Part shown: piece by piece, positions 1 through 64,000 of the stretch
Layout: every line of letters begins with the position of its first letter
Position numbering within the stretch: the first letter of the stretch is position 1
From: Verrucomicrobiia bacterium
Lineage (GTDB): Bacteria > Verrucomicrobiota > Verrucomicrobiia > Verrucomicrobiales > DEV007
Assembly (NCBI GenBank): GCA_030425385.1
Contig: JAUIAH010000038.1
Span: forward strand, 1 to 64,000
DNA length: 64,000 nt
Reading direction: 5' to 3'
Position numbers and translations under genes: made by a program
The notes under the pieces: generated by a model
The model's input: the letters and a program-made list of their open reading frames with translations, nothing else
What the model was told of the DNA's origin: nothing
Databases searched by the model: none

Positions 1-52
1 AAAGCACACATCAATAGATAGCCCGAAGAGAAGCCAAAGTTAAGATTGCACG

Positions 53-74
53 AATGCCGAACGAGGGCATTTTT
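53..74 (+). terminator. possible intrinsic terminator
   Basis: A 6-bp stem (AATGCC at 53-58, GGCATT at 66-71) with a 7-nt loop runs into a run of five T at 70-74. It would end transcription of a plus-strand gene lying off the left edge, facing the minus-strand sigma factor gene. The stem is short, so this is tentative. Confidence 0.35.
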
Positions 75-111
75 GACTCGTCATCAGCGAGTTACGCTCC
101 TTCATGCTCCG

Positions 112-1221
112 CTATGGGATGCCTGTGTATTCGAGAGCAAATTCACAGGCTTCCTGAGGAGCAAGCTCGCAAATCGCCCACAGGACTTGTGTAGTTGGTT
201 TGAAGTTCGGCGACATGGGGTGCCGATTGAGATCTGAAAGGTGTTCTCGTAGAGTTGAAAGATCCTTCTGCTCGAGAGCGATGCTAGTGTAATTTGGGGC
301 GCCGAGAAACGTGTATTGAAGAGTATTCTGAACGAGAGCGTTCACGTCGAAGGTAGAATCGGCTCTCCTTATGTGCTCAAGAAGATCGGACCGGTAGGCT
401 GTAGGAGCTCGTGTCAATGATAGGGAGGGAGGCGTTCTCACGGTTCTAGCAGTCTGAGTGGCTCCTTCCATGCGGTGAAGCCTAGCGACCTGGACGAACA
501 GGACTCCACATGCTAGCACGATGATTGCGGAGAGGGTGATCGCCACGTGGCCGAAGACGCCACTTGCGTGTAGTGATAGTCTAGCCATGGTTGTGGTGCC
601 AATGCTGTCTGCCCGAGAACGAGCCGCTTCCGCCATGGCCGTAGCGGTGACATGGGGCGCTTTCGAGAGAAAGTAAGAGCCAAGGGCGGCTCCAATAATA
701 GTTGGATTTCCATTGCTGCCATGCTGCTGAACCCAATGGGAGAGCTTCTGCAATGCTCTATGGGCGCGGACGCGACAACTGCCTTCAGATTTCCCAAGAA
801 GGGTGCCAATTTCCCGGAATGAATGACCTTCGACATGGTGTAGAAGGAGAATGTTGCGTTCGTCCGCATGCAATCTCTCGAGCAAACGGTCCAAAAGATG
901 TTGGCGTTCCTTGTTGTGGCGTTCATGGGACGTCGAGCTGGTAACGCTATCCTGGTAGTGTCTCATTGCGTTGCTTCGACGGTTCTCACTACGATTGCGT
1001 CGTCGTGCGACAAAGTAGGTCGTTTGCAAGAGCCAGCCTCGTAGGCAGGGGTGGGTGGATAGTGTTGTCGCTTTGCGAGCAAGAATGGCGAAGACTGTTA
1101 GGGCAACATCCTCGCCTAAGCTTGCATTGTCTAGACGCAGCCGAGCGCATTGAACGACGCTCGGCAAATGCCTGCCAACGAAGACAGCGAAGGCAGTCTC
1201 ACATTTCGAGGTAGCGTCCAT
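112..1221 (-). CDS. ECF-type RNA polymerase sigma factor with membrane-spanning C-terminal extension
   Basis: A 369-residue protein. Residues ~14-90 resemble sigma region 2, and ~108-168 are a clear sigma region 4 helix-turn-helix (residues around ERNILLLHHVEGHSFREIG and SCRVRAHRALQKL). ECF factors normally end near residue 190. Here ~200 more residues follow, with one hydrophobic helix at ~232-248 and ~120 residues beyond it, so the C-terminus is probably periplasmic. It should direct RNA polymerase to a small regulon, and the tail suggests built-in sensing or membrane tethering in place of a separate anti-sigma factor (inference). It lies 95 nt downstream of the SNF2 gene on the same strand. 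No anti-sigma gene is adjacent. The ATG start at 1221 is used because region 2 begins soon after it. The sigma assignment is firm; the target is unknown. Confidence 0.85.
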   Translation of the reverse strand: MDATSKCETAFAVFVGRHLPSVVQCARLRLDNASLGEDVALTVFAILARKATTLSTHPCLRGWLLQTTYFVARRRNRSENRRSNAMRHYQDSVTSSTSHERHNKERQHLLDRLLERLHADERNILLLHHVEGHSFREIGTLLGKSEGSCRVRAHRALQKLSHWVQQHGSNGNPTIIGAALGSYFLSKAPHVTATAMAEAARSRADSIGTTTMARLSLHASGVFGHVAITLSAIIVLACGVLFVQVARLHRMEGATQTARTVRTPPSLSLTRAPTAYRSDLLEHIRRADSTFDVNALVQNTLQYTFLGAPNYTSIALEQKDLSTLREHLSDLNRHPMSPNFKPTTQVLWAICELAPQEACEFALEYTGIP

Positions 1222-1316
1222 AGGCGTATGTCACGTTGCCTTAGAATCCCCGACGCTTGAAGCTTCGTTACAAGGAACTCGGAAATTCCTGCGTCACCCT
1301 TACCGGCAACGCGAGC

Positions 1317-4300
1317 TTACAACTCGAGGACTTCCTCAAGGTCTTGGGCGCTGAGGCCTTGCATGAGGGGTTCGTCATCGTCGAGGGCGGCGTCGATGAC
1401 TTGGCGTTTGCGGCGCTGTAGGCGGAGGATCTTCTCTTCGACGGTGTCTTCCGCGATGAGTTTGTAGGCGGTGACGACATTCTCCTGGCCAATGCGGTGA
1501 GCACGGTCGGTGGCTTGGGCTTCGACGGCGGGGTTCCACCAGGGGTCGTAGTGAATGACGGTGTCTGCGGCGGTGAGATTGAGACCATAGCCGCCCGCTT
1601 TGAGACTGATGAGGAAGACGGGAATCTCACCCTTTTGAAAGCGATCCACCTCGGCTTGGCGTCCCTGCGTTTGGCCATCGAGATAACAATGGTCCATCCC
1701 AGAGGCTTCCAGTTCCTCACGGAGGAGAGTGAGCATCCTGACAAATTGGCTGAAGATGAGGACACGGTGGCCTCCTTCGGAAGCGGATTGGAGCAGGTCG
1801 CGGAGGGTTTCCAGTTTGCCTGAAGGCCGTTTGGCATTCTCTGACAACTTGGCGTCGAGCAGACGGAGATCACAACAGACTTGGCGGAGTCTGAGAAGAG
1901 TGGTGAGCATGGTCATACGGGCGGCGCCTTCACTTTGGTCGCGCGCTTCGAGGACTTTCTCACGACCGGCGCGGAGGATACTGGTGTAGGTGTCGCGTTG
2001 GGATTGCGTGAGCGGGCAGGAGAGGACTTTCTCAATACGCTCGGGGAGTTCCGTGGCGACGCGGCGCTTGGTCCTGCGCAGGATGAATGGGCGAAGTCGA
2101 CGACGGAAACGGGTTTGCAGTTCGGGTGGGGCGCCGGTCTCGCTGCTGAGCGCTTGTTCGTAGTGTTCTTTAAACGTTTTCTGAGTGCCAAGGTAGCCGG
2201 GGGCGACGAACTGCATGATGGACCAGATGTCCCTGACGCTATTCTCAATGGGAGTGCCAGTGAGGGCAAAGTGATAGGTGCCGCCGACGTCGTAGGCGGC
2301 ACGAGCGTTCTTGGTCTTGCTATTCTTGATGGCGCTGGCTTCGTCGAGGAAGATGGCGAGCCAGGGGTGATCCTGGAAGCGTTCGAGGTCTCGGGTGAGG
2401 ATGCCGTAGCTGGTGATGCAGAGAGGGTGTTGGGGAATTTGTTTCCAAAGCTTGTCCCGCTGCGTGCCGTGGAGTTTGAGAGGCTTGAGTTCGGGGGTGA
2501 AGCGGGCGGCTTCTTGGCACCAGTTGTCTAACAAACTGGTGGGACAGACGACAAGGCTGTGTGGTTGAGCGTCGGCATGGGCGTGGTGCAAGGCTTGGAT
2601 GGTGGCAAGGCTCTGCAGGGTCTTGCCGAGGCCCATCTCATCGGCAAGGATGCCGGAGAGACCGCGCTGGGTGCGGGCGAGCATCCAGCAAATGCCCTCT
2701 TTCTGGTAGTCGCGGAGAATGGAGGCGAGGTCACTGAGGGCGTCTTCGGGAAAGGTGGCCTGGGGAATGGCGTCAATCGTGCGATTGGCGAAAGCGCCCA
2801 AGGTTTCGCGTAGGTAGTCTTCCTGATCGGCAGGGATCTTGTAGCGGCCGTATTCCTGATCCGGTTCCATGTCGGCGAGGACCGCGTTGAGTTCCTCACA
2901 GGCTTCCAAGTCAACGACCACGCGCTGGCCGTTGCGCAATTTGGTATGGCTCTGGCCAACTTGAAGGAGGCGTTGGATCTCGTGTTTGGGTAATTGATAG
3001 GCGTCGTCCTCACTGCTGAAGCCAATGTCGACATCGAGCCAGCCGCCATCGGGATGCGCCACCGATTGGATCTCGGGACGAATCCGTTGAATGTCGCGCG
3101 TCATGTGAGCGAAACGCTCGCCAATGGTGACGTCCCAGCGTTGTTGTAGCTTTGGGAGGACGCTAGCAAAGAAGCTAAGTATCACCTGTTCGCCCTTGAG
3201 AATGTACTCCCTCGTCTTCTTGGATCGGACGAATCCTGCGCCGGCCAAGCGTTCGAGTGCCTTGGATTCAGCACTGTTATGGCGCTGAAAGAGGTCCCAA
3301 GGGCGGTCGGGAGCGGCATAGGGAAATCCGTCTGCCTCCTCGCCTGGGACAACGGTGGGGCCGTCTGGATAGCGTGCCTCGACCAAGGCGGCGAGATGAT
3401 TCAAGCTTCCTTCTAACTGAATGGCGAACTGAGGCTCGGCATGCCGCAAATGAGGCATCTTTGGCAGGGCACGGCTGTCGAGACGGAAGGCGTCCTCAAG
3501 CGTCTCGGCATGTTGGAAAAACCAGCCCCAAGAGCGCTCGATGCCTTTGCTAGTCTCGATGGTGTCGAAGAGAGCTTCCCGGTCCGCGGAGGACAACGAT
3601 TTGGTGCGCGGCACCCGGAGCATGGCTTGGCGCTCGGGTAGGTATCCCCAGGGCGCGTCCTCGCTGGGAGCGATGAGGATGCCTTCGGGGACCTCGAGTC
3701 GGAGGGAGACGCGTTCTTCCCCCGCCGGTGCGAGGACCAACGGGAGGCGGAGAGGAATGCTCTCGACGCGGAGTGCTTCATCGCCGACGAAGACGCGCGG
3801 ATGTCCTTGAAGGGCGGTGAGAAATCCTGACAAATGCGCCTTCTGCAACATCAAGTGTGGTGGCACGGCGGTCTGTCCCTGCCGGTCTAGCCACGCGAGC
3901 AGAGGGAAATCGGCCTCAAATCCCGCATCCGTCTCCGCAGACTCAAGGGCAACTGAGAGGGTGCCGCGGCCGAAGCTGCGGGCAGCGTTCTGAGCAAGTC
4001 GGATGATGAGATCCTTCGTGGGAGCCTGAAATGCCTTCTTCCCTGTGGCCTCGCCCTTGTTGTTGTTGTTGGTAGTGGTGTGTTTCTTGGAGGGCTCTGA
4101 GGTCGCGCCAGAGGCCTCTTGGCCCCGAGCGATCGCAAGTCCCGCGGCAAGGGCATGTTGGCAGAGGATCCCCGATCGGCGTGCTTCTGGGCAACTGCAG
4201 AGATTCTCCACATCCGTCCGCCCCCGAATGAGCATCCCGGTCCGCTGCTGCCGCTTCCCGTCGCCGACGGTTCCTTTTACGAGGGTGCCATCGAAGCTCA

Positions 4301-4403
4301 CGTCGGACACGCGGCCTTGCTCCACTAGCATTCGTGCTCGCTTCATGACTTGCCAGCCACCGGCCTCCATGAGCCATTTCTCGGTGATGTCGAATTTGGA
4401 CAC
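1317..4403 (-). CDS. SWIM zinc-finger SNF2-family DNA helicase/ATPase
   Basis: A 1028-residue Swi2/Snf2-type DNA translocase. An N-terminal SWIM zinc finger has C69, C71, C81 and H83 (CxCx9CxH). A ~400-residue middle region follows, then two RecA-like lobes: Walker A DEMGLGKT with K594, a DEAS motif II near residue 686, motif III ALTGTPIEN, and in the C-terminal lobe SQF, GYGLNLTAADTVIHYDPWWNP and the arginine-finger motif ATDRAHRIGQ. Family members are cytoplasmic and remodel protein-DNA or RNA polymerase complexes (compare RapA), but the bacterial SWIM-SNF2 subgroup has little defined physiology. The start is GTG at 4403; the protein begins MSKFDITEKW in good family register. It is divergent from parA and upstream of the sigma factor gene on the same strand. 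All catalytic motifs look intact. Confidence 0.92.
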   Translation of the reverse strand: MSKFDITEKWLMEAGGWQVMKRARMLVEQGRVSDVSFDGTLVKGTVGDGKRQQRTGMLIRGRTDVENLCSCPEARRSGILCQHALAAGLAIARGQEASGATSEPSKKHTTTNNNNKGEATGKKAFQAPTKDLIIRLAQNAARSFGRGTLSVALESAETDAGFEADFPLLAWLDRQGQTAVPPHLMLQKAHLSGFLTALQGHPRVFVGDEALRVESIPLRLPLVLAPAGEERVSLRLEVPEGILIAPSEDAPWGYLPERQAMLRVPRTKSLSSADREALFDTIETSKGIERSWGWFFQHAETLEDAFRLDSRALPKMPHLRHAEPQFAIQLEGSLNHLAALVEARYPDGPTVVPGEEADGFPYAAPDRPWDLFQRHNSAESKALERLAGAGFVRSKKTREYILKGEQVILSFFASVLPKLQQRWDVTIGERFAHMTRDIQRIRPEIQSVAHPDGGWLDVDIGFSSEDDAYQLPKHEIQRLLQVGQSHTKLRNGQRVVVDLEACEELNAVLADMEPDQEYGRYKIPADQEDYLRETLGAFANRTIDAIPQATFPEDALSDLASILRDYQKEGICWMLARTQRGLSGILADEMGLGKTLQSLATIQALHHAHADAQPHSLVVCPTSLLDNWCQEAARFTPELKPLKLHGTQRDKLWKQIPQHPLCITSYGILTRDLERFQDHPWLAIFLDEASAIKNSKTKNARAAYDVGGTYHFALTGTPIENSVRDIWSIMQFVAPGYLGTQKTFKEHYEQALSSETGAPPELQTRFRRRLRPFILRRTKRRVATELPERIEKVLSCPLTQSQRDTYTSILRAGREKVLEARDQSEGAARMTMLTTLLRLRQVCCDLRLLDAKLSENAKRPSGKLETLRDLLQSASEGGHRVLIFSQFVRMLTLLREELEASGMDHCYLDGQTQGRQAEVDRFQKGEIPVFLISLKAGGYGLNLTAADTVIHYDPWWNPAVEAQATDRAHRIGQENVVTAYKLIAEDTVEEKILRLQRRKRQVIDAALDDDEPLMQGLSAQDLEEVLEL

Positions 4404-4485
4404 AGGATCTACTTAAACTTGCTTAACAACCTTGGGACGTGCAGGTATGAGAGGACCGCGGCATGGCCACGGGTCGGGGACATCC
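4404..4485. promoter_or_regulatory. divergent intergenic region, SNF2 helicase / parA
   Basis: This 82-bp region must carry the promoters or leaders of both divergent genes. It is AT-richer near 4410-4435, with a reiterated CTTAA-like pattern. I could not assign -35/-10 boxes with confidence. The GGGGA at 4476-4480 is the Shine-Dalgarno site that favours the parA start at 4486 over the longer reading frame from 4432. Confidence 0.4.
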
Positions 4486-5268
4486 ATGAAGATCATCGCC
4501 ATTGCAAATCAAAAGGGCGGCGTGGGCAAGACGACCACGGCGGTGAATCTCTCTGCCTGCTTGGCGGAACTGGGGAAACGCGTCCTGGTGATTGATCTGG
4601 ATCCCCAAGCGAATGCGACCACGGCATTGGGATTGACCCCTGATGCGGATGTGAATCTCTACCATCCCCTAGTAGAGGATACCCCTGTCGAAGAGCAAAT
4701 CCGTGAGACGCATTTGGAGAATCTCTTTCTCCTCCCTGCGGCCTTGCAATTGGCCGGTGTGGAAGTTGTGTTGGCGCAACAGGGGAACCACCACTCGCGC
4801 TTGAAAGAGGTCCTCGCACCTCTCACCGAGTTGGATCAATTGGATTACGTGATCATGGATTCCCCGCCGTCGCTCGGGATCCTCATGACTTCGGCTTTGG
4901 CGACTGCAGATGATCTGTTAGTGCCAGTGCAATGTGAGTTCTTCGGTATCCAAGCCCTGGCAGGGATTTATCAGGAAGTGCTCGCCAGTATGCAAGAGGC
5001 GGGGCTCGCTCATGCCCGCTTGGAGGGCATCATCCTCACGATGTATGATGGTCGCACGCGCTTGGCCCGTAGTGTGATCGAAGAAGTGCGTAGCCATTTC
5101 CCCAAAGAGACTTACAAGACGATCATTCCACGAACCGTGCGTCTGGGAGAAGCTCCCAGCCACTGCAAGACAATCATTGAGTATGATCCTGCTGGAGTCG
5201 GAGCCTTTGCCTACCGCGCGTTGGCGGATGAGTTTATCCAGCGACGACGCGAGTATCGGGTGACGTGA
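4486..5268 (+). CDS. parA: ParA/Soj-family chromosome-partitioning ATPase
   Basis: A 260-residue cytoplasmic deviant-Walker ATPase. P-loop KGGVGKTTT has the signature K10 and catalytic K15; Walker A' is DLDPQANAT; Walker B region is DYVIMDSPPSLG. The IPRTVRLGEAPSHCKTII segment and the AYRALADEF tail are typical of chromosomal Soj. Family members bind DNA as ATP dimers and move or position ParB-origin complexes. The reading frame is open back to 4432, but the ATG at 4486 is preceded by GGGGA and gives the canonical N-terminus. No parB follows: the next gene is convergent and unrelated, so parB is elsewhere or this is a stand-alone positioning ATPase. Length and motifs are complete, with no Cys-His or N-terminal helix-turn-helix fusion of the plasmid type. 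Confidence 0.93.
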   Translation: MKIIAIANQKGGVGKTTTAVNLSACLAELGKRVLVIDLDPQANATTALGLTPDADVNLYHPLVEDTPVEEQIRETHLENLFLLPAALQLAGVEVVLAQQGNHHSRLKEVLAPLTELDQLDYVIMDSPPSLGILMTSALATADDLLVPVQCEFFGIQALAGIYQEVLASMQEAGLAHARLEGIILTMYDGRTRLARSVIEEVRSHFPKETYKTIIPRTVRLGEAPSHCKTIIEYDPAGVGAFAYRALADEFIQRRREYRVT

Positions 5269-5290
5269 ATGAATGCACCGCCCTGATCCA

Positions 5291-8200
5291 TCAGAGGGAG
5301 TCCCAGGCAGGGATCATGTGATGGGGATGATCATGGGATGCCCAGAAGAAGAAGGCGCGGTTGCCTGGAAAAAGGGGGAGGGCGTTGACACTCTCAAGAT
5401 GAGGATCGTCGATGCCTGTCCAATGACGCCAAGAAGGACCGCCGTCGAGGAGGAAATAGCTGGCGTAAGCAGGCGACGGCTCTTGGCCATCACCCATCCA
5501 GAGGAGAAATTGGTCGGCCACTGACGGATCCACATTGCCAGTGAATGTTGGCGTCTGACTGACAAAGCCACGACTGTCCGGGCTGTGGGCAAAGGGATGG
5601 GGAGAGGCAAGGAGATGATGCCCATGAAGGAGGGGTTGGGCGAAAGGCGTGAGGCGGACATGCCCCGTCGCGAAATGCGTGAGCGCAGGGCTTTCTGCCG
5701 TTCGCAAGACGAACAAGCCTTCTCCCGGACGGATGCGCGCATGCGAGCGGTCGGGCAAGGCGGCATCGCCTAAGGCGGTCCAGTAGCGATGGAAACCCGC
5801 ATGGAGCAGAAGAAAGCCGTCGTAGCGGCCTTGGCGATAGAACTGTAACTGGTCCGCTCCATCGGGATCACGGCCCGCTTGAAAGTGGTCCTCAGCGTAG
5901 ACATCTGAGAGGGTGCGGAACGGCCGGACAAGGATTTGGGAACCGATCATTGCGTCACTGAGCGCGTTCAGGGTGTTGTCGGGAGAGGCCCAGGCGATCC
6001 CTAGCGTGTGTTCAGAGGTCTCGGAAGAATCCAATTCCAGCCGATGCCCAGCGAAAGGACCGGTGATGAATTCCAGATAGCATGGGAGGCGATTGCCACT
6101 CCCAGCAGTCCCGTTCCCCAAGGCCGCGTCGATGCCCGTGGTCGCGACGCTCACGGTCGTGGTGCTGATGTTTGTAAGCACACTAGCAAAGACAGGTGCA
6201 TGCGGCAGGCTCACGCCGTGACTTTGATAGCCGGGGTGAAAGCGAGTCCGTTGCCAGCCGATGATGGGGGTGGTCGTTTCGTAGTTCCATGCGTGATGCC
6301 GAATCCTAAGACGGGCAAATCCGGCATCACTGTCAGGAATTCGGCGATCGATGTGTTCGTGGTGCAAACGTTCCCAACCATAGAAGTCGTGGATAATCTC
6401 TGGCGGGTCTATCCGCTCCCAGTGCGTCGCATCAGCGCTCACTTCGAGGGAATAATGATACTCTGTTAGCCTGGCAGGGCGTTCATACCAGAGATCGACG
6501 CCCGTGCCATCGGGGCGCGCGAGGGACTGGAGACCTAAGGTGGGCAAATGGCCGTCGTAGGGATTCATTCCCAGCGCGTGTTCAGCGGTGAGGTCTAGCA
6601 AATCACCATCGTGATTCGCGTCGGGGCGGATCTGCCGAGAAACGCGCATGGCGACAGTGTCTCCTGTCTCATTGAGAAAGAACCGATTGGCGGGGATGGG
6701 TTCTTTCGCGATTCCTGGCCCCTCCCAATGCAGGGTGAGCGTCTCCACGCCTTGGCGCTCAAAGTAGTGGATCTCGATCGGGTGCATGCCTGCGGAAAGC
6801 GTGATTGTCCCCGAGGTCTCTTGCATCCCGTGAAGGCCATCTTGGATCACCACGACGTCATCACGGATCACGAGCCGCCCGCCTTCGTCGGAAGTGAGAT
6901 AGAAGGTGAATTCCCCACCGTCCACCACATTGAGACAAGCTTGATATCGGATGGCAAAGAAGTCACCGCGGCGTGCCTCGGAGAGATCGGGAGCAAGGGT
7001 CGTGCCGGTGGTGAAGGCTGTGAGCGACTCGAAATCGGGGAGGGCATCCCAATTGCCTTCATAGTAATGATAGGAAAGGCCATTGACCGGACCTTCGTTC
7101 TCGCCGAACACTTCCACCTCCGCGAGGCTCAAGTAGTTGGATCCCGCCAGCTGGATCCTCACATAGCGCCCAGTGCGGCCGACTTCGACACGTTGGGTGG
7201 GAGAGGGGACATTGGCAAAGTAGCTCTCGCCCACGCCCGCTTGTGCGCGAGTCGTCTCCAAGTCCGTGGAGGTGAATGGGGCATCGCTAGTGAAGACATA
7301 GTAGGGGGCCAGGCGCTCACCACAACAGTCGCTCCGGTTCCAAATGAGGATATGATCGATGGCTTTGATACTTCCTAGATCCACTTCCCACCACGCATTC
7401 GGGTCCAGTTCGGTATGCGAGACACTACCATGACGCCAATCGCCGTCTGCATTGCCATCGCGCACGAGATCACTGACAAAAGCACTGCCATAAGTGGACG
7501 ACTGGGTGGCGGAAGCTTGGGGCAAGACCGCGTAGTTGACGAGATGATTGTGAGAGGCGATCACTTCGGCATCGGCGTAGAAGGCATCCAGAGCGTCGTC
7601 TGCCGTGACCCAGCCTTCAGGCAGCAGGCGGATGGCGACCACATAGTCCTCACCAATGCGGGCGTCGGCGGCGATGCCCAAGGTGAATGATGTGCCCGCT
7701 CTGCCTGGATCAACCTTCCGTAATCCATGGGCGACGACCCGCCAATCATCCGTGCTGTCGTGAATCCAGATCCCAAGGTCACGACGATCCGTCGTTTCGT
7801 AATCCACCTCCACGGTAATGGTCTGGGCAGCCTCGATGATTGTCGGCAATGCGACCGTATGAATCCGATTCTCCGAGGCCCCACCACCATCATTTCGGCT
7901 GACATGCACCTCCTCATAGGCAGCATCGAGGGCGTCGTCGGCGGTGGACCAGTCTAGCGGAAGCATACGCAGGGCCCAGAGATAGCCAGCTCCTTCGCGA
8001 CCGTTAGGCAATAGGGATACGTCCAGCGTGGCGATGCCCACGCCTGGGGGCACCACTGTTTGAGCTTCGCCTAGGGTGGACCAACCATCAGTCGAGTCGT
8101 GAAGCCAGACATGGATCTCGCGGCTCTCGGTGGCCTCGTAGGGAATCTCCAAGGCCATGGTGTCAGGGCTGAAGACTTCGGAAGGCAAAGCCACATCGCC

Positions 8201-11200
8201 TAACGAATCGGTGGTGGGTTCGTCGCCTCCACCGGTATCGTGAGCGTCCACCTGACCTTCCAAGTAGAGGGCATCAAGGGCGTCGTCAGCCGATTCCCAC
8301 CCTTGTGGAAGCAAGCGGGCGATCCACACATAACCGTCTCCGACACGTGCGTGATTCTCGATGAGGATCTCAAATGTTCCGGTGCCCAAGCCGGGACTTA
8401 AGGTAAGCGCGTGGACTCCGGCGGTGCGCCATTGGTCGTTCGAATCTTGCAACCAAATCCAGAGCTCATGGGCATCGGTGGATTCGTAATCAACGGTGAC
8501 GGTGAGGGTATCTCCTTGAGTCACCCTGGCAGGAGCATGGAAACGGCTGAGACGATTGGCTTCAGCGACATTGCCTTCGTCAATGGTCCAGACAAACTGG
8601 GTGGTCGTGCGGTGGATGCCGTCACTCGCACCGATGGTCACGCTTCTGGATCCAAGGGCAGTCGGTGTCCCCGTGATGAGGCCGCTGGCATCCATGCGGA
8701 GTCCTTCAGGAAGACCTTCTGCATCGAAAGTGATGGGGTCGCCGTTGGGATCTGTTGCCTGAATCTGGAGACTTGCACGGGAGCCTAACAAAGTGGTTTG
8801 GTTCTCCACGGTGGCGATGCTAGGGGCTCCGTTGGGGGGCATGGTGAGGATCTCAACCGCATCGACGGAAGCCTCGATCAGGGATGCCGTGGCGACATCG
8901 GCGGCTTCGATCCTCAGGGTGATCGTTTGGCCCGCGAATGGAGTGAGGTCGGCGGTCCAGCCGGTCCATGATCCCGCGCGCGCTGAAGCCGTGCCTCGCT
9001 CTTCTAGCAAAGGTGTCAATTCCTCTCCTTCCACGAGGATTCGAAAGAAATCGGCATCGGTCGCGTTCGATAGGTGCGCGAAACTGTAGGATAGAGAAAG
9101 CGTGGTCATGCCTTCCAAAGGCACGAGAACCTCCGGCGAGCGCATGGTGGTGATCCCTCCATCGACATCATGGGAACCGACCCCGCTCCCTGCCAATGGC
9201 CCGGTGAAGAGCGCTTGGCTGCCAATGACCGCACTACCTAACTGCTGTACGACCCCACCACTGGACGTGCCCTGGGGAGAGCCGACTGCCCAAGTTCCCG
9301 TTTCGGCCGTGTCCGTGCCATTCGGGTCGGCAACCCATCCATGTCCTGGGCTGAAGTCTTCCGTCAGGAGGACACCTTGAACCCGCCAGTGAAAGGTGGA
9401 ACGATCACTCGAGGTGCTGTCGGACACGGTTAGGGTGATCTGGTAGCGCCCTGCGCTCGCCTCAGTCAGCGTCCCCGAGATTTCTCCCGTTTCCGCGTTC
9501 AGAGCAAGGCCGTCGGGAAGTGGCGTGCTTGTGAACGTGATGAGGTCATTGTCAGGATTAGTGATTTGAGGAATGATAGATACCGCTTCACCAGTCCGAT
9601 GGGCATGATCGGAAAGCGCACTGATCGCCACGGGGACGTTCCCAGAGGCGTCAACGACTTGCCACTCAAAGGAGACAAGAACGGAAGCGATGTCGTCCGT
9701 CACCGCGAGTGTCACCGTGTGCACTCCCATGGCGCTTTCTAGCAGAGTGCCTGAAATGATGCCCGTGGTGGCATCGACCGATAGTCCTGGTGGAAGCCCC
9801 GTAGCCGAGTAGGTCAGCGGATCGCCGTCGGCGTCCGAAGCCACGATGGCGAGCGAAACGGTGGCGGTGACGGTATCGCGTTGGTGCCCTGGATCGGTGA
9901 TCACTGGACGGGCGTTCTCGTCCTGATTGAGAATGCCATCGAGGTCGTCGTCGATGCTCAGTCGAGACCCCATGCCGTTCGCTACGATGGTGAAAGTGAG
10001 GGGATTGCCCGTCGACGCCAAGGTGAGGAGATTGGCAAGCGTCTCCGTCTCGCCCTGACGATCCGATTGAAACGTGTCGGAGTTTGTCAGAAGGTAGCCT
10101 CTGGTCGATCCATGGATTCTACCCCTTACGATGAGTTCGGCATGGCGACTGCCGTCTGCGATTGAGACGAGCGTATGCACTCTGCTAGATTGGGCACTGG
10201 TGAGAAGGCCATTCAGCGTCACCTGTTGTCCCACACCAGCGTGGCTGTCTTGGCGACGCTCAGCACCTGTGAGGAGACCGTCAGGCCCTTCCAAAGTGAG
10301 CAATTCCGCGAGCATGTCTGTCTGGCTTTCCGCAGTATTCGTGCGCGCCGCCCCGTGAAGATCATCGGCTCCATCATGAAAGAATCCGAAGCCGGTCGTC
10401 GAGCCGCGGGCGAGGCTGGGCCAGAAACCGAGCCGATCATACAGGGGAGCAATGGCCGGCGCGGCGAAGGCTTGCCCAAGTTCTTTATTGGACGCGTCAT
10501 TGCGCTTCTCTCCGTTGAGATGGCAGCGCAGGCAGTTATTGCTGCGGCTGTTCTGACCGCGAAGACTGGTGAACGCGGTCGTGTGCGCCTCGAACCCACT
10601 GGGTAAGGTGATGGTGCTCGGGCGTGAGTTGTCGATTTCGCGGTAGGGATTGGGCGGCAGATGGATGGTGTCGAGAAAGGCACCGAACGTCTCCATGTCC
10701 TCTTCAGGTATCTGTGAGGGGGCGCCCATGAGCGATACGAATGCCCCATTGAATTCACTCAGGTCTGCGCGATCACCTCGCCAGTGCAGTGTGGAGTAGT
10801 CCATGATGTCTTGCAACGTCTGCGTGAGCATGGGACCCTTCATGGGATGGACCGTCGTCGTGCCTGAGGTGTTGCCCGTCGTGTTATTGGCATTGAGCAC
10901 GGTTTCCATCACGCCTGCTGGATTGCCCAGATCCCACGAAAGGCGATCCGTGCGCGCATCCACATGACAACTCGCGCAGGACACGTGTCCGAGTCCAGAA
11001 GTTCGATGCGTGTTGTAGAGAAAGGGGCGCCCGTCCTTGATCACTTGGGGTGTGGGGTCGTCAAATGGGATGGCAAGGGTGGTCTCGAGCCCTGACAAAC
11101 TGATCATGGAAATGCTGCCCGCGAATTTGTTGAGAACGAAGCCGCGATCGTTGGCGTCATCGAGGACAATGCCCGTGGGACCCTCACCAACATCGAAGTG

Positions 11201-12454
11201 ACCCTGACGAACCCCATCGGAATCGATGACAATCACATTGTTCGAACCCATGCCCGTGACGAAGGCGCGCTGCCCGTCCTCCCGCCAGGCAATGCCCCGG
11301 GGATCGCCAATGGATTGAGTGCGAAGATCTTCGGCCACCGTGCTGGTCGTGTAGTCGAGATGGGGATTGAGATCGTCGATCTTGGCCTGGTCCCCGGGAG
11401 TGAAGGAAGCACATTGCACACGGAGAAACACACCGTTGAGATTGGGCTCGAACCGGACCTCGTTCATGGCCTCGGTGCCCACGATGGTGACTTTGTCAGA
11501 AACGGGATGCACATCCATGGCCATGACAATATTCATGAGACGCGTCTGATAGGACACCGCGAGGGTTTGCGTATCGATGACGGCGACATCGCGATCGGGG
11601 AGGTCCCATCCAGGAACGCGATTGGTGAGACTGGCAAGGCCGCCACTCACAAAGAGAGACCAATCGCCGTCATTGTCGTCCATCCAACGCCCACTAGCGT
11701 CCTTGCGGACAATGAGAGAGGTGTTAGGAGGTTCAGGTAGGGCGGGGTTGAGGGGCGGTCGGAGATCAGCGCCATCGTTTGGAGGGGGGATCTGCCCCGC
11801 GTAAGGGCCTTCTGGTCGGGAAATGACATCTTCCGCATTCACACTGCCATCTCCACTGACCGCTGTGGTGCTATTGCCAGATTCGAAGATGGCGACGTAG
11901 ACGGTCCTGCCGTCGGGGCTCACCGCGAGCGCTCGAGGATCTTCGCCACCGATGGCGATGTGGTGCGGCAATTGATCGAGGTGGGTGGGGTCGAAGACCT
12001 GAATGAGATTGGCCTCTGAGCAACTGACAAAGGCACGGATGGGAGAACCTGCAAACACGACATCGGCCGGCTCATTGCGTGTTTGCAAGGTCGCCACCAC
12101 CACGCGCTGAGTGAGGTCAACAATGCTGACACTGTCCGAAAGGTGGTTCACGACCCAAGCCTCGGTGTTGGAACGCGCACGGACGGATACAGGATCGATT
12201 CCCACGGGAATGCTGGCCACCGGAACTGGACTCCCTTCTTGCACATCGAAGACTTCGAGTGCGTGTCCGGCCGTATTCACCGCGAGCAAGGTTCGTGCGT
12301 CCGGAGTGAGATCGATTGGATGAACGTGAGGAGTTTCATAGTTCACCAGGCCTTCCGTGGGCTGCGTGTCGCCGAGCAAAGCACCTCCAGGGCAGGCAAG
12401 CACAAGCAGGAAGAGGATAAGGAGGCGAAAGGGCATGATCCTGTTAGTGCGCAT
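5291..12454 (-). CDS. giant exported multidomain di-heme protein (YVTN propeller, cytochrome c, He_PIG, discoidin, PA14)
   Basis: A 2387-residue protein with a signal peptide (MRTNRIMPFRLL onward). Domains in order: a YVTN-type beta-propeller (~35-490); two c-type heme sites, CASCH at 493-497 and CLRCH at 641-645; two He_PIG/cadherin-like Ig domains (~850-1030); a jelly-roll-like region (~1031-1195); a third He_PIG (~1215-1300); three tandem ~110-residue repeats (~1298-1633); an F5/8-type-C (discoidin) domain (~1640-1793); a PA14 domain (~1793-1925); and a C-terminal part (~2085-2387) resembling the TIGR02597-type protein at 58613-59674. It is probably a surface or periplasmic electron-transfer and glycan-binding protein (inference). 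The start at 12454 has GGGGAGA eight bases upstream and overlaps the upstream gene by 11 nt; an ATG at 12436 is the alternative. The redox partner and substrate are unknown. Confidence 0.85.
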   Translation of the reverse strand: MRTNRIMPFRLLILFLLVLACPGGALLGDTQPTEGLVNYETPHVHPIDLTPDARTLLAVNTAGHALEVFDVQEGSPVPVASIPVGIDPVSVRARSNTEAWVVNHLSDSVSIVDLTQRVVVATLQTRNEPADVVFAGSPIRAFVSCSEANLIQVFDPTHLDQLPHHIAIGGEDPRALAVSPDGRTVYVAIFESGNSTTAVSGDGSVNAEDVISRPEGPYAGQIPPPNDGADLRPPLNPALPEPPNTSLIVRKDASGRWMDDNDGDWSLFVSGGLASLTNRVPGWDLPDRDVAVIDTQTLAVSYQTRLMNIVMAMDVHPVSDKVTIVGTEAMNEVRFEPNLNGVFLRVQCASFTPGDQAKIDDLNPHLDYTTSTVAEDLRTQSIGDPRGIAWREDGQRAFVTGMGSNNVIVIDSDGVRQGHFDVGEGPTGIVLDDANDRGFVLNKFAGSISMISLSGLETTLAIPFDDPTPQVIKDGRPFLYNTHRTSGLGHVSCASCHVDARTDRLSWDLGNPAGVMETVLNANNTTGNTSGTTTVHPMKGPMLTQTLQDIMDYSTLHWRGDRADLSEFNGAFVSLMGAPSQIPEEDMETFGAFLDTIHLPPNPYREIDNSRPSTITLPSGFEAHTTAFTSLRGQNSRSNNCLRCHLNGEKRNDASNKELGQAFAAPAIAPLYDRLGFWPSLARGSTTGFGFFHDGADDLHGAARTNTAESQTDMLAELLTLEGPDGLLTGAERRQDSHAGVGQQVTLNGLLTSAQSSRVHTLVSIADGSRHAELIVRGRIHGSTRGYLLTNSDTFQSDRQGETETLANLLTLASTGNPLTFTIVANGMGSRLSIDDDLDGILNQDENARPVITDPGHQRDTVTATVSLAIVASDADGDPLTYSATGLPPGLSVDATTGIISGTLLESAMGVHTVTLAVTDDIASVLVSFEWQVVDASGNVPVAISALSDHAHRTGEAVSIIPQITNPDNDLITFTSTPLPDGLALNAETGEISGTLTEASAGRYQITLTVSDSTSSDRSTFHWRVQGVLLTEDFSPGHGWVADPNGTDTAETGTWAVGSPQGTSSGGVVQQLGSAVIGSQALFTGPLAGSGVGSHDVDGGITTMRSPEVLVPLEGMTTLSLSYSFAHLSNATDADFFRILVEGEELTPLLEERGTASARAGSWTGWTADLTPFAGQTITLRIEAADVATASLIEASVDAVEILTMPPNGAPSIATVENQTTLLGSRASLQIQATDPNGDPITFDAEGLPEGLRMDASGLITGTPTALGSRSVTIGASDGIHRTTTQFVWTIDEGNVAEANRLSRFHAPARVTQGDTLTVTVDYESTDAHELWIWLQDSNDQWRTAGVHALTLSPGLGTGTFEILIENHARVGDGYVWIARLLPQGWESADDALDALYLEGQVDAHDTGGGDEPTTDSLGDVALPSEVFSPDTMALEIPYEATESREIHVWLHDSTDGWSTLGEAQTVVPPGVGIATLDVSLLPNGREGAGYLWALRMLPLDWSTADDALDAAYEEVHVSRNDGGGASENRIHTVALPTIIEAAQTITVEVDYETTDRRDLGIWIHDSTDDWRVVAHGLRKVDPGRAGTSFTLGIAADARIGEDYVVAIRLLPEGWVTADDALDAFYADAEVIASHNHLVNYAVLPQASATQSSTYGSAFVSDLVRDGNADGDWRHGSVSHTELDPNAWWEVDLGSIKAIDHILIWNRSDCCGERLAPYYVFTSDAPFTSTDLETTRAQAGVGESYFANVPSPTQRVEVGRTGRYVRIQLAGSNYLSLAEVEVFGENEGPVNGLSYHYYEGNWDALPDFESLTAFTTGTTLAPDLSEARRGDFFAIRYQACLNVVDGGEFTFYLTSDEGGRLVIRDDVVVIQDGLHGMQETSGTITLSAGMHPIEIHYFERQGVETLTLHWEGPGIAKEPIPANRFFLNETGDTVAMRVSRQIRPDANHDGDLLDLTAEHALGMNPYDGHLPTLGLQSLARPDGTGVDLWYERPARLTEYHYSLEVSADATHWERIDPPEIIHDFYGWERLHHEHIDRRIPDSDAGFARLRIRHHAWNYETTTPIIGWQRTRFHPGYQSHGVSLPHAPVFASVLTNISTTTVSVATTGIDAALGNGTAGSGNRLPCYLEFITGPFAGHRLELDSSETSEHTLGIAWASPDNTLNALSDAMIGSQILVRPFRTLSDVYAEDHFQAGRDPDGADQLQFYRQGRYDGFLLLHAGFHRYWTALGDAALPDRSHARIRPGEGLFVLRTAESPALTHFATGHVRLTPFAQPLLHGHHLLASPHPFAHSPDSRGFVSQTPTFTGNVDPSVADQFLLWMGDGQEPSPAYASYFLLDGGPSWRHWTGIDDPHLESVNALPLFPGNRAFFFWASHDHPHHMIPAWDSL

Positions 12455-12971
12455 GGTGGACGATCTCCCCGACCCACGTGCGATAGTGGGACCCCGGGAT
12501 CTGAGCCAGAGCGGCCTGAATGCGCTCTCCCTGGTCCTGAATGTGATGAATGTCAGGGATGTCCGTATGACTGATGGCCACATCGAAGAAGGCGACTCCA
12601 CCGTGCCCGAGAAAGGTCTCTGCAGGCTCAGGTTCGAAGCCATGCGCAGTCGCCCAAGCGCTTACCTGGCGGGCCGCTTCGCGGCTCTCGCATCGGACGC
12701 GATGGCGCGAGCGCATCGGGAGAGAGAGATCAGACCCATTTCGGGCGAGGGCCTGCAAACTGGTTTGCAAGAAGGACGCTTGGAGGAAATCGGGCAGCGC
12801 TGGCTTTTCCAACGGCAACTGCTCGCCAGCGTGGACGAATGGGGTCGGAGCCGGCGCGGCCTCCATAGCATCGCCTTGACGGTGGTTTGGAAAAGACAAC
12901 CAGATCGCGATCACCGCACTGCAGGCCACGAGGAGGCCTCGCCAAAGCGCGTGATCCCTATTCGCAATCAT
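12444..12971 (-). CDS. small membrane-anchored protein of unknown function
   Basis: A 175-residue protein with one N-terminal hydrophobic helix (about residues 10-27) and a mostly soluble remainder, so it is probably anchored in the inner membrane facing the periplasm. I recognise no family. The C-terminal half is rich in His and charged residues. The ATG at 12971 is preferred over an in-frame TTG three codons upstream. Its stop overlaps the start of the giant di-heme gene by 11 nt, so the two are almost certainly co-transcribed and translationally coupled. A role in export, assembly or regulation of the giant protein is a guess from that coupling. Confidence 0.65.
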   Translation of the reverse strand: MIANRDHALWRGLLVACSAVIAIWLSFPNHRQGDAMEAAPAPTPFVHAGEQLPLEKPALPDFLQASFLQTSLQALARNGSDLSLPMRSRHRVRCESREAARQVSAWATAHGFEPEPAETFLGHGGVAFFDVAISHTDIPDIHHIQDQGERIQAALAQIPGSHYRTWVGEIVHHAH

Positions 12972-13169
12972 GAGTTCCAAGGAACATTTAAAACATGGAA
13001 ATTCTAGTCGTATTTGTAGAGAACTCTTGGTTATGCGCCAATCATTCTATAATTTGCGATCAATTCAGGAGTTTAAAGCGTCCGGGAAAGAATCAGTAGT
13101 AAGCTGACTGTTCAGAGTGGCGCGGGAGCAGGGTTGCATGAACCCGCCGCCTACTTGAGATTGCCCTTC
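12972..13169. promoter_or_regulatory. divergent intergenic region
   Basis: About 200 bp, clearly AT-richer than its surroundings, between the small membrane protein/giant di-heme operon (minus) and the TPR-like gene (plus). Apart from the promoter-like element noted at 13027-13053, I see no RNA gene or long repeat in it. Confidence 0.5.
13027..13053 (+). promoter_or_regulatory. sigma-70-like promoter element
   Basis: A perfect -10 hexamer TATAAT at 13048-13053 is preceded by a partial -35, TTGGTT at 13027-13032, with a 15-bp spacer (16 if read as CTTGGT). It would transcribe the TPR-like gene at 13170 with a leader of ~110 nt. The spacer is short, so only the -10 is convincing. Confidence 0.35.
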
Positions 13170-16100
13170 ATGAATCGGGGGATCCTTGGATGTTTAGCGA
13201 TTGCGATGGGTGGCGTGCCCAGTTTGGGCGCGGACGTGCTGTCTCTGCGGCGAGCCCTGGCACAGGACGTGGAGAATGCTCAGCTTTGGTATGAGAAAGC
13301 GCTCGCCGAAGAAGCCGGTGGCCGACTGCGCGTGTCCCAGAACAACCTGAAACGGGCGGCCTTGCTTTCCCCGAGCGATGTCCTGTACAAGCAGATTCGT
13401 CGCAAGCAGATCGCATGGCATTTGCGGCAGGATGAGACCTCGGCAGTGGTGCGTCTTTGTCAGGATCTCTTCCAGCGCTTTCCTCAAGATGACATGCTCA
13501 GGCGAGAGCTGATGGAGCAATGCCTAGCGGAGGGCTTGGTCCCGGAGGTTGTTGCCTTTCTCAGGACTTGGTCTGAGCAAACTGCCAGCGAGGAGATCAA
13601 GCAGCGATGTCTTGGTGAATTGGGGGAATTGTTAGAAATGATGGGGCATCGGGCCGAGTCGTTGAAGGCATTTGTTCGTGCAATGGTGCTTGCGGATCCA
13701 GAGCAGGGGTTTGCGGCAGAACTCTACCGGCGATTGAGCAAGGGCTTTCGATTGGAGGGAGATTTGTTAGGCTTGGCAGCGTTCGTGGATGAGCGTCGGC
13801 GTGAGTATCCGAACGCATTGGCGTGGGCACGTGAAGAGGCCGCGCTCTTGGTAGAATTGAGAGAAGAAGGGAAGGCCGTGGCTGCTTACGAAGCCCTCTT
13901 CGAGAAACACCCTGACGCGCGTGAGGAACGCGAGGCCTATATCCGTGCCTTGGTGGATTGGAGAAAGAGTGAAGCCGTGCTCGTCCAAACCCAGATCCTG
14001 GCGGAACGGTTTCCTGAAGATGCTGAACTTGCCTTGCTGTGGGCGAAGCGCGCGCTTGCCGTGGGCGATGAGGCGAGCCGCGTGGAAGCTGTGAGGGCGT
14101 ATCTGTCGCGATCGAATGCGTCTGAGGAAGCCTATCAACGGGTCATCAGGTGGTTGTTGGCGAAGGGCATGGAGGCAGACGCAAGGGCAATGACAGGAGC
14201 ATACCGGACGAAGCATTCGGCGAGCCTGGAGGGGGTGTTGATGGAAGCACGGTTCCTCCACGAGCAGGGCGAACGCGAGGAGGCCCTTACTCTTTGGCGA
14301 ATGACAGGGGAGGGGGAAGATCGTGATGTTGTCAGGCGCGTGGCGCGAGAAATGGCGCTTCATGGTGAGCACGGAGCCGTGGTCGAGACCTTGCAGCCGC
14401 TGGCAGATGCTGCGGAGCCTGCATGGGACGTGGTGAGGGATGCATGCGTCTCGGCGATCGAGTTGGGGCAGTGGTCGATGGCCACGCCATGGATCCGAAC
14501 CCTGGTGCGCCTATCGGATTCGCCAAGTGCGCTCGAAGAGGCGATTCAGTTAGGCTTGGAGATTGGTTCGGGGCAAACCCTTGGAAAGCACCTGTTGGAG
14601 GAACTGCACACGGCCGATTCGTTGGCCACAGCAGAAAGGTGGCTGTTGGCACGTTTGCTAGATCAGCGCGGCGACCGGGATGCGGCAGCCAATGTGCTGG
14701 AGAGGCTGGAGGCTGAGGAGGCATTGGGCGTGCATCAATGGATTGCCCTGCATCGTTCTCGCGGTCACTGGGATGAAGCCGCCCGCGTGCTTGAGGGAAG
14801 TGACCTCCAGGACTGGGAACTGCTTGCCGCGTTACACCGGCGAGCAGGGGATGACGAGGGCTACTTTCGGACTCTGGAGACCTGGCGGGCGCACAGGCCG
14901 GACGACCCCGCACCCTGGCACATGGAGGCTGCACGGCGTTTGGAAAGGCAGGAGGCGTCGCGCGCGGTGGAAGTGTTGCGTGAGGGCGTGGTTAGCTGTG
15001 AAGAGGCTTATGGACTGAAGGATGCGTTGGTGACCTTGTTGGCGGACGAGGGATACTTTGAAGAAGCGATGAACCTTTCGAGCGAGCTCTACGAGGAGGC
15101 GTCTTCTGTAGAGGAAGGTTTGTCCCAGGCAAGGCGCTTGGTGCGACTGGCCGACGCTGAGGGGCGAGAGCGGTCGGTCCGCGCGTGGTTTGAAGAGTTG
15201 CACCAAGAGAGCCCAGAATTGCCCTTGCCGCGGCTATCTCTAGCGGTTTACCATCGCTGGTTTGGCGACGAGGAAGCAGTGAAAGCATCGCTTGCGGAAT
15301 TCGAGCGTATGGCTGGCGAGGATGTGGAGGTTCTGTTAGCCTTAGCTCAGCTCGCTGAGGATCGTGGAATGCTTCATCAGCGGGAGACGTGGCTGCGTCA
15401 GGCCGTGGCTCTTTCTCCAGAACCAAGGACCTGGGGGCGACTTGGCCGTGCGTTGGCGGGGACGGAAGAAGGGCGCACGATTCTGGAGCGCGGCATCCTG
15501 CAGTCTGAGAAAGAGTTCATGCGTTCAGGTGCTTATTCTTTAGGTCATCTGGCCATCGCGGAGGGATGGAAGACAGTTGTCCGTGCCTTGGAGGAGGATC
15601 CCGATCGGCTGGCCAGGGACTATCGCTTTGCTTATAGCCACGCGGTTGCCCTATTCCAGTCGGGAGAAACAACTGCGGCGCGTCGGTCATTTCTTCGCCT
15701 GCTTACCGTCGAGCGGGAGCGACGAGATAGACCGCTTCGCCATCAAGCCGACATTGCCAAGCCCATTTGGGATCCATCAGCGGATCGCTGGTCCTTGCTT
15801 CGCGCCTACCACCAAAGAGATCTTCAGATTTCGCGAGAGAATGCGTATGTCGGGCTTCATCCGCCTAACAGCCTTCAAGAGTTGCGCGCCGATTGCCTCC
15901 ATTTCTTGCGCTATTTAGGGAAGGAAGACCCGAAGAGCATGACGCGTGCAATCAGTGCCTGTGGCATCCGTGACGCGAGTTTGTTCATGCTAGATCCCCG
16001 ACAGCCGTGGCCCTCGGACGTGATGAAGCGTTATGCGGATCTTGATCGCGCGGAACTTGCGCGGCTGCGATCGCGTGTGGATGGACGTGGCGAGCACGCT

Positions 16101-18152
16101 CAGAAGGAAGATGTTTCCTTCGCGGACCGGAAAGAGGAATCTCCTTTGCAAGCCCTTCGCATGCTTGCTAGGGACCGTCGCGTTGGAGGTGATGCAGAAG
16201 CACGGGTGCGTGAAGCCCTAGCCTTGGCTCAACTTTTGCAAGAACCTGCCCTACAGCCTGCCGTGGTCGATCATCTCTTGGAGTTCTTTTCTGAGAATGT
16301 GCCCGATCACTTGGGCCATAAGTTGGGAAACGTGATCCTCGAACGGGTCCGGCGTTTTCCAGGCAAAGGGAGGGCGCGCTCCACCCAGCCCTATTTGGAC
16401 AATCGCCGGGAAATGGTCTATGGCGCGCGGGTCTTTGATTTGCCAGGACGTATTGCCAAACGCTTGCTCTCGGCGGGACAATTTGAGGCGGGACTGACCG
16501 TGCTTGATGAGCACATGGATCTTGGAGAAATGGCGGAGATGTCAGTGCCAGGACTGGTGTTAAGAGGCGTCGACCTCTTTCGCTTTCGCATGAGTGAGCG
16601 GGAACGTCGCTTCTTGGGGCCCCCATGGCCTTCGTGGTTTCGAGATCTCGGTCGAGGTGCCGCCAGCATTGAATCTGTGAGGAGATTCAGAGGTGGGTGG
16701 GTTGCTGGAATCGATTCAGGGGAGATCGCGAAGTTGGTGCCTCGGCTGAAGAGCCCGCTTCTGCGTGCACAGCTTTGGCATTTGCTAGAAGATGAGGAAA
16801 TGGTGTCCAAGGAGATCGAGCAGTGGCGATCAGCGTCCGCACCGGAGCCCCATCTCCTTCTGGCTTCGGGCTGGCATGCGTTCCACGCAGGTGACGTTGA
16901 AAGAGCCTCGAACGATTTCGCGAGAGCGAGACAGGGGAAGGTGACTCGCCGCTCGGAAGATTGGGAGATTGCCCAAGGCTTGGTTGCCTGTGGACTAGCT
17001 TTGGGGAAGACGTCTGGTGTTCCTTGGGAGCGTGCGCGAAAGGCCGCCTGGCGTGTGGGCCTGGAGCATTTGCAATTGAGGGAGCGCGATGTGTGGCGTT
17101 CGATCATGGAATCCCTGGGGTGGGAGCCCGCCAATGGGTGGCATGTCAGGGTCTTGCCGTCGCAATCGGTTCCGACGCGAGGTCGATTGGTCAATGCGGC
17201 GTTAGTCGACTCGGCGTGGTTGAAGACGGTGGTCCTTGGCGAATGGCCGGGATTCCTTCGTCAGGGAGGCCTGGACGGCGATCGCCGGTTCCAGCGTCAA
17301 TTGGAGCTCCAGGGGGTGAATGGTCCCGATGGCCTGGAAGGAAGGCGATTGGCTGTGGTTGACGACTGGATGGGCAATCGAGACGAAGCGGTGACGCGCT
17401 ATCGCCTTCTGCTAGAAGAGAATCCTCACGACCACCCCGTCCGTGGCCGCTTGGCGATCCTCCTGGCTACGGAAGACCCAGAAGCGGCTTGTGAGTTGTT
17501 GTTAGAGATGCCTTGGCAGCAAGTAGATGAGCTCCTCAAGCACCTGTATCAATCCTTAGGGTGGAGGCGAGAGATGCGCTTAGAGGAGCGCTTTCAACTC
17601 GTAGAGATGGGGCTGATCTACCTTGAGCGCCGCTCCAACGAGCCGGCACCGTGGGTAACGACTTTGCTAGATACCTTAGCGAGTGGGTTGGAAGAGAGGG
17701 GGAGGCCGCCTGTACGCGTGCCTAGCCTGTTTCACACGGATCCTTCGGTACGCATGTCAGACACGAGGTCTCGCCGTGCGCGCGCCCGACGGGATCGGCT
17801 CCATCGGCAATGGAGTGAGTGGGCGGTGAGGGACTTCCCAGCGTTGCGCCCGTGGGCCTTCAAGCATCTCGCCCATTGGATCCCACCGGAGCAGCGGGAG
17901 GGGAAGCGTCTCGCGACGATGGCGATAGAGCTCTTGCTAGGAGCCTTTGATCGAGAGAGTGAGCATCGATTTGGAAGTGCGGTGGGATTGTCTCGGGCCG
18001 GGGCGCATCAAGTGCTGGAGGACTACCTCCTGGCGCACGCCAAACGTCGACATTCGTGGGCTTGGCTTGAGAAAGCGTATCTCTCGGAATTGCGTCGCCG
18101 TGGTCGTGTGGCTGAAATCCCATCGTTGCGTGAGCGCTGGGAGAATCTTTGA
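13170..18152 (+). CDS. very large exported TPR-like helical-repeat protein
   Basis: A 1660-residue protein with a signal-peptide-like start (MNRGILGCLAIAMGG to about residue 21). The rest is almost wholly helical repeat. Many ~34-residue TPR-like units are visible from residue ~25 (AQLWYEKALAEEAGG, then LKRAALLSP) through ~900 (LALAQLAEDRG, LRQAVALSP), and repeats resume near the C-terminus (RYRLLLEENPHDHPVRGRLAILL). Such proteins are scaffolds for multiprotein assembly; no catalytic domain is visible. The ATG at 13170 is chosen because it gives the signal sequence; a TTG at 13134 preceded by GGGAG is the alternative. It is divergent from the giant di-heme operon and monocistronic, since the next gene is convergent. 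It may serve an outer-membrane or periplasmic complex. No close family recognised. Confidence 0.75.
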   Translation: MNRGILGCLAIAMGGVPSLGADVLSLRRALAQDVENAQLWYEKALAEEAGGRLRVSQNNLKRAALLSPSDVLYKQIRRKQIAWHLRQDETSAVVRLCQDLFQRFPQDDMLRRELMEQCLAEGLVPEVVAFLRTWSEQTASEEIKQRCLGELGELLEMMGHRAESLKAFVRAMVLADPEQGFAAELYRRLSKGFRLEGDLLGLAAFVDERRREYPNALAWAREEAALLVELREEGKAVAAYEALFEKHPDAREEREAYIRALVDWRKSEAVLVQTQILAERFPEDAELALLWAKRALAVGDEASRVEAVRAYLSRSNASEEAYQRVIRWLLAKGMEADARAMTGAYRTKHSASLEGVLMEARFLHEQGEREEALTLWRMTGEGEDRDVVRRVAREMALHGEHGAVVETLQPLADAAEPAWDVVRDACVSAIELGQWSMATPWIRTLVRLSDSPSALEEAIQLGLEIGSGQTLGKHLLEELHTADSLATAERWLLARLLDQRGDRDAAANVLERLEAEEALGVHQWIALHRSRGHWDEAARVLEGSDLQDWELLAALHRRAGDDEGYFRTLETWRAHRPDDPAPWHMEAARRLERQEASRAVEVLREGVVSCEEAYGLKDALVTLLADEGYFEEAMNLSSELYEEASSVEEGLSQARRLVRLADAEGRERSVRAWFEELHQESPELPLPRLSLAVYHRWFGDEEAVKASLAEFERMAGEDVEVLLALAQLAEDRGMLHQRETWLRQAVALSPEPRTWGRLGRALAGTEEGRTILERGILQSEKEFMRSGAYSLGHLAIAEGWKTVVRALEEDPDRLARDYRFAYSHAVALFQSGETTAARRSFLRLLTVERERRDRPLRHQADIAKPIWDPSADRWSLLRAYHQRDLQISRENAYVGLHPPNSLQELRADCLHFLRYLGKEDPKSMTRAISACGIRDASLFMLDPRQPWPSDVMKRYADLDRAELARLRSRVDGRGEHAQKEDVSFADRKEESPLQALRMLARDRRVGGDAEARVREALALAQLLQEPALQPAVVDHLLEFFSENVPDHLGHKLGNVILERVRRFPGKGRARSTQPYLDNRREMVYGARVFDLPGRIAKRLLSAGQFEAGLTVLDEHMDLGEMAEMSVPGLVLRGVDLFRFRMSERERRFLGPPWPSWFRDLGRGAASIESVRRFRGGWVAGIDSGEIAKLVPRLKSPLLRAQLWHLLEDEEMVSKEIEQWRSASAPEPHLLLASGWHAFHAGDVERASNDFARARQGKVTRRSEDWEIAQGLVACGLALGKTSGVPWERARKAAWRVGLEHLQLRERDVWRSIMESLGWEPANGWHVRVLPSQSVPTRGRLVNAALVDSAWLKTVVLGEWPGFLRQGGLDGDRRFQRQLELQGVNGPDGLEGRRLAVVDDWMGNRDEAVTRYRLLLEENPHDHPVRGRLAILLATEDPEAACELLLEMPWQQVDELLKHLYQSLGWRREMRLEERFQLVEMGLIYLERRSNEPAPWVTTLLDTLASGLEERGRPPVRVPSLFHTDPSVRMSDTRSRRARARRDRLHRQWSEWAVRDFPALRPWAFKHLAHWIPPEQREGKRLATMAIELLLGAFDRESEHRFGSAVGLSRAGAHQVLEDYLLAHAKRRHSWAWLEKAYLSELRRRGRVAEIPSLRERWENL

Positions 18153-18170
18153 GAGGGATGTTAGGAAGAG

Positions 18171-19127
18171 TCACGCTTGCCCTGACAAATAGGCGTAGTG
18201 GGCTTCCTGAGAGCCCTGGACAACCGCATCCGTGATGGAGGCACCGGGGGCGACGACGCCTCCAGGCCAGACCACACTGCGCTCCACCTTGGCGCCCGCA
18301 CCGATCTCGGCGCGCGGACCGACGACGGTGCCGGGATCGATGGTCGCGCCAGGGGCGATTTCTGCCCCCGGGTGAATGGCGTGCCATGGGGCGTTGGATA
18401 CCTTGTCGTAAGCGGGGAAATCGCTTTGGGGGATCTCGCGATGCACCTGGCGATACGTTTCCGCGTCGCCCAGATCCCACCAATGCCCCCGGTCCTCCAC
18501 ATAGCCTCCGAGGCCAGCGCCTTCACGGATCATTTGCAGAAAGATGGGAATCACGGACTCCTTCTTGCCGGGTGTGAGGCGCTCGACGAATCGAGGTTCC
18601 ACGACGTAGATTCCGGTAAACTGATAGGATGCAGTCGTGGGGTTGCCTATCATGCCGCGGATGTCGGCCACGCGTTCCAGTCCCGGCTCGGTTCCCAAGC
18701 CAATGTGGAGGCCTGGACCCTCGCTTCGAAGGAGCAGCGTGACCTCATTGCCTGCCGTTTCGTGTTGTTCTAGCAAAGGTGCTAAGGGGATGTCCGCGAG
18801 GATATCGCCATTGTAGACGATGAACCGCTCATCCCCTAGCAAATCGGCGATATTGGCAATGCCGCCTGCCGTCTCTAAGAGGATGGGTTCGTGCCGAAAG
18901 TGAAGGGGAAGGCCTCCATAGCTTCCATCGGGGAAAGCTGCCTCGTAGGCTTCAGAATAATGGTGCGTGTTCACGATCCAGCCATCGATCCCTGACAAAG
19001 ACAGCAAATGGTCAAAGGCATAGGTGATCAAGGGGCGATGAAAGACCGGCACCATGGGTTTCGGTAGCCAATCGGTCAGGGGCCGGAGGCGAGTGCCGAG
19101 ACCGGCACCGAGAACAAAAGCTTTCAT
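18171..19127 (-). CDS. sugar-1-phosphate nucleotidyltransferase with C-terminal hexapeptide repeats
   Basis: A 318-residue cytoplasmic enzyme. The N-terminal NTP-transferase domain has GAGLGTRLRPLTDWLPKPM (nucleotide-binding loop and Lys) at residues ~8-26 and the metal site YNGDIL near 120. The last ~70 residues are left-handed beta-helix hexapeptide repeats (IHPGAEIAPGATIDPG). It should join a nucleoside triphosphate to a sugar-1-phosphate for envelope or polysaccharide synthesis. The overall form resembles mannose-1-phosphate guanylyltransferases and the MurU group, but the sequence alone does not settle the sugar or nucleotide. It lies 23 nt downstream of the MBL hydrolase on the same strand. 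Convergent with the TPR-like gene. Confidence 0.88.
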   Translation of the reverse strand: MKAFVLGAGLGTRLRPLTDWLPKPMVPVFHRPLITYAFDHLLSLSGIDGWIVNTHHYSEAYEAAFPDGSYGGLPLHFRHEPILLETAGGIANIADLLGDERFIVYNGDILADIPLAPLLEQHETAGNEVTLLLRSEGPGLHIGLGTEPGLERVADIRGMIGNPTTASYQFTGIYVVEPRFVERLTPGKKESVIPIFLQMIREGAGLGGYVEDRGHWWDLGDAETYRQVHREIPQSDFPAYDKVSNAPWHAIHPGAEIAPGATIDPGTVVGPRAEIGAGAKVERSVVWPGGVVAPGASITDAVVQGSQEAHYAYLSGQA

Positions 19128-19150
19128 AGGATGAGAAGCGTTGTCAGTGA

Positions 19151-20095
19151 CTAGAACATTTCCACCTGTTCATAGGCACGGGTGTCCGCCGCCATGGTCG
19201 TCTGCTTTGGCGGAGTCACCGCCTCAGGTGGGGGCACTGTTTCCACAACGGGCACCGCGTTGAGAGGCGCGGGTTCGGATGGTTCGGATGGCCGCGGCGG
19301 GAGCCAGCCCCGTCGTGCAGCAAGACAGGTGGTGGGCTCGGCTTGTTGCGCACAAAGGACGGAGACCTGAGATTGTCCCTTCGCGGTGATCGCTTCCTTG
19401 ATGGTGCGAATAGCGAGATCGGGCTCGTTACAGTCCTGACTGAGGTGACCGAGAATCACGCGGTGGAGGTGTTCATCCGCGACCTCGCCTACCAACGCAG
19501 CCGTCTGCGCATTCGACAAGTGTCCGTGCCGTGAGAGAATGCGCTGCTTGATCGACCACGGGCGCTTCGTGTCATTCTGTAAGAGCACCCCGTCGTAGTT
19601 GGCTTCAACAAAGATGGTATTCATGCCGCGCATGTGATTGCGCATCAGGTTGGTGACGTAGCCGACATCGCTAAGAATTCCGATGGCACTCTCGGGATCG
19701 CGCAGGGCAAAACCCATCGGTTCGGTGGCGTCGTGTGCGACTGGGAACGTCTGCACCTGAATGTCACCAATCATGAATTTCCCGCCGGTGGGCACAATGC
19801 GCCACGTCTTGGGCTCCTTAAGAGGGCCAGTCACCATGACCTCACGGGTAGAGGCATTGCTATAAAGCGGCACTTTCACCGACCGACAAAAGACGTCCAG
19901 CCCGCGGACGTGGTCACCATGCTCGTGGGTGATGAGGATCCCATCAAGAGTGTCAGGCGCTACCCCAACGGCTTCGAGGCGTCGATTCAGCTGGCGCGCA
20001 CTCAGACCAGCATCGATCAGCACACGCGTGGTGTCCGTGAAGATCACGGCACTATTGCCACTGCTACCGCTGCCCAAGACGCTGATTCGCAACAT
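19151..20095 (-). CDS. MBL-fold metallohydrolase, YycJ/WalJ-like
   Basis: A 314-residue cytoplasmic metallo-beta-lactamase-fold protein. It starts LRISVLGSGSSGNSAVI, carries the metal motif THEHGDH near residues 56-62, and has later metal ligands in VAHDATEPMGF and the HLSNAQTA / LGHLSQDCNEP segments. This arrangement is characteristic of YycJ/WalJ, linked to DNA metabolism (5'-exonuclease-like activity in the family) and to the WalRK region in Firmicutes. The last ~50 residues (RPSEPSEPAPLN onward) are a Pro/Glu-rich low-complexity tail beyond the usual family end. It sits between the response regulator gene upstream (99 nt away) and the nucleotidyltransferase gene downstream. Confidence 0.85.
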   Translation of the reverse strand: MLRISVLGSGSSGNSAVIFTDTTRVLIDAGLSARQLNRRLEAVGVAPDTLDGILITHEHGDHVRGLDVFCRSVKVPLYSNASTREVMVTGPLKEPKTWRIVPTGGKFMIGDIQVQTFPVAHDATEPMGFALRDPESAIGILSDVGYVTNLMRNHMRGMNTIFVEANYDGVLLQNDTKRPWSIKQRILSRHGHLSNAQTAALVGEVADEHLHRVILGHLSQDCNEPDLAIRTIKEAITAKGQSQVSVLCAQQAEPTTCLAARRGWLPPRPSEPSEPAPLNAVPVVETVPPPEAVTPPKQTTMAADTRAYEQVEMF

Positions 20096-20144
20096 TCCCT
20101 ATGGCATAAGACAACGGCCTCCCGCTGTCCATCAGCATCCCCGG

Positions 20145-20165
20145 ATCGCTCTCTTCTTGAGCGAT
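20145..20165. other. 7-bp perfect inverted repeat upstream of the MBL hydrolase gene
   Basis: ATCGCTC at 20145-20151 pairs with GAGCGAT at 20159-20165 across a 7-nt loop (TCTTCTT), about 50 nt upstream of the MBL hydrolase start. Neither strand has a T-run after the stem, so it does not look like an intrinsic terminator. It could be an operator or a leader hairpin. Confidence 0.35.
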
Positions 20166-20194
20166 AAAAACTTTACAAACTTTAGGGGGTGGCC

Positions 20195-20851
20195 TTAGAA
20201 CGGCAACATCTGACCGAGCCGAGTGTTCTCTAACACATCCACGCCCGCGGCACTCTTGAAGATGAAGAGACCGACCAGCACCAGAATGCCAAGGATGAAC
20301 ATGATCCCGGCGCCGACCATGGTGGCTGCCATGGCAGTGCCGCAGAGATCCCAGGCGCTCTGGGCCATGGAATGAAGCCGACGACTGAGATGGGGCACGG
20401 AGTGCAGCTTGGTGTGCAGTTCCTGATTCTCCTTCTCAATCTCTTCCGACTCGACGAGGCGAGAGTGTTCAGCGAGTCCAAGTTCCACGGCGTTCCGGAT
20501 CTCGTCCATGGAGGACGGCTTGACCAAGAACTTGAGGACATCGCCTTCGTTGATGGCGCGTAGAAAGACATCGGTCTCCGCGTGACCAGTGAGCAGAATG
20601 CGCTGGGTCTTGGGACGAACGGTGCGCATCCGACTGAGGAAATCGAGCCCTTTCTCACCCGGCATGTCGTGGTCACAGAGAACAACCTGCACGTCGCGAT
20701 CTTGAATGATCGATTCCGCTTCCTTGGTCGACTCAGCCGTGAAGACCTCGTATTCACGGGTCAACAAGGTGCTCAAGTAAGACAACAACGGACGTTCGTC
20801 TTCCACCACGAGCACGCGGTTCTTGGGAGTTTCAGGCACCATGGAGCGCAT
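20195..20851 (-). CDS. response regulator with coiled coil and C-terminal membrane helix
   Basis: A 218-residue protein. Residues ~11-130 are a complete CheY-like receiver: acidic pocket E17-D18-E19, phospho-acceptor D60 in the DHDMPG segment, LLTGHAE for the conserved Thr, and FLVKPSS for the Lys. A charged, probably coiled-coil linker follows (~137-160), then a strong hydrophobic helix (~172-200, MAATMVGAGIMFILGILVLVGLFIF) and a short tail. There is no DNA-binding or enzymatic output domain. A receiver anchored to the membrane by its C-terminus is unusual; it may act as a phosphate sink, a localisation factor, or a regulator of a membrane partner. No histidine kinase is adjacent. It lies 70 nt downstream of mnmA. 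Confidence 0.85.
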   Translation of the reverse strand: MRSMVPETPKNRVLVVEDERPLLSYLSTLLTREYEVFTAESTKEAESIIQDRDVQVVLCDHDMPGEKGLDFLSRMRTVRPKTQRILLTGHAETDVFLRAINEGDVLKFLVKPSSMDEIRNAVELGLAEHSRLVESEEIEKENQELHTKLHSVPHLSRRLHSMAQSAWDLCGTAMAATMVGAGIMFILGILVLVGLFIFKSAAGVDVLENTRLGQMLPF

Positions 20852-20921
20852 GATGCTATTATGATAATTCTAGCGGATATGGCAAATGAATTATTCTGAA
20901 AACGTCGACTCTTTGGAAATC

Positions 20922-22025
20922 CTAACTGACTGATTCACGTGTATAGTGGATTTCCTGAAAGACCCCCCCTCCGAGCAGTTCATTTCCTCGATAGAACGCA
21001 CAAATCTGTCCAGGGGTGAGAGCACGTTGCGCGTCGTTGAAACGCATTTCTGCGATTCCGTTCTCGAATCGCTCCAGCTCGAAGGGCACCGCGGGGGTGC
21101 GATAGCGCGGTTGGGCCAACAATTCGGTATCGCCCGCGGCAAAAGGCTGGTTGACGAAACTCACATCGGTCACTGTGCACGCCGAAGCATACAGGCGAGG
21201 TGTCTCGGGTTCGTCGAAACCAACCACCAATTCATTCGTGGCCTCCCGTTTCTCCACAACGACGTAGGCCTTCCGATAAGTGTTCGAAGCCACCCCGATT
21301 CCACGCCGCTGGCCCAGCGTGTAGAGGTGTAGTCCATCATGCTTGCCGACCACTGCGCCTTCGGTAGTGACGATCGTCCCCGGATTCTTCGGCACGAAGG
21401 CATCGAGGAAATCACTCATCTTGACTTCGCCAATGAAACAGATGCCCTGGCTGTCCTTCTTCTTGGCATTCGGCAGTTGAAAGCGCTCCGCCAGGGCGCG
21501 GACGTCGGGCTTGGGGAGATGGCCAATGGGGAAGAGCGCCTGCGCCGCCTGCTCCTGCTGCAGGAGGGCGAGGAAATACGTCTGATCTTTGTTAGGATCG
21601 AATCCCCGCAGGATGCTCGTGCTCCCATCTGCACGCTGCTGCAATTGGGCATAGTGACCCGTGGCGACTTTCTCGAAACCTTCTGCCAGGGCGTAATCGC
21701 GAAACACGCCAAACTTCATTTCTCGATTGCACATCACATCGGGGTTGGGCGTGATGCCGCGCTGATAGCCTTCTAGCAAGTAGTCGACCACGCGGTCGCG
21801 ATAGTCCTGCATGAGATTCACGATGCGGAACTCGATTCCTAACGTTTCCGCTACCGCACGGGCATCGTGGATGTCCTCTTCCCAGGGACAATGGCCCACG
21901 ATATTCTCCTCATTGATCCAGTTCTTCATGTAGGCCCCGACGACCTCATGCCCTTGATCAACTAACAAAGCGGCAGCAGCGCTGCTATCCACTCCGCCAG
22001 AAAGTGCCGCGAGAATCTTACCCAT
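20922..22025 (-). CDS. mnmA: tRNA-specific 2-thiouridylase MnmA
   Basis: A 367-residue cytoplasmic enzyme that 2-thiolates U34 of tRNA-Lys, -Glu and -Gln using persulfide sulfur from the IscS/Tus-type relay. The PP-loop SGGVDSS is at residues 9-15. The two catalytic cysteines are C99 (in NPDVMCNREMKFG) and C196 (in GICFIGE). The length and the TP-N-P-D-V-x-C-N block match the family throughout. The ATG at 22025 overlaps the end of the upstream VOC gene by 8 nt, implying translational coupling. No feature looks degraded. Confidence 0.97.
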   Translation of the reverse strand: MGKILAALSGGVDSSAAAALLVDQGHEVVGAYMKNWINEENIVGHCPWEEDIHDARAVAETLGIEFRIVNLMQDYRDRVVDYLLEGYQRGITPNPDVMCNREMKFGVFRDYALAEGFEKVATGHYAQLQQRADGSTSILRGFDPNKDQTYFLALLQQEQAAQALFPIGHLPKPDVRALAERFQLPNAKKKDSQGICFIGEVKMSDFLDAFVPKNPGTIVTTEGAVVGKHDGLHLYTLGQRRGIGVASNTYRKAYVVVEKREATNELVVGFDEPETPRLYASACTVTDVSFVNQPFAAGDTELLAQPRYRTPAVPFELERFENGIAEMRFNDAQRALTPGQICAFYRGNELLGGGVFQEIHYTRESVS

Positions 22026-22395
22026 CCAGGTGATTGATCTGACAGAATTCGATCACATGGCCGTCGGGGTCGTCCACGTAGAATTGAAACGCTCCATCGG
22101 GCCGCGTCTGACGGCTGTAGGGGCTCGCCCCGCGTGACTCCATCAGGTCCCAAGCCGCCTGGATATCGTCCACCTGCAGGGCGAAATGGGTGCCTCGTTT
22201 ATCCGCCACCACCTCTAGGGTGCGTCCACCGATGAGGTGTAACTCCTGAGCCGTGCCGATGCGAAACCACGCTCCGGGGAAGGTGAAGCCCGGCCGTGGC
22301 ATGTCAGGCAGGCCAATCTTGTCCCGATAAAAGGCGGCACTGACATCGATATCTTGAACGTGCAAGGCCACGTGATTGAGATCGAGAATGTCCAT
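22018..22395 (-). CDS. VOC (glyoxalase/dioxygenase fold) family protein
   Basis: A 125-residue single-domain VOC protein. It begins MDILDLNHVALHVQDI with the metal-ligand His, continues through GLPDMPRPGF and a central ELHLIGG, repeats the fold as GTHFALQVDDIQAAWDLM, and ends FYVDDPDGHVIEF. Members are glyoxalases, dioxygenases or resistance proteins; the substrate cannot be told here. The frame is open further upstream, but the VOC fold starts exactly at the ATG at 22395. It overlaps mnmA by 8 nt, which is curious because the two share no obvious pathway. Confidence 0.85.
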   Translation of the reverse strand: MDILDLNHVALHVQDIDVSAAFYRDKIGLPDMPRPGFTFPGAWFRIGTAQELHLIGGRTLEVVADKRGTHFALQVDDIQAAWDLMESRGASPYSRQTRPDGAFQFYVDDPDGHVIEFCQINHLDG

Positions 22396-22525
22396 GAGCG
22401 GACGATAGCGGGCGTTTCCTCGGAACGTCAACCGGGCATCGACCGATTCACCATCTGTGCGTTGGTGAATTGTTAGCGTATGCCGCCTGTCGAGTGGCGC
22501 TACTGTCGTGAATGAAGCGAGCGGG

Positions 22526-25315
22526 CTAGAAATCGTGCCGCTCTCGGATCGCTTGCGAGATGGCTTCGTGGGTGTCCACTTCGAGCAAGCCAATGGAGAT
22601 GGATTGCGGAACCTCATCGAGGAATTTGTCGATCCCTTTCCGGCCGAATCCGAAGACGGTCATCTTCTGATGCATTTGATAGAAGCGGTCCGGATGGGCG
22701 TCGTCTTCATGGTGGTAGAGGTAGAGCGCGCGTGATTGATCCGGGTCCCCAAACGCCATCCATTCCGGAGCGGGGATGTCGCCTTCATGGGGCTGCGTCA
22801 GCACCTGCTTCTCCGTCACCGCCGACGTCATCCACCAATCGTGGTCGTCGTAGTCACCACCCGGGATTCCCTCGTAGAGGGCCCAGTAGCGGTAGGACTC
22901 TGGCATCTTGGTCATTGTGAAGGTGCAGTATTGAGGAGTGAAATCATACCGACAGGCCCAGAGTCCATTGCTGCTTTCGGCAGTGATGGTGACATGGTGA
23001 GGGTCTCGACGCGTGACCGTGGTCGCGGACGGGTCGGTTCCCGCATTGCGGGCGTGAAAGTAGTTCCCCGCTTGCTGGTGGACCGCATTGGGGAATCCGC
23101 GGTACTCGCCGCCTGCACCACTGCCGGGCTCAGGGTGAAAGCCTAACCAATCATTCCCATCGCGGTCGATCACGCTGGAGAGCCCTGCACCAGACTTCTC
23201 CAAATAGTAGGTGGCGGCTGGGGTCTCAATCTTATACGCGGGAAGATCGCCAGCGCTGCCATCGATCGCGTCTTCTGTTAGGCGGACAGTGGCTGGCTGA
23301 AGCGTCGTGATCCAGTCGTGCATCAATGTGAGTACGGTTGGCTCGACTGGGTTCACCGCTACCGGCGGCATGCGAAAGGCATCATGCCGACGCATGCGTT
23401 GCCAGAGAATGCTTTTGTCAGGATCGCCAGAAACGATCACGCGAGCGTGGGGGATGTCGAGATGGCCAGCCATCAAGGGGCCATCAAGGAGTCCTTGCTC
23501 GCGTAGTGCGGTGGTGAAACGCGCATCAAACGCTCCGCGCGAGGGGCCACCGGGCCGATGGCAGACAGCACAATGAACGTCTAGATAGGAGCGTGCCCGA
23601 TCTTCGAGCGATGCCGATGAATCGTCCAGGCGGACGAGGCGCGGCCAGTCCTCCACACCATCGATCCATCCGCGCTCTTGCCAGGAGGCTAACTGATCTC
23701 CAACGTGGAGTTGCCGAGCATTCATCTGCAAGAGAAACCCAACCATGGCGAGGCTGGGATGGAGTTGCGGTTGAATTCCCGGAGAGAACCAGTTCAGGTC
23801 ATGCGATCCTGGCAGTTTCCTCAAGGCGCTGTGTTCGATCAGGGTGGTGGCTTGACCGTCCCATTGATAGGCTAGGGCCTGCCAGGTGGCGTCGTTGTTC
23901 GCCGTGTAGATGTGGGTCTCGAATGGATGGCCATCGGTGGTATCGATGTGATGGATCAGCACCGTGCCTTGGGGAAACTGCCAGTCATCGCGCGCGGAAG
24001 TCTCAATGGTCCCTTTAGAGGGGAGGCGGAGCCAGCGCCGGATAGTGACTCCCGCTTGCCGCGGGGGTGCGTTGAGGGCGAATGCGTGGAAATCGTGGCG
24101 CGGGGTCACGGGGGTGAGTCCCCTGAAATGGCCGGTAGCTTCAAGCGTATCCGGGTAGTCAGGGGCGGGTGGGGGAATGCCCTCGTCGCCCACGTAGCGG
24201 ATGCGCACGAGGGATCCGGTTTCGTCTTGGTAGACCTTGCCGTCGCGCCAGCGGGTGTTGCGATTGAGAAGGTAGACCGCGCCATCGGGAGCCGCCGCGA
24301 TCGCAACCGGGGCGGCGAATCCCTCTGCAAAGGGGATCTGTTCCTGAGGGCTCTCGAGATTGATGGCGCGAAGCCAGTGGTTGGCCCAATCGGCGACAAA
24401 GAGTTTGCCTCGCCACTTTTCTGGAAAAGTGCCTGTGTGAGGATAGATCATGGCGCCACAGATACTGCGTCCAATGGCGGGAGGATACGTGTGAATGGGG
24501 TTGATGAATCGGTCATCATCTGAGTGGCCTTCGGCCTCCGGCCAGCCATAGTTTCCTCCTGACGCAATCACATTGACTTCCTCAAAGGCCGAACCACCCA
24601 CATCGACCTCTAACAAACGACCGGAGGCAGGATCGACGGCAAATCCAAAGGGATTGCGGATCCCTAAGGCATAGATGGCGCGGTATTTGCCCTCGGTTCT
24701 CTCATAGAAGGGATTGTCTTCGGGGATGGAACCATCTTGTCGGAGACGCAGGATCTTCCCTTGTAAGGTGTGTAACGACTGGGAGGGCTTGCCCGCGGTC
24801 TGTTCTCCTAGACCGATGTAAAGCATGCCATCCTGACCAAAGATAATGGACCCTCCCTGATGGCCTGCTGGTTGAAAGCCACCTAAGCTCGCCTGGTCAT
24901 CGCCTTCTAACAAGATCATCTCGCTGGTGGGGTCGAGGACATCACCAACCACGGTGAAACGGCTCACGACATGGTGGGTATACGGTTCCTTCGCTACATA
25001 GACGGTGTAGAGATAGGGTGAGCGAGGGAAATCTGGGTGCAATGTCAGGCCGATGAGACCTCGTTCCCACCAGGTGTCTAGTTTGGGGCCGATATCGAGA
25101 GCGGGCGGGGACAAGCGCTCGCCGGCTTTCACAATCCAGATCTTTCCTGTCTGTTCGGCGTAGAAGACTCGGCCATCCGGGGCAATGGCGAGGGCGGTGG
25201 CGGCAGTGATTTTATCGACGACGGTTGTGGCCTCGAATCCTTGAGGCAAGCGAGGAGTGGCCTCGCTATGGGCAATCAGGAGAGTGAGGAAGAGGAGGAC
25301 AGCATGGATTCTCAT
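22526..25315 (-). CDS. exported PQQ-type sugar dehydrogenase fused to a c-type cytochrome domain
   Basis: A 929-residue protein with an N-terminal signal peptide (MRIHAVLLFLTLLIAHSEA). Residues ~22-390 form a glucose/sorbosone-dehydrogenase beta-propeller (ERGLIGLTLHPDFP, HQGGSIIFGQDGMLYIG, GIRNPFGFAVDP, GNYGWPEAEG). A middle region leads to one heme site, CAVCH at 582-586, in RSYLDVHCAVCHRPGGPS. The last ~250 residues form a beta-rich domain I do not recognise. It should oxidise a sugar or alcohol in the periplasm and pass electrons to the attached heme. It is the third gene of an operon, overlapping the serine hydrolase gene by 4 nt. Its paralogue at 43883-46489 has a second CxxCH that is missing here. 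Confidence 0.87.
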   Translation of the reverse strand: MRIHAVLLFLTLLIAHSEATPRLPQGFEATTVVDKITAATALAIAPDGRVFYAEQTGKIWIVKAGERLSPPALDIGPKLDTWWERGLIGLTLHPDFPRSPYLYTVYVAKEPYTHHVVSRFTVVGDVLDPTSEMILLEGDDQASLGGFQPAGHQGGSIIFGQDGMLYIGLGEQTAGKPSQSLHTLQGKILRLRQDGSIPEDNPFYERTEGKYRAIYALGIRNPFGFAVDPASGRLLEVDVGGSAFEEVNVIASGGNYGWPEAEGHSDDDRFINPIHTYPPAIGRSICGAMIYPHTGTFPEKWRGKLFVADWANHWLRAINLESPQEQIPFAEGFAAPVAIAAAPDGAVYLLNRNTRWRDGKVYQDETGSLVRIRYVGDEGIPPPAPDYPDTLEATGHFRGLTPVTPRHDFHAFALNAPPRQAGVTIRRWLRLPSKGTIETSARDDWQFPQGTVLIHHIDTTDGHPFETHIYTANNDATWQALAYQWDGQATTLIEHSALRKLPGSHDLNWFSPGIQPQLHPSLAMVGFLLQMNARQLHVGDQLASWQERGWIDGVEDWPRLVRLDDSSASLEDRARSYLDVHCAVCHRPGGPSRGAFDARFTTALREQGLLDGPLMAGHLDIPHARVIVSGDPDKSILWQRMRRHDAFRMPPVAVNPVEPTVLTLMHDWITTLQPATVRLTEDAIDGSAGDLPAYKIETPAATYYLEKSGAGLSSVIDRDGNDWLGFHPEPGSGAGGEYRGFPNAVHQQAGNYFHARNAGTDPSATTVTRRDPHHVTITAESSNGLWACRYDFTPQYCTFTMTKMPESYRYWALYEGIPGGDYDDHDWWMTSAVTEKQVLTQPHEGDIPAPEWMAFGDPDQSRALYLYHHEDDAHPDRFYQMHQKMTVFGFGRKGIDKFLDEVPQSISIGLLEVDTHEAISQAIRERHDF

Positions 25316-27660
25316 GGCTGGGAACGGGTGCGGATGGCCAGAGCGGGTCCCGGTTTGAGAATCTCAATGCCATGATGCTTGGTATCGCTCAGGAGAACGA
25401 TTTCGTTAGGGCCGCGTTTCAGGATCTTGGGATCTACGGGCAGGGTCACATAATTCACGGTGTGATCGTGACTGTCAGCGACCGGAAAAGGGATGCCGTT
25501 AAGCGTGAAATAATCGGTCACCGTGCCAGGGCCGCCCGTCCACGAGATCACATGGAGAGTGGCACGCTCGATCTTGGAAGGGTCCATCTCCAGGGTGATG
25601 GTGGCGGTGATCCGCTTGCCATCGCGCGACCAGAACGGCTGTGGCAGCGTGTCCACATGTAAGAACTGCACGTCGCGATCGGTTAAGGTGATGCCCTCGG
25701 TCACAGGCATTTCAATCATGATGTTAGGTGCCGTTTGAGAGTAGACATAGGCCTTCACCGCGACCTGTGTTTGCGCCGGAAGCATGCTTGTATCCCAAGT
25801 GAGGCTCCAGGGGGGCTCGGTAGCCCTGCCGAGCATGCCATAGGGGAGGCGATTCTTGGTCATGCCATGCCAATCAGTGGCGTGTCCATTGCCATTCTCA
25901 TCGTAGCCGTGATAACGCGCCTGGTAATAGACGGTCACCCCTTCCTGCTCAAATGCCGCAGTCGGCATGCTAAGCACCATGAGGTCTCCTTGGGGATCGA
26001 CTTCAATGACGGGCTCGTCCAGGGGCGCCTCCTCACCCGTATCAATCATGAGACAAGTGTTATCCACAATATAATGTCCCCAGAAAGTGTCTCCCTGGTC
26101 GCAGGCAAATTGCAGGGAATTGTAACCATTGACAAGAGCGTTAGGATCTACTTGGAACGTGGGATAGAGATGTGTGCAATGGTGCGTTGCCGTGCCGTTT
26201 TCCGGAAGATATAGCTGCCGTCGACCATTCACATTCACGCGTTTGTGAGAGGTGCCGGGATGGCCACCCCAGACTTCGCAATAGAGCTTGGCTCTTCGGA
26301 TGGTCCGGAGGTCGGCCTCGACGAGGATGCGAGCCATGCCACTGGAGCGCGGTTCGCTTCGTTGGGAGAATGTTTCATGCGTGCTCACCTCGGGGGCGTT
26401 CACGCGTAGTTGGCGATCGTTGAAGTGCGGGTTGCCGTGTTCCAGCCCCTGCTGATACCAGTGCATGTGATAGGAACCGGCATCATTCAAGGCCTCATAG
26501 GCCAAGCGTTTGAATTCACTTCGGATCTGCAGGTGGTCGTTGGGAAAGACCTGTGTCATGAGGATACCGATCATCTCTTCCTGGGGATCGACCCAGTAGT
26601 AGGTATTGAAGATGCCGCCCCATGAGAAAGTGCCGACGCGAGCCACGTCGTTCTGTAGTCCGCGCTCTGTCAAGACACCAAAGCCATAACCAAAGCCATC
26701 ACCGTGTCCTGGGAAAGGAATTTGGAGATCGCCGATCTGGTTAGCGGTCATCTGAGCAACCGTATCGCTGCGCAAGAGTGGACGCCCCTGGTCTAACAAC
26801 ATCTGAAGAAAGCGCGCATAGTCCTCGGTCGACGACACCAGACCGCTTCCGCCTGCCTCAAGTTGGCCCTTGCCGGCCTCACAGTAGTCTGCTGAGAAGG
26901 CAATGGGCCCCGCGTGCAAGACAGTGCTCCCGACAGGAAGCAACGCCGTCCGGTCGACATTGGGTGTGAAGAGTGGTGCCAGTCGTTTCTGTTTGGCCGC
27001 CGGAAGATAGAAGTGAGTGTCCCGCATCTCAAGCGGGCGAAAGATGCGTTCTCGAAAGAATTGAGACAACGTGAGTCCAGAAACCACTTCGACCACACGC
27101 CCTAGCACATCGGTCGACATGCCGTAGGCCCACTGTTCCCCTGGAGGGAAAGCCAAGGGGAGAGCTCCCAAAGTCGCGATGCGTTCCTTCAGGCTGGCCT
27201 CTGTCGGTACGAGGAGAGCGTTCACACCGGCCTCGCGATAGGCACCATCCTGTGTTTCGGGGCCAAACCAACCATAGCCGATTCCTGAAGTGTGCGTGAG
27301 CAGGTGATGGATGGTGGGCGGAGGGTCGTGGACCGCGAACGCCGGCAGATAGCGATCGACCGGATCGGTGAGAGTGATCTCGCCTTCTTCAACTAACATC
27401 ATCACGGCAACGCTCGTGATTGCCTTCGTCATGGAGGCGATGCGAAACAAGGTATCCCTGCGCATGCCATCGCCCACCGCTTCGAAGTAAGCAGGCCGCC
27501 CATGGCGCGATACATAACCAACTGCGCCGGCAAGGCGCTCCGCCGCCACCTCACCCTCGAGGTATCGCGTTAGCGTCTCTAGTTTCGCCTTCGAAAACTG
27601 AGCCGGGCATGAGAGGGCGGAGCCCAGCAGGAGGAGGGCGAAGAGAATTCGACTCATCAA
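25312..27660 (-). CDS. exported serine hydrolase (class C beta-lactamase/EstB-like) with duplicated C-terminal module
   Basis: A 782-residue protein with a signal peptide (to about residue 20). Residues ~25-390 are a beta-lactamase-fold serine hydrolase with S76-M-T-K79 (SxxK) and a Tyr near 179 (QWAYGMSTDVLG). Family members act as esterases, transesterases or peptidases, usually not as true beta-lactamases. The C-terminal half carries two related ~95-residue modules (~450-540 and ~690-782). Both follow the pattern RA-x-L, W-x-G-x-PGT, NG, then VDP..L..G.N, and look like small beta-sandwiches. It overlaps both neighbours by 4 nt (DUF1080 gene upstream, PQQ dehydrogenase downstream), so the three are one operon, probably for processing an esterified sugar substrate. 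Confidence 0.85.
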   Translation of the reverse strand: MMSRILFALLLLGSALSCPAQFSKAKLETLTRYLEGEVAAERLAGAVGYVSRHGRPAYFEAVGDGMRRDTLFRIASMTKAITSVAVMMLVEEGEITLTDPVDRYLPAFAVHDPPPTIHHLLTHTSGIGYGWFGPETQDGAYREAGVNALLVPTEASLKERIATLGALPLAFPPGEQWAYGMSTDVLGRVVEVVSGLTLSQFFRERIFRPLEMRDTHFYLPAAKQKRLAPLFTPNVDRTALLPVGSTVLHAGPIAFSADYCEAGKGQLEAGGSGLVSSTEDYARFLQMLLDQGRPLLRSDTVAQMTANQIGDLQIPFPGHGDGFGYGFGVLTERGLQNDVARVGTFSWGGIFNTYYWVDPQEEMIGILMTQVFPNDHLQIRSEFKRLAYEALNDAGSYHMHWYQQGLEHGNPHFNDRQLRVNAPEVSTHETFSQRSEPRSSGMARILVEADLRTIRRAKLYCEVWGGHPGTSHKRVNVNGRRQLYLPENGTATHHCTHLYPTFQVDPNALVNGYNSLQFACDQGDTFWGHYIVDNTCLMIDTGEEAPLDEPVIEVDPQGDLMVLSMPTAAFEQEGVTVYYQARYHGYDENGNGHATDWHGMTKNRLPYGMLGRATEPPWSLTWDTSMLPAQTQVAVKAYVYSQTAPNIMIEMPVTEGITLTDRDVQFLHVDTLPQPFWSRDGKRITATITLEMDPSKIERATLHVISWTGGPGTVTDYFTLNGIPFPVADSHDHTVNYVTLPVDPKILKRGPNEIVLLSDTKHHGIEILKPGPALAIRTRSQP

Positions 27661-28394
27661 AGCTCCCGAATGCGAAGGTCTTTCACCTGAATCTTCATGG
27701 GCGGCCCCGAGTGCAATTGGAAACCGATCAAGCCGTCCTCGCGGAAGTTGAGCAAATCTTCATCAATGCCAATGCTCATCACGCGGCCGTTGATGAGGTG
27801 GATGAACTGGTTGCCGCGAGCGATGATCGTATAGTCGTTCCAATCATCCCGGTTGATGACTTTCTCCAATTCGGCCGGGTCCCCCACGGAGCCCACCTTC
27901 TCGATCATTGGCTTCTTTGGCTCCGCCTCATTGGCTCTCACAATGACCACATCGCCACGTTGTCCCATGAACATCCTGCCATTCTCCTCAAAGAACATGC
28001 CAGAGAATTTGTCGACCGTCCCTTCGTTGTGCCATGGCGCTTCGAAATCGGCCTGCAACCCCTTCATCACGTGATCGCCCTCATCGGTCGACCGATACTG
28101 AACTCCAGAGTTGAAGCCCGACACCTGATAGCGAAAACGCAATTCGAAATCGCCATAGCTCGACGTCTTGTGAATCAGAAACGTATTCTTCTCCGCCTTC
28201 ACGTTTTCCGTCGTTTCCCCGATGAGCACCCCGTCTTCCACGCGCCAGAAACGGACGTCGCCTTCCCACCCGCTTAGATCCTTTCCATTGAAGAGCGGTT
28301 TGAAACCCATCTCAGGAATGTCCTCGGCAACGATCAGAGAAGGGAGCAGACAAGCGATCAGGGTAGAGGTAGAGAGAATTCGCGTGAGGTTCAT
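27657..28394 (-). CDS. exported DUF1080 (3-keto-disaccharide hydrolase-like) protein
   Basis: A 245-residue protein with a signal peptide (about residues 1-23). One DUF1080 / concanavalin-like domain follows: FKPLFNGKDLSGWEGD, VLIGETTE, DFELRFRYQV, NSGVQYRS, WNDYTIIARGNQFIHLINGR and the terminal IGFQLHSGPPMKIQVKDLRIREL, all classic family blocks. Some members hydrolyse 3-keto-glycosides made by sugar oxidoreductases, and the family is greatly expanded in Planctomycetes and Verrucomicrobia. It is the first gene of the operon with the serine hydrolase and the PQQ-type dehydrogenase (4-nt overlap), a context consistent with oxidative sugar breakdown. Confidence 0.92.
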   Translation of the reverse strand: MNLTRILSTSTLIACLLPSLIVAEDIPEMGFKPLFNGKDLSGWEGDVRFWRVEDGVLIGETTENVKAEKNTFLIHKTSSYGDFELRFRYQVSGFNSGVQYRSTDEGDHVMKGLQADFEAPWHNEGTVDKFSGMFFEENGRMFMGQRGDVVIVRANEAEPKKPMIEKVGSVGDPAELEKVINRDDWNDYTIIARGNQFIHLINGRVMSIGIDEDLLNFREDGLIGFQLHSGPPMKIQVKDLRIREL

Positions 28395-28478
28395 GGGGGG
28401 AATTCAAGCGAGTTGCCTCGGTGCCTGTCAAGATTCTCCACGATCGCACCGCAGCCCTAGCATAGCCAAAACTAGTCG

Positions 28479-29387
28479 TCAGCGCTGTAGCCAAGAGAGC
28501 ATCGCGCGGGAGACCAAGTCAGGGGCGTCGTGATGCACCCAGTGATCGGCACCAGGCACGGTGACGAGAGTGAGGTCTTTCTCCAACCAGTTCCAAGTGT
28601 CGTTGAGCGCTCCAGGGAGAAGCGCCTTATCTTCCAGACCATGAATGAGCAGCACAGGGCAAGCCACTTTGGTGGCGGGGCCTTGAGGCGTTTGATAGGG
28701 CGGTCGTGGGTAGTTCTGCTTGTAGTAGTGCAACATGGCTTCAAAGTCCGATCTCCGAAAGGCTTGAAGATAGCGTTCCTTCACCTTCGCAGGCGCATCC
28801 TGAAGAAAGAAGCTGAGTCCTTCGGCAGTCAGAGATTCGTGAGCCCCAGGCTCTTGGAAACGCCGCGCATACGCGCTGTTCACTTGCTGTTGGGGATCGG
28901 TGGCCAACTGGTGGGCGAACCCGTGAGGGTGGGGGAGATTGAGCACGATGAGGCGCTTGGTTTGCTCTGGCCTGGTCATGGCAAAGTGCCAGGCAACGGC
29001 GCCTCCCCAGTCGTGGCCGCAGATGGTGGCTCGCTCGTGTCCTAACGCTTGCATGACCGCGGCGACATCACCCACGAGTAGATCCATGGCGTAGGCTTCT
29101 TGACCTTCGGGCTTGTCGCTTTGGTTGTAACCGCGCTGATCCATGGCGATCACTTGATAGTGCGTGCTCAAGGCGGCCAGTTGATAGCGCCAGGAATACC
29201 AGAAGTCAGGGAACCCGTGGATCATGATAATGGGCTCGCCCTGACCAGCGACCACGTAGTGAATCTTGACGCCATTGTGGTTGGCGTGACCATGGGTAAC
29301 CGTGTCTGGGTCGATCGATGCGGGTTCCGCGGCCCAGCCGAGGAGGGATGAGGCGAGCGAGGTGACAAGAATTAGGAAGGCTTTCAT
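28479..29387 (-). CDS. exported alpha/beta hydrolase, epoxide hydrolase/dehalogenase-like
   Basis: A 302-residue protein with a signal peptide (about 1-20). Oxyanion motif HGFPDFW is at 57-63; the nucleophile elbow GHDWGGAV places an Asp nucleophile at D126, as in epoxide hydrolases and haloalkane dehalogenases rather than serine esterases; the general base is in GADHWVHHD near the C-terminus. The cap region lies between (~160-230). It overlaps the upstream sulfatase gene by 4 nt, so the pair is translated together, suggesting sequential action on a sulfated or substituted substrate outside the cytoplasm. Substrate unknown. Confidence 0.9.
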   Translation of the reverse strand: MKAFLILVTSLASSLLGWAAEPASIDPDTVTHGHANHNGVKIHYVVAGQGEPIIMIHGFPDFWYSWRYQLAALSTHYQVIAMDQRGYNQSDKPEGQEAYAMDLLVGDVAAVMQALGHERATICGHDWGGAVAWHFAMTRPEQTKRLIVLNLPHPHGFAHQLATDPQQQVNSAYARRFQEPGAHESLTAEGLSFFLQDAPAKVKERYLQAFRRSDFEAMLHYYKQNYPRPPYQTPQGPATKVACPVLLIHGLEDKALLPGALNDTWNWLEKDLTLVTVPGADHWVHHDAPDLVSRAMLSWLQR

Positions 29388-30799
29388 GGTTGCGTGATTT
29401 GTGAGAGTGTTTCCCGGAGCTTCTTCACGATCTCAGGGTGTTTGTCGTAGAGATTGGTCGTTTCGCCCAAGTCGTTGCCTAAATGATAGAGCTGGCCGGT
29501 AGGCCCTTGGTCCGGAGGTGGGATGCGTTTGGGTTTGGAGAATCCGCCCGACCCGAGCCCATCGATCAGTTTCCACGGGCCTTCGCGGACGGTCATGAAT
29601 CCAGAGCCTGATCGCATCACCCAGTGGGGGCGTATCGGTTCGGACGCGGGTTGCTGGCCTAACAAGACTTTGGAGAAATCGAAGCTGTCCGGCCCTTCAT
29701 TGGCCTTACGGTCGTACCCTGTGAGAGTGGCGAGCGTCGCCAGGAGATCGGTGAAACTGATCGTCTGATCCGTCTTGGAGCCTGCGGCGACGCGACCGGG
29801 CCAACGGACGATGAATGGCATGCGATGACCCGCCTCCCAAGCGTCGGCTTTCATCCCGCGAAGGCCTCCAGACGAATCGTGATCGAAACGCTGGACATCT
29901 TCTTTATACCAGACGGGGCCGTTGTCGGAGGTGAAGATCACGAGGGTCTCCTCTGCCAATTGCGCCTTGTCTAACGCTCGCAGAATCTTGCCGATCATGG
30001 CATCGACCATCACCATGAAGTCGCCGTAGAGGCTGGCGCGGCTGGAACCTTCGAATTCAGAGGTCGGGAGCCAAGGCGTGTGGGGGGCCGGGTAGGCCAC
30101 GTAGAGCAGGAGGGGATCATCAGTGGCATTGGTAGCGTGATGCTGGAGCACACCCACGGCTTCCTCCGTGAACCTGGGAAGGACCTCCTCAAGCTTGAGA
30201 TCTTTGGAGATTAGGCCCTTACGCCAGAACTTTCCCTGGATGGGTGACCAGCCTTCGGAATCATGGTGAGCGATAGGCTCCGTGGGAGGCAGCACGGCCT
30301 GTCTGCCCCGTATGTAGAAATAGGGAGGAATGTCAGTGGACGCGCGGATGCCAAAGTAGGAATCGAATCCCACATCGACGGGGCCACCAGGGAGCGGATT
30401 GTCGTATCCCTGCTCTTCAAAGCCTAGGTGCCACTTGCCCACCATGGCGGTGCGATACCCTTGCGTCTTGAGCATGGAGGCAAGGGTGGTCTGCCCTGGC
30501 TCAATGAGGGCATGCTTGGGCCACCGACTGACATTGGTGCGAAACGGATAGCGGCCAGTGAGCAAGCCGTAGCGAGACATGTGGCAAAGGGGGCCCGGCG
30601 CATGGGCGTCCGTGAAGCGCATCCCTTCTTTCGCCAGAGCATCAATATGGGGAGTGGGGATCTTGGAATTCGGATTGTAGCATCCTGGGTCGCCGTAGCC
30701 CATGTCGTCCACCATGATGAGGAGCACATGAGGATGATCCGCCGCGTGCAGCCCCGTGGACAAGAAAGTGGCAACTGTTAGAATAAAGAGAAATTTCAT
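29384..30799 (-). CDS. exported sulfatase with atypical CxMxR active-site motif
   Basis: A 471-residue alkaline-phosphatase-superfamily sulfatase with a signal peptide (about 1-20). Metal site VDDMGYGD is at 30-37; the formylglycine region is C72-H-M-S-R76 followed by YGLLTGRYPFRTN; then GKWHLGF and later FTSDNGPVW and GMKADAWEAGHRMPFI. The usual modification motif is C-x-P/A-x-R; here the third position is Met, which could hamper conversion of C72 to formylglycine or mark a variant. All other catalytic blocks are normal. The ATG at 30799 (preceded by GAGG) gives a signal peptide at once. First gene of a two-gene operon with the alpha/beta hydrolase; divergent from the ternary-system operon. 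Confidence 0.92.
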   Translation of the reverse strand: MKFLFILTVATFLSTGLHAADHPHVLLIMVDDMGYGDPGCYNPNSKIPTPHIDALAKEGMRFTDAHAPGPLCHMSRYGLLTGRYPFRTNVSRWPKHALIEPGQTTLASMLKTQGYRTAMVGKWHLGFEEQGYDNPLPGGPVDVGFDSYFGIRASTDIPPYFYIRGRQAVLPPTEPIAHHDSEGWSPIQGKFWRKGLISKDLKLEEVLPRFTEEAVGVLQHHATNATDDPLLLYVAYPAPHTPWLPTSEFEGSSRASLYGDFMVMVDAMIGKILRALDKAQLAEETLVIFTSDNGPVWYKEDVQRFDHDSSGGLRGMKADAWEAGHRMPFIVRWPGRVAAGSKTDQTISFTDLLATLATLTGYDRKANEGPDSFDFSKVLLGQQPASEPIRPHWVMRSGSGFMTVREGPWKLIDGLGSGGFSKPKRIPPPDQGPTGQLYHLGNDLGETTNLYDKHPEIVKKLRETLSQITQP

Positions 30800-30881
30800 G
30801 GCATCGAGCCTCATTCTAAGAAATGGGCGCGGCAGGTCCATCACGATGTTGCCTATCGCGCGATGCGAGGGAGAATGGGGC
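30800..30881. promoter_or_regulatory. divergent intergenic region, sulfatase / ternary-system operon
   Basis: 82 bp shared by the minus-strand sulfatase and the plus-strand ternary operon. It contains the Shine-Dalgarno-like GAGG of the sulfatase and GAGGGAG just before the plus-strand ATG at 30882. No clear -35/-10 pair is visible, so any co-regulation is speculative. Confidence 0.4.
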
Positions 30882-31523
30882 ATGGCGGCGTTTGCACAGT
30901 TTCTCCGCGACCTCTTTCAAACGGGGCAGGTGACCTTGCCCGTGTGGGGGCAGGGGGAGATGCCCGATTTCACCTCTGCCCGGGCGCAGGAACTGATGAG
31001 GGAACGGGATGGGATGGTCCGCCTGGCCATGGCGGGAACGGCACCGGCCCTCGACATGGACGCGGCCCTGACGGGGGCCACCTGGCTCTTTCTGGCCTGT
31101 CGCGCTTTCATCGATCGGTCGCGCCCGATCGACTATTGGCCCGAGTTGGAGTGGAAACCCGTCGACGGCTCGCCTGCGTTGGTCTATTCCGTGGATCTGA
31201 CCCTGTCATTTCTCCCAGATCTTTGGCTGCAAGCGCGTCCACAAGCTGAAGATGATGCCCTCATGGGGCGCCTCCGGCAATTGGCGCAGGCATGGCCGCT
31301 CTCGGCGGTTGGCATCCCTGATGCGGCAGCACCTTGGGATCGATTTGATTCCTGGTGGGCGGATCGGAGTCTTCGACAAACCTACGTGGATCGTGTCTTG
31401 GCGCGCGATGCTGGCGATGCGATCCAGCACCCACAAGTGGTCGAGCAGTTGAAGACGGCTTTGGGGGAATGTGGGGATTCCTTGGCCGGCGCCGCGGTGC
31501 AAGAAAGGTTGGCACACACCTGA
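30882..31523 (+). CDS. first gene of MoxR-vWA-beta-propeller ternary system (bpX0-like, tentative)
   Basis: A 213-residue cytoplasmic protein with no signal peptide or membrane helix. It has Trp-rich motifs (VTLPVWGQ, IDYWPELEW, WDRFDSWWADR) and a stretch (YSVDLTLSFLPDLWLQARPQ) resembling a short beta-rich core. I recognise no enzyme motif. The call rests on position and family memory: it opens a five-gene operon of MoxR ATPase, vWA and beta-propeller proteins, where a small protein of this kind (called bpX0 in comparative work) is expected. The ATG at 30882 has GAGGGAG upstream; the open frame extends back to 30756 inside the sulfatase gene and is not used. It ends 27 nt before the MoxR start. 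Confidence 0.6.
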   Translation: MAAFAQFLRDLFQTGQVTLPVWGQGEMPDFTSARAQELMRERDGMVRLAMAGTAPALDMDAALTGATWLFLACRAFIDRSRPIDYWPELEWKPVDGSPALVYSVDLTLSFLPDLWLQARPQAEDDALMGRLRQLAQAWPLSAVGIPDAAAPWDRFDSWWADRSLRQTYVDRVLARDAGDAIQHPQVVEQLKTALGECGDSLAGAAVQERLAHT

Positions 31524-31550
31524 TTTCTTGGCAGTTTCCAACCAGTTCTT

Positions 31551-32690
31551 ATGCTAGCAGAAACTTTAGAGATCGGCCGCCGCATGCGCGAATCCATCTT
31601 GGAACCAATGAAGGAGACATTCATTGGGAAAGATGTTATCATTGATTTGTTAGGCGTGTGCCTGGCGGGAGGCGAGAATCTCTTTATCCTGGGACCGCCG
31701 GGTACTGCGAAGAGCGCTCTCGTCCACGAGTTGGGACGGCGATTGGAAGGGGAGACCTTTGAATATCTCCTCACGCGATTCACCGAGCCGAATGAACTCT
31801 TTGGGCCCTTCGATATTCGCAAGCTCCGAGAGGGTATTCTGGAGACCAACACCGAGGGGATGCTGCCGGAGGCTTCCCTTGTCTTCCTTGATGAATTGCT
31901 CAATGCCAACAGCGCGATTCTTAACAGTTTACTCACAGTGCTGAATGAGCGTGTCTTGCGACGTGGACGGCAGACCTATGCGTTGCCCTTGCTCAGTGTC
32001 ATCGGAGCGAGCAATCAGTTGCCGCAGGAAGAATCCTTGCAGGCCCTCTTTGATCGCTTCCTCCTTCGCGTGCGGAGTGACAACGTCGAGGCGGATGCAC
32101 TTGAAAGTGTGCTAGAGTCTGGATGGAAATTGGAGCAGGGTTCGGATGCGAACCATGGACGGGTGCGTGTGGACGAGATTCGCGCTCTGCAGAAGGCCTT
32201 GCCCACGGTCACGCTCGCGCCTGTGCGTGATGCCTATGTGGAGGTGGTCCGGCGGATCCGCGTGGCAGGCCTTTCGCTGTCCGACCGGCGTGCGGTGAAA
32301 TTGCAACGGCTGATCGCTGCCAGTGCCCTCTTGTGCGGGCGCGAGGAAGCCGTGACCTCAGATCTCTGGGTTCTGCGTCACATCTGGGATTTGGAAGAAC
32401 AACGCGAGATCCTGGCAGGAATCGTGAATGAGGCGATCAGTGAGACCACGCGCGAAGGCGCGGAGGAACATCCGCAAGGGCGTGACCACGAACCTCCTGA
32501 CGCTGAAATGCTAGGACGTGACTTGCATCGCTTGTCCGAAGACTGGGCAACGCTTTCGGAGTCTGAGCGCGCAGGAGCTCGTGATCGTCTGAGCCTGATC
32601 GCGACACGCTCGGAATGGGTGACGAATGAAGAACAGCGTGCGGCGCTGCGCGTGCGGATCGATGCGATGTGGGAGACCATGGGTGCATGA
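31551..32690 (+). CDS. MoxR-family AAA+ ATPase (RavA-like) of the ternary system
   Basis: A 379-residue AAA+ ATPase. Walker A GPPGTAKSALVHEL is near 45-58; Walker B LVFLDELLNANSAILNSLL near 105-123; sensor 1 in VIGASNQLP; the DRFLLRV segment carries the arginine-finger region. The Walker-B insert (NANSAILNSLLTVLNER) is typical of the RavA branch. MoxR ATPases are chaperone-like machines that remodel vWA-containing partners, which fits the vWA protein two genes downstream. The C-terminal ~90 residues are helical and charged. Its stop overlaps the next ATG by 4 nt. The ATG at 31551 lacks an obvious Shine-Dalgarno site. This is the energy-consuming core of the operon. Confidence 0.93.
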   Translation: MLAETLEIGRRMRESILEPMKETFIGKDVIIDLLGVCLAGGENLFILGPPGTAKSALVHELGRRLEGETFEYLLTRFTEPNELFGPFDIRKLREGILETNTEGMLPEASLVFLDELLNANSAILNSLLTVLNERVLRRGRQTYALPLLSVIGASNQLPQEESLQALFDRFLLRVRSDNVEADALESVLESGWKLEQGSDANHGRVRVDEIRALQKALPTVTLAPVRDAYVEVVRRIRVAGLSLSDRRAVKLQRLIAASALLCGREEAVTSDLWVLRHIWDLEEQREILAGIVNEAISETTREGAEEHPQGRDHEPPDAEMLGRDLHRLSEDWATLSESERAGARDRLSLIATRSEWVTNEEQRAALRVRIDAMWETMGA

Positions 32691-33427
32691 GGGTGATGCG
32701 ATTGCGATCGGGGGTGACCCCAAGAGCGCTCGCGCAGGTGCGTGCCGCGCCCGGGGTGGAATGGGCGCAAGATGAGCAAGGCGATGTCTGGCTGCGGGCC
32801 GAAAGCTTAGAAGCCTGTGAGGGTCTGCCGTTCATGGCGCAGTATGTCTGTGAGGACAGTGACTCTCTTGTGCCATTGGGATGTCGATTGCCTGTAGCGC
32901 GCCTGCCTAAGGTATTGGAATGGCGCTCCCTTGAGGGCTGGCTGCGGCTCGTCTTCCCATTGGCGGCTCTGCCAGGGGAATTGAATGACAGCGACTCTAT
33001 CCCCTTGCCGCTGGTTCGAGACCATGAAGAACGCCCACCCAATGTTCTCCTCACCACGCTCGAACCGCTCTTGAGTTACGTCGAGGAGGCAGCTGCCGTG
33101 CGCTTGGGCCGATTGCGATTCGCTGTGTCAGGAGACGGCGAAGCCGTCGTCCTGGGAGAGCCTTTACTGCCGATCCGTGGCCAACGCTATCATTTGCATG
33201 AATGCCTCGCGCTCCCGATAGGGCAGGTGCCAGAGTTCACGCTAACTGCTGAGGCACTGAGACAATCCTTTGGTTTGGCGAAAGCGGAATGGGCGCTCCT
33301 GAGAGGAGATACCTTTGATAGGCTCGGGGACGATGATTTCATTCCCCTGACGCGAAGTGCGGTGCGACTGACCTACGAACGGCTGCACATGCAGGACGCA
33401 CTAGCCGTGGAGGAGGAGGGCGGATGA
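32687..33427 (+). CDS. ternary-system accessory protein (bpX1-like, tentative)
   Basis: A 246-residue cytoplasmic protein, rich in Leu and acidic residues, with a regular alternation of short hydrophobic strands (RLRSGVTPRAL, VEWAQDEQGDVWLRA, VVLGEPLLPIRGQRYHL) and no transmembrane helix. No catalytic motif is visible. It starts at the ATG overlapping the MoxR stop by 4 nt (ATGA), although the frame is open 18 nt further upstream, and overlaps the next gene by 4 nt. Position and size match one of the conserved uncharacterised subunits of MoxR-vWA-propeller systems; the bpX1 name is from memory and uncertain. Confidence 0.6.
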   Translation: MRVMRLRSGVTPRALAQVRAAPGVEWAQDEQGDVWLRAESLEACEGLPFMAQYVCEDSDSLVPLGCRLPVARLPKVLEWRSLEGWLRLVFPLAALPGELNDSDSIPLPLVRDHEERPPNVLLTTLEPLLSYVEEAAAVRLGRLRFAVSGDGEAVVLGEPLLPIRGQRYHLHECLALPIGQVPEFTLTAEALRQSFGLAKAEWALLRGDTFDRLGDDDFIPLTRSAVRLTYERLHMQDALAVEEEGG

Positions 33428-35904
33428 CGAGCGTCGTCGAGACCCATCCCATCCATTACCTGACACCGCCAGTTCCCGGGTTCTGGCGGTGGGAGCAGGG
33501 CTCTGTGGTCTTCGCCTCTGGAGAAACCCTGACATTTCGCGAGGAATTGCTGCAACTGATAGTCTCTTTGCAGCCGATGGGATTGCCGCCGATGGAGTCG
33601 CTGCTCTTGTTCCTAGCCGCCTCACGAGATCCTTGGAGTGGAAGCCTGTTAGGTGCGTGGAAAGCGAGTATGAGGGAGCTGGATGAGGAATGGCTCGCTC
33701 GGTTGCTCCCGGACAGGTGGCTGGATACAGTGAGTCGTGAATTGGCGAAGGTGCATGGATTGAGTCCTTCGTGGAGGCGTTCGCTGCGTCACAAAGGAGT
33801 GGTGGCGGAGGTGTGTTTCGAAGACTCTGAGACGCTCTCGACACCCGCACACGCGCAGGCGGTGGTGAATCTCTTGGAGATGGGTTTCGTTCCCCCAGAA
33901 CCTACCCCCACATGTGATGCCGAAGAGGCAGCGCGGGGCTTTGTGGTGGGAATTCGCCCTTTGCTAGAAGGATTTCCCGAGTTGGAGGAGGCGCGTTTGG
34001 ACACACGGATGCGCACTGGGCTAGATGCCGTTCCGGGAAAAGCTGCGTTGGCTGAGCAGGCGCTTGCCACCCAAGTGCGCTCCCTCCTAGATGCCTTGGA
34101 AGGAGATCCCGAGTGGGCTGGGCTCGCGCGCTTGGCGCGTCACTTGATGGCCTCTGTCCATGTCCCTCGTGCCCTCGGTGATCTTGAAGAGTTGCCGCTG
34201 GGAGGCTTCAGCGACCTCACCAATCGAGGATCTTTGGATCGTTTGTTAGTGAGCGAGCTGGCACAGGACGATCTCGTTCTCTCGGCGAAGCTGGCCTTGA
34301 ATGAAGCGTTGTTTCTCCGGAGGGAATCGCCTCCCAAGACTCCCCAGATGCGGAGAGTTCTCCTCTTGGACAATGGGATTCGCCTCTGGGGAATCCCACG
34401 TCTCTTTGCGGCGGCCGTGGCCTTGGCTATGGAGGCGATGACGGATCGCGGGACGCGTGTCGACGTCTATGTGCCGGTGGAGAATCAGCAACTTTGTCAG
34501 GTGACCTTGCACACGTATGAAGGATTGGTCCAAGCGCTGAGCCCGCTGCATCCCCATGCCCATCCCGGCAATGCCCTGCTCGAATTGGTGCGGCGGGTGG
34601 GAGAGCAGAAGCGCGCGGGCGAGGCCGAGATCTTCCTTCTCACGCACGAGGATGTCCTGTCCGATCCAGCGTTCCGGTCCGTCATTGACTTGCTACAGGA
34701 ATCTTTCTTCGTCGGAACGGTGAATCGTGAGGGACGCTATCGCTTGCACCATGTCCATCCTTTGGGGACACGCCAACTGAAGGAGGCGCGCCTCTCTCTT
34801 GACGCCGTGATGGGCGGGGAACGCGATGCCGCGGCGCTGCGACGCACCCGTGTGCCCGTCCATTTGCCCTCGATCTTTCACGAGCATCCGTTTCCCATTC
34901 GGCTGCCTGTTAGGGTGATGCGCGATCGGACCGTCTTCACGTGTGGAGACGGTATCTTCAAGACCACGCGGGATGGACGTCTCTTGCATTTCGACGACCA
35001 AGAGCGGGGAGGAATCCAACTCTGCGACCATTTGCCCTCCGGGCATGCGGTTCCCGTGGTGGAAGTGCAAGGATTGGCAGACGGGAGGCGAGTGACGGCT
35101 ACTTGGGAGAAACGGCTGCTGCAAGTGAACTTGGTCCACACGGGTAGTGGGCTGTTTGATACGGTTCGCATCGCGGTGAAGCAGCCACCGATTCAGTTGG
35201 TGATCGTGCACCAACAATGCTTGGTCGTGCATCAGCGGCGGTTGACCATGCACGCGCTTGATTCCGGCACGGCCTTCGCTGAGGAGGCTTTGCCCGGCCG
35301 CGTGGAACGTTGCTTCGGAGATCTCTTGCTCATCGGAGCGGAATGGCGACGGGCATCGATCGATGGCATGCGTCCTGTGTTAGAGCGCATTGATCAGGAC
35401 CGCGTCTTGGAGTCTTCACAAATGGAAGAGTATCGACTCAAATCAATCGGAGCTCTCCGCAAGCACTTTCGTGGGATCGCGGTCAAGGGGTCCAAGATCA
35501 TCCTGTTCCCACGCAGAGCGGGAGCCTGCCTCACTCTCAGGTATACTCAGGATGCGCAGGTAATTTGTCTTCAATGGTACGAGACCGATGCCCCAATGGT
35601 AAGGTTCCGTGAAATTGCCGGTCCTGAGGGATCGCGCTTGCGATTGCAGGAAGCCTCCTGGGATGATGGGAGCCGTGTCATTCTGGATAGTAGAGGGCTC
35701 TTACATTTCGACAGTGCATCGCCTGAGGTCGATGAGTTCACGATCATCTTGTCCGATCAGGCACCTGTCTCGGCTTGGTTAGGGGCCTCGGAGGGAGGAA
35801 TGGGAGATCCTTATTTCTTTGAGGATCCACCCGTGGTGAGCGCGGAGAGGGTGCAGGCGTTGCTCACGGCATTCGCGCTTCACGTGGAGGGGGCGCGATG
35901 TTAG
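33424..35904 (+). CDS. vWA-like and beta-propeller protein of the ternary system
   Basis: An 826-residue cytoplasmic protein. After ~300 helical residues, residues ~310-460 look like a von Willebrand A domain: RRVLLLDNGIRLWG begins the first strand, a long helix follows, then VDVYVPVENQ and EIFLLTHEDVLSD. The metal-site motif DxSxS reads D316-N-G-I-R320, so the MIDAS is degenerate and may not bind metal. Residues ~480-800 show repeated short strands (VFTCGDGIFKTTRDGRLLHFDDQ, QLVIVHQQCLVVHQRRLTMHALD, ILDSRGLLHFDS) consistent with a beta-propeller. It is probably the partner or substrate of the MoxR ATPase. It overlaps the upstream gene by 4 nt and the downstream gene by 7 nt. Confidence 0.72.
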   Translation: MTSVVETHPIHYLTPPVPGFWRWEQGSVVFASGETLTFREELLQLIVSLQPMGLPPMESLLLFLAASRDPWSGSLLGAWKASMRELDEEWLARLLPDRWLDTVSRELAKVHGLSPSWRRSLRHKGVVAEVCFEDSETLSTPAHAQAVVNLLEMGFVPPEPTPTCDAEEAARGFVVGIRPLLEGFPELEEARLDTRMRTGLDAVPGKAALAEQALATQVRSLLDALEGDPEWAGLARLARHLMASVHVPRALGDLEELPLGGFSDLTNRGSLDRLLVSELAQDDLVLSAKLALNEALFLRRESPPKTPQMRRVLLLDNGIRLWGIPRLFAAAVALAMEAMTDRGTRVDVYVPVENQQLCQVTLHTYEGLVQALSPLHPHAHPGNALLELVRRVGEQKRAGEAEIFLLTHEDVLSDPAFRSVIDLLQESFFVGTVNREGRYRLHHVHPLGTRQLKEARLSLDAVMGGERDAAALRRTRVPVHLPSIFHEHPFPIRLPVRVMRDRTVFTCGDGIFKTTRDGRLLHFDDQERGGIQLCDHLPSGHAVPVVEVQGLADGRRVTATWEKRLLQVNLVHTGSGLFDTVRIAVKQPPIQLVIVHQQCLVVHQRRLTMHALDSGTAFAEEALPGRVERCFGDLLLIGAEWRRASIDGMRPVLERIDQDRVLESSQMEEYRLKSIGALRKHFRGIAVKGSKIILFPRRAGACLTLRYTQDAQVICLQWYETDAPMVRFREIAGPEGSRLRLQEASWDDGSRVILDSRGLLHFDSASPEVDEFTIILSDQAPVSAWLGASEGGMGDPYFFEDPPVVSAERVQALLTAFALHVEGARC

Positions 35905-38669
35905 AGTCCCCGCAAGAGATTGATGTGAGGCTTCGTCCGGGGAAGGTGGCGGGTGCGGCCGAGGCCTGGCTCTTGCCGGGATCCACACCTGCAGAGTGGT
36001 TGCCCATTCTGCGCGATTGGCCTGAGGGTGGCGGTAAAGAAGGGGTAGGCTTACTGCTACCCTTGTCCATGCGTGATCGCACGCCCTCTGGCATGCTGTG
36101 GATGGGCTCATCGGTCGGACCAGCAACGGCGCGGGCACAAGCGTATCGCCAATTTGGGAGGAAACTTTGGCTCCCTTGTGATGCCCAGTTGGATCCTCCC
36201 ATGAGTGCGGCCGAGGTCGATGCCCTCTTGCCACACGACGAAGCCATCTTTCATCCTGGCATTGGCCTTGTGGGTTTTGATAGTGCAGATCGTGTGTCGT
36301 TGAAAGATCTAATCTCCGTGCCGTTGCCCAGCGGGCGTGCCTTCAGTTCGGCCCATCCAGGGGTGGGTCTCCAGGATCGCCTCTATGCGGTCACGGCTGC
36401 GCCGGTAGAACGGGTGTCCCTTCTTCTTGAGGATGTGCGAAGTGAGATGGGGCAACGTGACGCCTCTGAGTTGCCAGCCACTCCGGAGGAAGCGCGGGAG
36501 AAAGGGGTGGCTCATTGGCGACGGCGCATGAAAGAGCGCTTTCTCAAGGCGGTGGGCAAGTTGGCCAAGGGGCGTGAGGGCGGATCCAAGGAGAAGGCCG
36601 CCTGGCGCCATCGTCTTGAGACGTGGACAGAAGAACGGGTGCAGGCTCTCCGGCGCGATCAAGAGCGCGAACTGAAGCGGTTGCTTCACCTCATGAAGAC
36701 GGATCCTGACGAAGGACTCAAATTTGCGCTCCCGTTAGGGGGAGGAAGCGGAGGCGGGTCCGACATGAACGCTGGTTCGGAATTGCCGGAGCGGGATCCC
36801 GATTTCCGCTTGAATGACGGGCCCGCAAAGGGAGGCAGCGGGGGGGCTCCGTGGGTGGTCGACTGGCAAAGACACTACGAGCTCTCACGCCAGTATCGGG
36901 AAGCTGCCAATCGGGAGTTGCGACTCGCGCGTTTCCGGCGCGCCGCTTACATCTATGCTGAACTCCTCAAGGACTATCGAGCAGCGGCCAATGCCTTGCG
37001 CCAGGGGCTGCACTACCGAGAAGCCTCCGTTCTCTATCTCAAGCATCTGGGAGATCCGCTGGAAGGAGCGCGCTGCTTGCGCGAGGGTGGTTTCCTTCAC
37101 GAGGCAATTCCCATCTTTGAGCGCAAGAAGCAGTTCGAGACGGTGGCAAAGCTTTACGAGGAGCTGGGCGACCGACATGAGGCCGAGCGCTTCTATCGCT
37201 TGGCGGTGTCGCGGGCGATCGCTCATGGCAACACCATTCAAGCAGCGAACTTGTTAGAGAAACGCCTGAAAGCCCTTGAGGAAGCGGCGCGCCTCTTACA
37301 GAAGAGCTGGCCGCGCAGTGCGGATGCAGTGGCCTGCCTCCGGTATGAGTTGGCCTTGTATGAGCGCCATGGATCCCTAGAGCACTTAGGCAAACGGATG
37401 GATCAGGTGACCGCCGATCATCCACCAAGTCGTGCGGTGGGGCTCATGGAAGTGCTCGTTCGCCTCGCTCACCAGTGCCCTGATCGCGAGACGCGCGCGC
37501 ATGCAGAGAGGTGTAGCTTCGTCATCGCGGGGCGCTGGTTGGGGTCACCCAAGTTTGAAGACTCTCGCAGTCTTCTTGAGCAGGTGCGCCTTCTCGTGCC
37601 GAGTGATCGCCTCATGCGTCGTGATACTCAACGCTTCCAGCAGCAGATGGAGGCGGCCGCTGAGCGGCGTCAGCAGACGGCTGTGGCTTCGGACGCCGAT
37701 GTGGTAGCGGTGTTAGGCAGTGTGCCCATGCCAAGTTGGGTTCAATGGGCCGTGGTGGAGCCTCGTGGACGGTCAGGCTTTTATGCGTTGGGCACGGCGG
37801 CACAGGGGGTGACCTTGATGCGTTACCGATGGGAGGGAGCCTTTCAAACGCAGTTGCTTCCTCACCTGGTCGCGACTCGTGGCGTGTCTAGATGCCGCTT
37901 GGCAGCGGCTCACGAAGCCCTTCCCGAAGTGTTGAGCATTCTTGGCACGACTCGCCTTGAGGCACCACCCATGCCGCCAGCGGATGCCTTTGGGGCAGAG
38001 ATGCGGGTGGAGAATCCTTCCTGGGTGGAGGCCGAAGGCTTTCTCGGAATGACTTACGGAGGCAATGGTGTCGCCTGGGTGCTCCAACAGCAGGGCGATG
38101 AGGAAGATTTGTTAGTCCTATCATCGTTCTCATCGATGGGAGATCTCATTGCCACCCATACGGTGCGGTTGCCCTTCGGCGCCTCGGAGCAGCACGTCTA
38201 CGCGCCGATTCCCATGCAGTGTTTTCAGGAACAAGTTCTCTTCATCTACGGGCGCCACCTCATCCGCTTCTATCGCGACCGGATTGAATCGCTGGAACTC
38301 GCAGATACTCCGTTGCGAATTCAAGCGACGAGGTCCGGCCGCGCCTTGTTGGCGCTGTGTTATGAGTCGGGTGTGGAAGTGTTGGCAGCGGGAGAGCATT
38401 CCTGGGGACAACGCGAATCCTTGGAGTTGGATGGAAGAGATACCAGGGTCACGTTCACACGCACGGGCGATGTCCTGGCACTTTCACCTAAGCGGCTGGA
38501 CGTCCTGATCCGCGAGCGCCAAGGTTACGCTTTCAAGCATACCGAACCGCTCCCCCAACTGAGCGATCCGTTGGGCATCTTTCCCACGGACACGCCAAAC
38601 CGCTATGCTCTCGTGGGGCAACGCGATGTCTCCATGGTTCGTGTGAAGCCATGGGGAATGGGGAGGTAG
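35898..38669 (+). CDS. TPR-like and beta-propeller protein of the ternary system (bpX3-like, tentative)
   Basis: A 923-residue cytoplasmic protein. An N-terminal ~280-residue mixed region leads to a Gly/Ser-rich linker (~278-290). Residues ~325-560 are helical repeats of TPR/SEL1-like appearance (AAYIYAELLKDYRAAANAL, EASVLYLKHLGDPLEGARCL, ETVAKLYEELGDRHEAERFY). The last ~350 residues show propeller-like strands (GFYALGTAAQGVTLMRYRW, VLFIYGRHLIRFYRDR, RALLALCYESGVEVLAAGE, RYALVGQRDVSMVRV). It looks like a scaffold or sensor arm for the complex. The ATG at 35898 overlaps the upstream stop by 7 nt. It ends the operon, facing a convergent sulfatase gene 21 nt away. Confidence 0.65.
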   Translation: MLESPQEIDVRLRPGKVAGAAEAWLLPGSTPAEWLPILRDWPEGGGKEGVGLLLPLSMRDRTPSGMLWMGSSVGPATARAQAYRQFGRKLWLPCDAQLDPPMSAAEVDALLPHDEAIFHPGIGLVGFDSADRVSLKDLISVPLPSGRAFSSAHPGVGLQDRLYAVTAAPVERVSLLLEDVRSEMGQRDASELPATPEEAREKGVAHWRRRMKERFLKAVGKLAKGREGGSKEKAAWRHRLETWTEERVQALRRDQERELKRLLHLMKTDPDEGLKFALPLGGGSGGGSDMNAGSELPERDPDFRLNDGPAKGGSGGAPWVVDWQRHYELSRQYREAANRELRLARFRRAAYIYAELLKDYRAAANALRQGLHYREASVLYLKHLGDPLEGARCLREGGFLHEAIPIFERKKQFETVAKLYEELGDRHEAERFYRLAVSRAIAHGNTIQAANLLEKRLKALEEAARLLQKSWPRSADAVACLRYELALYERHGSLEHLGKRMDQVTADHPPSRAVGLMEVLVRLAHQCPDRETRAHAERCSFVIAGRWLGSPKFEDSRSLLEQVRLLVPSDRLMRRDTQRFQQQMEAAAERRQQTAVASDADVVAVLGSVPMPSWVQWAVVEPRGRSGFYALGTAAQGVTLMRYRWEGAFQTQLLPHLVATRGVSRCRLAAAHEALPEVLSILGTTRLEAPPMPPADAFGAEMRVENPSWVEAEGFLGMTYGGNGVAWVLQQQGDEEDLLVLSSFSSMGDLIATHTVRLPFGASEQHVYAPIPMQCFQEQVLFIYGRHLIRFYRDRIESLELADTPLRIQATRSGRALLALCYESGVEVLAAGEHSWGQRESLELDGRDTRVTFTRTGDVLALSPKRLDVLIRERQGYAFKHTEPLPQLSDPLGIFPTDTPNRYALVGQRDVSMVRVKPWGMGR

Positions 38670-38690
38670 TCGGCGATCGCGATTGGTGCC

Positions 38691-40181
38691 TTACTCGTAT
38701 TGCCACTTCAAGGCCCAAGGATCTTGAGTGTCCTTTTGAAAGGCTTTGAGGCGCGCTTTCATGTCGTCGAGAATGGAGGCGTGGTCGGGATCGTCCGCAA
38801 GATTCTCGCTTTCCGTGGGGTCGGTCGCCACACGGTAGAGTTCAAATGGTGGGCGGTGAATGTAGCCACCCACGGTCTTGGTGCCGTAAGGGGCGTCCTC
38901 TCCCTTCTCCCACTGAGCCTGCCAGCTGGCAGCGGCCCACAGGTCGGAGGCAAACGGATAAGGTTGGCGATGCGCCACGTTCCAGATGAGCTTGTAACGG
39001 CGGTCGCGGAGGACGCGCATGGGGTAATACATCTGGATCTCGTGGAATGTGTGAGAGGCTCCCACTTCATCCCAACCTTCAGGTTCGGTCTCGGTAAGGA
39101 TCGAGAGCCAGGAACGGCCGTGAAAGCGATCGTATTTCTTAGGACCGCGGTTGTCACCCGGCCGCGTGGGGCCGAGTTTCCGTGAATCGGGGTGTTTGGT
39201 GAAACCCTTGTCCGCATCGTAACCACCGGCAAAGTCTAACAAAGAAGGTGTGATGTCTGCATGACTGATCATGGCGTGATTCCACGCTGGACGAGTCTCA
39301 ATGAAGGGCTGGCGCACGATGAAGGGAACGCGAAGACCCGGCTCGTAGACAGTCGTCTTGGCGCCGGCGAAGGCCATGCCGTGATCGGCGGTGAAGACGA
39401 AGAGCGTATCGTCCCATTTCCCCGCGTCTTTGAGATGCTTGATCAAGCGTCCCACACCTTGGTCGATCCGTGAGATGGAGGTGTAGTAATGGGAGAGTTC
39501 GGCGCGTGTCGCTGGCGTGTCTGTGAGGAACGGGGGCACAATCACGTCTGCCGGATCGTAATCGATGCGCTCCAAGCCGGCTCGAGCCTTGCCTCCTGGC
39601 AGATTGCCAAACAGATCAGGCTTGTAGGGGGAAGCCTGATCGATCCCGCCGCCACGATGCGGGTCCGAGGTGGCGAAGTAGAGGAAGAAAGGCCGATCAT
39701 CCTCCGCGGTGATCAACGCTTTGCAGGAATCCGCCATGGCTACCGGATGGCGTGCATTTCCAGGGAGATACTCTTGGAATCGGTAGACTTCCTGAGGAGC
39801 GACGTGGAGCTTGCCAATTTGGGCCGTCCGATACCCACATTCTTCTAACAGAATGGGTAAGCCGCGCACCTTGAGCCAGGATTCGAAGCCATGGAAATCG
39901 TGTTGGTGGCCATATTGACCGTTGGCGTGATTGTGCAGCCCTGTCAGGATCACCGAGCGGCTTGCGCTACAACTGGCTGTCGTGGCGAAGGCGTGGCTGA
40001 AGAGGGTGGCGTCGCTGGCGAGGGCGTCGAGGTGCGGGGTCTGAATCACCGGATTGCCATACGCACCTGTGTCCGGGCTCATGTCATCGACCACAAAGAA
40101 GACAATGTTCTTCGAGTCTGCCCAGGTGACGGGGCTCAGGAGAAGCGAGGCAAGGAGGCAGAGAATGGAACGCTGAAGCAT
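38691..40181 (-). CDS. exported sulfatase, heparan N-sulfatase-like
   Basis: A 496-residue sulfatase with a signal peptide (about 1-21). FVVDDMSPDTGAYGN holds the metal ligands; the formylglycine motif is C71-S-A-S-R75 followed by SVILTGLHNHANGQYGH, the signature of the N-sulfoglucosamine sulfohydrolase branch; then GKLHVAP, DPHRGGG and FTADHGMAFAGAKTTVYEPGLRVPF. It should remove sulfate from a glycan outside the cytoplasm. The ATG at 40181 fits the signal peptide; a TTG at 40217 is the longer alternative. No strong Shine-Dalgarno site is seen. It lies 54 nt downstream of another sulfatase gene on the same strand and is probably co-transcribed. Confidence 0.93.
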   Translation of the reverse strand: MLQRSILCLLASLLLSPVTWADSKNIVFFVVDDMSPDTGAYGNPVIQTPHLDALASDATLFSHAFATTASCSASRSVILTGLHNHANGQYGHQHDFHGFESWLKVRGLPILLEECGYRTAQIGKLHVAPQEVYRFQEYLPGNARHPVAMADSCKALITAEDDRPFFLYFATSDPHRGGGIDQASPYKPDLFGNLPGGKARAGLERIDYDPADVIVPPFLTDTPATRAELSHYYTSISRIDQGVGRLIKHLKDAGKWDDTLFVFTADHGMAFAGAKTTVYEPGLRVPFIVRQPFIETRPAWNHAMISHADITPSLLDFAGGYDADKGFTKHPDSRKLGPTRPGDNRGPKKYDRFHGRSWLSILTETEPEGWDEVGASHTFHEIQMYYPMRVLRDRRYKLIWNVAHRQPYPFASDLWAAASWQAQWEKGEDAPYGTKTVGGYIHRPPFELYRVATDPTESENLADDPDHASILDDMKARLKAFQKDTQDPWALKWQYE

Positions 40182-40235
40182 GTTGAGACCGTAGGGAGAA
40201 GGGGTAGCGATGGGCAAGGCAAGAAGCGCTGGCGC

Positions 40236-42146
40236 TCACTTGGTGATGACCCCGATCTCAGCGGCTGATGCCCACGGGCCATCATTCACTTCACTGAGAA
40301 TGCGCACGCGAAGGTAGCGTCCAGAAACAGGGGTTGGACAGTCGATCTTCTGGGGTTTGGTCATCTTGCCGAAGGTCGTTTCAGCAGTCGGATCCTTAGG
40401 AAAAGCGTCCGCCTGATCGCTGAGGGTGAAGATCGTCTTGGCAAAAGCGCCGTTCCAACCGCCATCTTGACGGGCGAGGTAGCGGAATCCGGTAACGGTG
40501 CGTTTCTCGCCGAGATCGATGACCAATTCGTGAGGGTGGGTGGCGACGCCCGTGGCGAACTGGGTGTGCCAGATCGTGCCAGGCTTGCCATCGATCGCGT
40601 AGGTTGCCTTGCGATCATTCTGATGATTCTCGCTGCTGAACGTCACCAATCGCATCGCACTGGCTGGGAGAAGGCCAGGCTCTTTGAGAGAGTGCCGAGC
40701 CCCACGCGGTTGCCGTTGGGGTGGTCTGGTAGTGCCCCACTTGGCCTGGCGATCCTTCTCATGCCGTTTCCGATCGGCATCGTGGTAGATGCCAGGGCGG
40801 ACAGGTTCGTGGGACGCCTTGGCAAAGGCTTGTATCTTGGCGAGGATGTCAGGGTGTTGCTCGGCCACGCTGGTGGTCTCACTGACATCATTCTCAAGAT
40901 CATAAAGTTCCCATGGGCCGTCCGTTTGTTGTTTGGCAAGGGTGCGGATGGCTTTCCACTTGCCGAAACGGACGGCAGTCTGGCGGCCGAATTCCCAGTA
41001 GAGCATCTCGTGCGCCCGCTGCGCGTCGTGCTGCCCCAAGATCTCTGGAAGGATAGAGAGCCCATCGGTGTCCTTTGGGGCTTGCGTGCCGCTGATGTCG
41101 GCCAGTGTCGCCATCATGTCGACTTGTGAGAAGAGGAAATCGCTCACCCGGCCAGGAGCAATCTTGCCCGGCCAGCGTACGAGGAAGGGAATCTTCAGAC
41201 CGCCTTCGAAGAGATTGCCTTTGCCGCCGCGGAAAGCGACGCCGGTCTTGGGATGGACGTTGGGACCAAAGTAACCGCGAGGATGTTCCTTACTACGAAA
41301 CCGATCCTGACCGCCATTGTCGCCGGTGAAGAAGACGATGGTGTTCTCTTCTAAATCAAGGTCGCGTACGAGGTCGAGAATGGTACCCACGTTGCGGTCG
41401 ACCATGGTCACCATGGCGGCATAGTTCTTCACATCTTGTGCAATGCTAGGATCCTGAATCCACGCGTCGTCCCGATACGCTTCCCAGGCAGGATCGTCCG
41501 CAGGAATATCAAACATGCCATGGGGAGGGGTGATGGGGAAATAGGCGAAGAAGGGCTTCTCGCGATGCTCGCGCATGAACGCTAGTCCTTTCTCCATGAT
41601 CTCGTAGTGCGAGTAAGTTTCCCCAGTGCGCCCGCCCTGGTTTCCCTTCAAAGGGACTTCTTCGCTATTGTGAATGAGATAGGGCGGGTAGAAGGAGTGC
41701 GCGTGCACTTGGTCGTAGTAGCCAAAGAAGGTATCGAACCCATGGTTCTCCGGCACGCCAGTGGAGTCGCGCCCACCTGCGCCCCATTTCCCAAAGCCTC
41801 CGGTGGCATAGGCTTTCTGCTTGAGCATGGAGGCAATGGTCTCCTCGTCAGCCCGGAGTGGCGTGCCGCCGTCATTGGCGCGCACAGAGGCGTGACCGGA
41901 GTGTTTGCCCGTCATGAGGCATCCCCGCAAGGGGGCACACACCGGGGAGGCCGCATAGGCATTGGTAAAGCGCAATCCCTCCGCCGCCATCTGATCGATG
42001 CGTGGTGTTTTAATGAAGGGATTGCCCATGTGGCTCAGCTCGTAGTAAGCCAGCTCGTCCGACATGATGTAGACAATGTTAGGCGGGCGTTCCTGCGCCA
42101 ACAGAGGAGCGGGCAGGATGATCAAGAGGAGAAGCAATCGAATCAT
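40236..42146 (-). CDS. exported arylsulfatase with C-terminal discoidin (F5/8 type C) domain
   Basis: A 636-residue protein with a signal peptide (MIRLLLLLIILPAPLLAQ). The sulfatase domain runs to ~490, with a formylglycine motif C70-A-P-L-R74 then GCLMTGKHSGHASVR, GKWGAGG, FTGDNGGQD and GGLKIPFLVRWPGK. The first metal motif reads SDEL, with E where most sulfatases have the second Asp. The last ~140 residues are a discoidin-like carbohydrate-binding domain (KATYAIDGKPGTIWHTQF, ELVIDLGEKRTVTGFRYLAR, YLRVRILSE). It should desulfate a glycan while bound to it. The ATG at 42146 is chosen for the signal peptide. First of a two-sulfatase unit. Confidence 0.93.
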   Translation of the reverse strand: MIRLLLLLIILPAPLLAQERPPNIVYIMSDELAYYELSHMGNPFIKTPRIDQMAAEGLRFTNAYAASPVCAPLRGCLMTGKHSGHASVRANDGGTPLRADEETIASMLKQKAYATGGFGKWGAGGRDSTGVPENHGFDTFFGYYDQVHAHSFYPPYLIHNSEEVPLKGNQGGRTGETYSHYEIMEKGLAFMREHREKPFFAYFPITPPHGMFDIPADDPAWEAYRDDAWIQDPSIAQDVKNYAAMVTMVDRNVGTILDLVRDLDLEENTIVFFTGDNGGQDRFRSKEHPRGYFGPNVHPKTGVAFRGGKGNLFEGGLKIPFLVRWPGKIAPGRVSDFLFSQVDMMATLADISGTQAPKDTDGLSILPEILGQHDAQRAHEMLYWEFGRQTAVRFGKWKAIRTLAKQQTDGPWELYDLENDVSETTSVAEQHPDILAKIQAFAKASHEPVRPGIYHDADRKRHEKDRQAKWGTTRPPQRQPRGARHSLKEPGLLPASAMRLVTFSSENHQNDRKATYAIDGKPGTIWHTQFATGVATHPHELVIDLGEKRTVTGFRYLARQDGGWNGAFAKTIFTLSDQADAFPKDPTAETTFGKMTKPQKIDCPTPVSGRYLRVRILSEVNDGPWASAAEIGVITK

Positions 42147-42277
42147 GGCAGCATTATGAGGAAGAGGCGGCTCGTTTCCAAGGCCATTGACGTCCAGATC
42201 TGGCAGGCGTCTAGATTTCTCATCTTCTGCAGCCGATCCTAGAAACCATACTGGACATACCCAAAGAGCGAGGCTCC
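42147..42277. promoter_or_regulatory. divergent intergenic region, sulfatase / coiled-coil protein
   Basis: 131 bp between divergent genes, expected to carry both promoters. It includes GCGAGG at ~42269 (Shine-Dalgarno for 42278). I found no convincing -35/-10 pair, repeat or RNA gene. Confidence 0.35.
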
Positions 42278-42952
42278 TTGTTGTCATCCCTCATGTTTCT
42301 TGTCGCTCTGTCATCTATATCGTTCTTAGTGGCTGGCCTCCTGTTCGGACGCCTGCTCTTTGGACGCTATCGAGAGGAGTCCACGGCGTTGCGGAAACGG
42401 GCCGAGAGTTTGAAGGAAGAGCTTACCCTGGAAAGAAGCCGATTGGCCACACTTCAGGATGACTACGAGGCTCAGTCCGAAACGTGCCACACCTTGGAAG
42501 AGGAGATCGCCAACATTGGTGCCGACCGCGAACGATTGCTGAAGGAGGCCAATGCAAAGACGGAGCAAGAGGAGAAGGTGGTGCAAGCAAGCGAGAGCCG
42601 GTTGGAGACGCTTGCAGGTGAATTGGAGAGAGCCCAGGACGCGGAGATCGCTGCAAAGAACCGCGCGCGTCTCCTCCGAGACGAGAAACGCGAATTGTTT
42701 GTGCTAGTTCAGAAGCTACAAGGTCGCCTGGATCAAATGGCGGCATCGCAATCGACCCTTGAGAAGAAGGATCGAGGCGAACAGACACGCGTGCGCCTTC
42801 GCGCCCAACGGCTCGAACGTCGCCGCGCCGAACCTAAAGTCGAGAAGAGGACTCGCCGAGCAGCGACACGCAAGCGCATGCCGCCTCGGCGACGTTGGGA
42901 TACCCCGCGCTCGCGACCCTCCCGGTCAAAGGGTGGCAATCGGCACTGGTGA
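42278..42952 (+). CDS. membrane-anchored coiled-coil protein with arginine-rich tail
   Basis: A 224-residue protein: an N-terminal transmembrane helix (about residues 4-26), a long highly charged coiled coil (~30-160, heptad-like runs such as [22 protein letters not shown]), and a very basic C-terminus (~165-224) rich in Arg. By the inside-positive rule the coiled coil and basic tail should be cytoplasmic, where the tail could bind nucleic acid or acidic membrane. I recognise no family. The TTG at 42278 has GAGG four bases upstream; an ATG at 42293 is the alternative. It lies 52 nt before menB on the same strand. Confidence 0.7.
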
Positions 42953-43004
42953 CCGATTCCCGTTTCCAGTTTGCTTTCACGGCGGCTGCGCTAGGGTCCG
43001 TCCC

Positions 43005-43817
43005 ATGTGGAACTCCATCAAGCCTTTCACCGATATCCGCTGTGAGAAGACCGAGGACGGCATCGGCAAGATCACCATCAATCGACCTGAAGTCAGGAAT
43101 GCGTTTCGCCCGCAAACGGTGAGTGAAATGCTAGAAGCCTTCGAGATTCTCCATGAAGATCCGGAGGTCGGTGTCATCATTCTCACGGGGGAAGGAGACC
43201 TCGCCTTCTGTTCGGGAGGTGATCAGAAAGTGCGCGGAGATGGTGGTTATGTAGGGGGCGACGGCGTGCCGCGTCTCAACATCCTCGATGTGCAGAAGAA
43301 GATTCGCGGCATTCCCAAGCCCGTCGTGGCGATGGTGGCTGGGTATGCTATTGGCGGTGGTCATGTGCTCCATGTGGTCTGTGATCTCACCATCGCCGCA
43401 GACAATGCGCGGTTTGGCCAAACGGGACCCAAAGTCGGCTCCTTCGATGGCGGGTTGGGTTCCAGTTATCTCGCGCGCATTGTCGGGCAGAAGAAGGCGC
43501 GCGAGATCTGGTATCTGTGTCGCCAATACGATGCGCAGCAAGCGCTGGAAATGGGTCTTGTTAATACGGTCGTTCCCCTAGCAGAACTCGAAACAGAGAC
43601 GTTAACATGGTGCCGTGAGATCATGGAACATTCTCCCCTAGCATTGCGCTGTCTCAAGACTGCCCTGAACGCTGATTGCGATGGGCAGATGGGTCTTCTC
43701 GATCTGGCTGGCAATGCTACCTTGCTCTATTATTTGTCTGAGGAAGCGCAGGAGGGGAAGAATGCGTTCGTGGAGAAGCGGAAACCCGACTTCAAGAAGT
43801 TTCCACGGTACCCGTGA
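43005..43817 (+). CDS. menB: 1,4-dihydroxy-2-naphthoyl-CoA synthase
   Basis: A 270-residue crotonase-fold enzyme of menaquinone synthesis that cyclises o-succinylbenzoyl-CoA. [72 protein letters not shown] and the C-terminal [11 protein letters not shown] are MenB hallmarks, including the SFDGG region with its catalytic Asp. The frame is open far upstream, but the ATG at 43005 gives the canonical N-terminus. No other men genes are near, so the pathway is dispersed. Menaquinone would serve as an electron acceptor for the window's quinoprotein and cytochrome enzymes (inference). Confidence 0.96.
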
Positions 43818-43882
43818 GAAACTGGCAGGCATCTATTAAGAATTGCCGAATTCCAGCATAGGCGTAAGGTGCACCTGTCGCC

Positions 43883-46489
43883 GTGCTGGAAGCCAAGTCA
43901 TCAGTTGTCGCCTTCTTGCTATTCGTCACCGCCTTTATACCCTCGACATCCGTGGAGGGACAGACACGCGTGGCGAATACGTCTCTTTCGTTTCCCACTC
44001 AGCTAGGGACGCAGGGCTACGCCTTTGAGAATGCGTTAGGACGTCTCGTCTTCAGGCATCCCGTGGCCATGGCAACGCCGCCTGGAGAGACGAATCGCCT
44101 CTTTGTGGTCGAGAAAGGTGGCACCATTCAGGTGATTCCAAACCTCGCCGATCCTACCATGGAGCCGTTCTTCAGCCTTCGAGTCGCTTCGACTGGAGAA
44201 TCAGGTTTGTTAGGGCTGGCGTTTCATCCTGACTATGCCACCAACGGTTTCTTCTTCGTAAGCTATTCATTCATCGGTGATGGTTCACGGCAACAACGCA
44301 TCGCCCGATTCCAGGTGTCAGCGAATCCCAATCGAGCCGACATGGATTCTGAGTGGCCGCTGATCACTCAGGAGGATCCTGCCAGCAATCACAACGGAGG
44401 TGATCTCCACTTTGGACCCGATGGTTATCTCTACGCCTCTGTCGGTGATGGGGGTGGCGCAGACGATGTCTATGATCATGGACGCTTCGTGGATCGTGGC
44501 TTCTTCAGCGCCATCCTGCGCCTGGATGTGGATCGACGGCCTGGCAGCCTGTTGCCCAATCCCAGCGCATCCGTTCACGCAGGCTCCTACACCATTCCCC
44601 CTGACAATCCCCTCCTAGGAGTCACCTCCTACATGGGCTATCCTGTGGATCCCGATGCGTTGCGAACGGAGATTTGGGCAGCAGGCTTCCGCAATCCCTG
44701 GCGTTTCTCGTTTGATGCGCCTACGGGTCGTTTGCTCTGCGGGGATGTCGGCCAGCGCCAACAAGAAGAGATTAATTTAGTCGAGCCGGGCAGGCACTAC
44801 GGTTGGAGCTTCAAAGAGGGAAACCTCGATTTCACGGATGGCCCAGGTGGCAACGAGGTGCCGGAAAACTTCAACCCAAGCCCTCCTTTATATGCCTACG
44901 GCCGCGTCGAGGGATGGTCGGTTACCGGGGGGCTCGTCTATCGGGGGGATCGCTTGAGTGAACTTGAGGGGCGCTATCTCTTTGCGGACTATGCAAGGAA
45001 TCATCTTTGGGCCCTCACCATTGATGCCAATGATGGCGTGCAATCTGTCGATAAATTGTCAGATGCCGCGCCTGACATTGTTGCCTTTGGGGTCGATCCG
45101 AGAAACGGCGATGTCTTGCTGGCGAGCTATCATTTCGCAGAGGGAGAAATCTTGCGTCTCGTGCGCGGGGAGGTGCAAGACGAATCGCTACCTGCCAAGC
45201 TCTCTGAAAGCGGTGCTTTCTCTGATTTGGAAACGCTCACTCCCGAACCGGGGATCGTGCCGTATGCGATCAATCATCCGCATTGGACGGACGGGGCGGT
45301 GATGCAGCGCTGGTTCTCGATTCCAAACGTTGAGGATGACATGACGTTCCACATCGCTCGCCCATGGGAGTTTCCCACGGGGCAAGTCTGGATCAAGCAC
45401 TTCGAGCTGGATCTCACGCCTGACATTTCGGCGGATCCGCATTGGCGAGTGGAAACGCGCGTTCTCGTGAAGACGGAAGAGGGCGTCTATGGCGTGACCT
45501 ATCGATGGAATGAGGCGCAAACCGACGCTGATCTTGTTCGTGCTGAAGGAGCCACGCAGACCTTTGAGATCGCGACCAGCACGGGAACGATGACCCAAGA
45601 ATGGCGCTATCTGGCCAGGAGCGCATGCCTCAGTTGTCACCAAGCGAGTGCGGGGCATGTGCTAGGGTTCGATACGGCGCAGGTGAATCGATCAGGTGGC
45701 TCGGGTGGTGCCCACCAATTGGAAGAGTGGGATGCCATGGGATACTTTGCCAATGGGATAGCCGATGTCCATCCGCTTCCTCGCCTGGCCGGTCGCGATG
45801 ATGAAGGGGAATCGTTAGAGCATCGCGCCCGCTCATACCTGGCGTCCAATTGCGCCCCCTGTCATCGCCCTGGAGGTTCCGCACCGGGCCTCTTCGATCC
45901 CCGATGGGACCCACTCACTTCGGAGACGGGCATCGTCTCGGGGGCCTTGATGCAGAACTTTGGTGACCCGCAAATGCGCGTGGCTGTGCCGGGGGATCCT
46001 TCCCACTCCATGCTTGTGCAACGCTTGGATGATCTCGATCCCTCCAGACGCATGCCCCCATTGGGATCAATGAAGATCGATGCGGAAGGGGTAGCCCTGC
46101 TGCGGGCGTGGATTCAGGAGGAAATGCCGAGTCACCAGTCCTACGCATCTTGGCGGTTGGAGCATGGGCTAGAGAGTGACGGCGTTGATCAGGATGGTGA
46201 TGGGGCTGGAGATTATTATGAGTTCCTAACAAAGACTAATCCTGTGAATGGAGGCGCCCCTTGGGACGCAGAGACCGTGGTGCGAGGTGAAATGCTAGAA
46301 TTATCCTATGAATCCATCGTTGGCCGGGCGGTGGTGGTCGAGTTGAGCATGGACGCCCGGACGTGGTTTCCCTGGAATCATCCTGCCAATCAACAACGCT
46401 TTCCACGCGTCTCGACTCCCATCCATCTCGAGATCCCCCTGGGAGGGGCCCCGCGCCTCTTTGCCAGAGTCCGTGTCCTCGAGCGCTAG
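43883..46489 (+). CDS. exported PQQ-type sugar dehydrogenase with two c-type heme sites
   Basis: An 868-residue protein with an N-terminal signal-like segment. Residues ~45-435 form a glucose/sorbosone dehydrogenase propeller (GESGLLGLAFHPDYATNGFFF, HNGGDLHFGPDGYLYASVGDGG, GFRNPWRFSFD, GRHYGWSFKEG). Two heme motifs follow, C582-L-S-C-H586 and C657-A-P-C-H661 (SNCAPCHRPGGS). The last ~110 residues are a verrucomicrobial-type C-terminal region (DQDGDGAGDYYEFLTKTNP, resembling a dockerin/thrombospondin-3-like Ca site). The start is GTG at 43883. It is the first of four exported-protein genes in a row, 46 nt before the HtrA-like gene. Confidence 0.88.
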   Translation: MLEAKSSVVAFLLFVTAFIPSTSVEGQTRVANTSLSFPTQLGTQGYAFENALGRLVFRHPVAMATPPGETNRLFVVEKGGTIQVIPNLADPTMEPFFSLRVASTGESGLLGLAFHPDYATNGFFFVSYSFIGDGSRQQRIARFQVSANPNRADMDSEWPLITQEDPASNHNGGDLHFGPDGYLYASVGDGGGADDVYDHGRFVDRGFFSAILRLDVDRRPGSLLPNPSASVHAGSYTIPPDNPLLGVTSYMGYPVDPDALRTEIWAAGFRNPWRFSFDAPTGRLLCGDVGQRQQEEINLVEPGRHYGWSFKEGNLDFTDGPGGNEVPENFNPSPPLYAYGRVEGWSVTGGLVYRGDRLSELEGRYLFADYARNHLWALTIDANDGVQSVDKLSDAAPDIVAFGVDPRNGDVLLASYHFAEGEILRLVRGEVQDESLPAKLSESGAFSDLETLTPEPGIVPYAINHPHWTDGAVMQRWFSIPNVEDDMTFHIARPWEFPTGQVWIKHFELDLTPDISADPHWRVETRVLVKTEEGVYGVTYRWNEAQTDADLVRAEGATQTFEIATSTGTMTQEWRYLARSACLSCHQASAGHVLGFDTAQVNRSGGSGGAHQLEEWDAMGYFANGIADVHPLPRLAGRDDEGESLEHRARSYLASNCAPCHRPGGSAPGLFDPRWDPLTSETGIVSGALMQNFGDPQMRVAVPGDPSHSMLVQRLDDLDPSRRMPPLGSMKIDAEGVALLRAWIQEEMPSHQSYASWRLEHGLESDGVDQDGDGAGDYYEFLTKTNPVNGGAPWDAETVVRGEMLELSYESIVGRAVVVELSMDARTWFPWNHPANQQRFPRVSTPIHLEIPLGGAPRLFARVRVLER

Positions 46490-46535
46490 GCAGAAAGCAG
46501 TTTCCCGGCTGCCTCTCCCGGTTTATGAAAGGTGC

Positions 46536-48572
46536 ATGAAGATCTTTGTGACGTTGATCGCTTTGCTGTGGGTGGGCTTTGTGGGAAATTTGAGTGTGCG
46601 TGCGGAGGAGTTGATCACCTCACCATCGCTGCGAGCGCAGATTGATCAGGCGGTGGAAGCCGTTTACCCGGCCCTCGTTCGCATTCACGTGGTTTCTGAG
46701 CAAAGTCGTGATGGGCGGATGCAGAAATCGCAGGGTTCTGGCAGTGGTACGATCATCTCTGAGGATGGCCTCGTCCTGACGAATCACCATGTGGCTGGTC
46801 GTGGCACGCGTATTGTGTGTCGGCTGTCGACGCGCGAGGAAGTGGATGCGGAATTGATCGGAACAGACGTGCTCAGCGATCTCTCCGTCCTCAAGCTTGA
46901 CCTCAGTGATCGCACTGAGGACTCGTCCTTGGCTGTGGCGGCGTTTGGGGATTCCGATAGGGTTTCCGTCGGTGATACCGTTCTCGCCATGGGAAGTCCG
47001 GCGGGACTCTCGCAATCAGTCACCGTGGGTGTGGTTGCGAACACGGCCATGATTCCTCCGCGCAATCAGAGCTTTGATTTGGAGGGCGAAAGTGTGGATC
47101 AGCTGGTCCGTTGGATCGGGCACGATGCGGTGATCTTCCCCGGCAACAGTGGTGGCCCGCTGGTGAATCTTTCCGGTGAGATCATCGGCGTGAACGAGGT
47201 GGGGGTGGGCAGCTTGGGCGGAGCAATTCCTGGCAATTTGGCGAAGGACGTAGCCGAGGAATTGATCGCTCATGGTAAGGTGACCCGGAGTTGGATCGGG
47301 CTTCAGGGGCAACCACTTTTGAAGGACCAACGGCGGCAACTTCGAGGAATGTTAGTCGCCGGCGTGGTGCCCGATTCTCCTGCCATGATTGCCGGGATTG
47401 CGGCCGGGGATATCATCACGAGTTATCGGGGAATATCTGTCAATGTCACCAGCGCGGAGGACGTGCCTGAATTCAATCGCATGGTCTTCAAGAGCCCTCC
47501 TAGCGAAGCCGTGACCCTTACAGGCATGCGCAGGGGCGAGTCGCTGAGCTGGGACGTCACTCCGATCGTGCGTGAACCGAAGCGCGATCGCCCGCGGGAG
47601 TTGAAGTCCTGGGGCATCACCGCGCGCGATTTCACCCGCGTGGCAGCGCTGGAGTATCGGCGGCCTCATCGCAGGGGTGCCCAGATCCACAGCTTGCGAT
47701 CAGGCGGCCCTGCCAATGAAGCGAAACCCAGCCTCGCTGCGGGAGACGTCATTCTGCGCGTCGGTGAGGTCGCGATTGAGAATGTCGCCCATTTGCAAGA
47801 GATCACTACGGCGCGAGTGGCGGGGAAGACAAAGGCAGAGCCAGTGTTAGTCACCTTTGAGCGTGGGCAGCGTCAGTATCTGACGGTGGTGGAGCTGGGC
47901 CCAGAAGAGCCGGATGAGAAACCTAGACTTGCTAAGAAGGCGTGGCTTGGGATCAACACCCAAGTGATCACCCGCGAACTGGCCGAAGCCCTTGGGCTTG
48001 GGCGAAAGAAAGGGGTGCGCGTGACGGAAGTCTTCCCGGACACCACGGCAGCGGAAAGCGGTCTGGAGGTAGGCGATCTCTTGCTCAAGCTCGATGGTAG
48101 TGTCATTCAAGCGAGTCGACGTGAAGACGGTGAAGTATTTGAGAACATGATCCGCCAGTACCCGTCCGATGCGGAGATTGAACTAACAGGATTGCGCAGT
48201 GGAGAGAAATTGGCGGTGACGGTGCCTTTGCAAGAGCGTCCCTTGCCTCCCAGCCAATTCGATTCCTACGAGGATTTGCGGTTCGAGTTCACCGTGAGAG
48301 AGCTTTCCTTTGAAGATCGCGTGTCCAAGGGGTTGGAAAGCGAGGAGAGGGGACTCTATGTGGCGCAGGTGGAACGTGCGGGATGGGGAGCGCTGGCGGG
48401 CTTGCGCAACGGGGATCTCTTGTTGGAAATGGATGGCCAGCCGGTCACCGACTTGAAACAATTCAAGGAAATCATGGCTGCCTTGGCGGAGAATAAGCCA
48501 GAGCGCGTGGTCTTCTTTATCAAACGCGGCATCTACACCGCCTACAAAGAACTCGAACCTGATTGGAACTAA
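46536..48572 (+). CDS. HtrA/DegP-like periplasmic serine protease with about four PDZ domains
   Basis: A 678-residue protein with a signal peptide (MKIFVTLIALLWVGF to ~23). The trypsin-like domain (~35-250) has an intact triad: H85 (in TNHHV), D115 (in DVLSDLSVLKL) and S205 (in GNSGGPL). About four PDZ-like domains follow, at ~271-362, ~375-460, ~475-570 and ~585-670 (for example GVRVTEVFPDTTAAESGLEVGDLLLKLDG). HtrA proteases usually have one or two PDZ domains. It should degrade or refold misfolded exported proteins. The ATG at 46536 fits the signal peptide. Its stop is 9 nt before the pseudo-HtrA fusion gene, a striking pairing. Confidence 0.9.
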   Translation: MKIFVTLIALLWVGFVGNLSVRAEELITSPSLRAQIDQAVEAVYPALVRIHVVSEQSRDGRMQKSQGSGSGTIISEDGLVLTNHHVAGRGTRIVCRLSTREEVDAELIGTDVLSDLSVLKLDLSDRTEDSSLAVAAFGDSDRVSVGDTVLAMGSPAGLSQSVTVGVVANTAMIPPRNQSFDLEGESVDQLVRWIGHDAVIFPGNSGGPLVNLSGEIIGVNEVGVGSLGGAIPGNLAKDVAEELIAHGKVTRSWIGLQGQPLLKDQRRQLRGMLVAGVVPDSPAMIAGIAAGDIITSYRGISVNVTSAEDVPEFNRMVFKSPPSEAVTLTGMRRGESLSWDVTPIVREPKRDRPRELKSWGITARDFTRVAALEYRRPHRRGAQIHSLRSGGPANEAKPSLAAGDVILRVGEVAIENVAHLQEITTARVAGKTKAEPVLVTFERGQRQYLTVVELGPEEPDEKPRLAKKAWLGINTQVITRELAEALGLGRKKGVRVTEVFPDTTAAESGLEVGDLLLKLDGSVIQASRREDGEVFENMIRQYPSDAEIELTGLRSGEKLAVTVPLQERPLPPSQFDSYEDLRFEFTVRELSFEDRVSKGLESEERGLYVAQVERAGWGALAGLRNGDLLLEMDGQPVTDLKQFKEIMAALAENKPERVVFFIKRGIYTAYKELEPDWN

Positions 48573-48581
48573 CATCATCTT

Positions 48582-51500
48582 ATGGAATTCAAGATCCCCA
48601 TAGGCCTCGCAGCCTTCTTCACCTTGGCGTGGGCCTCCTTCGCGGACGACGCGGTCAACGAGGCGGCGCGTGCCCTCCATGCCGAGAAGCAAGACGCCAT
48701 CGTCAGTGTGAAAGCTATCCTGGACGTGGAAATCGTCGTCGACGGCTCCGCAAATCAGTCGCAGGAGCAGAAACTGGAAGCTCCCGGCACGGTGATTGCT
48801 CCCAGCGGACTCACCGTGCTATCCAATGCCAGCATCGACATCGGCTCGCAAATCGAGCAGCAAGTGAAACGCCAAGTGCGTGGTCGCAAGGTTGAAGTGA
48901 AGACTACCTTCAAGGAGGTGAATCTCTTACTCCGCGATGGCACGGAGATTCCCAGTCGCGTCGTACTCAAAGACGAGGATCTCGACCTCGCCTTCGTCTT
49001 GCCAGACGCCGAGGAAGTCGAAGCGGAAGGCGTCGAGTTCGTCACCGTGACCTTTCCGGAAACCACACCCAAGGTGCAATTGTTAGATCCTGTCATCTTG
49101 CTCAATCGCCTGGGCCAGGACCTGGATCGCGAGATGTCTGTCTACGTGACGAAAGTGGAGGCTTTGGTGAAGAAGCCACGCCAGTTTATCGTGACTCACA
49201 ACACGTCGACGGGAACCCCAGCCTTTCTCACCGATGGCACACCGGCAGGACTCTTTGTGCGACGTATCGTGAATGGCACTGTCTCGGGAACAGTGGTTCT
49301 TCCCGCGAAGGAAGTGGCCCGCGTGGCGGCTGAAGTGGCTGAGAATGAGGCTGCCGAGGAGGAAAGTGCGCCCGAGCCTGAAGCGGCGGATGCCGAAGGT
49401 GACGAGGGTGAATCCGCTACTCTAGAGGAAGCTCCCTCAGAGACGGAGGAGAGTGATGGCGATGCCGAGCCACAGGCCCACGTGGTGCCCGAACAGTTGT
49501 TTGAATGTGTGGATCCCAATCTTGAGGTCTCGGTATGGGCCCATTCGCCCCTACTGATGAATCCGACTAACATGGACATCGATCAGCATGGGCGGATCTG
49601 GGTGGCGGAAGGCGTCAATTACCGCAAACACTTTGATCGTCGTCCAGAGGGCGATCGGATCATGGTGCTGGAAGATACGGATAAGGACGGTGGCGCAGAC
49701 AAGTCGTGGGTGTTTGTGCAAGAGCCTTTCCTGCGTGCGCCCATGGGCGTGGCTGTGATCGGGAATCAAGTGGTGGTCTCCATGGCGCCCGATCTCCTTG
49801 TCTACACTGATCACGATGGCGATGCGGTCTACGATCCGACAAAGGGAGACACGCGTGAAGTGTTATTGACAGGGTTCAATGGCCGAAATCACGACCACTC
49901 GCTCCACAGCGTGACCGTGGGCCCGGACGGGAAATGGTATTTCTCGGTAGGGAACTGCGGCGCTTATTTCACGGATCGCGATGCCAAGACCTGGCGGATC
50001 GGGGCGGCGAGCCAATCGATGTCATGGTGGCCTAAAGATCCGGCGATCGCCGATCGGGATCCCGTGACCTTTGGTGGTAAAGCGAGTGACGATGGGCGCG
50101 TCTATGTGGGTGGTTTTATCGCCCGGATGGATCCCGATGGAACCGAAGTGGATATCCTGGCTCATAACCTACGGAATGCTTACGAAAACACAGTGACCTC
50201 CTTCGGAGATGTCTTCGCGGCGGATAACGATGACAATCCAGCCTGTCGGACATTTGCGGTGTTAGAGGGAGCGAACTACGGCTTCGCTTCGCGCGATGGC
50301 TCGCGTTCCTGGCAGGCTGATCGGCGGCCTGGGCAAGATGTGAGGACGGCCACATGGCGACAGGAGGATCCGGGTGTGGCTCCCGCTGGCGATGTCTATG
50401 GAGGAGGGGCGCCTACAGGGATCGTCTATTATGAGAATGGTGCGCTCGGCGAGGCCTGGGAGGGCACCTTGTTGCTCTGCGAGCCTGCCAGAAACACCAT
50501 CTTCGGGTATCGACCGAAACCTCAAGGGGAAGGGTGGCTGTTAGAACGTTTCGATTTCCTCACCACCAATCGCGAGGGTGAGGTGATCGGTACGGACTAC
50601 ACGGGCGGCGACGCCTCGGCGGAAAGCACCGACACCAAGACCTTGTTTCGCCCCTCTGATATCGCTGTGGGGCCAGACGGTGCCCTCTACATCGCTGATT
50701 GGTATGATCCGCGCGTGGGTGGTCACAACGATCTCGATGAGTCCCTCTCCGGCACGATCTATCGCGTGGCTCCCAAGGGATTCAGGAGTGCTCCGCCCAA
50801 GATTGATCTCAAGTCGATTGCTGGCGCGCTTGACGCCCTTTCGAGTCCGGCGGTTCACGTGCGCGCTCTGGGACGGAATGCGCTCAGCACTATGTTAGAA
50901 GAAGACGCGTCGGCTGAGGATGCCTTGATGAAATCGCTTGAGGAAGCGAGTGCCCTCACCATCGCTCGAGCGTCTTGGTTGGTGGGATCGGCCAATCGGG
51001 ATCGCTTGCGCGCGAGGATGGATCCAAGCGTTGCTGAGCGACTTGCGCGTAAAGAAGCGGCGGTGACCACGGATGTGGAGTCGCTCGTTGCCTGGGGAGC
51101 AGCTCTGGATTGGCGCGATCGAACGGCTCTCGAGCGTTGGGGCATGGCAGCAGAGAGTCAGGCCGCAGAAGTCTATGTGGTTCTGTTAGAAAAGCTTGCA
51201 TCGACAGATCCCGTGGGTTGGACCGCGCAATGGGCAACGCTGGCCTGGCGATTGCATCCGGCCGAGAGCGTCCCCGCCTTCAAGACGCGAGCTCTAGCAA
51301 AGACATTGAGTGAACGTGCGCGCCTGCAAGCACTCACCGTGATCGGGATGCACGAAGATCGCCCAGCGGCGGAAGCCATGCTGGCGATCGCTGGAGAAAC
51401 CGATGGCATCGTCCGGGACACCGCCCTTTGGTGGCTCCTGAATAAGCAGGGTGACGGCTGGCAGTCCTCCGAGATGGCTGCCGCTTTGAAAGAACGTGGC

Positions 51501-52010
51501 CTCTATGATCCCGATGGGATCGAGCTACAATCGATCACATTGCCTGATGAGGTTGCGATTGATTATACGTTGGCTGATGTGTTAGATCACAAAGGCGATC
51601 GCGCGCGTGGTGCCACGCAGATCATGCGCTGCGTGATGTGTCATCGGGTAGGGGAGCAGGGCACGGCGCTTGGACCCGATCTCACGGTTTGGGGGAAGAC
51701 CCAGCCCAAGGAGACGATCATTCGTGCGATCCTTGATCCCAATGCCGATCTGGCTCATGGCTTCTACGGCACGGAGATTGAAACGCATGATGGCACGGTG
51801 ATTCAGGGGATGCTCATCAATGATGGCGATCCGATCACCGTGCAAAGCATGGGAGGGATGACACAAATGATTCCCCGGAAACGGGTGAAACGGAAAGCGG
51901 CCATGAGCACCAGCCTCATGATGACGCCAGGGCAGCTTGGGTTGACTGCGCAGGATGTGGCCGACATCGCGGCCTTCCTCAAGGAGCCCTCTACCAGTTT
52001 ATCGAAATGA
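48582..52010 (+). CDS. exported pseudo-HtrA / PVC-type dehydrogenase / cytochrome c fusion
   Basis: An 1142-residue exported protein (signal peptide ~1-21). Residues ~28-245 follow the HtrA fold order but lack the triad: TNHHV is replaced by SNASI (S84 at the His position) and GNSGGP by TSTGTP (T210 at the Ser position). An acidic linker (~247-300) leads to a PVC-type dehydrogenase propeller (~305-745; MNPTNMDIDQHGRIWVAE, FGDVFAADNDDNPACR, DIAVGPDGALYIADWYDPRVGG), a helical repeat region, and a C-terminal heme-binding domain with C1017-V-M-C-H1021 and GPDLTVWGK. It is likely a periplasmic oxidoreductase whose dead protease domain recognises protein or peptide. It overlaps the CotH gene by 4 nt. 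Confidence 0.85.
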   Translation: MEFKIPIGLAAFFTLAWASFADDAVNEAARALHAEKQDAIVSVKAILDVEIVVDGSANQSQEQKLEAPGTVIAPSGLTVLSNASIDIGSQIEQQVKRQVRGRKVEVKTTFKEVNLLLRDGTEIPSRVVLKDEDLDLAFVLPDAEEVEAEGVEFVTVTFPETTPKVQLLDPVILLNRLGQDLDREMSVYVTKVEALVKKPRQFIVTHNTSTGTPAFLTDGTPAGLFVRRIVNGTVSGTVVLPAKEVARVAAEVAENEAAEEESAPEPEAADAEGDEGESATLEEAPSETEESDGDAEPQAHVVPEQLFECVDPNLEVSVWAHSPLLMNPTNMDIDQHGRIWVAEGVNYRKHFDRRPEGDRIMVLEDTDKDGGADKSWVFVQEPFLRAPMGVAVIGNQVVVSMAPDLLVYTDHDGDAVYDPTKGDTREVLLTGFNGRNHDHSLHSVTVGPDGKWYFSVGNCGAYFTDRDAKTWRIGAASQSMSWWPKDPAIADRDPVTFGGKASDDGRVYVGGFIARMDPDGTEVDILAHNLRNAYENTVTSFGDVFAADNDDNPACRTFAVLEGANYGFASRDGSRSWQADRRPGQDVRTATWRQEDPGVAPAGDVYGGGAPTGIVYYENGALGEAWEGTLLLCEPARNTIFGYRPKPQGEGWLLERFDFLTTNREGEVIGTDYTGGDASAESTDTKTLFRPSDIAVGPDGALYIADWYDPRVGGHNDLDESLSGTIYRVAPKGFRSAPPKIDLKSIAGALDALSSPAVHVRALGRNALSTMLEEDASAEDALMKSLEEASALTIARASWLVGSANRDRLRARMDPSVAERLARKEAAVTTDVESLVAWGAALDWRDRTALERWGMAAESQAAEVYVVLLEKLASTDPVGWTAQWATLAWRLHPAESVPAFKTRALAKTLSERARLQALTVIGMHEDRPAAEAMLAIAGETDGIVRDTALWWLLNKQGDGWQSSEMAAALKERGLYDPDGIELQSITLPDEVAIDYTLADVLDHKGDRARGATQIMRCVMCHRVGEQGTALGPDLTVWGKTQPKETIIRAILDPNADLAHGFYGTEIETHDGTVIQGMLINDGDPITVQSMGGMTQMIPRKRVKRKAAMSTSLMMTPGQLGLTAQDVADIAAFLKEPSTSLSK

Positions 52011-55000
52011 AAGCACACGCTACCCTGACATTACTCCTCATAGCCTCCCTCGCCTCAGTTCATAGCTCGGACGAACCTGGTCCCACGGCTACCGATGGCC
52101 CTCTTATCATCCATGAACTCGATGCGGTGGGTGGACTGGAGGTGATGGATGACGATGGCGATGAAGAGGATTGGTTTGAGATTTGGAATCGATCGGACGC
52201 CAGTGTGTCTCTCGCTGGGTGGTCCGTGACGGAGGGAGAGGATGTAGTGGATGCTTGGCCGTTTCCTGAAATGGAGATTGCCGCTGGAGGGTATCTCTTG
52301 GTGTATGCGTCAGGAAAGGATCGGCGAGATCTCGCGGCGCCCCTGCACACGGATTTCAAGTTGGGCGCGGAAGGCGAGCCCCTCCGGTTGATCCGGCCTG
52401 ATGGTTCTGTTAGTCACGGGTTTGATCCAGCCTATCCCGCCCAACGGGAAGGCTATAGCTACGGACTCACCGGCGAGGGTACCTATCGGTATTTCAGTCG
52501 AGCCACTCCCGGGGAGGCCAATGATGCGCGTGGCGAGTGTTTCATTGATGATTTGGTCATCAGTGTTGCCCATGGATTCTATGAGGATGCCTTTGAAGTG
52601 GAGATCACCTGTCCCACGCCTGAGGTGACGATTCGTTTCACAGTGGATGGAAATGAACCTTCCGCGGGGACCTTGTTTGGAGGAGCGAAAGGCGAGGTTT
52701 ATGAGGGGCCAATCACGATTGATGGTACCACCGTCCTCCGTGCGCAGGCCACGCGATCTGGTTGGAATGCGAGTCATGTGGCCACGCAGACCTACATCTT
52801 TCTTGAGGATGTGGTAGGGCAATCTCCCAATGGCGAGACGCCGGAAGGGTGGCCTGATGGATCTGTCAATGGGCAGGTCTTTGACTTTGGCCTGGATCCC
52901 GAAGTGGTGAATGATCCCGCCTATGCGGATCAGTTGATTCCCGCCCTGCGAGCCATTCCCACCATGTCGCTTGTCATGGACCAAGAAGATCTCACCGATC
53001 GCGGTGACGGCATCTATGTGAATGCGAATCAAGATGGGCGCGATTGGGAGCGTCCAGGTTCGTTAGAGCTTCTCAATCCCGATGGATCTGAAGGTTTCCA
53101 GATCAATGCGGGCGTTCGCATCCGTGGCGGATTCAGCCGTACAGGGGCCAATCCCAAACATTCCTTCCGCATGTTCTTTCGAGATGAGTATGGCGAGAAT
53201 GCCCTGCGCTATCCTCTCTTTGGCGACGAGGGCGTGGACGAGTTCAAGAAGTTCGATTTCCGCACCGCTCAAAACTATGCCTGGAGCCTCCAGTCGTCCA
53301 ATGATGCGAGTCGTAATACCTTCCTACGTGAGGTCTTTGCTAGGGATTCGCAACGGGCCCTTGGGAAACCGTACACGCGCAGCCGCTACTATCATTTATA
53401 CCTGAACGGTCAGTACTGGGGACTCTACATGAGTCAGGAGCGTGCGGAAGCCGACTATGCCGAGAGCTACTTTGAGGGTGAACAGGAGAATTACGATGTC
53501 ATTAAGGTGGAAGCGGGCCCCTATACGGTCTACGCCACCGCCGGTTCCATCGATGCCTTCTACGAACTGCATGAACTGGTCAGTGGTGATCTCACAGATG
53601 CCGATTTCTACGCGTTGCAGGGCAAGAATCCTCAAGGAGAGGATGATCCAAGCCTTCCGAAACACATCGATGTGGAGAATTTGATCGATTACATGCTCAT
53701 CATCTTCTACGTGGGGAGCTTCGACGCCCCTCTGGCCGGAACGGATCGGGCGAACAACTTCTACGCGATCCGGGATCGTGAAGAGCGCGATGGTTGGCGT
53801 TTCTTTGCCCATGACACGGAGCATTCGATGTTGCGCCCAGCCGAGAATCGCATGGGGCCTTATCCCGCAGGGCGTTCGCGCCAACACTTCAATCCTCAAT
53901 ACCTGCATCAACAGCTCATGCAGAGTGATGCCTATCGCTTGCTCTTTGCGGACCATGTGAGGCGAGAGTTCTTTCATGATGGCGTCTTCACGACGGAATC
54001 CGCGCTGAAGCGTTGGCGTGCGCGCCAGGCGCAGATTGATCTCGCTATCATCGCGGAGTCCGCGCGATGGGGTGATCAGCATGAGCGGGTGCCCTACACG
54101 AAGGAAGATTGGCTCACCGAGTTGGAGTGGGTCGAGGACGTCTTCTTCGACGGGCGAACGGAGACCGTCTACGCTCAGATGGAAGATGTGGGCCTGACAG
54201 GGGATTTGCAAACGCCCGAATTTCGACCTGATGGGGGTGTCATTGATGATCCTAGCACCTTCACGTTCTCCCTTCAGGTAGGGACCCTCTTCAAGCCACA
54301 GCCGGGCGATATCTATTACACGCTTGATGGCAGTGATCCCAGAATGCCCGATGGTTCGGTTTCTGATAGGGCCATGCTCTACGAGCGCAGCCAGAAAGTA
54401 CCCTTAGACGGATCAGCCATCGTCAAGACGCGCCTGCTGAACGAGGGTAGCTGGAGCCCGCTGAATGCGGTGACCTATACCCACGGAGCCCTGGCGACCG
54501 CGGAGAATCTGGTGATTTCAGAGATCATGTACCATCCAGCTGCCGTGGGAGAGGGCAGTATCGCAGGGTCAGAATCAGCCTTCGAATATTTGGAGTTGTG
54601 GAATCCCTCGGACATGGCGGTTGATCTCACAGGGGCGACCTTTGCCAACGGTCTCAATTTCGCCTTTCCAGCCACGGGTCTCGATGCAGGTCAGCGTGGT
54701 GTGCTTGTCAGTGATGCGAATGCTTTCGCAGAGCGCTACGGCACCAACTTCCTCATTCTCGGCGAGTTTGGGGGTGACATGGGATCACAACTCAGCAACT
54801 CGGGCGAACGTCTCGCCATTCATAACATCCATGGAGAGGTGGTCGTCGACTTTCGCTACAGCGACGACGGTGACTGGCCCACGCTCGCCGATGGCGACGG
54901 TGCTAGTCTCCAATTGATCGGTGAGGATCCTGCAGATCCCAGCGCCTGGGTAGCACGGACGGATCCCTTAGGCGTGGCCGGATTGGTTGATCCCCAGCCT

Positions 55001-55204
55001 TCAGACGCAGCCATTCTTGTTGTTGAGAAAGCGTCAGACGGCACCGTGCGCTTACAGCTTCCGCAAGGAGTGACCACAATTGAATACTCCACGGATTTGT
55101 CCCAATGGCAGGTGATCACGACCGACGCAGAGTCGATATTCACAGAAGTGGATGCCGAACGTTTGCTGAGATCGACGGGCTACTACCGGGCGATCCTGCC
55201 CTGA
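52007..55204 (+). CDS. exported CotH-type protein kinase-like protein with lamin-tail and chitobiase-type domains
   Basis: A 1065-residue protein with a signal peptide (about 1-20). Order: lamin-tail domain (~32-170, IHELDAVGG, EDWFEIWNRSDASVSLAGWSVT); a chitobiase C-terminal-like domain (~180-270, VTIRFTVDGNEPSAG); a CotH kinase-like domain (~320-640, GVRIRGGFSRTGANPKHSFRMFF, RNTFLREVFARDSQ, LNGQYWGLYMSQER, FFAHDTEHSM); a second chitobiase-like segment (~765-830, YYTLDGSDPRMPDGS); and a second lamin-tail domain (~835-980). CotH proteins are atypical kinases that phosphorylate secreted proteins. It overlaps the fusion gene by 4 nt and ends the operon, 12 nt from the convergent aguB. Confidence 0.9.
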   Translation: MKAHATLTLLLIASLASVHSSDEPGPTATDGPLIIHELDAVGGLEVMDDDGDEEDWFEIWNRSDASVSLAGWSVTEGEDVVDAWPFPEMEIAAGGYLLVYASGKDRRDLAAPLHTDFKLGAEGEPLRLIRPDGSVSHGFDPAYPAQREGYSYGLTGEGTYRYFSRATPGEANDARGECFIDDLVISVAHGFYEDAFEVEITCPTPEVTIRFTVDGNEPSAGTLFGGAKGEVYEGPITIDGTTVLRAQATRSGWNASHVATQTYIFLEDVVGQSPNGETPEGWPDGSVNGQVFDFGLDPEVVNDPAYADQLIPALRAIPTMSLVMDQEDLTDRGDGIYVNANQDGRDWERPGSLELLNPDGSEGFQINAGVRIRGGFSRTGANPKHSFRMFFRDEYGENALRYPLFGDEGVDEFKKFDFRTAQNYAWSLQSSNDASRNTFLREVFARDSQRALGKPYTRSRYYHLYLNGQYWGLYMSQERAEADYAESYFEGEQENYDVIKVEAGPYTVYATAGSIDAFYELHELVSGDLTDADFYALQGKNPQGEDDPSLPKHIDVENLIDYMLIIFYVGSFDAPLAGTDRANNFYAIRDREERDGWRFFAHDTEHSMLRPAENRMGPYPAGRSRQHFNPQYLHQQLMQSDAYRLLFADHVRREFFHDGVFTTESALKRWRARQAQIDLAIIAESARWGDQHERVPYTKEDWLTELEWVEDVFFDGRTETVYAQMEDVGLTGDLQTPEFRPDGGVIDDPSTFTFSLQVGTLFKPQPGDIYYTLDGSDPRMPDGSVSDRAMLYERSQKVPLDGSAIVKTRLLNEGSWSPLNAVTYTHGALATAENLVISEIMYHPAAVGEGSIAGSESAFEYLELWNPSDMAVDLTGATFANGLNFAFPATGLDAGQRGVLVSDANAFAERYGTNFLILGEFGGDMGSQLSNSGERLAIHNIHGEVVVDFRYSDDGDWPTLADGDGASLQLIGEDPADPSAWVARTDPLGVAGLVDPQPSDAAILVVEKASDGTVRLQLPQGVTTIEYSTDLSQWQVITTDAESIFTEVDAERLLRSTGYYRAILP

Positions 55205-55216
55205 GCGGAGGCCAAG

Positions 55217-56086
55217 TCAGCGGCCCCAGCGTTCTTGCAAAGGGCCAAAGCTATCGATGCGACGATCACGGAAGAACGGCCAGATGCGCCGAAAGTCCTC
55301 TTGCTCTGTGAGATCACAGGACGCGATAAGTACCTCTTCCTGGTCGGTGCTCGCTTCGGCTAGCACTTCACCATAGGGATTGGCGACGAAGGAACGCCCC
55401 CAGAATAGGGTGTCGCCTTCTTGACCAATGCGATTGATTGCTGCCACATGGCAGCCATTGGCTACGGCATGTCCCCGCTGCACGGTTTGCCAGGCATGGT
55501 GCTGAGCGGGACCAAGGGTGTCGCGTTCTTCTAACAACCATCCAATAGCAGTCGGATAGAAGAGAATATCTGCGCCTTGCAAGGCGGTGAGTCGAGCCGC
55601 TTCAGGGTACCACTGATCCCAGCAAATAAGGACGCCAATGGTCCCAAAGGCAGTCTCCCAGGCGCGGTAGCCGAGGTCGCCCGGGGTGAAGTAGAATTTC
55701 TCGTGAAACCCCGGATCCTCTGGGATATGCATCTTGCGATACTTGCCTAGCACCGTGCCATCAGCATCAATGATAGCAGCCGTGTTGTGATAGAGACCGA
55801 CAGCCCGCTTCTCGAATAGTGGGAGAACGAGAACCACACCTAGGGCCTTGGCAATCTCGGCGAACCGCGCAGTCGTTGGGCCAGGAATAGGCTCTGTGAG
55901 GTCGAAATGCGCTGGGTCCTCGCGCTGACAGAAATACAAGGTCGTGCAGAGTTCCTGCAGACAAATGACCTGGGCACCTTGGCTCGCCGCCTGGCGGATC
56001 ATGCGCTCAGCCGTGTCTGCATTGGCTGCGGTGCTTTCAACGGCGGCATACTGTGGCAGGCCTAGGGTGACCGTCTTTGCGCTCAT
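55217..56086 (-). CDS. aguB: N-carbamoylputrescine amidase
   Basis: A 289-residue cytoplasmic nitrilase-superfamily enzyme converting N-carbamoylputrescine to putrescine, CO2 and ammonia. The Glu-Lys-Cys triad is E45 (in CLQELCTTLYFCQ), K118 (in YRKMHIPEDPGFHEKFYFTPGD) and C155 (in LICWDQWYPEAARL); these blocks are diagnostic for AguB. Its usual partner, agmatine deiminase (aguA), is not in the window. It is the last of three minus-strand genes joined by 4-nt overlaps (flavin reductase, MazG-like, aguB), so polyamine synthesis shares a transcript with redox and nucleotide-housekeeping functions. Confidence 0.93.
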   Translation of the reverse strand: MSAKTVTLGLPQYAAVESTAANADTAERMIRQAASQGAQVICLQELCTTLYFCQREDPAHFDLTEPIPGPTTARFAEIAKALGVVLVLPLFEKRAVGLYHNTAAIIDADGTVLGKYRKMHIPEDPGFHEKFYFTPGDLGYRAWETAFGTIGVLICWDQWYPEAARLTALQGADILFYPTAIGWLLEERDTLGPAQHHAWQTVQRGHAVANGCHVAAINRIGQEGDTLFWGRSFVANPYGEVLAEASTDQEEVLIASCDLTEQEDFRRIWPFFRDRRIDSFGPLQERWGR

Positions 56087-56442
56087 AGCTCCGTGTATTT
56101 CTGGTGAGATCCTCGAGCCTTGGCGACAGGATACTTCTCCGCATTCTTGGCCATCTTGTCCTCCATGGCTTCTAACAAAGGCATGTCGAGATTGTCCGCC
56201 AATTCGAAGAGATACATGGCAATGTCCGCGAGTTCATCGCGGATGGCTTCGCGATGCGTTCGTGTCCGATCCTCACATTCTTCTGGTGTCTTCCAGAGGA
56301 AATGCTCCATCAGCTCGGAGGCCTCAATGGAGAGTGCCGCTGCCAATTCCTTGGGATTGTGAAAGGGCATCCAATCGCGCTCATCACGGAAGGCGCGAAT
56401 CTTGGCCGTCATGGCATCAATGGTCATGGCCGTGTCGCTCAA
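56083..56442 (-). CDS. MazG-like nucleotide pyrophosphohydrolase
   Basis: A 119-residue all-helical protein with the MazG/RS21-C6 metal motif: EASELMEHFLW (residues near 41-51) then DELADIAMYLFELADNLDM (~69-87), the EExxE-type and ExxD-type sites. The small-size branch removes pyrophosphate from damaged or excess dNTPs (dCTPase-like). It overlaps aguB and the flavin reductase gene by 4 nt each. The ATG at 56442 is set by the overlap. Confidence 0.9.
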   Translation of the reverse strand: MSDTAMTIDAMTAKIRAFRDERDWMPFHNPKELAAALSIEASELMEHFLWKTPEECEDRTRTHREAIRDELADIAMYLFELADNLDMPLLEAMEDKMAKNAEKYPVAKARGSHQKYTEL

Positions 56443-56918
56443 TAATTGAAGCCGTTGCGCCGAATCCGAATCATCGGCTCCAGGTCATCATCCATGAGTT
56501 CACCATCAATGATCTCAAAGAGATACACGTGATGATCGCCAGCTGGCATTTCTTCTCGGAAATCGCCCACCAGAAATCCCAAAGCACGTGCTAATTGAGG
56601 CAACCCTGAGGCGTGATCAACCACCTGGGTCTCAGCAAAGGGATCCTCGTTGTTAGGATTCGCGAAGGGACCGATGAGGTTCTGGTTCTCGGTGCTGAGG
56701 ATGTTGAGACCAATCCGGCGATCGTCCCCAAAGGTGAATGCCTGCACGAGACGTCTGTCAGGGCTCATGGCCACGGTCACCATTGGGGGGCTGAACGCTG
56801 CCTGTTCCACAAAGCTGCAGAGCATGCCCAGCGGGCTCCCGTCTTCGTCACGAGCCGTGGCAATATAGAGTCCGCTAGGAATGCGGCCCAGTGCGGGCCC
56901 AATGCGTTCTTTGTCCAT
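56439..56918 (-). CDS. flavin reductase-like FMN-binding protein
   Basis: A 159-residue single-domain flavin-reductase-like protein: RIPSGLYIATARDEDG, MLCSFVEQAAFSPPMVTVAMSPD and IGLNILSTENQNLIGPFA are typical FMN-binding blocks. Its job may be supplying reduced flavin or an unrelated NAD(P)H-flavin redox step; the partner is unknown. It opens the three-gene overlapping unit with the MazG-like gene and aguB. An 86-nt gap with an inverted repeat lies just upstream. Confidence 0.85.
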   Translation of the reverse strand: MDKERIGPALGRIPSGLYIATARDEDGSPLGMLCSFVEQAAFSPPMVTVAMSPDRRLVQAFTFGDDRRIGLNILSTENQNLIGPFANPNNEDPFAETQVVDHASGLPQLARALGFLVGDFREEMPAGDHHVYLFEIIDGELMDDDLEPMIRIRRNGFNY

Positions 56919-56923
56919 GCCTT

Positions 56924-56988
56924 TGCCTCGCGCCGGACATCATGCCTGTCAAGGCAGGTGGATGGTGCTGCCCGCGAGCAGCGAGGCA
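56924..56988. repeat. nested inverted repeat in the flavin reductase leader
   Basis: TGCCTCGC at 56924-56931 pairs perfectly with GCGAGGCA at 56981-56988. Inside lies a second hairpin, TGCCT at 56943-56947 with AGGCA at 56952-56956. There is no T-run on the minus strand after the outer stem, so it is not a typical terminator. It could fold in the 5' leader of the flavin reductase mRNA or be a protein site. Confidence 0.45.
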
Positions 56989-57004
56989 GGTGAGCGGCGC
57001 GAGC

Positions 57005-57835
57005 CTACTCGGTCACCGTCGACACGCGATAGAACATCGCGGTGCCTTCCGGCTGGGTCACGGCAGTGGCCACGCCGTTCTGGGTGTAGTCCACTTTGAC
57101 AGGTACGTTCTCCCAATGAAGGAGATCAGCACTCTTCTGAAGTTGCCCGACGGGCTGGGCCCCTTCCAGTAGAGGCCAGGTCAGCGAGAGCGCGCCGTTG
57201 GCTAGCGTGGAGATGGAAAGGTGCGCTTGCGCCGTTTCCAGGACGGCCTCGGCGATGAAGCGCTGAGCCATGAGTTGGTCGATGGAGATGGCCCCTTGGG
57301 GATTGTAGCGGTTGCCCACACGAGCAGCTGAAATACTCAGATTGATCGTGGAAGCATTGGAAGTTGGTGTGTACCACGCGGTGGTACTGCCAGGGAGAAC
57401 TTGATTGGTGCGGAACTCACCATAGGGGATGGCTCCGGAAGGACGCTTTTCCAAGTCAGCCTCAGTCAGCGTGGGGAACCAACGGATGAGAAGAGGATCA
57501 CCCGCATCGAAGCGCGCCAAGCCGTTCTCTGCATCATTGAAATTGGCATGAACGGACGCGGTGTAAGATCCCTTGTTAAGCGCACCGCCCGCATCCGAAG
57601 CGCGGAACGTTCCCAAGATCACGTCGTCTGAAGCCGGATCCACGTAGCCGCTTGCGGAGGGCTCCGAGAATTGATCGTCTTCCGTGCTCGCGACGAGCAT
57701 GATGAGTGATCCGTTAGGAATCCCTTGCACCCCCTGCTCGTCTGCCAACCAATCGCCCGCCAAATTGAACGTGACGGCGGAAGCCATGCCGGCCAAGGCG
57801 TGGAAAGATAGGAGACTGAGGAGAGGGCGTTTCAT
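57005..57835 (-). CDS. exported protein paralogous to the adjacent PEP-CTERM protein
   Basis: A 276-residue protein with a signal peptide (MKRPLLSLLSFHALAGMASA). Residues ~40-70 (GSLIMLVAS, then DDVILGTF and a downstream SYTASV) align in order with the neighbouring protein at 57902-58585 (SLVLLVVD, DDIVLGTTA), as does a central DADDP-like segment, so the two are paralogues. Instead of a PEP-CTERM tail it ends with a ~75-residue segment (LSLTWPLLEGAQ to AMFYRVSTVTE) common as a C-terminal appendage in Verrucomicrobiota exported proteins. Function unknown. The ATG at 57835 is used; a TTG six nt upstream is possible. Confidence 0.7.
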   Translation of the reverse strand: MKRPLLSLLSFHALAGMASAVTFNLAGDWLADEQGVQGIPNGSLIMLVASTEDDQFSEPSASGYVDPASDDVILGTFRASDAGGALNKGSYTASVHANFNDAENGLARFDAGDPLLIRWFPTLTEADLEKRPSGAIPYGEFRTNQVLPGSTTAWYTPTSNASTINLSISAARVGNRYNPQGAISIDQLMAQRFIAEAVLETAQAHLSISTLANGALSLTWPLLEGAQPVGQLQKSADLLHWENVPVKVDYTQNGVATAVTQPEGTAMFYRVSTVTE

Positions 57836-57901
57836 GCTCAAAGAATGGGCTGGTGAATGGATACTTGTCAGATTGGGAGTGAGAAGGCGAGTGCGAAACC
57901 G

Positions 57902-58585
57902 TTAAGACCGCCGCCGGCGGAAGCAAAGAAAGCCGGAACCCAAGAGGGCGAGGATGGCCGAAGAGGGCTCGGGAATCATCACGCCTCCAGTGGAGAACTG
58001 GGCTTGCAAGACCGAACCATCAAGATCGGAGGCATTGCTCGTGAGAGTGGAAGTCAAGGCACGGAGATCCACCGTTTGACCTTCGGAAGGGATCACCCAT
58101 TCGACGTCGACCGTGGAGCTGGTCGTGTTGTAGGCTCCAAAAGTGGTGTCGCCCGGCTGTAAGCTGCCGTCTCCAAGATAGGTCGCCTCGGTGATGTCAG
58201 GAAACCAGAACATGGCCACGGGATCGTCGGCATCAATGGTAGGCCCGCCATCGAAGAGAGTCGTGCCGAGTGTGATGTCGTTCCGAACAATTTGGTCAGA
58301 CGCGAGTGCGAGAGAACCCAGAGACTGCGTGGCCGTCGTCCCTAACACGATATCATCAGAACCGGGCGTGAACGATGATTGGTCTGGATGCATGACACCG
58401 TCTCCATTGAGATCGACGACTAGCAGAACCAGTGAGTCACTGTCGAGGTTGGCACCGTTGGTATCGGTCAGGGCACCAGCGCTAAGCTGGAGGCTGAATC
58501 CCGCGTGGGCAGATGCCGCGAGGGAAACACAGAGTCCGGCGATCGCCAGCGCTTTGCGAAGGGTGGGGGATGTCATCATGATCAT
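57902..58585 (-). CDS. exported PEP-CTERM protein of unknown function
   Basis: A 227-residue protein: signal peptide (to about residue 28), a beta-rich domain (~30-200), then a textbook PEP-CTERM sorting signal: PEP at ~206-208, a hydrophobic helix and a final FRRRRS. Such tails are processed by exosortase and go with biofilm or exopolysaccharide systems; no exosortase is in this window. Its core matches the paralogue downstream at 57005-57835. Several Met codons cluster at the start (MIMM); the first is used and the exact one is uncertain. Confidence 0.85.
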   Translation of the reverse strand: MIMMTSPTLRKALAIAGLCVSLAASAHAGFSLQLSAGALTDTNGANLDSDSLVLLVVDLNGDGVMHPDQSSFTPGSDDIVLGTTATQSLGSLALASDQIVRNDITLGTTLFDGGPTIDADDPVAMFWFPDITEATYLGDGSLQPGDTTFGAYNTTSSTVDVEWVIPSEGQTVDLRALTSTLTSNASDLDGSVLQAQFSTGGVMIPEPSSAILALLGSGFLCFRRRRS

Positions 58586-58612
58586 GGAGTGGAGATTGAT
58601 GATTGAGTTAGG

Positions 58613-59674
58613 TTATTGGGTCGGATCTTCGTGATTCCAGTAGATACGCTCTTCTGAGACGCCGCCGTTGCCGGACTTGCGGATCACCACGCCACTACCG
58701 GGAGTGAAGATGATGTCATCGCCAGCATCGTAGGAAGCGTCCTGATCCAAGCGACGCCACGCTCCGTCCCAGCGATAGTAGGTGTATTTGGCAGACTTAT
58801 TCACGGCCGCTTCCGTGTCGTCGTAGACTAACAGTTCATCGGTGCGCAATACGGGAAGGGTGGAAGGCTTGAAGACCGCGTCATCATCGAGCCCAGCGTC
58901 ACGGAGCTTGACGGGTACTGGGCGGATCAAGGAAACGGGGTTGTCCTGTTTGCCATTGCCAGCCGGAACACGGATAGGTACGGCCTGCGTGTCAGAAGGC
59001 ACGACTCCGACGAAGACGGCCGACGTGGCCGCTTCCTTGTTGCGGACGACGAGATGCCGATGGGGCGGAATGACTTCTGTGCCCGCATCACCGTTCACAT
59101 CGGAAATGTCTTTCCAACTATCAGAATAATAAAAGGTCTTCACGGAAGCGAGGTTGATCCCCGCGGATTGCGCGTCTTGCACGAGCAACTCCGTCTCTCG
59201 GCTGAAAGGATTGCTCGAGGCGGCCACTCCGCTGCCTTCCGGAAACGCCGTCTTCAGGTTCCAGTGAGGCAATAATTTGATCCGGTCCCCGGCACCCACG
59301 CCGTCCAGATCGTCAGGGCCCAGCTCGATGGTGAGCGTGTTCGCACCATTCGCCGTCACATCATAGGCACGGCCCATGTGCGATCCCGAGAGGAAGAGCA
59401 CATAGAACGCGTCATCCTGGGTGCCCGGATTCTGTTGAAACTCATTCGTCGTCCACGCGGGGCTTCCCTGGACCGTGAGCACATTGTCGGCCACGCTCAG
59501 CAAGGGGCCAATGAACACGGCCTGCCGTTCCAGGGGAATCGAAATGCGGGTGTCCGAGTTGGCAGGGCAGTCCTTCCGGATGAATCCGATGGGAGGCGTC
59601 GAACTGGTAGTCTGAGCCACCAGAGAACTTGTGCCCAGCAGACTGGCGATGGCGTACGGAATGGCGCGTTTCAT
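58613..59674 (-). CDS. exported TIGR02597-type protein
   Basis: A 353-residue protein with a signal peptide (MKRAIPYAIASLLGTSSLVAQ). The pattern IGFIRKDCPANSDTRISIPLE, YVLFLSGSHMGRAYDVTANG, GAGDRIKLLPHWNLKTAFPEGSG, RVPAGNGKQDNPVSLIRPVPVKL and SGVVIRKSGNGG matches the TIGR02597 family (exported, restricted mainly to Verrucomicrobiota, often near PEP-CTERM proteins), as I recall it. Function unknown. Its order of blocks recurs at the C-terminus of the giant di-heme protein (5291-12454). Starting at the ATG at 59674 places the -10-like TATAAT about 17 nt upstream, so the mRNA may be nearly leaderless. Confidence 0.8.
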   Translation of the reverse strand: MKRAIPYAIASLLGTSSLVAQTTSSTPPIGFIRKDCPANSDTRISIPLERQAVFIGPLLSVADNVLTVQGSPAWTTNEFQQNPGTQDDAFYVLFLSGSHMGRAYDVTANGANTLTIELGPDDLDGVGAGDRIKLLPHWNLKTAFPEGSGVAASSNPFSRETELLVQDAQSAGINLASVKTFYYSDSWKDISDVNGDAGTEVIPPHRHLVVRNKEAATSAVFVGVVPSDTQAVPIRVPAGNGKQDNPVSLIRPVPVKLRDAGLDDDAVFKPSTLPVLRTDELLVYDDTEAAVNKSAKYTYYRWDGAWRRLDQDASYDAGDDIIFTPGSGVVIRKSGNGGVSEERIYWNHEDPTQ

Positions 59675-59690
59675 GACGTATCTTATATTG

Positions 59691-59719
59691 ATTATAAAAA
59701 CTTGGACTTTCAAATAAAA
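59691..59719 (-). promoter_or_regulatory. promoter-like element upstream of the TIGR02597-type gene
   Basis: On the minus strand a perfect TATAAT (59691-59696) lies in an AT-rich stretch ~17 nt before the start codon at 59674; the -35 position (about 59714-59719) is only AT-rich. Transcription would start within ~10 nt of the ATG, and no Shine-Dalgarno site is visible, suggesting a short or leaderless transcript. Confidence 0.4.
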
Positions 59720-59846
59720 TTCATAGAGAACACAAGTTCAAGCGAGCGTCCGTAGGGGAGCGCCCGAGGAGGCATCTCGACCTTTCCAATTCCTTGCGTC
59801 CTTGATTCTCAGTTTTACCAGCTACTGAGGATAGCTGACCAGAGTA

Positions 59847-62078
59847 TTACACGGAATCGACGGAATCTACCGATCGTTGCTCTGCACGGAATCGTCGAAT
59901 GTGCTGGCGAAACGCCTTCTCCTGGCTCCGCGAACGCGAGGCATTCTCATACTCCACGCCATAATGATACGCCTCGATCGGATCAAACTCGTTCGTAATG
60001 ATCCGATCGTGTTTCAGGCGCTCCAGACTCTCCCGGAGCGTTTCTCCAGGTGAGCGCGGGCGGTGGAGATCCGCGAGCAGCTCGCAAAGATCGCGGAAAT
60101 ATCCTGGTGGTTCTCGCGCTGCCGCCGCCAATCCGACGGCCTCTGAATCCGTCCGTGTCCGCCGCTGCCGCCAACGCCGGATGAGGTAGGAGAGCAGCAG
60201 ACCGGCGATGGCAACCCCCAAGACGATATCTAGATGCTGGATGATCCAGAGATTCTCCAGCCAGGCTTCCCAGTCCCATTCGGGAAAGAGGTCGCGATCC
60301 CGAGTCGGTGCTTCCTCCGCGATCTCTTCCTCTTCCGACCGGAGGAATCGGGAAAGGGGATTGCCCTCTTGCGTTCCGGTCGCCTGAGTCACCGGTGCCT
60401 GGGCCGGGCCAGAGCCAGCGGGGACGAGATCCAAGATGATCCAACCATGATTGCGGAGAAACACCTCTGTCCACGCATGAGCGTCTGCTTCGCGAAAGGT
60501 GTAGAGATCCTGTTTCGGATCGTAGACCCCACCCGCATAGCCATAGGCAACCCGCGAGGGCAGCTCAAGCGCCCGCAGCATGTGCGCCCCCGCTTGGGCG
60601 AAGAAATCACAGTAGCCGCGCTTCTCATGAAAGAGGAAGTTGGCTAAGGGATCCAGACCATCAGGATTCTCGATCGTCGTGCTGTAGGTGTAGTTTCCCT
60701 GAAACCATTGCCGCACGTAAGCGAGCTTCTGCTTCACGGAGGGATCATTCGCGAGGAGCTCCCTCAGCAGATAATTCTCCATGTCGCGAAAGGTCACGCC
60801 TTGTGCTCTTTCCAAGCAGTGTGCCGGCGCTTCACCCGGCTCTAACACCTGGTCACCCACCACCTCATCATAGAATAATGGCGCTGAGACAATGTCATAG
60901 ACCACGTCCCCGAATTGGCGATCAGAGAGGAAATCATCTCCCTGGCGGAAAACCGCGTCTCCCTTATACGCAATGACATTCGGCATGCCGATCAGTGCAC
61001 CACCGACCAGTTGGTGATAGAGATAGACCCGTTGCTGGATCACGCGTGCTGCGGGCACCTGATGAAAGGTGACCCACCCATCCACCTGCCCATCGGCGCG
61101 ATCTTCGATCCATGTCCCCTCGTAGGGAGCACGCGTCCACTGCTTGCCATCAAAGACGGAAAGCGTGTGCGCTCGCATGTAGAGAGGGCGCCCAGCCAAC
61201 CGCTGCGCCTCCACGGGATCGAGCAGTTGCAGATGGAAACGCGCCACCTCGCTGAGCTGAACGTCCGCCTGTTGCGGGAGAGTCCCTCGTCGCCACGGAG
61301 AGCCCCCCGGCGTATCGCTGTCCGAGGGATCGCCTTCGCCGGAAGCGGAATCCCGCTCCTGGCCCTCTTGCTGAGTATCTCGCCATCCTTGGCGATCATT
61401 TGCCCGCGTGCGCTCCTTTCCCTGCCACGAGGGAGGATCCATCGTGAGATTCAGAGAGGAAGCCACATCAAGCGCGCCATTGGCAAGCCAAGGAATCGGC
61501 AGACGAAAGAGCAAGAAAGTTGTTAGGAAGATGGTTAACAAGACCACCACGCGGCTGATCCAATCCGGCGCTGAAGGATTCTCCACCTGCCCAGCTTGAG
61601 ACAACCGGCTGCGCCGCCCCATTTCCCACAGGGCCAGACTCACGAGAATGAAAGCCGAGGCCATTACGATCGTAATGACCTGGGGGAGAGGAAAGAGTGA
61701 GGATCGCAGGAGCAGATAGACCAGAAGGATCGACCCATAGAACATCAGGGTGAACGGCCCCGTAGGCGCAAAGACACTCATAGTCCCTCCCTTCAGGAGC
61801 TGCACCCAGCAGATGAAATAGAGGGCCATCACCGCACTGATCAGCAACCCTTCTGGTGGTGATCCTGTCAGGGGAGTGCCAGCGAGAAAGATCCCAATGC
61901 CACCGATGGTGCTCAGCCACGCAGATGCGGCGCCTCCCAGGCGCCGGAACATGAGTGATAAAAGAAGGAGCACCACCGCCACGAGAATGGGGATCATGTT
62001 GCCTAACAAGAGCAACAAGCCGCCGCTGCCTAACAGAAGCAAGGCCGTGAGCGCAAGGGAAAGACGAGACGCGCTCAT
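59847..62078 (-). CDS. membrane transglutaminase-like protein (TgpA type)
   Basis: A 743-residue protein with about six N-terminal transmembrane helices (~10-200), a periplasmic region with a transglutaminase-like core (LFHEKRGYCDFFAQAGAHML, Cys near 490; DAHAWTEVF His; GWIILDLVPAG Asp), another helix (~590-615) and a cytoplasmic DUF4129-like tail. TgpA proteins are cysteine-type transglutaminases or proteases of the cell envelope, essential in Pseudomonas. The ATG at 62078 overlaps the DUF58 stop by 4 nt (ATGA); the frame is open 17 codons upstream but that start is not needed. Third gene of the MoxR-DUF58-transglutaminase operon. Confidence 0.9.
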   Translation of the reverse strand: MSASRLSLALTALLLLGSGGLLLLLGNMIPILVAVVLLLLSLMFRRLGGAASAWLSTIGGIGIFLAGTPLTGSPPEGLLISAVMALYFICWVQLLKGGTMSVFAPTGPFTLMFYGSILLVYLLLRSSLFPLPQVITIVMASAFILVSLALWEMGRRSRLSQAGQVENPSAPDWISRVVVLLTIFLTTFLLFRLPIPWLANGALDVASSLNLTMDPPSWQGKERTRANDRQGWRDTQQEGQERDSASGEGDPSDSDTPGGSPWRRGTLPQQADVQLSEVARFHLQLLDPVEAQRLAGRPLYMRAHTLSVFDGKQWTRAPYEGTWIEDRADGQVDGWVTFHQVPAARVIQQRVYLYHQLVGGALIGMPNVIAYKGDAVFRQGDDFLSDRQFGDVVYDIVSAPLFYDEVVGDQVLEPGEAPAHCLERAQGVTFRDMENYLLRELLANDPSVKQKLAYVRQWFQGNYTYSTTIENPDGLDPLANFLFHEKRGYCDFFAQAGAHMLRALELPSRVAYGYAGGVYDPKQDLYTFREADAHAWTEVFLRNHGWIILDLVPAGSGPAQAPVTQATGTQEGNPLSRFLRSEEEEIAEEAPTRDRDLFPEWDWEAWLENLWIIQHLDIVLGVAIAGLLLSYLIRRWRQRRTRTDSEAVGLAAAAREPPGYFRDLCELLADLHRPRSPGETLRESLERLKHDRIITNEFDPIEAYHYGVEYENASRSRSQEKAFRQHIRRFRAEQRSVDSVDSV

Positions 62079-63214
62079 GCGAGATTGAAGATTGGCCGGC
62101 GGATTTGCACGTCGTTGTTGTCCAGACAAGTGACGGGACGAGGCAGTGCCGGGAGTTTGGAAGACCAGAGCTTCACCGGTGTTTCGCTAAAGACAAAGAG
62201 CGCGTGATGCCCTGGCATTTGCTCAATGGTGCGCACCACCCGCTTCAGGGTCTTCTCTGGACGGTGCACGGCCCGCGCCAGAATGCCAAGCGGCACGCTG
62301 AGGTTGCGCGGATCCTGCACCCGCACCGTTTGCCAGTCATTGAAGGATGCCGTGAAATCGATCGGTACCTGCTTGCGCGCACAGAAATAAAGGAGTCCGG
62401 CGAGAAGTTCCAAGCTCGTCTCGAAGGCATCCGGCCAGATCAGGCTTTGCTGAGGGCAGTAAGAGTGAAAGACGATCGAGTATCGCTCCGGCATGGGCTG
62501 ATCAAACTCGCGGACGATCACCTGCTGTGCCCGTGCCGTGGCTGGCCAATGGATGCTTTTGATAGGGTCGCCCGGTTGGAATTCGCGCATCCCATGCAAG
62601 TCGCCAGACACATCCCGCGTCACCAGGCCTTCCGTTACTCCTTCCAGGTAGTCACTCTCATAATGATGCTCCAACCGCCGCGGAGTCACCGCTTTCGGAT
62701 AGACCGTGATCTCCGTCGCCACGCGCCGTCGTTGCGAGATCTGACAAAGTCCGAAAGGAAACAACGAGGTGATCGTGATCGAGGCATGCTTGAGCACCCC
62801 GCGCTTCACAAGCCGAGTCACAAAGGCCATGCGACAATGACCACCCGCCCGGATCCAATTCGCCAGCAATCCTCGATTCGCATACGGCAATAACGAATCT
62901 TCCATCTCCAGAGCAAAGCTATCCATCCACGGTTTCCGATTGGTCACCACCAATTCAATCCGGAAATCGGCCATCGCATGGGTCGCCGTCGGTGCCAAAC
63001 GCACGATATCGATTCCCCTCACATTCACCCAGCAAAGGAGCATGGAGAGCAATGTCAGGATCACACCAAAGAAGCCCAGTTGAGCCAGGACCTTCTCCTG
63101 CAGGACGCCTCCCGCGAAGAGCGCAAGAAGCGAAAGCGCCACCAGGACAATGCCACGGTTCGTCAAGCGCGGCCCCCGCTTCTCCCGTCCTCTCCTCGTG
63201 AAATGCGTCGCCAT
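62075..63214 (-). CDS. DUF58-family membrane protein
   Basis: A 379-residue protein: two transmembrane helices (~24-65), then a vWA-like DUF58 domain marked by GMREFQPGDPIKSIHWPATARAQQVIVREF. DUF58 proteins are partners of MoxR ATPases and transglutaminases in a conserved envelope-associated operon of unclear biochemical role. It starts 9 nt after the MoxR stop and overlaps the transglutaminase gene by 4 nt. The ATG at 63214 is well placed for the first helix. Confidence 0.92.
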   Translation of the reverse strand: MATHFTRRGREKRGPRLTNRGIVLVALSLLALFAGGVLQEKVLAQLGFFGVILTLLSMLLCWVNVRGIDIVRLAPTATHAMADFRIELVVTNRKPWMDSFALEMEDSLLPYANRGLLANWIRAGGHCRMAFVTRLVKRGVLKHASITITSLFPFGLCQISQRRRVATEITVYPKAVTPRRLEHHYESDYLEGVTEGLVTRDVSGDLHGMREFQPGDPIKSIHWPATARAQQVIVREFDQPMPERYSIVFHSYCPQQSLIWPDAFETSLELLAGLLYFCARKQVPIDFTASFNDWQTVRVQDPRNLSVPLGILARAVHRPEKTLKRVVRTIEQMPGHHALFVFSETPVKLWSSKLPALPRPVTCLDNNDVQIRRPIFNLA

Positions 63215-63223
63215 GCCCAGCGC

Positions 63224-64000
63224 CTAGGTCACCGGCGTATTCAAAAGCACATCTTCCAAAGCCACCCGCACGTTCTGCGCCCCGCCGCCATCGCGCCCTC
63301 CCAAGCGATGCTGCAAGACTGGAATCGCCACCTGTTTCACATCGTCAGGATGCACCGCTTGGTGATTCTCCAAGAACGCCACTGCTTGCGCCGCCCGCAT
63401 CAGGGCAATCGAGGCACGCGCCGACAACCCGCCACCCAACGACTTGTGCTGCCTAGCCGCCTCACAAAGATGTGCAATGTAGGCGCAGACATTCTCATTG
63501 ACCATGATGTTAGCCGTTTGCGACTGCAGCAAGGTCAACTCATCACCCGTCAGGATGGGCGCATGCTCCACCTGATCCGGCGCATTCTGAGCATGCAACT
63601 GGAGGATGTTCGTCTGGGTAGCCACATCTGGGAGGCGCATATTGATCGCCACCAGAAAGCGGTCCAACTGCGGCTCCGGCAATGGGAACGTCCCCGCCGC
63701 ATACTGATTGTTCTGTGTCGCCAGCACCATGAAGGGGGACTGCAACGGCCGCGTCACTCCATCGACGGATACCTGACCCTCGTTCATGCACTCCAACAAG
63801 GCACTCTGAATGCGCGGACTCGTCCGATTGATCTCATCGGCCAGCAAAATGTTGCTAAAGACAGGGCCCTGCACGAACTGAAATTGCCCCGTGCCCTGGT
63901 GGAACATCGAGTAGCCCAGGATATCGGCCGGCAGGAGGTCGGGCGTGAACTGCACACGCTTAAAGCTCCCTGCAATGGATTGCGCCAGCGTCTTAGCCAG
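63224..64000 (-). CDS. MoxR-family AAA+ ATPase (partial, N-terminus beyond right edge)
   Basis: 258 codons of the C-terminal two-thirds are present; the frame stays open to base 64000 (the last residues read LAKTLAQSIAGSFKR), so the Walker A loop lies just off the window. Visible: the RVQFTPDLLPADILGYSMF block, Walker B ILLADEINRTSPRIQSALLECMNEGQV, sensor 1 MVLATQNNQY, arginine-finger LPEPQLDRFLV, and the C-terminal lid. This is the classical MoxR branch, distinct from the RavA-like one at 31551. First visible gene of the MoxR-DUF58-TgpA operon. Confidence 0.93.
   Translation of the reverse strand: MAKTLAQSIAGSFKRVQFTPDLLPADILGYSMFHQGTGQFQFVQGPVFSNILLADEINRTSPRIQSALLECMNEGQVSVDGVTRPLQSPFMVLATQNNQYAAGTFPLPEPQLDRFLVAINMRLPDVATQTNILQLHAQNAPDQVEHAPILTGDELTLLQSQTANIMVNENVCAYIAHLCEAARQHKSLGGGLSARASIALMRAAQAVAFLENHQAVHPDDVKQVAIPVLQHRLGGRDGGGAQNVRVALEDVLLNTPVT

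Follow-up and report, generated by a model that had tools for sequence, protein, structure and literature searches.

A complete MoxR-vWA-beta-propeller (bpX) ternary system in a Verrucomicrobiia genome, with a conserved candidate finger segment and a degenerate vWA metal site

MoxR-vWA-beta-propeller ternary systems were defined by Kaur et al. 2020 (PMC7159879), who also proposed their role in conflict and named a GXXXTAKS P-loop for bpMoxR. They occur widely among Planctomycetota, Verrucomicrobiota and Bacteroidota, and in the literature we found no experiment on the bpX subfamily. A mechanism has been described for the iron-insertion chaperone NorQ-NorD (PMC9976466), in which a finger of the NorD protein and a twisting motion are involved (PMC13036017).

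The window analysed here is the whole stretch of 64,000 nucleotides. Five intact open reading frames, all on the plus strand, span positions 30882-38669, exactly where the original prediction had placed a five-gene MoxR/vWA/beta-propeller system, and genes 2 to 5 overlap successively by 4, 4 and 7 nt, as had been noted, while genes 1 and 2 are separated by 27 nt:

30882..31523, plus strand: gene 1, bpX4 protein of 213 aa, predicted soluble, first in the operon (PF19920, E=1.3e-35, 123 bits, cut-off 27)
31551..32690, plus strand: gene 2, bpMoxR AAA+ ATPase of 379 aa (PF20030, E=1.2e-93, 312 bits)
32687..33427, plus strand: gene 3, bpX2 protein of about 246 aa, from an ATG in a 4-nt overlap with the MoxR stop (PF19918, E=7.1e-49)
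33424..35904, plus strand: gene 4, vWA component of 826 aa (PF19915, E=6.1e-9; PF19917, E=1.8e-11; AlphaFold2 pLDDT 87.6)
35898..38669, plus strand: gene 5, third component of 923 aa (PF19919, E=1.5e-25; AlphaFold2 pLDDT 83.6)

The Pfam scan names all five proteins, as bpX4, bpMoxR, bpX2, bpX0-(vWA)-propeller-bpX1 and bpX3-TPR-propeller, with 123, 312, 167, 44 plus 37, and 90 bits; the cut-offs of these families lie at 23.6-27 bits. Chance is excluded, since all five lie far above the curated cut-offs and the identical gene order recurs in dozens of genomes from several phyla. The families matched, the modelled folds and the shared gene order all identify the operon as a complete and intact bpX ternary system, a conclusion about which we have next to no doubt; the linked extra genes described for such systems, bpX4 and bpX2, are present, and their order is conserved in related loci. 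The original prediction had called for an HMM search of the five proteins against the bpX and MoxR families, in which all five match above cut-off. It had also named as contrary outcomes the lack of any bpX match, or folds that are neither vWA nor propeller; we found bpX matches, propeller models and a match to the ViaA profile. That the operon is a decaying or non-functional remnant, an idea raised by its patchy distribution (below), is hardly credible: we found nothing in its favour, and five open frames with tight overlaps, intact ATPase motifs and proteins that align to their homologues over full length all speak against it.

The two small proteins, which had been described as unrecognised, are bpX4 (PF19920) and bpX2 (PF19918). 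The former is present in 72 of 80 related loci and absent from some relatives, and is dispensable to the system; the latter is present in 78 of the 80. PDB profile searches with bpX4 and bpX2 returned no relative for either, and hhalign, at a probability of 25%, gives no support for a common origin of bpX2 and bpX3. The ATPase is nearly invariant and carries a Walker A motif, GPPGTAKS (residues 48-55), that fits the GXXXTAKS form, together with Walker B VFLDE (111), GASN (152), LFDRF (166) and SDRR (244). Its 312 bits stand against a loose PF20030 cut-off of 27 bits, which is also reached in E. coli, and the runner-up in this genome reaches no more than 65 bits. Its nearest solved structure is RavA (E=1.3e-40), in agreement with the RavA-like MoxR ATPase originally proposed; with the RavA equivalog NF010054 (NCBIfam) it scores 161 bits, far below the cut-off of 681.

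Gene 4 consists, in order, of a helical bpX0 N-terminus, a conserved pre-vWA segment, a degenerate vWA domain, propeller-like repeats and a bpX1 C-terminus. It matches the ViaA/phage VWA profile with E=5.2e-10 over 173 columns, pre-vWA segment included. Structure searches with the AlphaFold2 model place a propeller at residues about 493-672 with Z=10-11 (147 residues at Z=11), in Foldseek and VIA match lists that for both gene 4 and gene 5 models are filled by propellers and scarcely cover the bpX3, TPR and vWA parts. Strands 503-656 of the model read as four blades, in keeping with the divergent vWA and following C-terminal propeller of about four blades described for these systems (PMC7159879); a closed ring is putative. 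The expected vWA-like protein with a propeller-like C-terminus is borne out by the ViaA profile match and by the propeller match at Z=11. Two related loci have no vWA propeller, which is dispensable in them. Two short features of gene 4 stand out:

34183..34332, plus strand: candidate 'finger', gene 4 codons 254-303, GGFSDLTNRGSLDRLLVSELAQDD...ALFLRRE (alignment of 65 homologues)
34369..34392, plus strand: degenerate MIDAS motif DNGIRLWG, gene 4 codons 316-323 (ViaA has DTSGSM at this place)

The first of these, 50 residues just before the vWA core, is the most conserved part of the system outside the ATPase, and as conserved as the ATPase itself: among the 65 homologues, 28 of its 50 columns are at least 80% identical, compared to 23 of 177 in the vWA core and 5 of 261 in the propeller. 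Its counterpart in a profile alignment with E. coli ViaA is the pre-vWA segment there, and its pLDDT in the AlphaFold2 model of gene 4 alone is low. In position, we infer, it matches the NorD finger that enters the MoxR ring, which makes such a role a candidate for it.

The second marks the metal site, whose register was set by the ViaA profile alignment. Instead of the classical DxSxS ... T ... D pattern, gene 4 has DNGIR. D316, W322 and G323 are found in 65 of 65 homologues, and residue 320, in place of the metal-binding serine, is Arg or Lys in 64 of 65; Ser occupies position 318 in 7 of the 65, and at the last-Asp position (408), where 10 of 65 have Asp, this copy has His. The degenerate site probably binds no metal. 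Because it is degenerate, and a conserved Arg/Lys stands where the metal-binding Ser is expected, the vWA probably grips its partner via this basic residue and not via Mg2+.

Gene 5 comprises a bpX3 alpha/beta part at about residues 10-140, a helical coil (204-275), TPR-like helices (323-596) and a propeller (603-916). The model of the latter matches 4nsx with Z=22.6 over 279 aa at an rmsd of 3.2, and its TPR/WD40 profile matches are IFT144 and WDR19. The originally proposed TPR-like protein with a propeller-like C-terminus agrees with the helical repeats at 323-596 and the propeller at Z=22.6. No membrane-spanning segment was found in the N-terminal region of gene 5; 19-residue hydropathy peaks at 1.48, in a strand at residue 602. 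The prediction that all five proteins are cytoplasmic holds for this copy, in which no hydrophobic stretch typical of a membrane helix lies outside the folded domains. Hydropathy reaches at least 1.6 near residues 198-253 in 15 of 52 aligned gene 5 homologues, and a membrane segment in the third component, described for the group but not demanded by the Pfam families, is seen in a minority of same-order operons and was not taken as defining.

We propose that bpMoxR would form an AAA+ hexamer and that the vWA protein would dock on it, inserting segment 254-303 into the hexamer's pore in the manner of the NorD finger in NorQ. Driven by ATP hydrolysis, the vWA domain would then be twisted against the helical bpX0 N-terminus and transmit the force to any molecule bound by the vWA and its propeller. 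Most probably this cargo would be the third component of the same complex (bpX3-TPR-propeller), bpX2 and bpX4 serving as adaptors. A foreign or variable ligand would most likely be recognised by the two fast-evolving propellers; the original prediction, too, had the propeller/TPR proteins recognise a trigger. As output, this protein complex would be assembled or reshaped (containment or sequestration), with no enzyme as effector. The MoxR-finger-vWA remodelling step, by analogy, is quite likely; the original prediction that the ATPase remodels the vWA protein gains a consistent conserved finger-like segment, while the remodelling itself is carried over from NorQD and ViaA. The explanation as a whole, a bpX ternary system with finger-driven vWA remodelling, propeller recognition and non-enzymatic output, is reasonably likely. 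A bolder version, which we consider rather unlikely, is that a built-in positive charge (the Arg/Lys at +4 of the MIDAS) replaces the metal, giving a metal-free, ATP-driven salt-bridge switch whose output would be a reshaped propeller/TPR scaffold, in an effector-free conflict or assembly machine.

We surveyed the genomic context for effectors, as had been suggested. Clustering of 737 flanking ORFs from 80 related loci shows recurrent neighbours only within close relatives, e.g. Chitinophaga, and no recurrent sixth gene; among 122 flanking proteins, scanned with Pfam and PADLOC, no defence or toxin family recurs. The five proteins include no nuclease, protease or pore, as originally noted, and with no recurrent extra gene in the 80 loci the same holds across the subfamily. 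PADLOC-DB 2.0.0 has no component match in the five proteins, the best being mad8 (E=0.048, ATPase alone). In the window the neighbours are metabolic, and the operon lies outside any defence island. Its GC content and tetranucleotide use are ordinary for the window, and a foreign composition was rejected. As the operon normally brings no separate effector gene, its output must come from the five proteins themselves or from another part of the genome.

This context bears on another explanation, that the system is an accessory maturation chaperone of one host enzyme or of a respiratory/membrane complex, unrelated to invaders, with the propeller/TPR proteins as client scaffolds. The biochemically understood MoxR-vWA pairs in the cited literature (NorQ-NorD, CbbQ-CbbO, RavA-ViaA) work in this way, no effector or defence-island context is seen, the MoxR tree largely follows phyla, and the hydrophobic segment near 198-253 in some gene 5 homologues suggests a membrane client there. 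On the other hand, no client gene recurs nearby, whereas nor, cbb and cox operons do carry client genes in their neighbourhood; moreover, occurrence is patchy within one family, and the propellers presumed to do the recognising change fastest. We regard the chaperone explanation as somewhat unlikely.

The genome scans were queried with bpMoxR, since bpX2 has no conserved stretches. The system is carried by 11 of 75 genomes of the host family, and also by 4 of 388 genomes, and the gene order is shared with loci of Planctomycetota, Bacteroidota and Verrucomicrobiota. Chitinophaga operons sit in conserved surroundings which, together with a MoxR tree that largely follows phyla, suits vertical inheritance. 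A whole operon is found on a Hymenobacter plasmid, the only relative in the plasmid collection scanned. Carriage by phages was rejected: a viral-contig scan with bpX2 gave no relative, and one with bpMoxR gave distant MoxR only (29-44% identity). Within the genus, values are 70-76% for MoxR, 41-44% for bpX2, 53-54% for gene 4 and 56% for gene 5, compared to 79-81% for MnmA, 86-87% for ParA and 70-85% for the flanking sulfatases; judged by these values, the operon evolves faster than its neighbours. In an empty-site comparison with three same-genus genomes, the two flanking sulfatases have their orthologues on different short contigs. Column conservation identifies the propellers as the most variable parts of the proteins.

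A conflict role is favoured by the patchy distribution, the rapid change of the propellers and the single plasmid copy, while the lack of a defence-island context, a tree largely by phyla and the conserved Chitinophaga surroundings speak against it; a role against invaders is plausible, our confidence in it falling just short of even. The target might also be toxins from rival bacteria and not phages. Arc2 of Pseudomonas aeruginosa (PA4317-23), which includes a MoxR ATPase and a protein with a von Willebrand domain, gives partial protection against the injected colicin-like toxin ColA (PMC8926400) and could be a distant relative. Its genes arc2A-G are spread in Pseudomonadaceae and Xanthomonadaceae, with a defensive effect and ColA specificity (PMC8926400), a host range that overlaps that of beta-propeller ternary systems, reported in Pseudomonas and Xanthomonas (PMC7159879). 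However, its AAA-domain ATPase PA4322 is, by the published naming, the sixth of seven genes, unlike the bpX order, in a comparison made by description only, and we consider toxin protection improbable. For the explanation we prefer, the question is narrowed to testable points: the 50-residue segment as proposed motor handle, the Arg/Lys proposed to replace the metal and the propellers as likely recognition surfaces.

Compared with known systems, Arc2 has, by description, both a MoxR ATPase and a protein with a von Willebrand domain alongside uncharacterised proteins (PMC8926400), and differs in its seven genes and the place of the ATPase gene. In RavA-ViaA of E. coli, RavA is the nearest solved ATPase structure (E=1.3e-40) and ViaA shares the pre-vWA segment and vWA (E=5.2e-10), but the ATPase here, at 161 bits, lies far below the 681-bit cut-off of the RavA equivalog, and ViaA has an intact DTSGSM, no propeller and no bpX genes. 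NorQ-NorD (PMC13036017, PMC9976466) has the same MoxR hexamer type and a VWA protein with a separate N-terminal domain, and the segment just N-terminal of the MIDAS would correspond in position to the pore-entering finger; NorD, however, keeps DxSxS-T-D with the VWA as last domain, whereas here a degenerate site is followed by propeller repeats and bpX1, and no nor-like client gene lies near the operon. The ternary systems of Kaur et al. (PMC7159879) share all component families, the GXXXTAKS P-loop, a divergent vWA followed by propeller-like repeats, a TPR and propeller third component, extra alpha and alpha+beta genes, a Verrucomicrobia host and the lack of an effector module. In contrast to that description, gene 5 has no membrane-spanning segment of the kind described for the group, and the propellers, not the bpX3 domain, are the most variable parts. 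The system type and its component families were thus already known (PMC7159879); new here are the conserved pre-vWA segment, the degenerate metal site, the variability of the propellers, the dispensable bpX4 and, in two loci, vWA propeller, and the patchiness outside defence islands.

The five-gene operon lies on the plus strand between two minus-strand sulfatase genes and comprises the following features:

30882-31523, plus strand: gene 1, bpX4 (Pfam E=1.3e-35)
31551-32690, plus strand: gene 2, bpMoxR (Pfam E=1.2e-93)
32687-33427, plus strand: gene 3, bpX2 (Pfam E=7.1e-49)
33424-35904, plus strand: gene 4, 826 aa, bpX0 (Pfam E=6.1e-9) and bpX1 (1.8e-11)
35898-38669, plus strand: gene 5, 923 aa, bpX3 (Pfam E=1.5e-25)

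The overlaps originally noted between genes 2 to 5 are confirmed at 4, 4 and 7 nt, and the proposed bpX/MoxR identity holds for all five proteins, which match Pfam bpX0-bpX4 and bpMoxR, families defined for beta-propeller-containing MoxR-vWA ternary systems (Kaur et al. 2020, PMC7159879). The operon is such a ternary system, of a kind already known from that work; our literature search found no experiment on the beta-propeller subfamily. The bpMoxR cut-off is loose, with matches in 12 of 14 control genomes; gene 2 reaches 312 bits, against 65 for the runner-up in its genome. Gene 2 shares the GXXXTAKS P-loop named by Kaur et al. for bpMoxR, with an intact Walker B and with sensor and arginine motifs.

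The operon occurs once in the 8.0-Mb Verrucomicrobiota genome, and its GC and tetranucleotide use are ordinary for the window (58% GC). Homologues with ATPases 70-76% identical are labelled Verrucomicrobiales and Verrucomicrobiaceae. Elsewhere in the window, a second, unrelated MoxR-type ATPase starts at the end (63224-64000, minus strand; 38 bits to bpMoxR), and two very long ORFs encode 2450 aa (5291-12643, minus strand) and 1672 aa (13134-18152, plus strand). Three genomes of the genus (G051-G053) carry about 150-200 sulfatase-like matches each, pointing to degradation of sulfated polysaccharides.

To characterize genes 4 and 5 we used AlphaFold2 models built from 65 and 52 homologues (mean pLDDT 87.6 and 83.6). 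The C-terminal third of gene 5 (residues 601-921) is a propeller resembling the Utp21 WD domain (279 residues superpose at rmsd 3.2, Z=22.6); N-terminal of it lie TPR-like helices, which match IFT144 and WDR19 by profile. About 15 of the 52 gene 5 homologues contain a strongly hydrophobic segment at residues ~198-253, between bpX3 and the TPR region; therefore some versions may be membrane-anchored, unlike that of the window. In the gene 4 model the N-terminus is helical, residues 310-456 form a Rossmann-like alpha/beta region, and beta repeats start at 503; residues 493-672 match propellers at Z=10-11. Reading of the model strands suggests four blades, in agreement with the description by Kaur et al. 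Pfam detects no ordinary vWA domain in gene 4; the vWA claim stands nonetheless because residues 236-485 match E. coli ViaA and phage VWA proteins in profile comparison (E=5.2e-10, 173 columns).

Immediately N-terminal of the vWA core lies a conserved segment (residues 254-303, GGFSDLTNRGSLDRLLVSELAQDD...ALFLRRE), in which 28 of 50 columns are at least 80% identical among the 65 homologues, compared to 23/177 in the vWA core, 5/261 in the propeller region and, from 12 sequences only, 118/214 in the ATPase domain. The segment is poorly ordered in the isolated model and aligns by profile with the pre-vWA segment of ViaA. In NorD, the finger entering the pore comprises residues 403-448 (PMC13036017), and the MIDAS Thr is residue 534 and its last Asp residue 562 (PMC9976466). 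Since the NorD DxSxS should, by ViaA spacing, lie near 467, just past the finger, segment 254-303 would by its position occupy the place expected for a NorD-like finger. The literature found on bpX systems does not describe its conservation.

The metal site itself is degenerate: gene 4 reads DNGIRLWG where ViaA has DTSGSM. D316, W322 and G323 are kept in all 65 homologues, 64 have Arg or Lys at position 320, and the last MIDAS Asp is kept in 10. Kaur et al. note that some vWA domains of these systems lack one or both aspartates and say nothing further on the MIDAS; the Arg/Lys-bearing form is not described in the bpX literature found.

Beside the components, conserved segment, degenerate metal site and absence of an effector gene, all directly observed, the best-supported reading is that the MoxR ATPase grips and twists the vWA protein. 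A MoxR ring would hold the conserved pre-vWA segment, inserted as a finger, and twist the vWA protein; this would reshape a complex that also comprises the TPR/propeller protein and both bpX adaptors. The vWA domain would work independently of metal, the propellers would serve in recognition, and the output would arise by assembly.

A scan with the bpMoxR alignment yielded 80 related loci, mainly from Planctomycetota, Bacteroidota and Verrucomicrobiota, in which the order bpX4 (72 loci), bpMoxR (80), bpX2 (78), vWA (75), bpX3 (68) is kept without exception. Missing components mostly reflect contig ends; bpX4 is genuinely missing in three operons that begin at bpMoxR (L030:4151, L031:9986, L032:1772), its place taken by a gene for an SMC-like protein or a 3-keto-disaccharide hydrolase. 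Two loci (L082:11836-13245, L093:12078-13487) are an exception to the vWA component strictly bearing a propeller: their 469-aa proteins lack propeller and bpX1, keep the SELA part of the pre-vWA segment and have Leu at MIDAS +4 instead of Arg/Lys. As a full bpX3-TPR-propeller gene follows each, the propeller-propeller contact of genes 4 and 5 proposed by Kaur et al. is not obligatory. The lack of an effector noted among the five proteins extends to their surroundings: neighbours recur only among close relatives, and no recurrent or defence-like families were found among 122 flanking proteins.

Some loci depart from this picture individually. A possibly orphan bpMoxR (L037:9962-11197), ~60% identical to that of the window, has no bpX partners and neighbours a Memo-like protein, an FtsX-type permease and a P-type ATPase. 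Two MoxR systems adjoin in three Niastella genomes (L096, L103, L107; ~17000-21000), with a SWIM-zinc-finger, DUF5691 and second MoxR cluster directly 3' of the operon. A Thermoanaerobaculia MAG (Acidobacteriota) carries a 1185-aa FG-GAP/UnbV-ASPIC ORF between bpX2 and vWA (L074:3465-7019), and its MoxR groups with Bacteroidota sequences, by transfer or misbinning.

A role of the operon in biological conflict is a tentative proposal. It is favoured because bpX2 is patchy, occurring in 11 of 75 genomes of the family and in 4 of 388 from a phylum-wide sample, conservation is lowest in the two propeller regions (median identity 15%), and the non-ATPase parts change fast within the genus (41-56% identity, against 79-81% for MnmA, 86-87% for ParA and 70-85% for the flanking sulfatases). 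Furthermore, a complete operon is present on a 245-kb Hymenobacter yonginensis plasmid (L193:13308-21144; NZ_CP115397.1, 117336-125172), ~8 kb from a site-specific integrase gene. On the other hand, it is disfavoured because window neighbours and flanking proteins revealed no defence island, the surroundings are conserved within Chitinophaga, the MoxR tree largely follows phyla, and scans of viral contigs with bpX2 and bpMoxR found no phage-borne copy.

Pseudomonas and Xanthomonas are among the hosts of beta-propeller ternary systems according to Kaur et al. A possible published lead is Arc2 (PA4317-23) of P. aeruginosa, which gives protection from a toxin injected by a rival (PMC8926400). The likeness is one of description: Arc2 is described as having, like the bpX operon, a MoxR ATPase together with a von Willebrand protein.

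Follow-up and report, generated by a model that had tools for sequence, protein, structure and literature searches.

In the window, the whole 64,000-nt stretch of DNA that was analysed, an uncultured verrucomicrobial bacterium encodes a single protein in which a signal peptide, a pseudo-HtrA domain, an acidic linker, a TIGR02604 domain and a TIGR02603 heme domain follow one another in this order. The features of this fusion ORF and of the genes around it are listed here in order of position.

43883..46489, + strand: gene for a glucose/sorbosone-dehydrogenase-type (GSDH) propeller with a C-terminal cytochrome domain (ORF list, Pfam)
46536..48572, + strand: active HtrA gene with TNHHV, Asp and GNSGGP and four PDZ stretches (ORF list, Pfam, NCBIfam)
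48582..52010, + strand: fusion ORF, ATG start, 1142 aa, uninterrupted, with no stop or frame break
48582..48644, + strand: predicted signal peptide MEFKIPIGLAAFFTLAWASFA, recognised by eye from its charged start, hydrophobic core and AWASFA cleavage-like site
48642..49367, + strand: pseudo-HtrA domain, residues about 21-262, predicted HtrA protease fold without PDZ (model, profile comparison)
48831..48833, + strand: Ser84, at the catalytic His position (family alignments)
48984..48986, + strand: Asp135, at the catalytic Asp position (family alignments)
49107..49109, + strand: Arg176 (family alignment)
49209..49211, + strand: Thr210, at the catalytic Ser position (family alignments)
49317..49487, + strand: acidic linker, about residues 246-302, matching the acidic tail at the C-terminus of the congeners' stand-alone pseudo-HtrA
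49521..50780, + strand: TIGR02604 / PF23500 dehydrogenase-type (propeller) domain, residues 314-733 (Pfam, NCBIfam)
50781..51593, + strand: middle region, residues 734-1004, no Pfam or NCBIfam match
51594..51986, + strand: TIGR02603 heme domain, residues 1005-1135 (NCBIfam), with CVMCH at 51630-51644
52007..55204, + strand: CotH / lamin-tail surface protein, its start overlapping the fusion stop by 4 nt

The fusion ORF is separated by 9 nt from the active HtrA gene, whose listed ORF begins at a TTG (46461) and whose ATG ahead of the signal peptide is at 46536. Since the GSDH-type gene, the HtrA gene, the fusion ORF and the CotH gene are co-directional with short gaps, they are likely co-transcribed. 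The GSDH-type gene (43883-46489), two genes upstream of the fusion ORF, is itself a second propeller-plus-cytochrome fusion. A frameshift artefact was considered for the fusion ORF and rejected. No defence link was found with PADLOC.

The C-terminal 830 residues of the fusion make up a standard TIGR02604 plus TIGR02603 protein, which in Pfam is DUF7133 plus cytochrome c. TIGR02604 matches residues 314-733 (NCBIfam; E 5.9e-127, 424 bits against a cut-off of 122.2) and TIGR02603 matches residues 1005-1135 (NCBIfam; E 1.8e-38, 131.5 bits against a cut-off of 68.15), where the CxxCH motif is present as CVMCH at residues 1017-1021 and supplies two of the only six cysteines in the fusion protein. 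With both matches above their cut-offs, the arrangement described in the first-pass annotation, an acidic linker leading to a propeller-type domain and a terminal CVMCH heme domain, is confirmed. There is also weak profile similarity to the PQQ-dependent soluble glucose dehydrogenase type (TIGR03606, E 0.0014). A model of the dehydrogenase half, built from a seven-sequence alignment, reached a pLDDT of 40.9, which is too low for a structure search. TIGR02604 proteins are named dehydrogenases by similarity. This name is insecure, because the verrucomicrobial protein Lac161_ORF7, which consists of TIGR02604, HEAT and TIGR02603 parts, has been purified and is reported to be a beta-galactosidase that hydrolysed lactose (PMC5342196). 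By analogy with Lac161_ORF7, and with helices appearing in the low-confidence model, the middle region (residues 734-1004) is probably helical and HEAT-like. Cytochrome-domain proteins of Verrucomicrobia have been tied to carbohydrate use by context (PMC5615132), and periplasmic sugar oxidation or hydrolysis is the likely setting of the enzyme half.

Sequence searches of the PDB with the pseudo-HtrA domain gave no significant match, and Pfam Trypsin_2 stayed below threshold on residues 69-219 (E 0.015 for the N-terminal piece, 16.5 bits against a cut-off of 27.6); the HtrA assignment therefore leans on profile alignment and on the predicted fold. We modelled the domain with AlphaFold2 from an alignment of the domain and 36 homologues from public genomes, and the resulting model (pLDDT 94.8, pTM 0.90) has one helix at each end, around barrel strands. 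Its top Foldseek matches are DegP, DegS, DegQ and HtrA1, with E-values down to 3e-11 (DegP), and VIA-align superposes it on the protease domain of E. coli DegQ (3sti_B) with Z 20.9 and rmsd 2.7 over 176 residues. Nearly all VIA-align rows are HtrA/Deg proteins, and the S1C domain of RsgI9 is found there too. A fold unrelated to trypsin-like proteases, which would have refuted the first-pass annotation, was not seen; the structure prediction matched DegP and was trypsin-like. When the dead family was compared with the adjacent HtrAs by hhalign, the correct blocks were aligned with a P-value of 0.0005 and a probability of just 31%, which is supportive, not decisive. No PDZ match was found in the fusion or in the scanned stand-alone homologues. 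On the modelled structure, the N-domain of the fusion has an HtrA-type chymotrypsin fold.

Where HtrA proteases contain the blocks GxxISxxGxVxTNHHV ... DLAVL ... GNSGGP, the window domain contains GTVIAPSGLTVLSNASID ... DLDLAFV ... TSTGTPAF. The family alignments agree with the earlier reading that the HtrA block order is kept with Ser84 and Thr210 at the His and Ser positions, and they did not restore the triad elsewhere, so that His and Ser stay absent. Among 102 aligned family copies, none has His at the His position, four have Ser at the Ser position (others have Gln, Leu, Pro, Thr, Ala and so on) and none has both. Asp135 is kept in the window and Asp is found at this position in 88 of the 102 copies; every copy has Arg or Lys at position 176, and Gly223 is invariant. 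With Ser84, Asp135 and Thr210, the window domain does not have the His-Asp-Ser triad of S1C proteases. Judged from these alignments, the dead-HtrA family is catalytically inactive, and was so already before its members diverged; the triad loss is, on the same grounds, ancient and family-wide and did not come with the fusion. A chance origin of the dead HtrA-like pattern is ruled out because it is conserved family-wide. The dN/dS ratio is 0.07-0.09 for the dead domain and 0.075 for the active HtrA, with dS near saturation in the window comparisons and a sounder value from the pair of congeners G001 and G002 (dS 0.89, ratio 0.078), showing that the dead domain is under constraint as is the active HtrA.

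The remaining three genomes in the genus (G001, G002 and G003) encode the N-domain as a separate secreted protein of about 290 aa, 65-75% identical to that of the window, directly behind an orthologue of the window HtrA (74-78% identical). In G001 and G002, the dehydrogenase is also a separate protein, 804 aa long with its own signal peptide, which is encoded on another contig and is 80% identical over residues 299-768. At the junction, the mature start of the congener dehydrogenase, AEPVPPNLF, aligns with DAEPQAHVVPEQLF in the window, and the acidic linker of the fusion stops at the point equal to this mature start. The acidic tail of the G003 stand-alone pseudo-HtrA, EPEPDEEDDDDDDEDGEDSDEDGE, is similar to the window linker. 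No second pseudo-HtrA was found in the window genome, and its next dehydrogenase is just 41% identical to the fused half. When the ancestral site of the dehydrogenase was sought, the neighbours of the G001 dehydrogenase turned up on other contigs of the window genome, and an empty site was not seen. Contigs C14 and C69 of G000 carry an identical Trypsin_2 match at the same coordinates (653-1060), which marks them as redundant contig ends in the assembly.

We searched more than 800 genomes in overlapping sets (386 of the order, 384 of the class and 288 of the phylum) and found that, among the strong matches listed, the window copy is the only one that is fused (open frame >600 aa). The fusion, seen in one assembly, is probably recent and so far a singleton, not a family. 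Therefore, the first-pass interpretation holds in that an inactive HtrA fold is fused to a PVC-type dehydrogenase and heme domain, but not in taking the fused architecture as a family: the family is the dead domain alone, which usually has a gene of its own behind an active HtrA.

This dead domain belongs to a widespread Verrucomicrobiota family that is apparently undescribed. Pfam and NCBIfam contain no curated model specific to it (a single copy, from Opitutia, scores barely at the Trypsin_2 cut-off), and annotation pipelines therefore probably miss the domain; no paper on the family was found in the library searched. Family loci occur in the window's order, in Opitutia, in other families of the class and in one MAG labelled Phycisphaerae. 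The distribution is patchy, with no strong family match in g19, a small-genome genus of the same order. In a census of 100 family ORFs, whose loci were gathered by similarity and are not a random sample, 61 lie behind HtrA, 25 behind rpsD, 12 elsewhere and two at contig ends. Each of the 61 has a same-strand HtrA upstream, nearly always as its direct neighbour; a few are the second copy of a tandem. The gaps between HtrA and pseudo-HtrA are often -4 to +50 nt. All 61 paired HtrAs have GNSGGP, and 58 have the TNxHV histidine motif. Chance adjacency to HtrA would be well under 1%, because the window genome has about 18 Trypsin_2 stretches above the cut-off in 8 Mb. A FastTree phylogeny places the window copy inside the HtrA-linked lineage, as sister to that of G003, and gathers the rpsD-linked copies into a single clade that also takes in a few from other settings.

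The family loci vary in composition. Tandem dead-HtrA copies, two or three, are present in several genomes; at L036 6239-8464, L041 7-1569, L093 7734-9399 and L172 5943-7575, two or three tandem dead domains lie behind a single active HtrA, some of them within a single ORF. In Opitutia loci, including L126 7721-8977 and L128 7774-9111, the HtrA/pseudo-HtrA pair is followed by a third gene of about 420-450 aa, whose product, with its weak MORN-like repeats, is probably a lipoprotein. The pair in the MAG labelled Phycisphaerae (L146 4916-7729) groups with the Opitutia copies, which means transfer or mis-binning. A dead-HtrA protein of 522 aa with a long proline-rich tail is encoded at L038 5321-6889 without an adjacent HtrA. 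Behind many rpsD-linked copies, as at L139 7808-9331 and L149 7666-9153, stands a gene of about 500 aa; in the two cases tested, it encodes an M32 carboxypeptidase. In the ribosomal alpha/spc operon region, at L137 6953-11785, L138, L142, L143, L147 and L159, an SGNH hydrolase and then a TIGR02604 protein come after the rpsD-linked dead HtrA; the TIGR02604 protein of L137 has an azurin-like domain at its end in place of the cytochrome. Because the window genome alone has roughly 26 TIGR02604 proteins above the cut-off and the synteny is shared by descent, we count this TIGR02604 link at the rpsD locus as one further event that is suggestive only.

We consider it probable on balance that the N-domain is a non-catalytic partner of the neighbouring HtrA and that in this lineage it tethers a periplasmic redox enzyme to HtrA. 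The N-domain would be orthologous to the stand-alone secreted pseudo-HtrA, which would act with the HtrA encoded immediately upstream as a subunit of a hetero-oligomer or as an adaptor or regulator, and which may contact HtrA and influence its activity, oligomer or substrates. The pseudo-HtrA gene would have been joined in frame to the dehydrogenase and heme-domain gene that congeners encode elsewhere, with loss of the dehydrogenase signal peptide and conversion of the acidic tail of the pseudo-HtrA into the linker. The product would then be exported via the pseudo-HtrA signal peptide, and the redox enzyme would be tethered to the periplasmic HtrA assembly. The data show the dead fold, its constraint, the gene pairing and the junction anatomy, which speak for this model together with the tree and the precedent of MamO, while partnership and tethering are inferred. 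It is plausible that the domain anchors the oxidoreductase to a partner protein, as the first-pass annotation suggested, and the candidate partner is the active four-PDZ HtrA 9 nt upstream. The HtrA partnership is not universal across the family, because a large rpsD-linked clade and the 12 other ORFs have no adjacent HtrA. A further point against the partner model is that the fusion lacks the TauE domain on which MamO depends. More speculatively, Verrucomicrobiota HtrA assemblies might use the dedicated dead subunit of the htrA-pseudo-htrA pair as a docking platform for clients or enzymes, and the fusion would carry a heme-linked oxidoreductase into the HtrA complex.

The pseudo-HtrA could instead be a free-standing binding or scaffold module for a peptide, a metal or an envelope ligand, in which case its adjacency to HtrA would reflect shared regulation or tandem-duplication ancestry and the fusion would simply add a binding domain to the enzyme. 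This would account for the persistence of the rpsD-linked clade and other copies away from HtrA, and it fits the residue at position 176, which is invariantly Arg or Lys yet non-catalytic, as well as the metal bound by the protease domain of MamO (PMC4794232). The several rpsD loci with an SGNH hydrolase and a TIGR02604-azurin protein next to the dead HtrA would provide a second link to the enzyme class. However, the HtrA pairing recurs in several lineages and in many families across the class, for which simple inertia is a poor explanation, and we regard a module independent of HtrA as possible but doubtful. It is far less likely that the domain retains protease activity through a changed set of catalytic residues. 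Thr210 could in principle serve as a nucleophile next to the retained Asp135, but the Ser position is variable in relatives, the His position is never His where a chymotrypsin-type mechanism requires it, and MamO, with Thr at the same position, is inactive (PMC4794232), which leaves this possibility very slight.

The fusion itself might be an assembly artefact that joins two separate loci, given that it appears in one of the four genus genomes, that the neighbours of the G001 dehydrogenase are found on other contigs of the window genome, and that two contigs with identical Trypsin_2 coordinates indicate some redundancy in the assembly. A random join, however, would rarely fall in frame at the mature start, with the signal peptide gone and the acidic tail kept as a linker; moreover, the frame is unbroken and CotH overlaps the end of the fusion by 4 nt. 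We consider such an artefact improbable.

If the N-domain is a non-catalytic partner of HtrA, as we favour, then the htrA-pseudo-htrA pairs bear on the control that a dead paralogue exerts over a quality-control protease of the periplasm. Few inactive HtrA relatives have a known role, MamO being the clear bacterial case found in this analysis, and a conserved dead HtrA acting with an active HtrA across Verrucomicrobiota would give a second and much broader system. The fusion serves as a lead in that it names an enzyme class that the dead subunit may recruit. Dead HtrA relatives as such are already known, and what is new is the fusion architecture in the window.

In the known system, MamO is a dead HtrA that promotes MamE proteolysis, for which its presence, not its triad, is required; activation of MamE depends on the TauE domain of MamO, and a MamO-MamE contact was not detected in that study (PMC4794232). 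The window protein resembles MamO in its predicted HtrA fold, the lost triad, the Thr at the Ser position and the presence of an active HtrA in the same gene region. MamO has a TauE transporter domain at its C-terminus and a di-His metal site, whereas the window protein gives no TauE match in Pfam and carries the dehydrogenase and heme domain. With DegP, DegQ and DegS (MEROPS S1C), the window domain shares the predicted fold (Z about 20), while it lacks the triad His and Ser as well as PDZ, and roughly 20-25 residues are inserted between its former His and Asp positions. The C-terminal part of the fusion has the same propeller/CxxCH order as the Lac161_ORF7 type, where an HtrA-like N-domain is not reported. 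The S1C domain of RsgI9 (PDB 7sjy), which is a structural match, is likewise an S1C fold used as a module of a multidomain bacterial protein, although its context is that of an anti-sigma factor.
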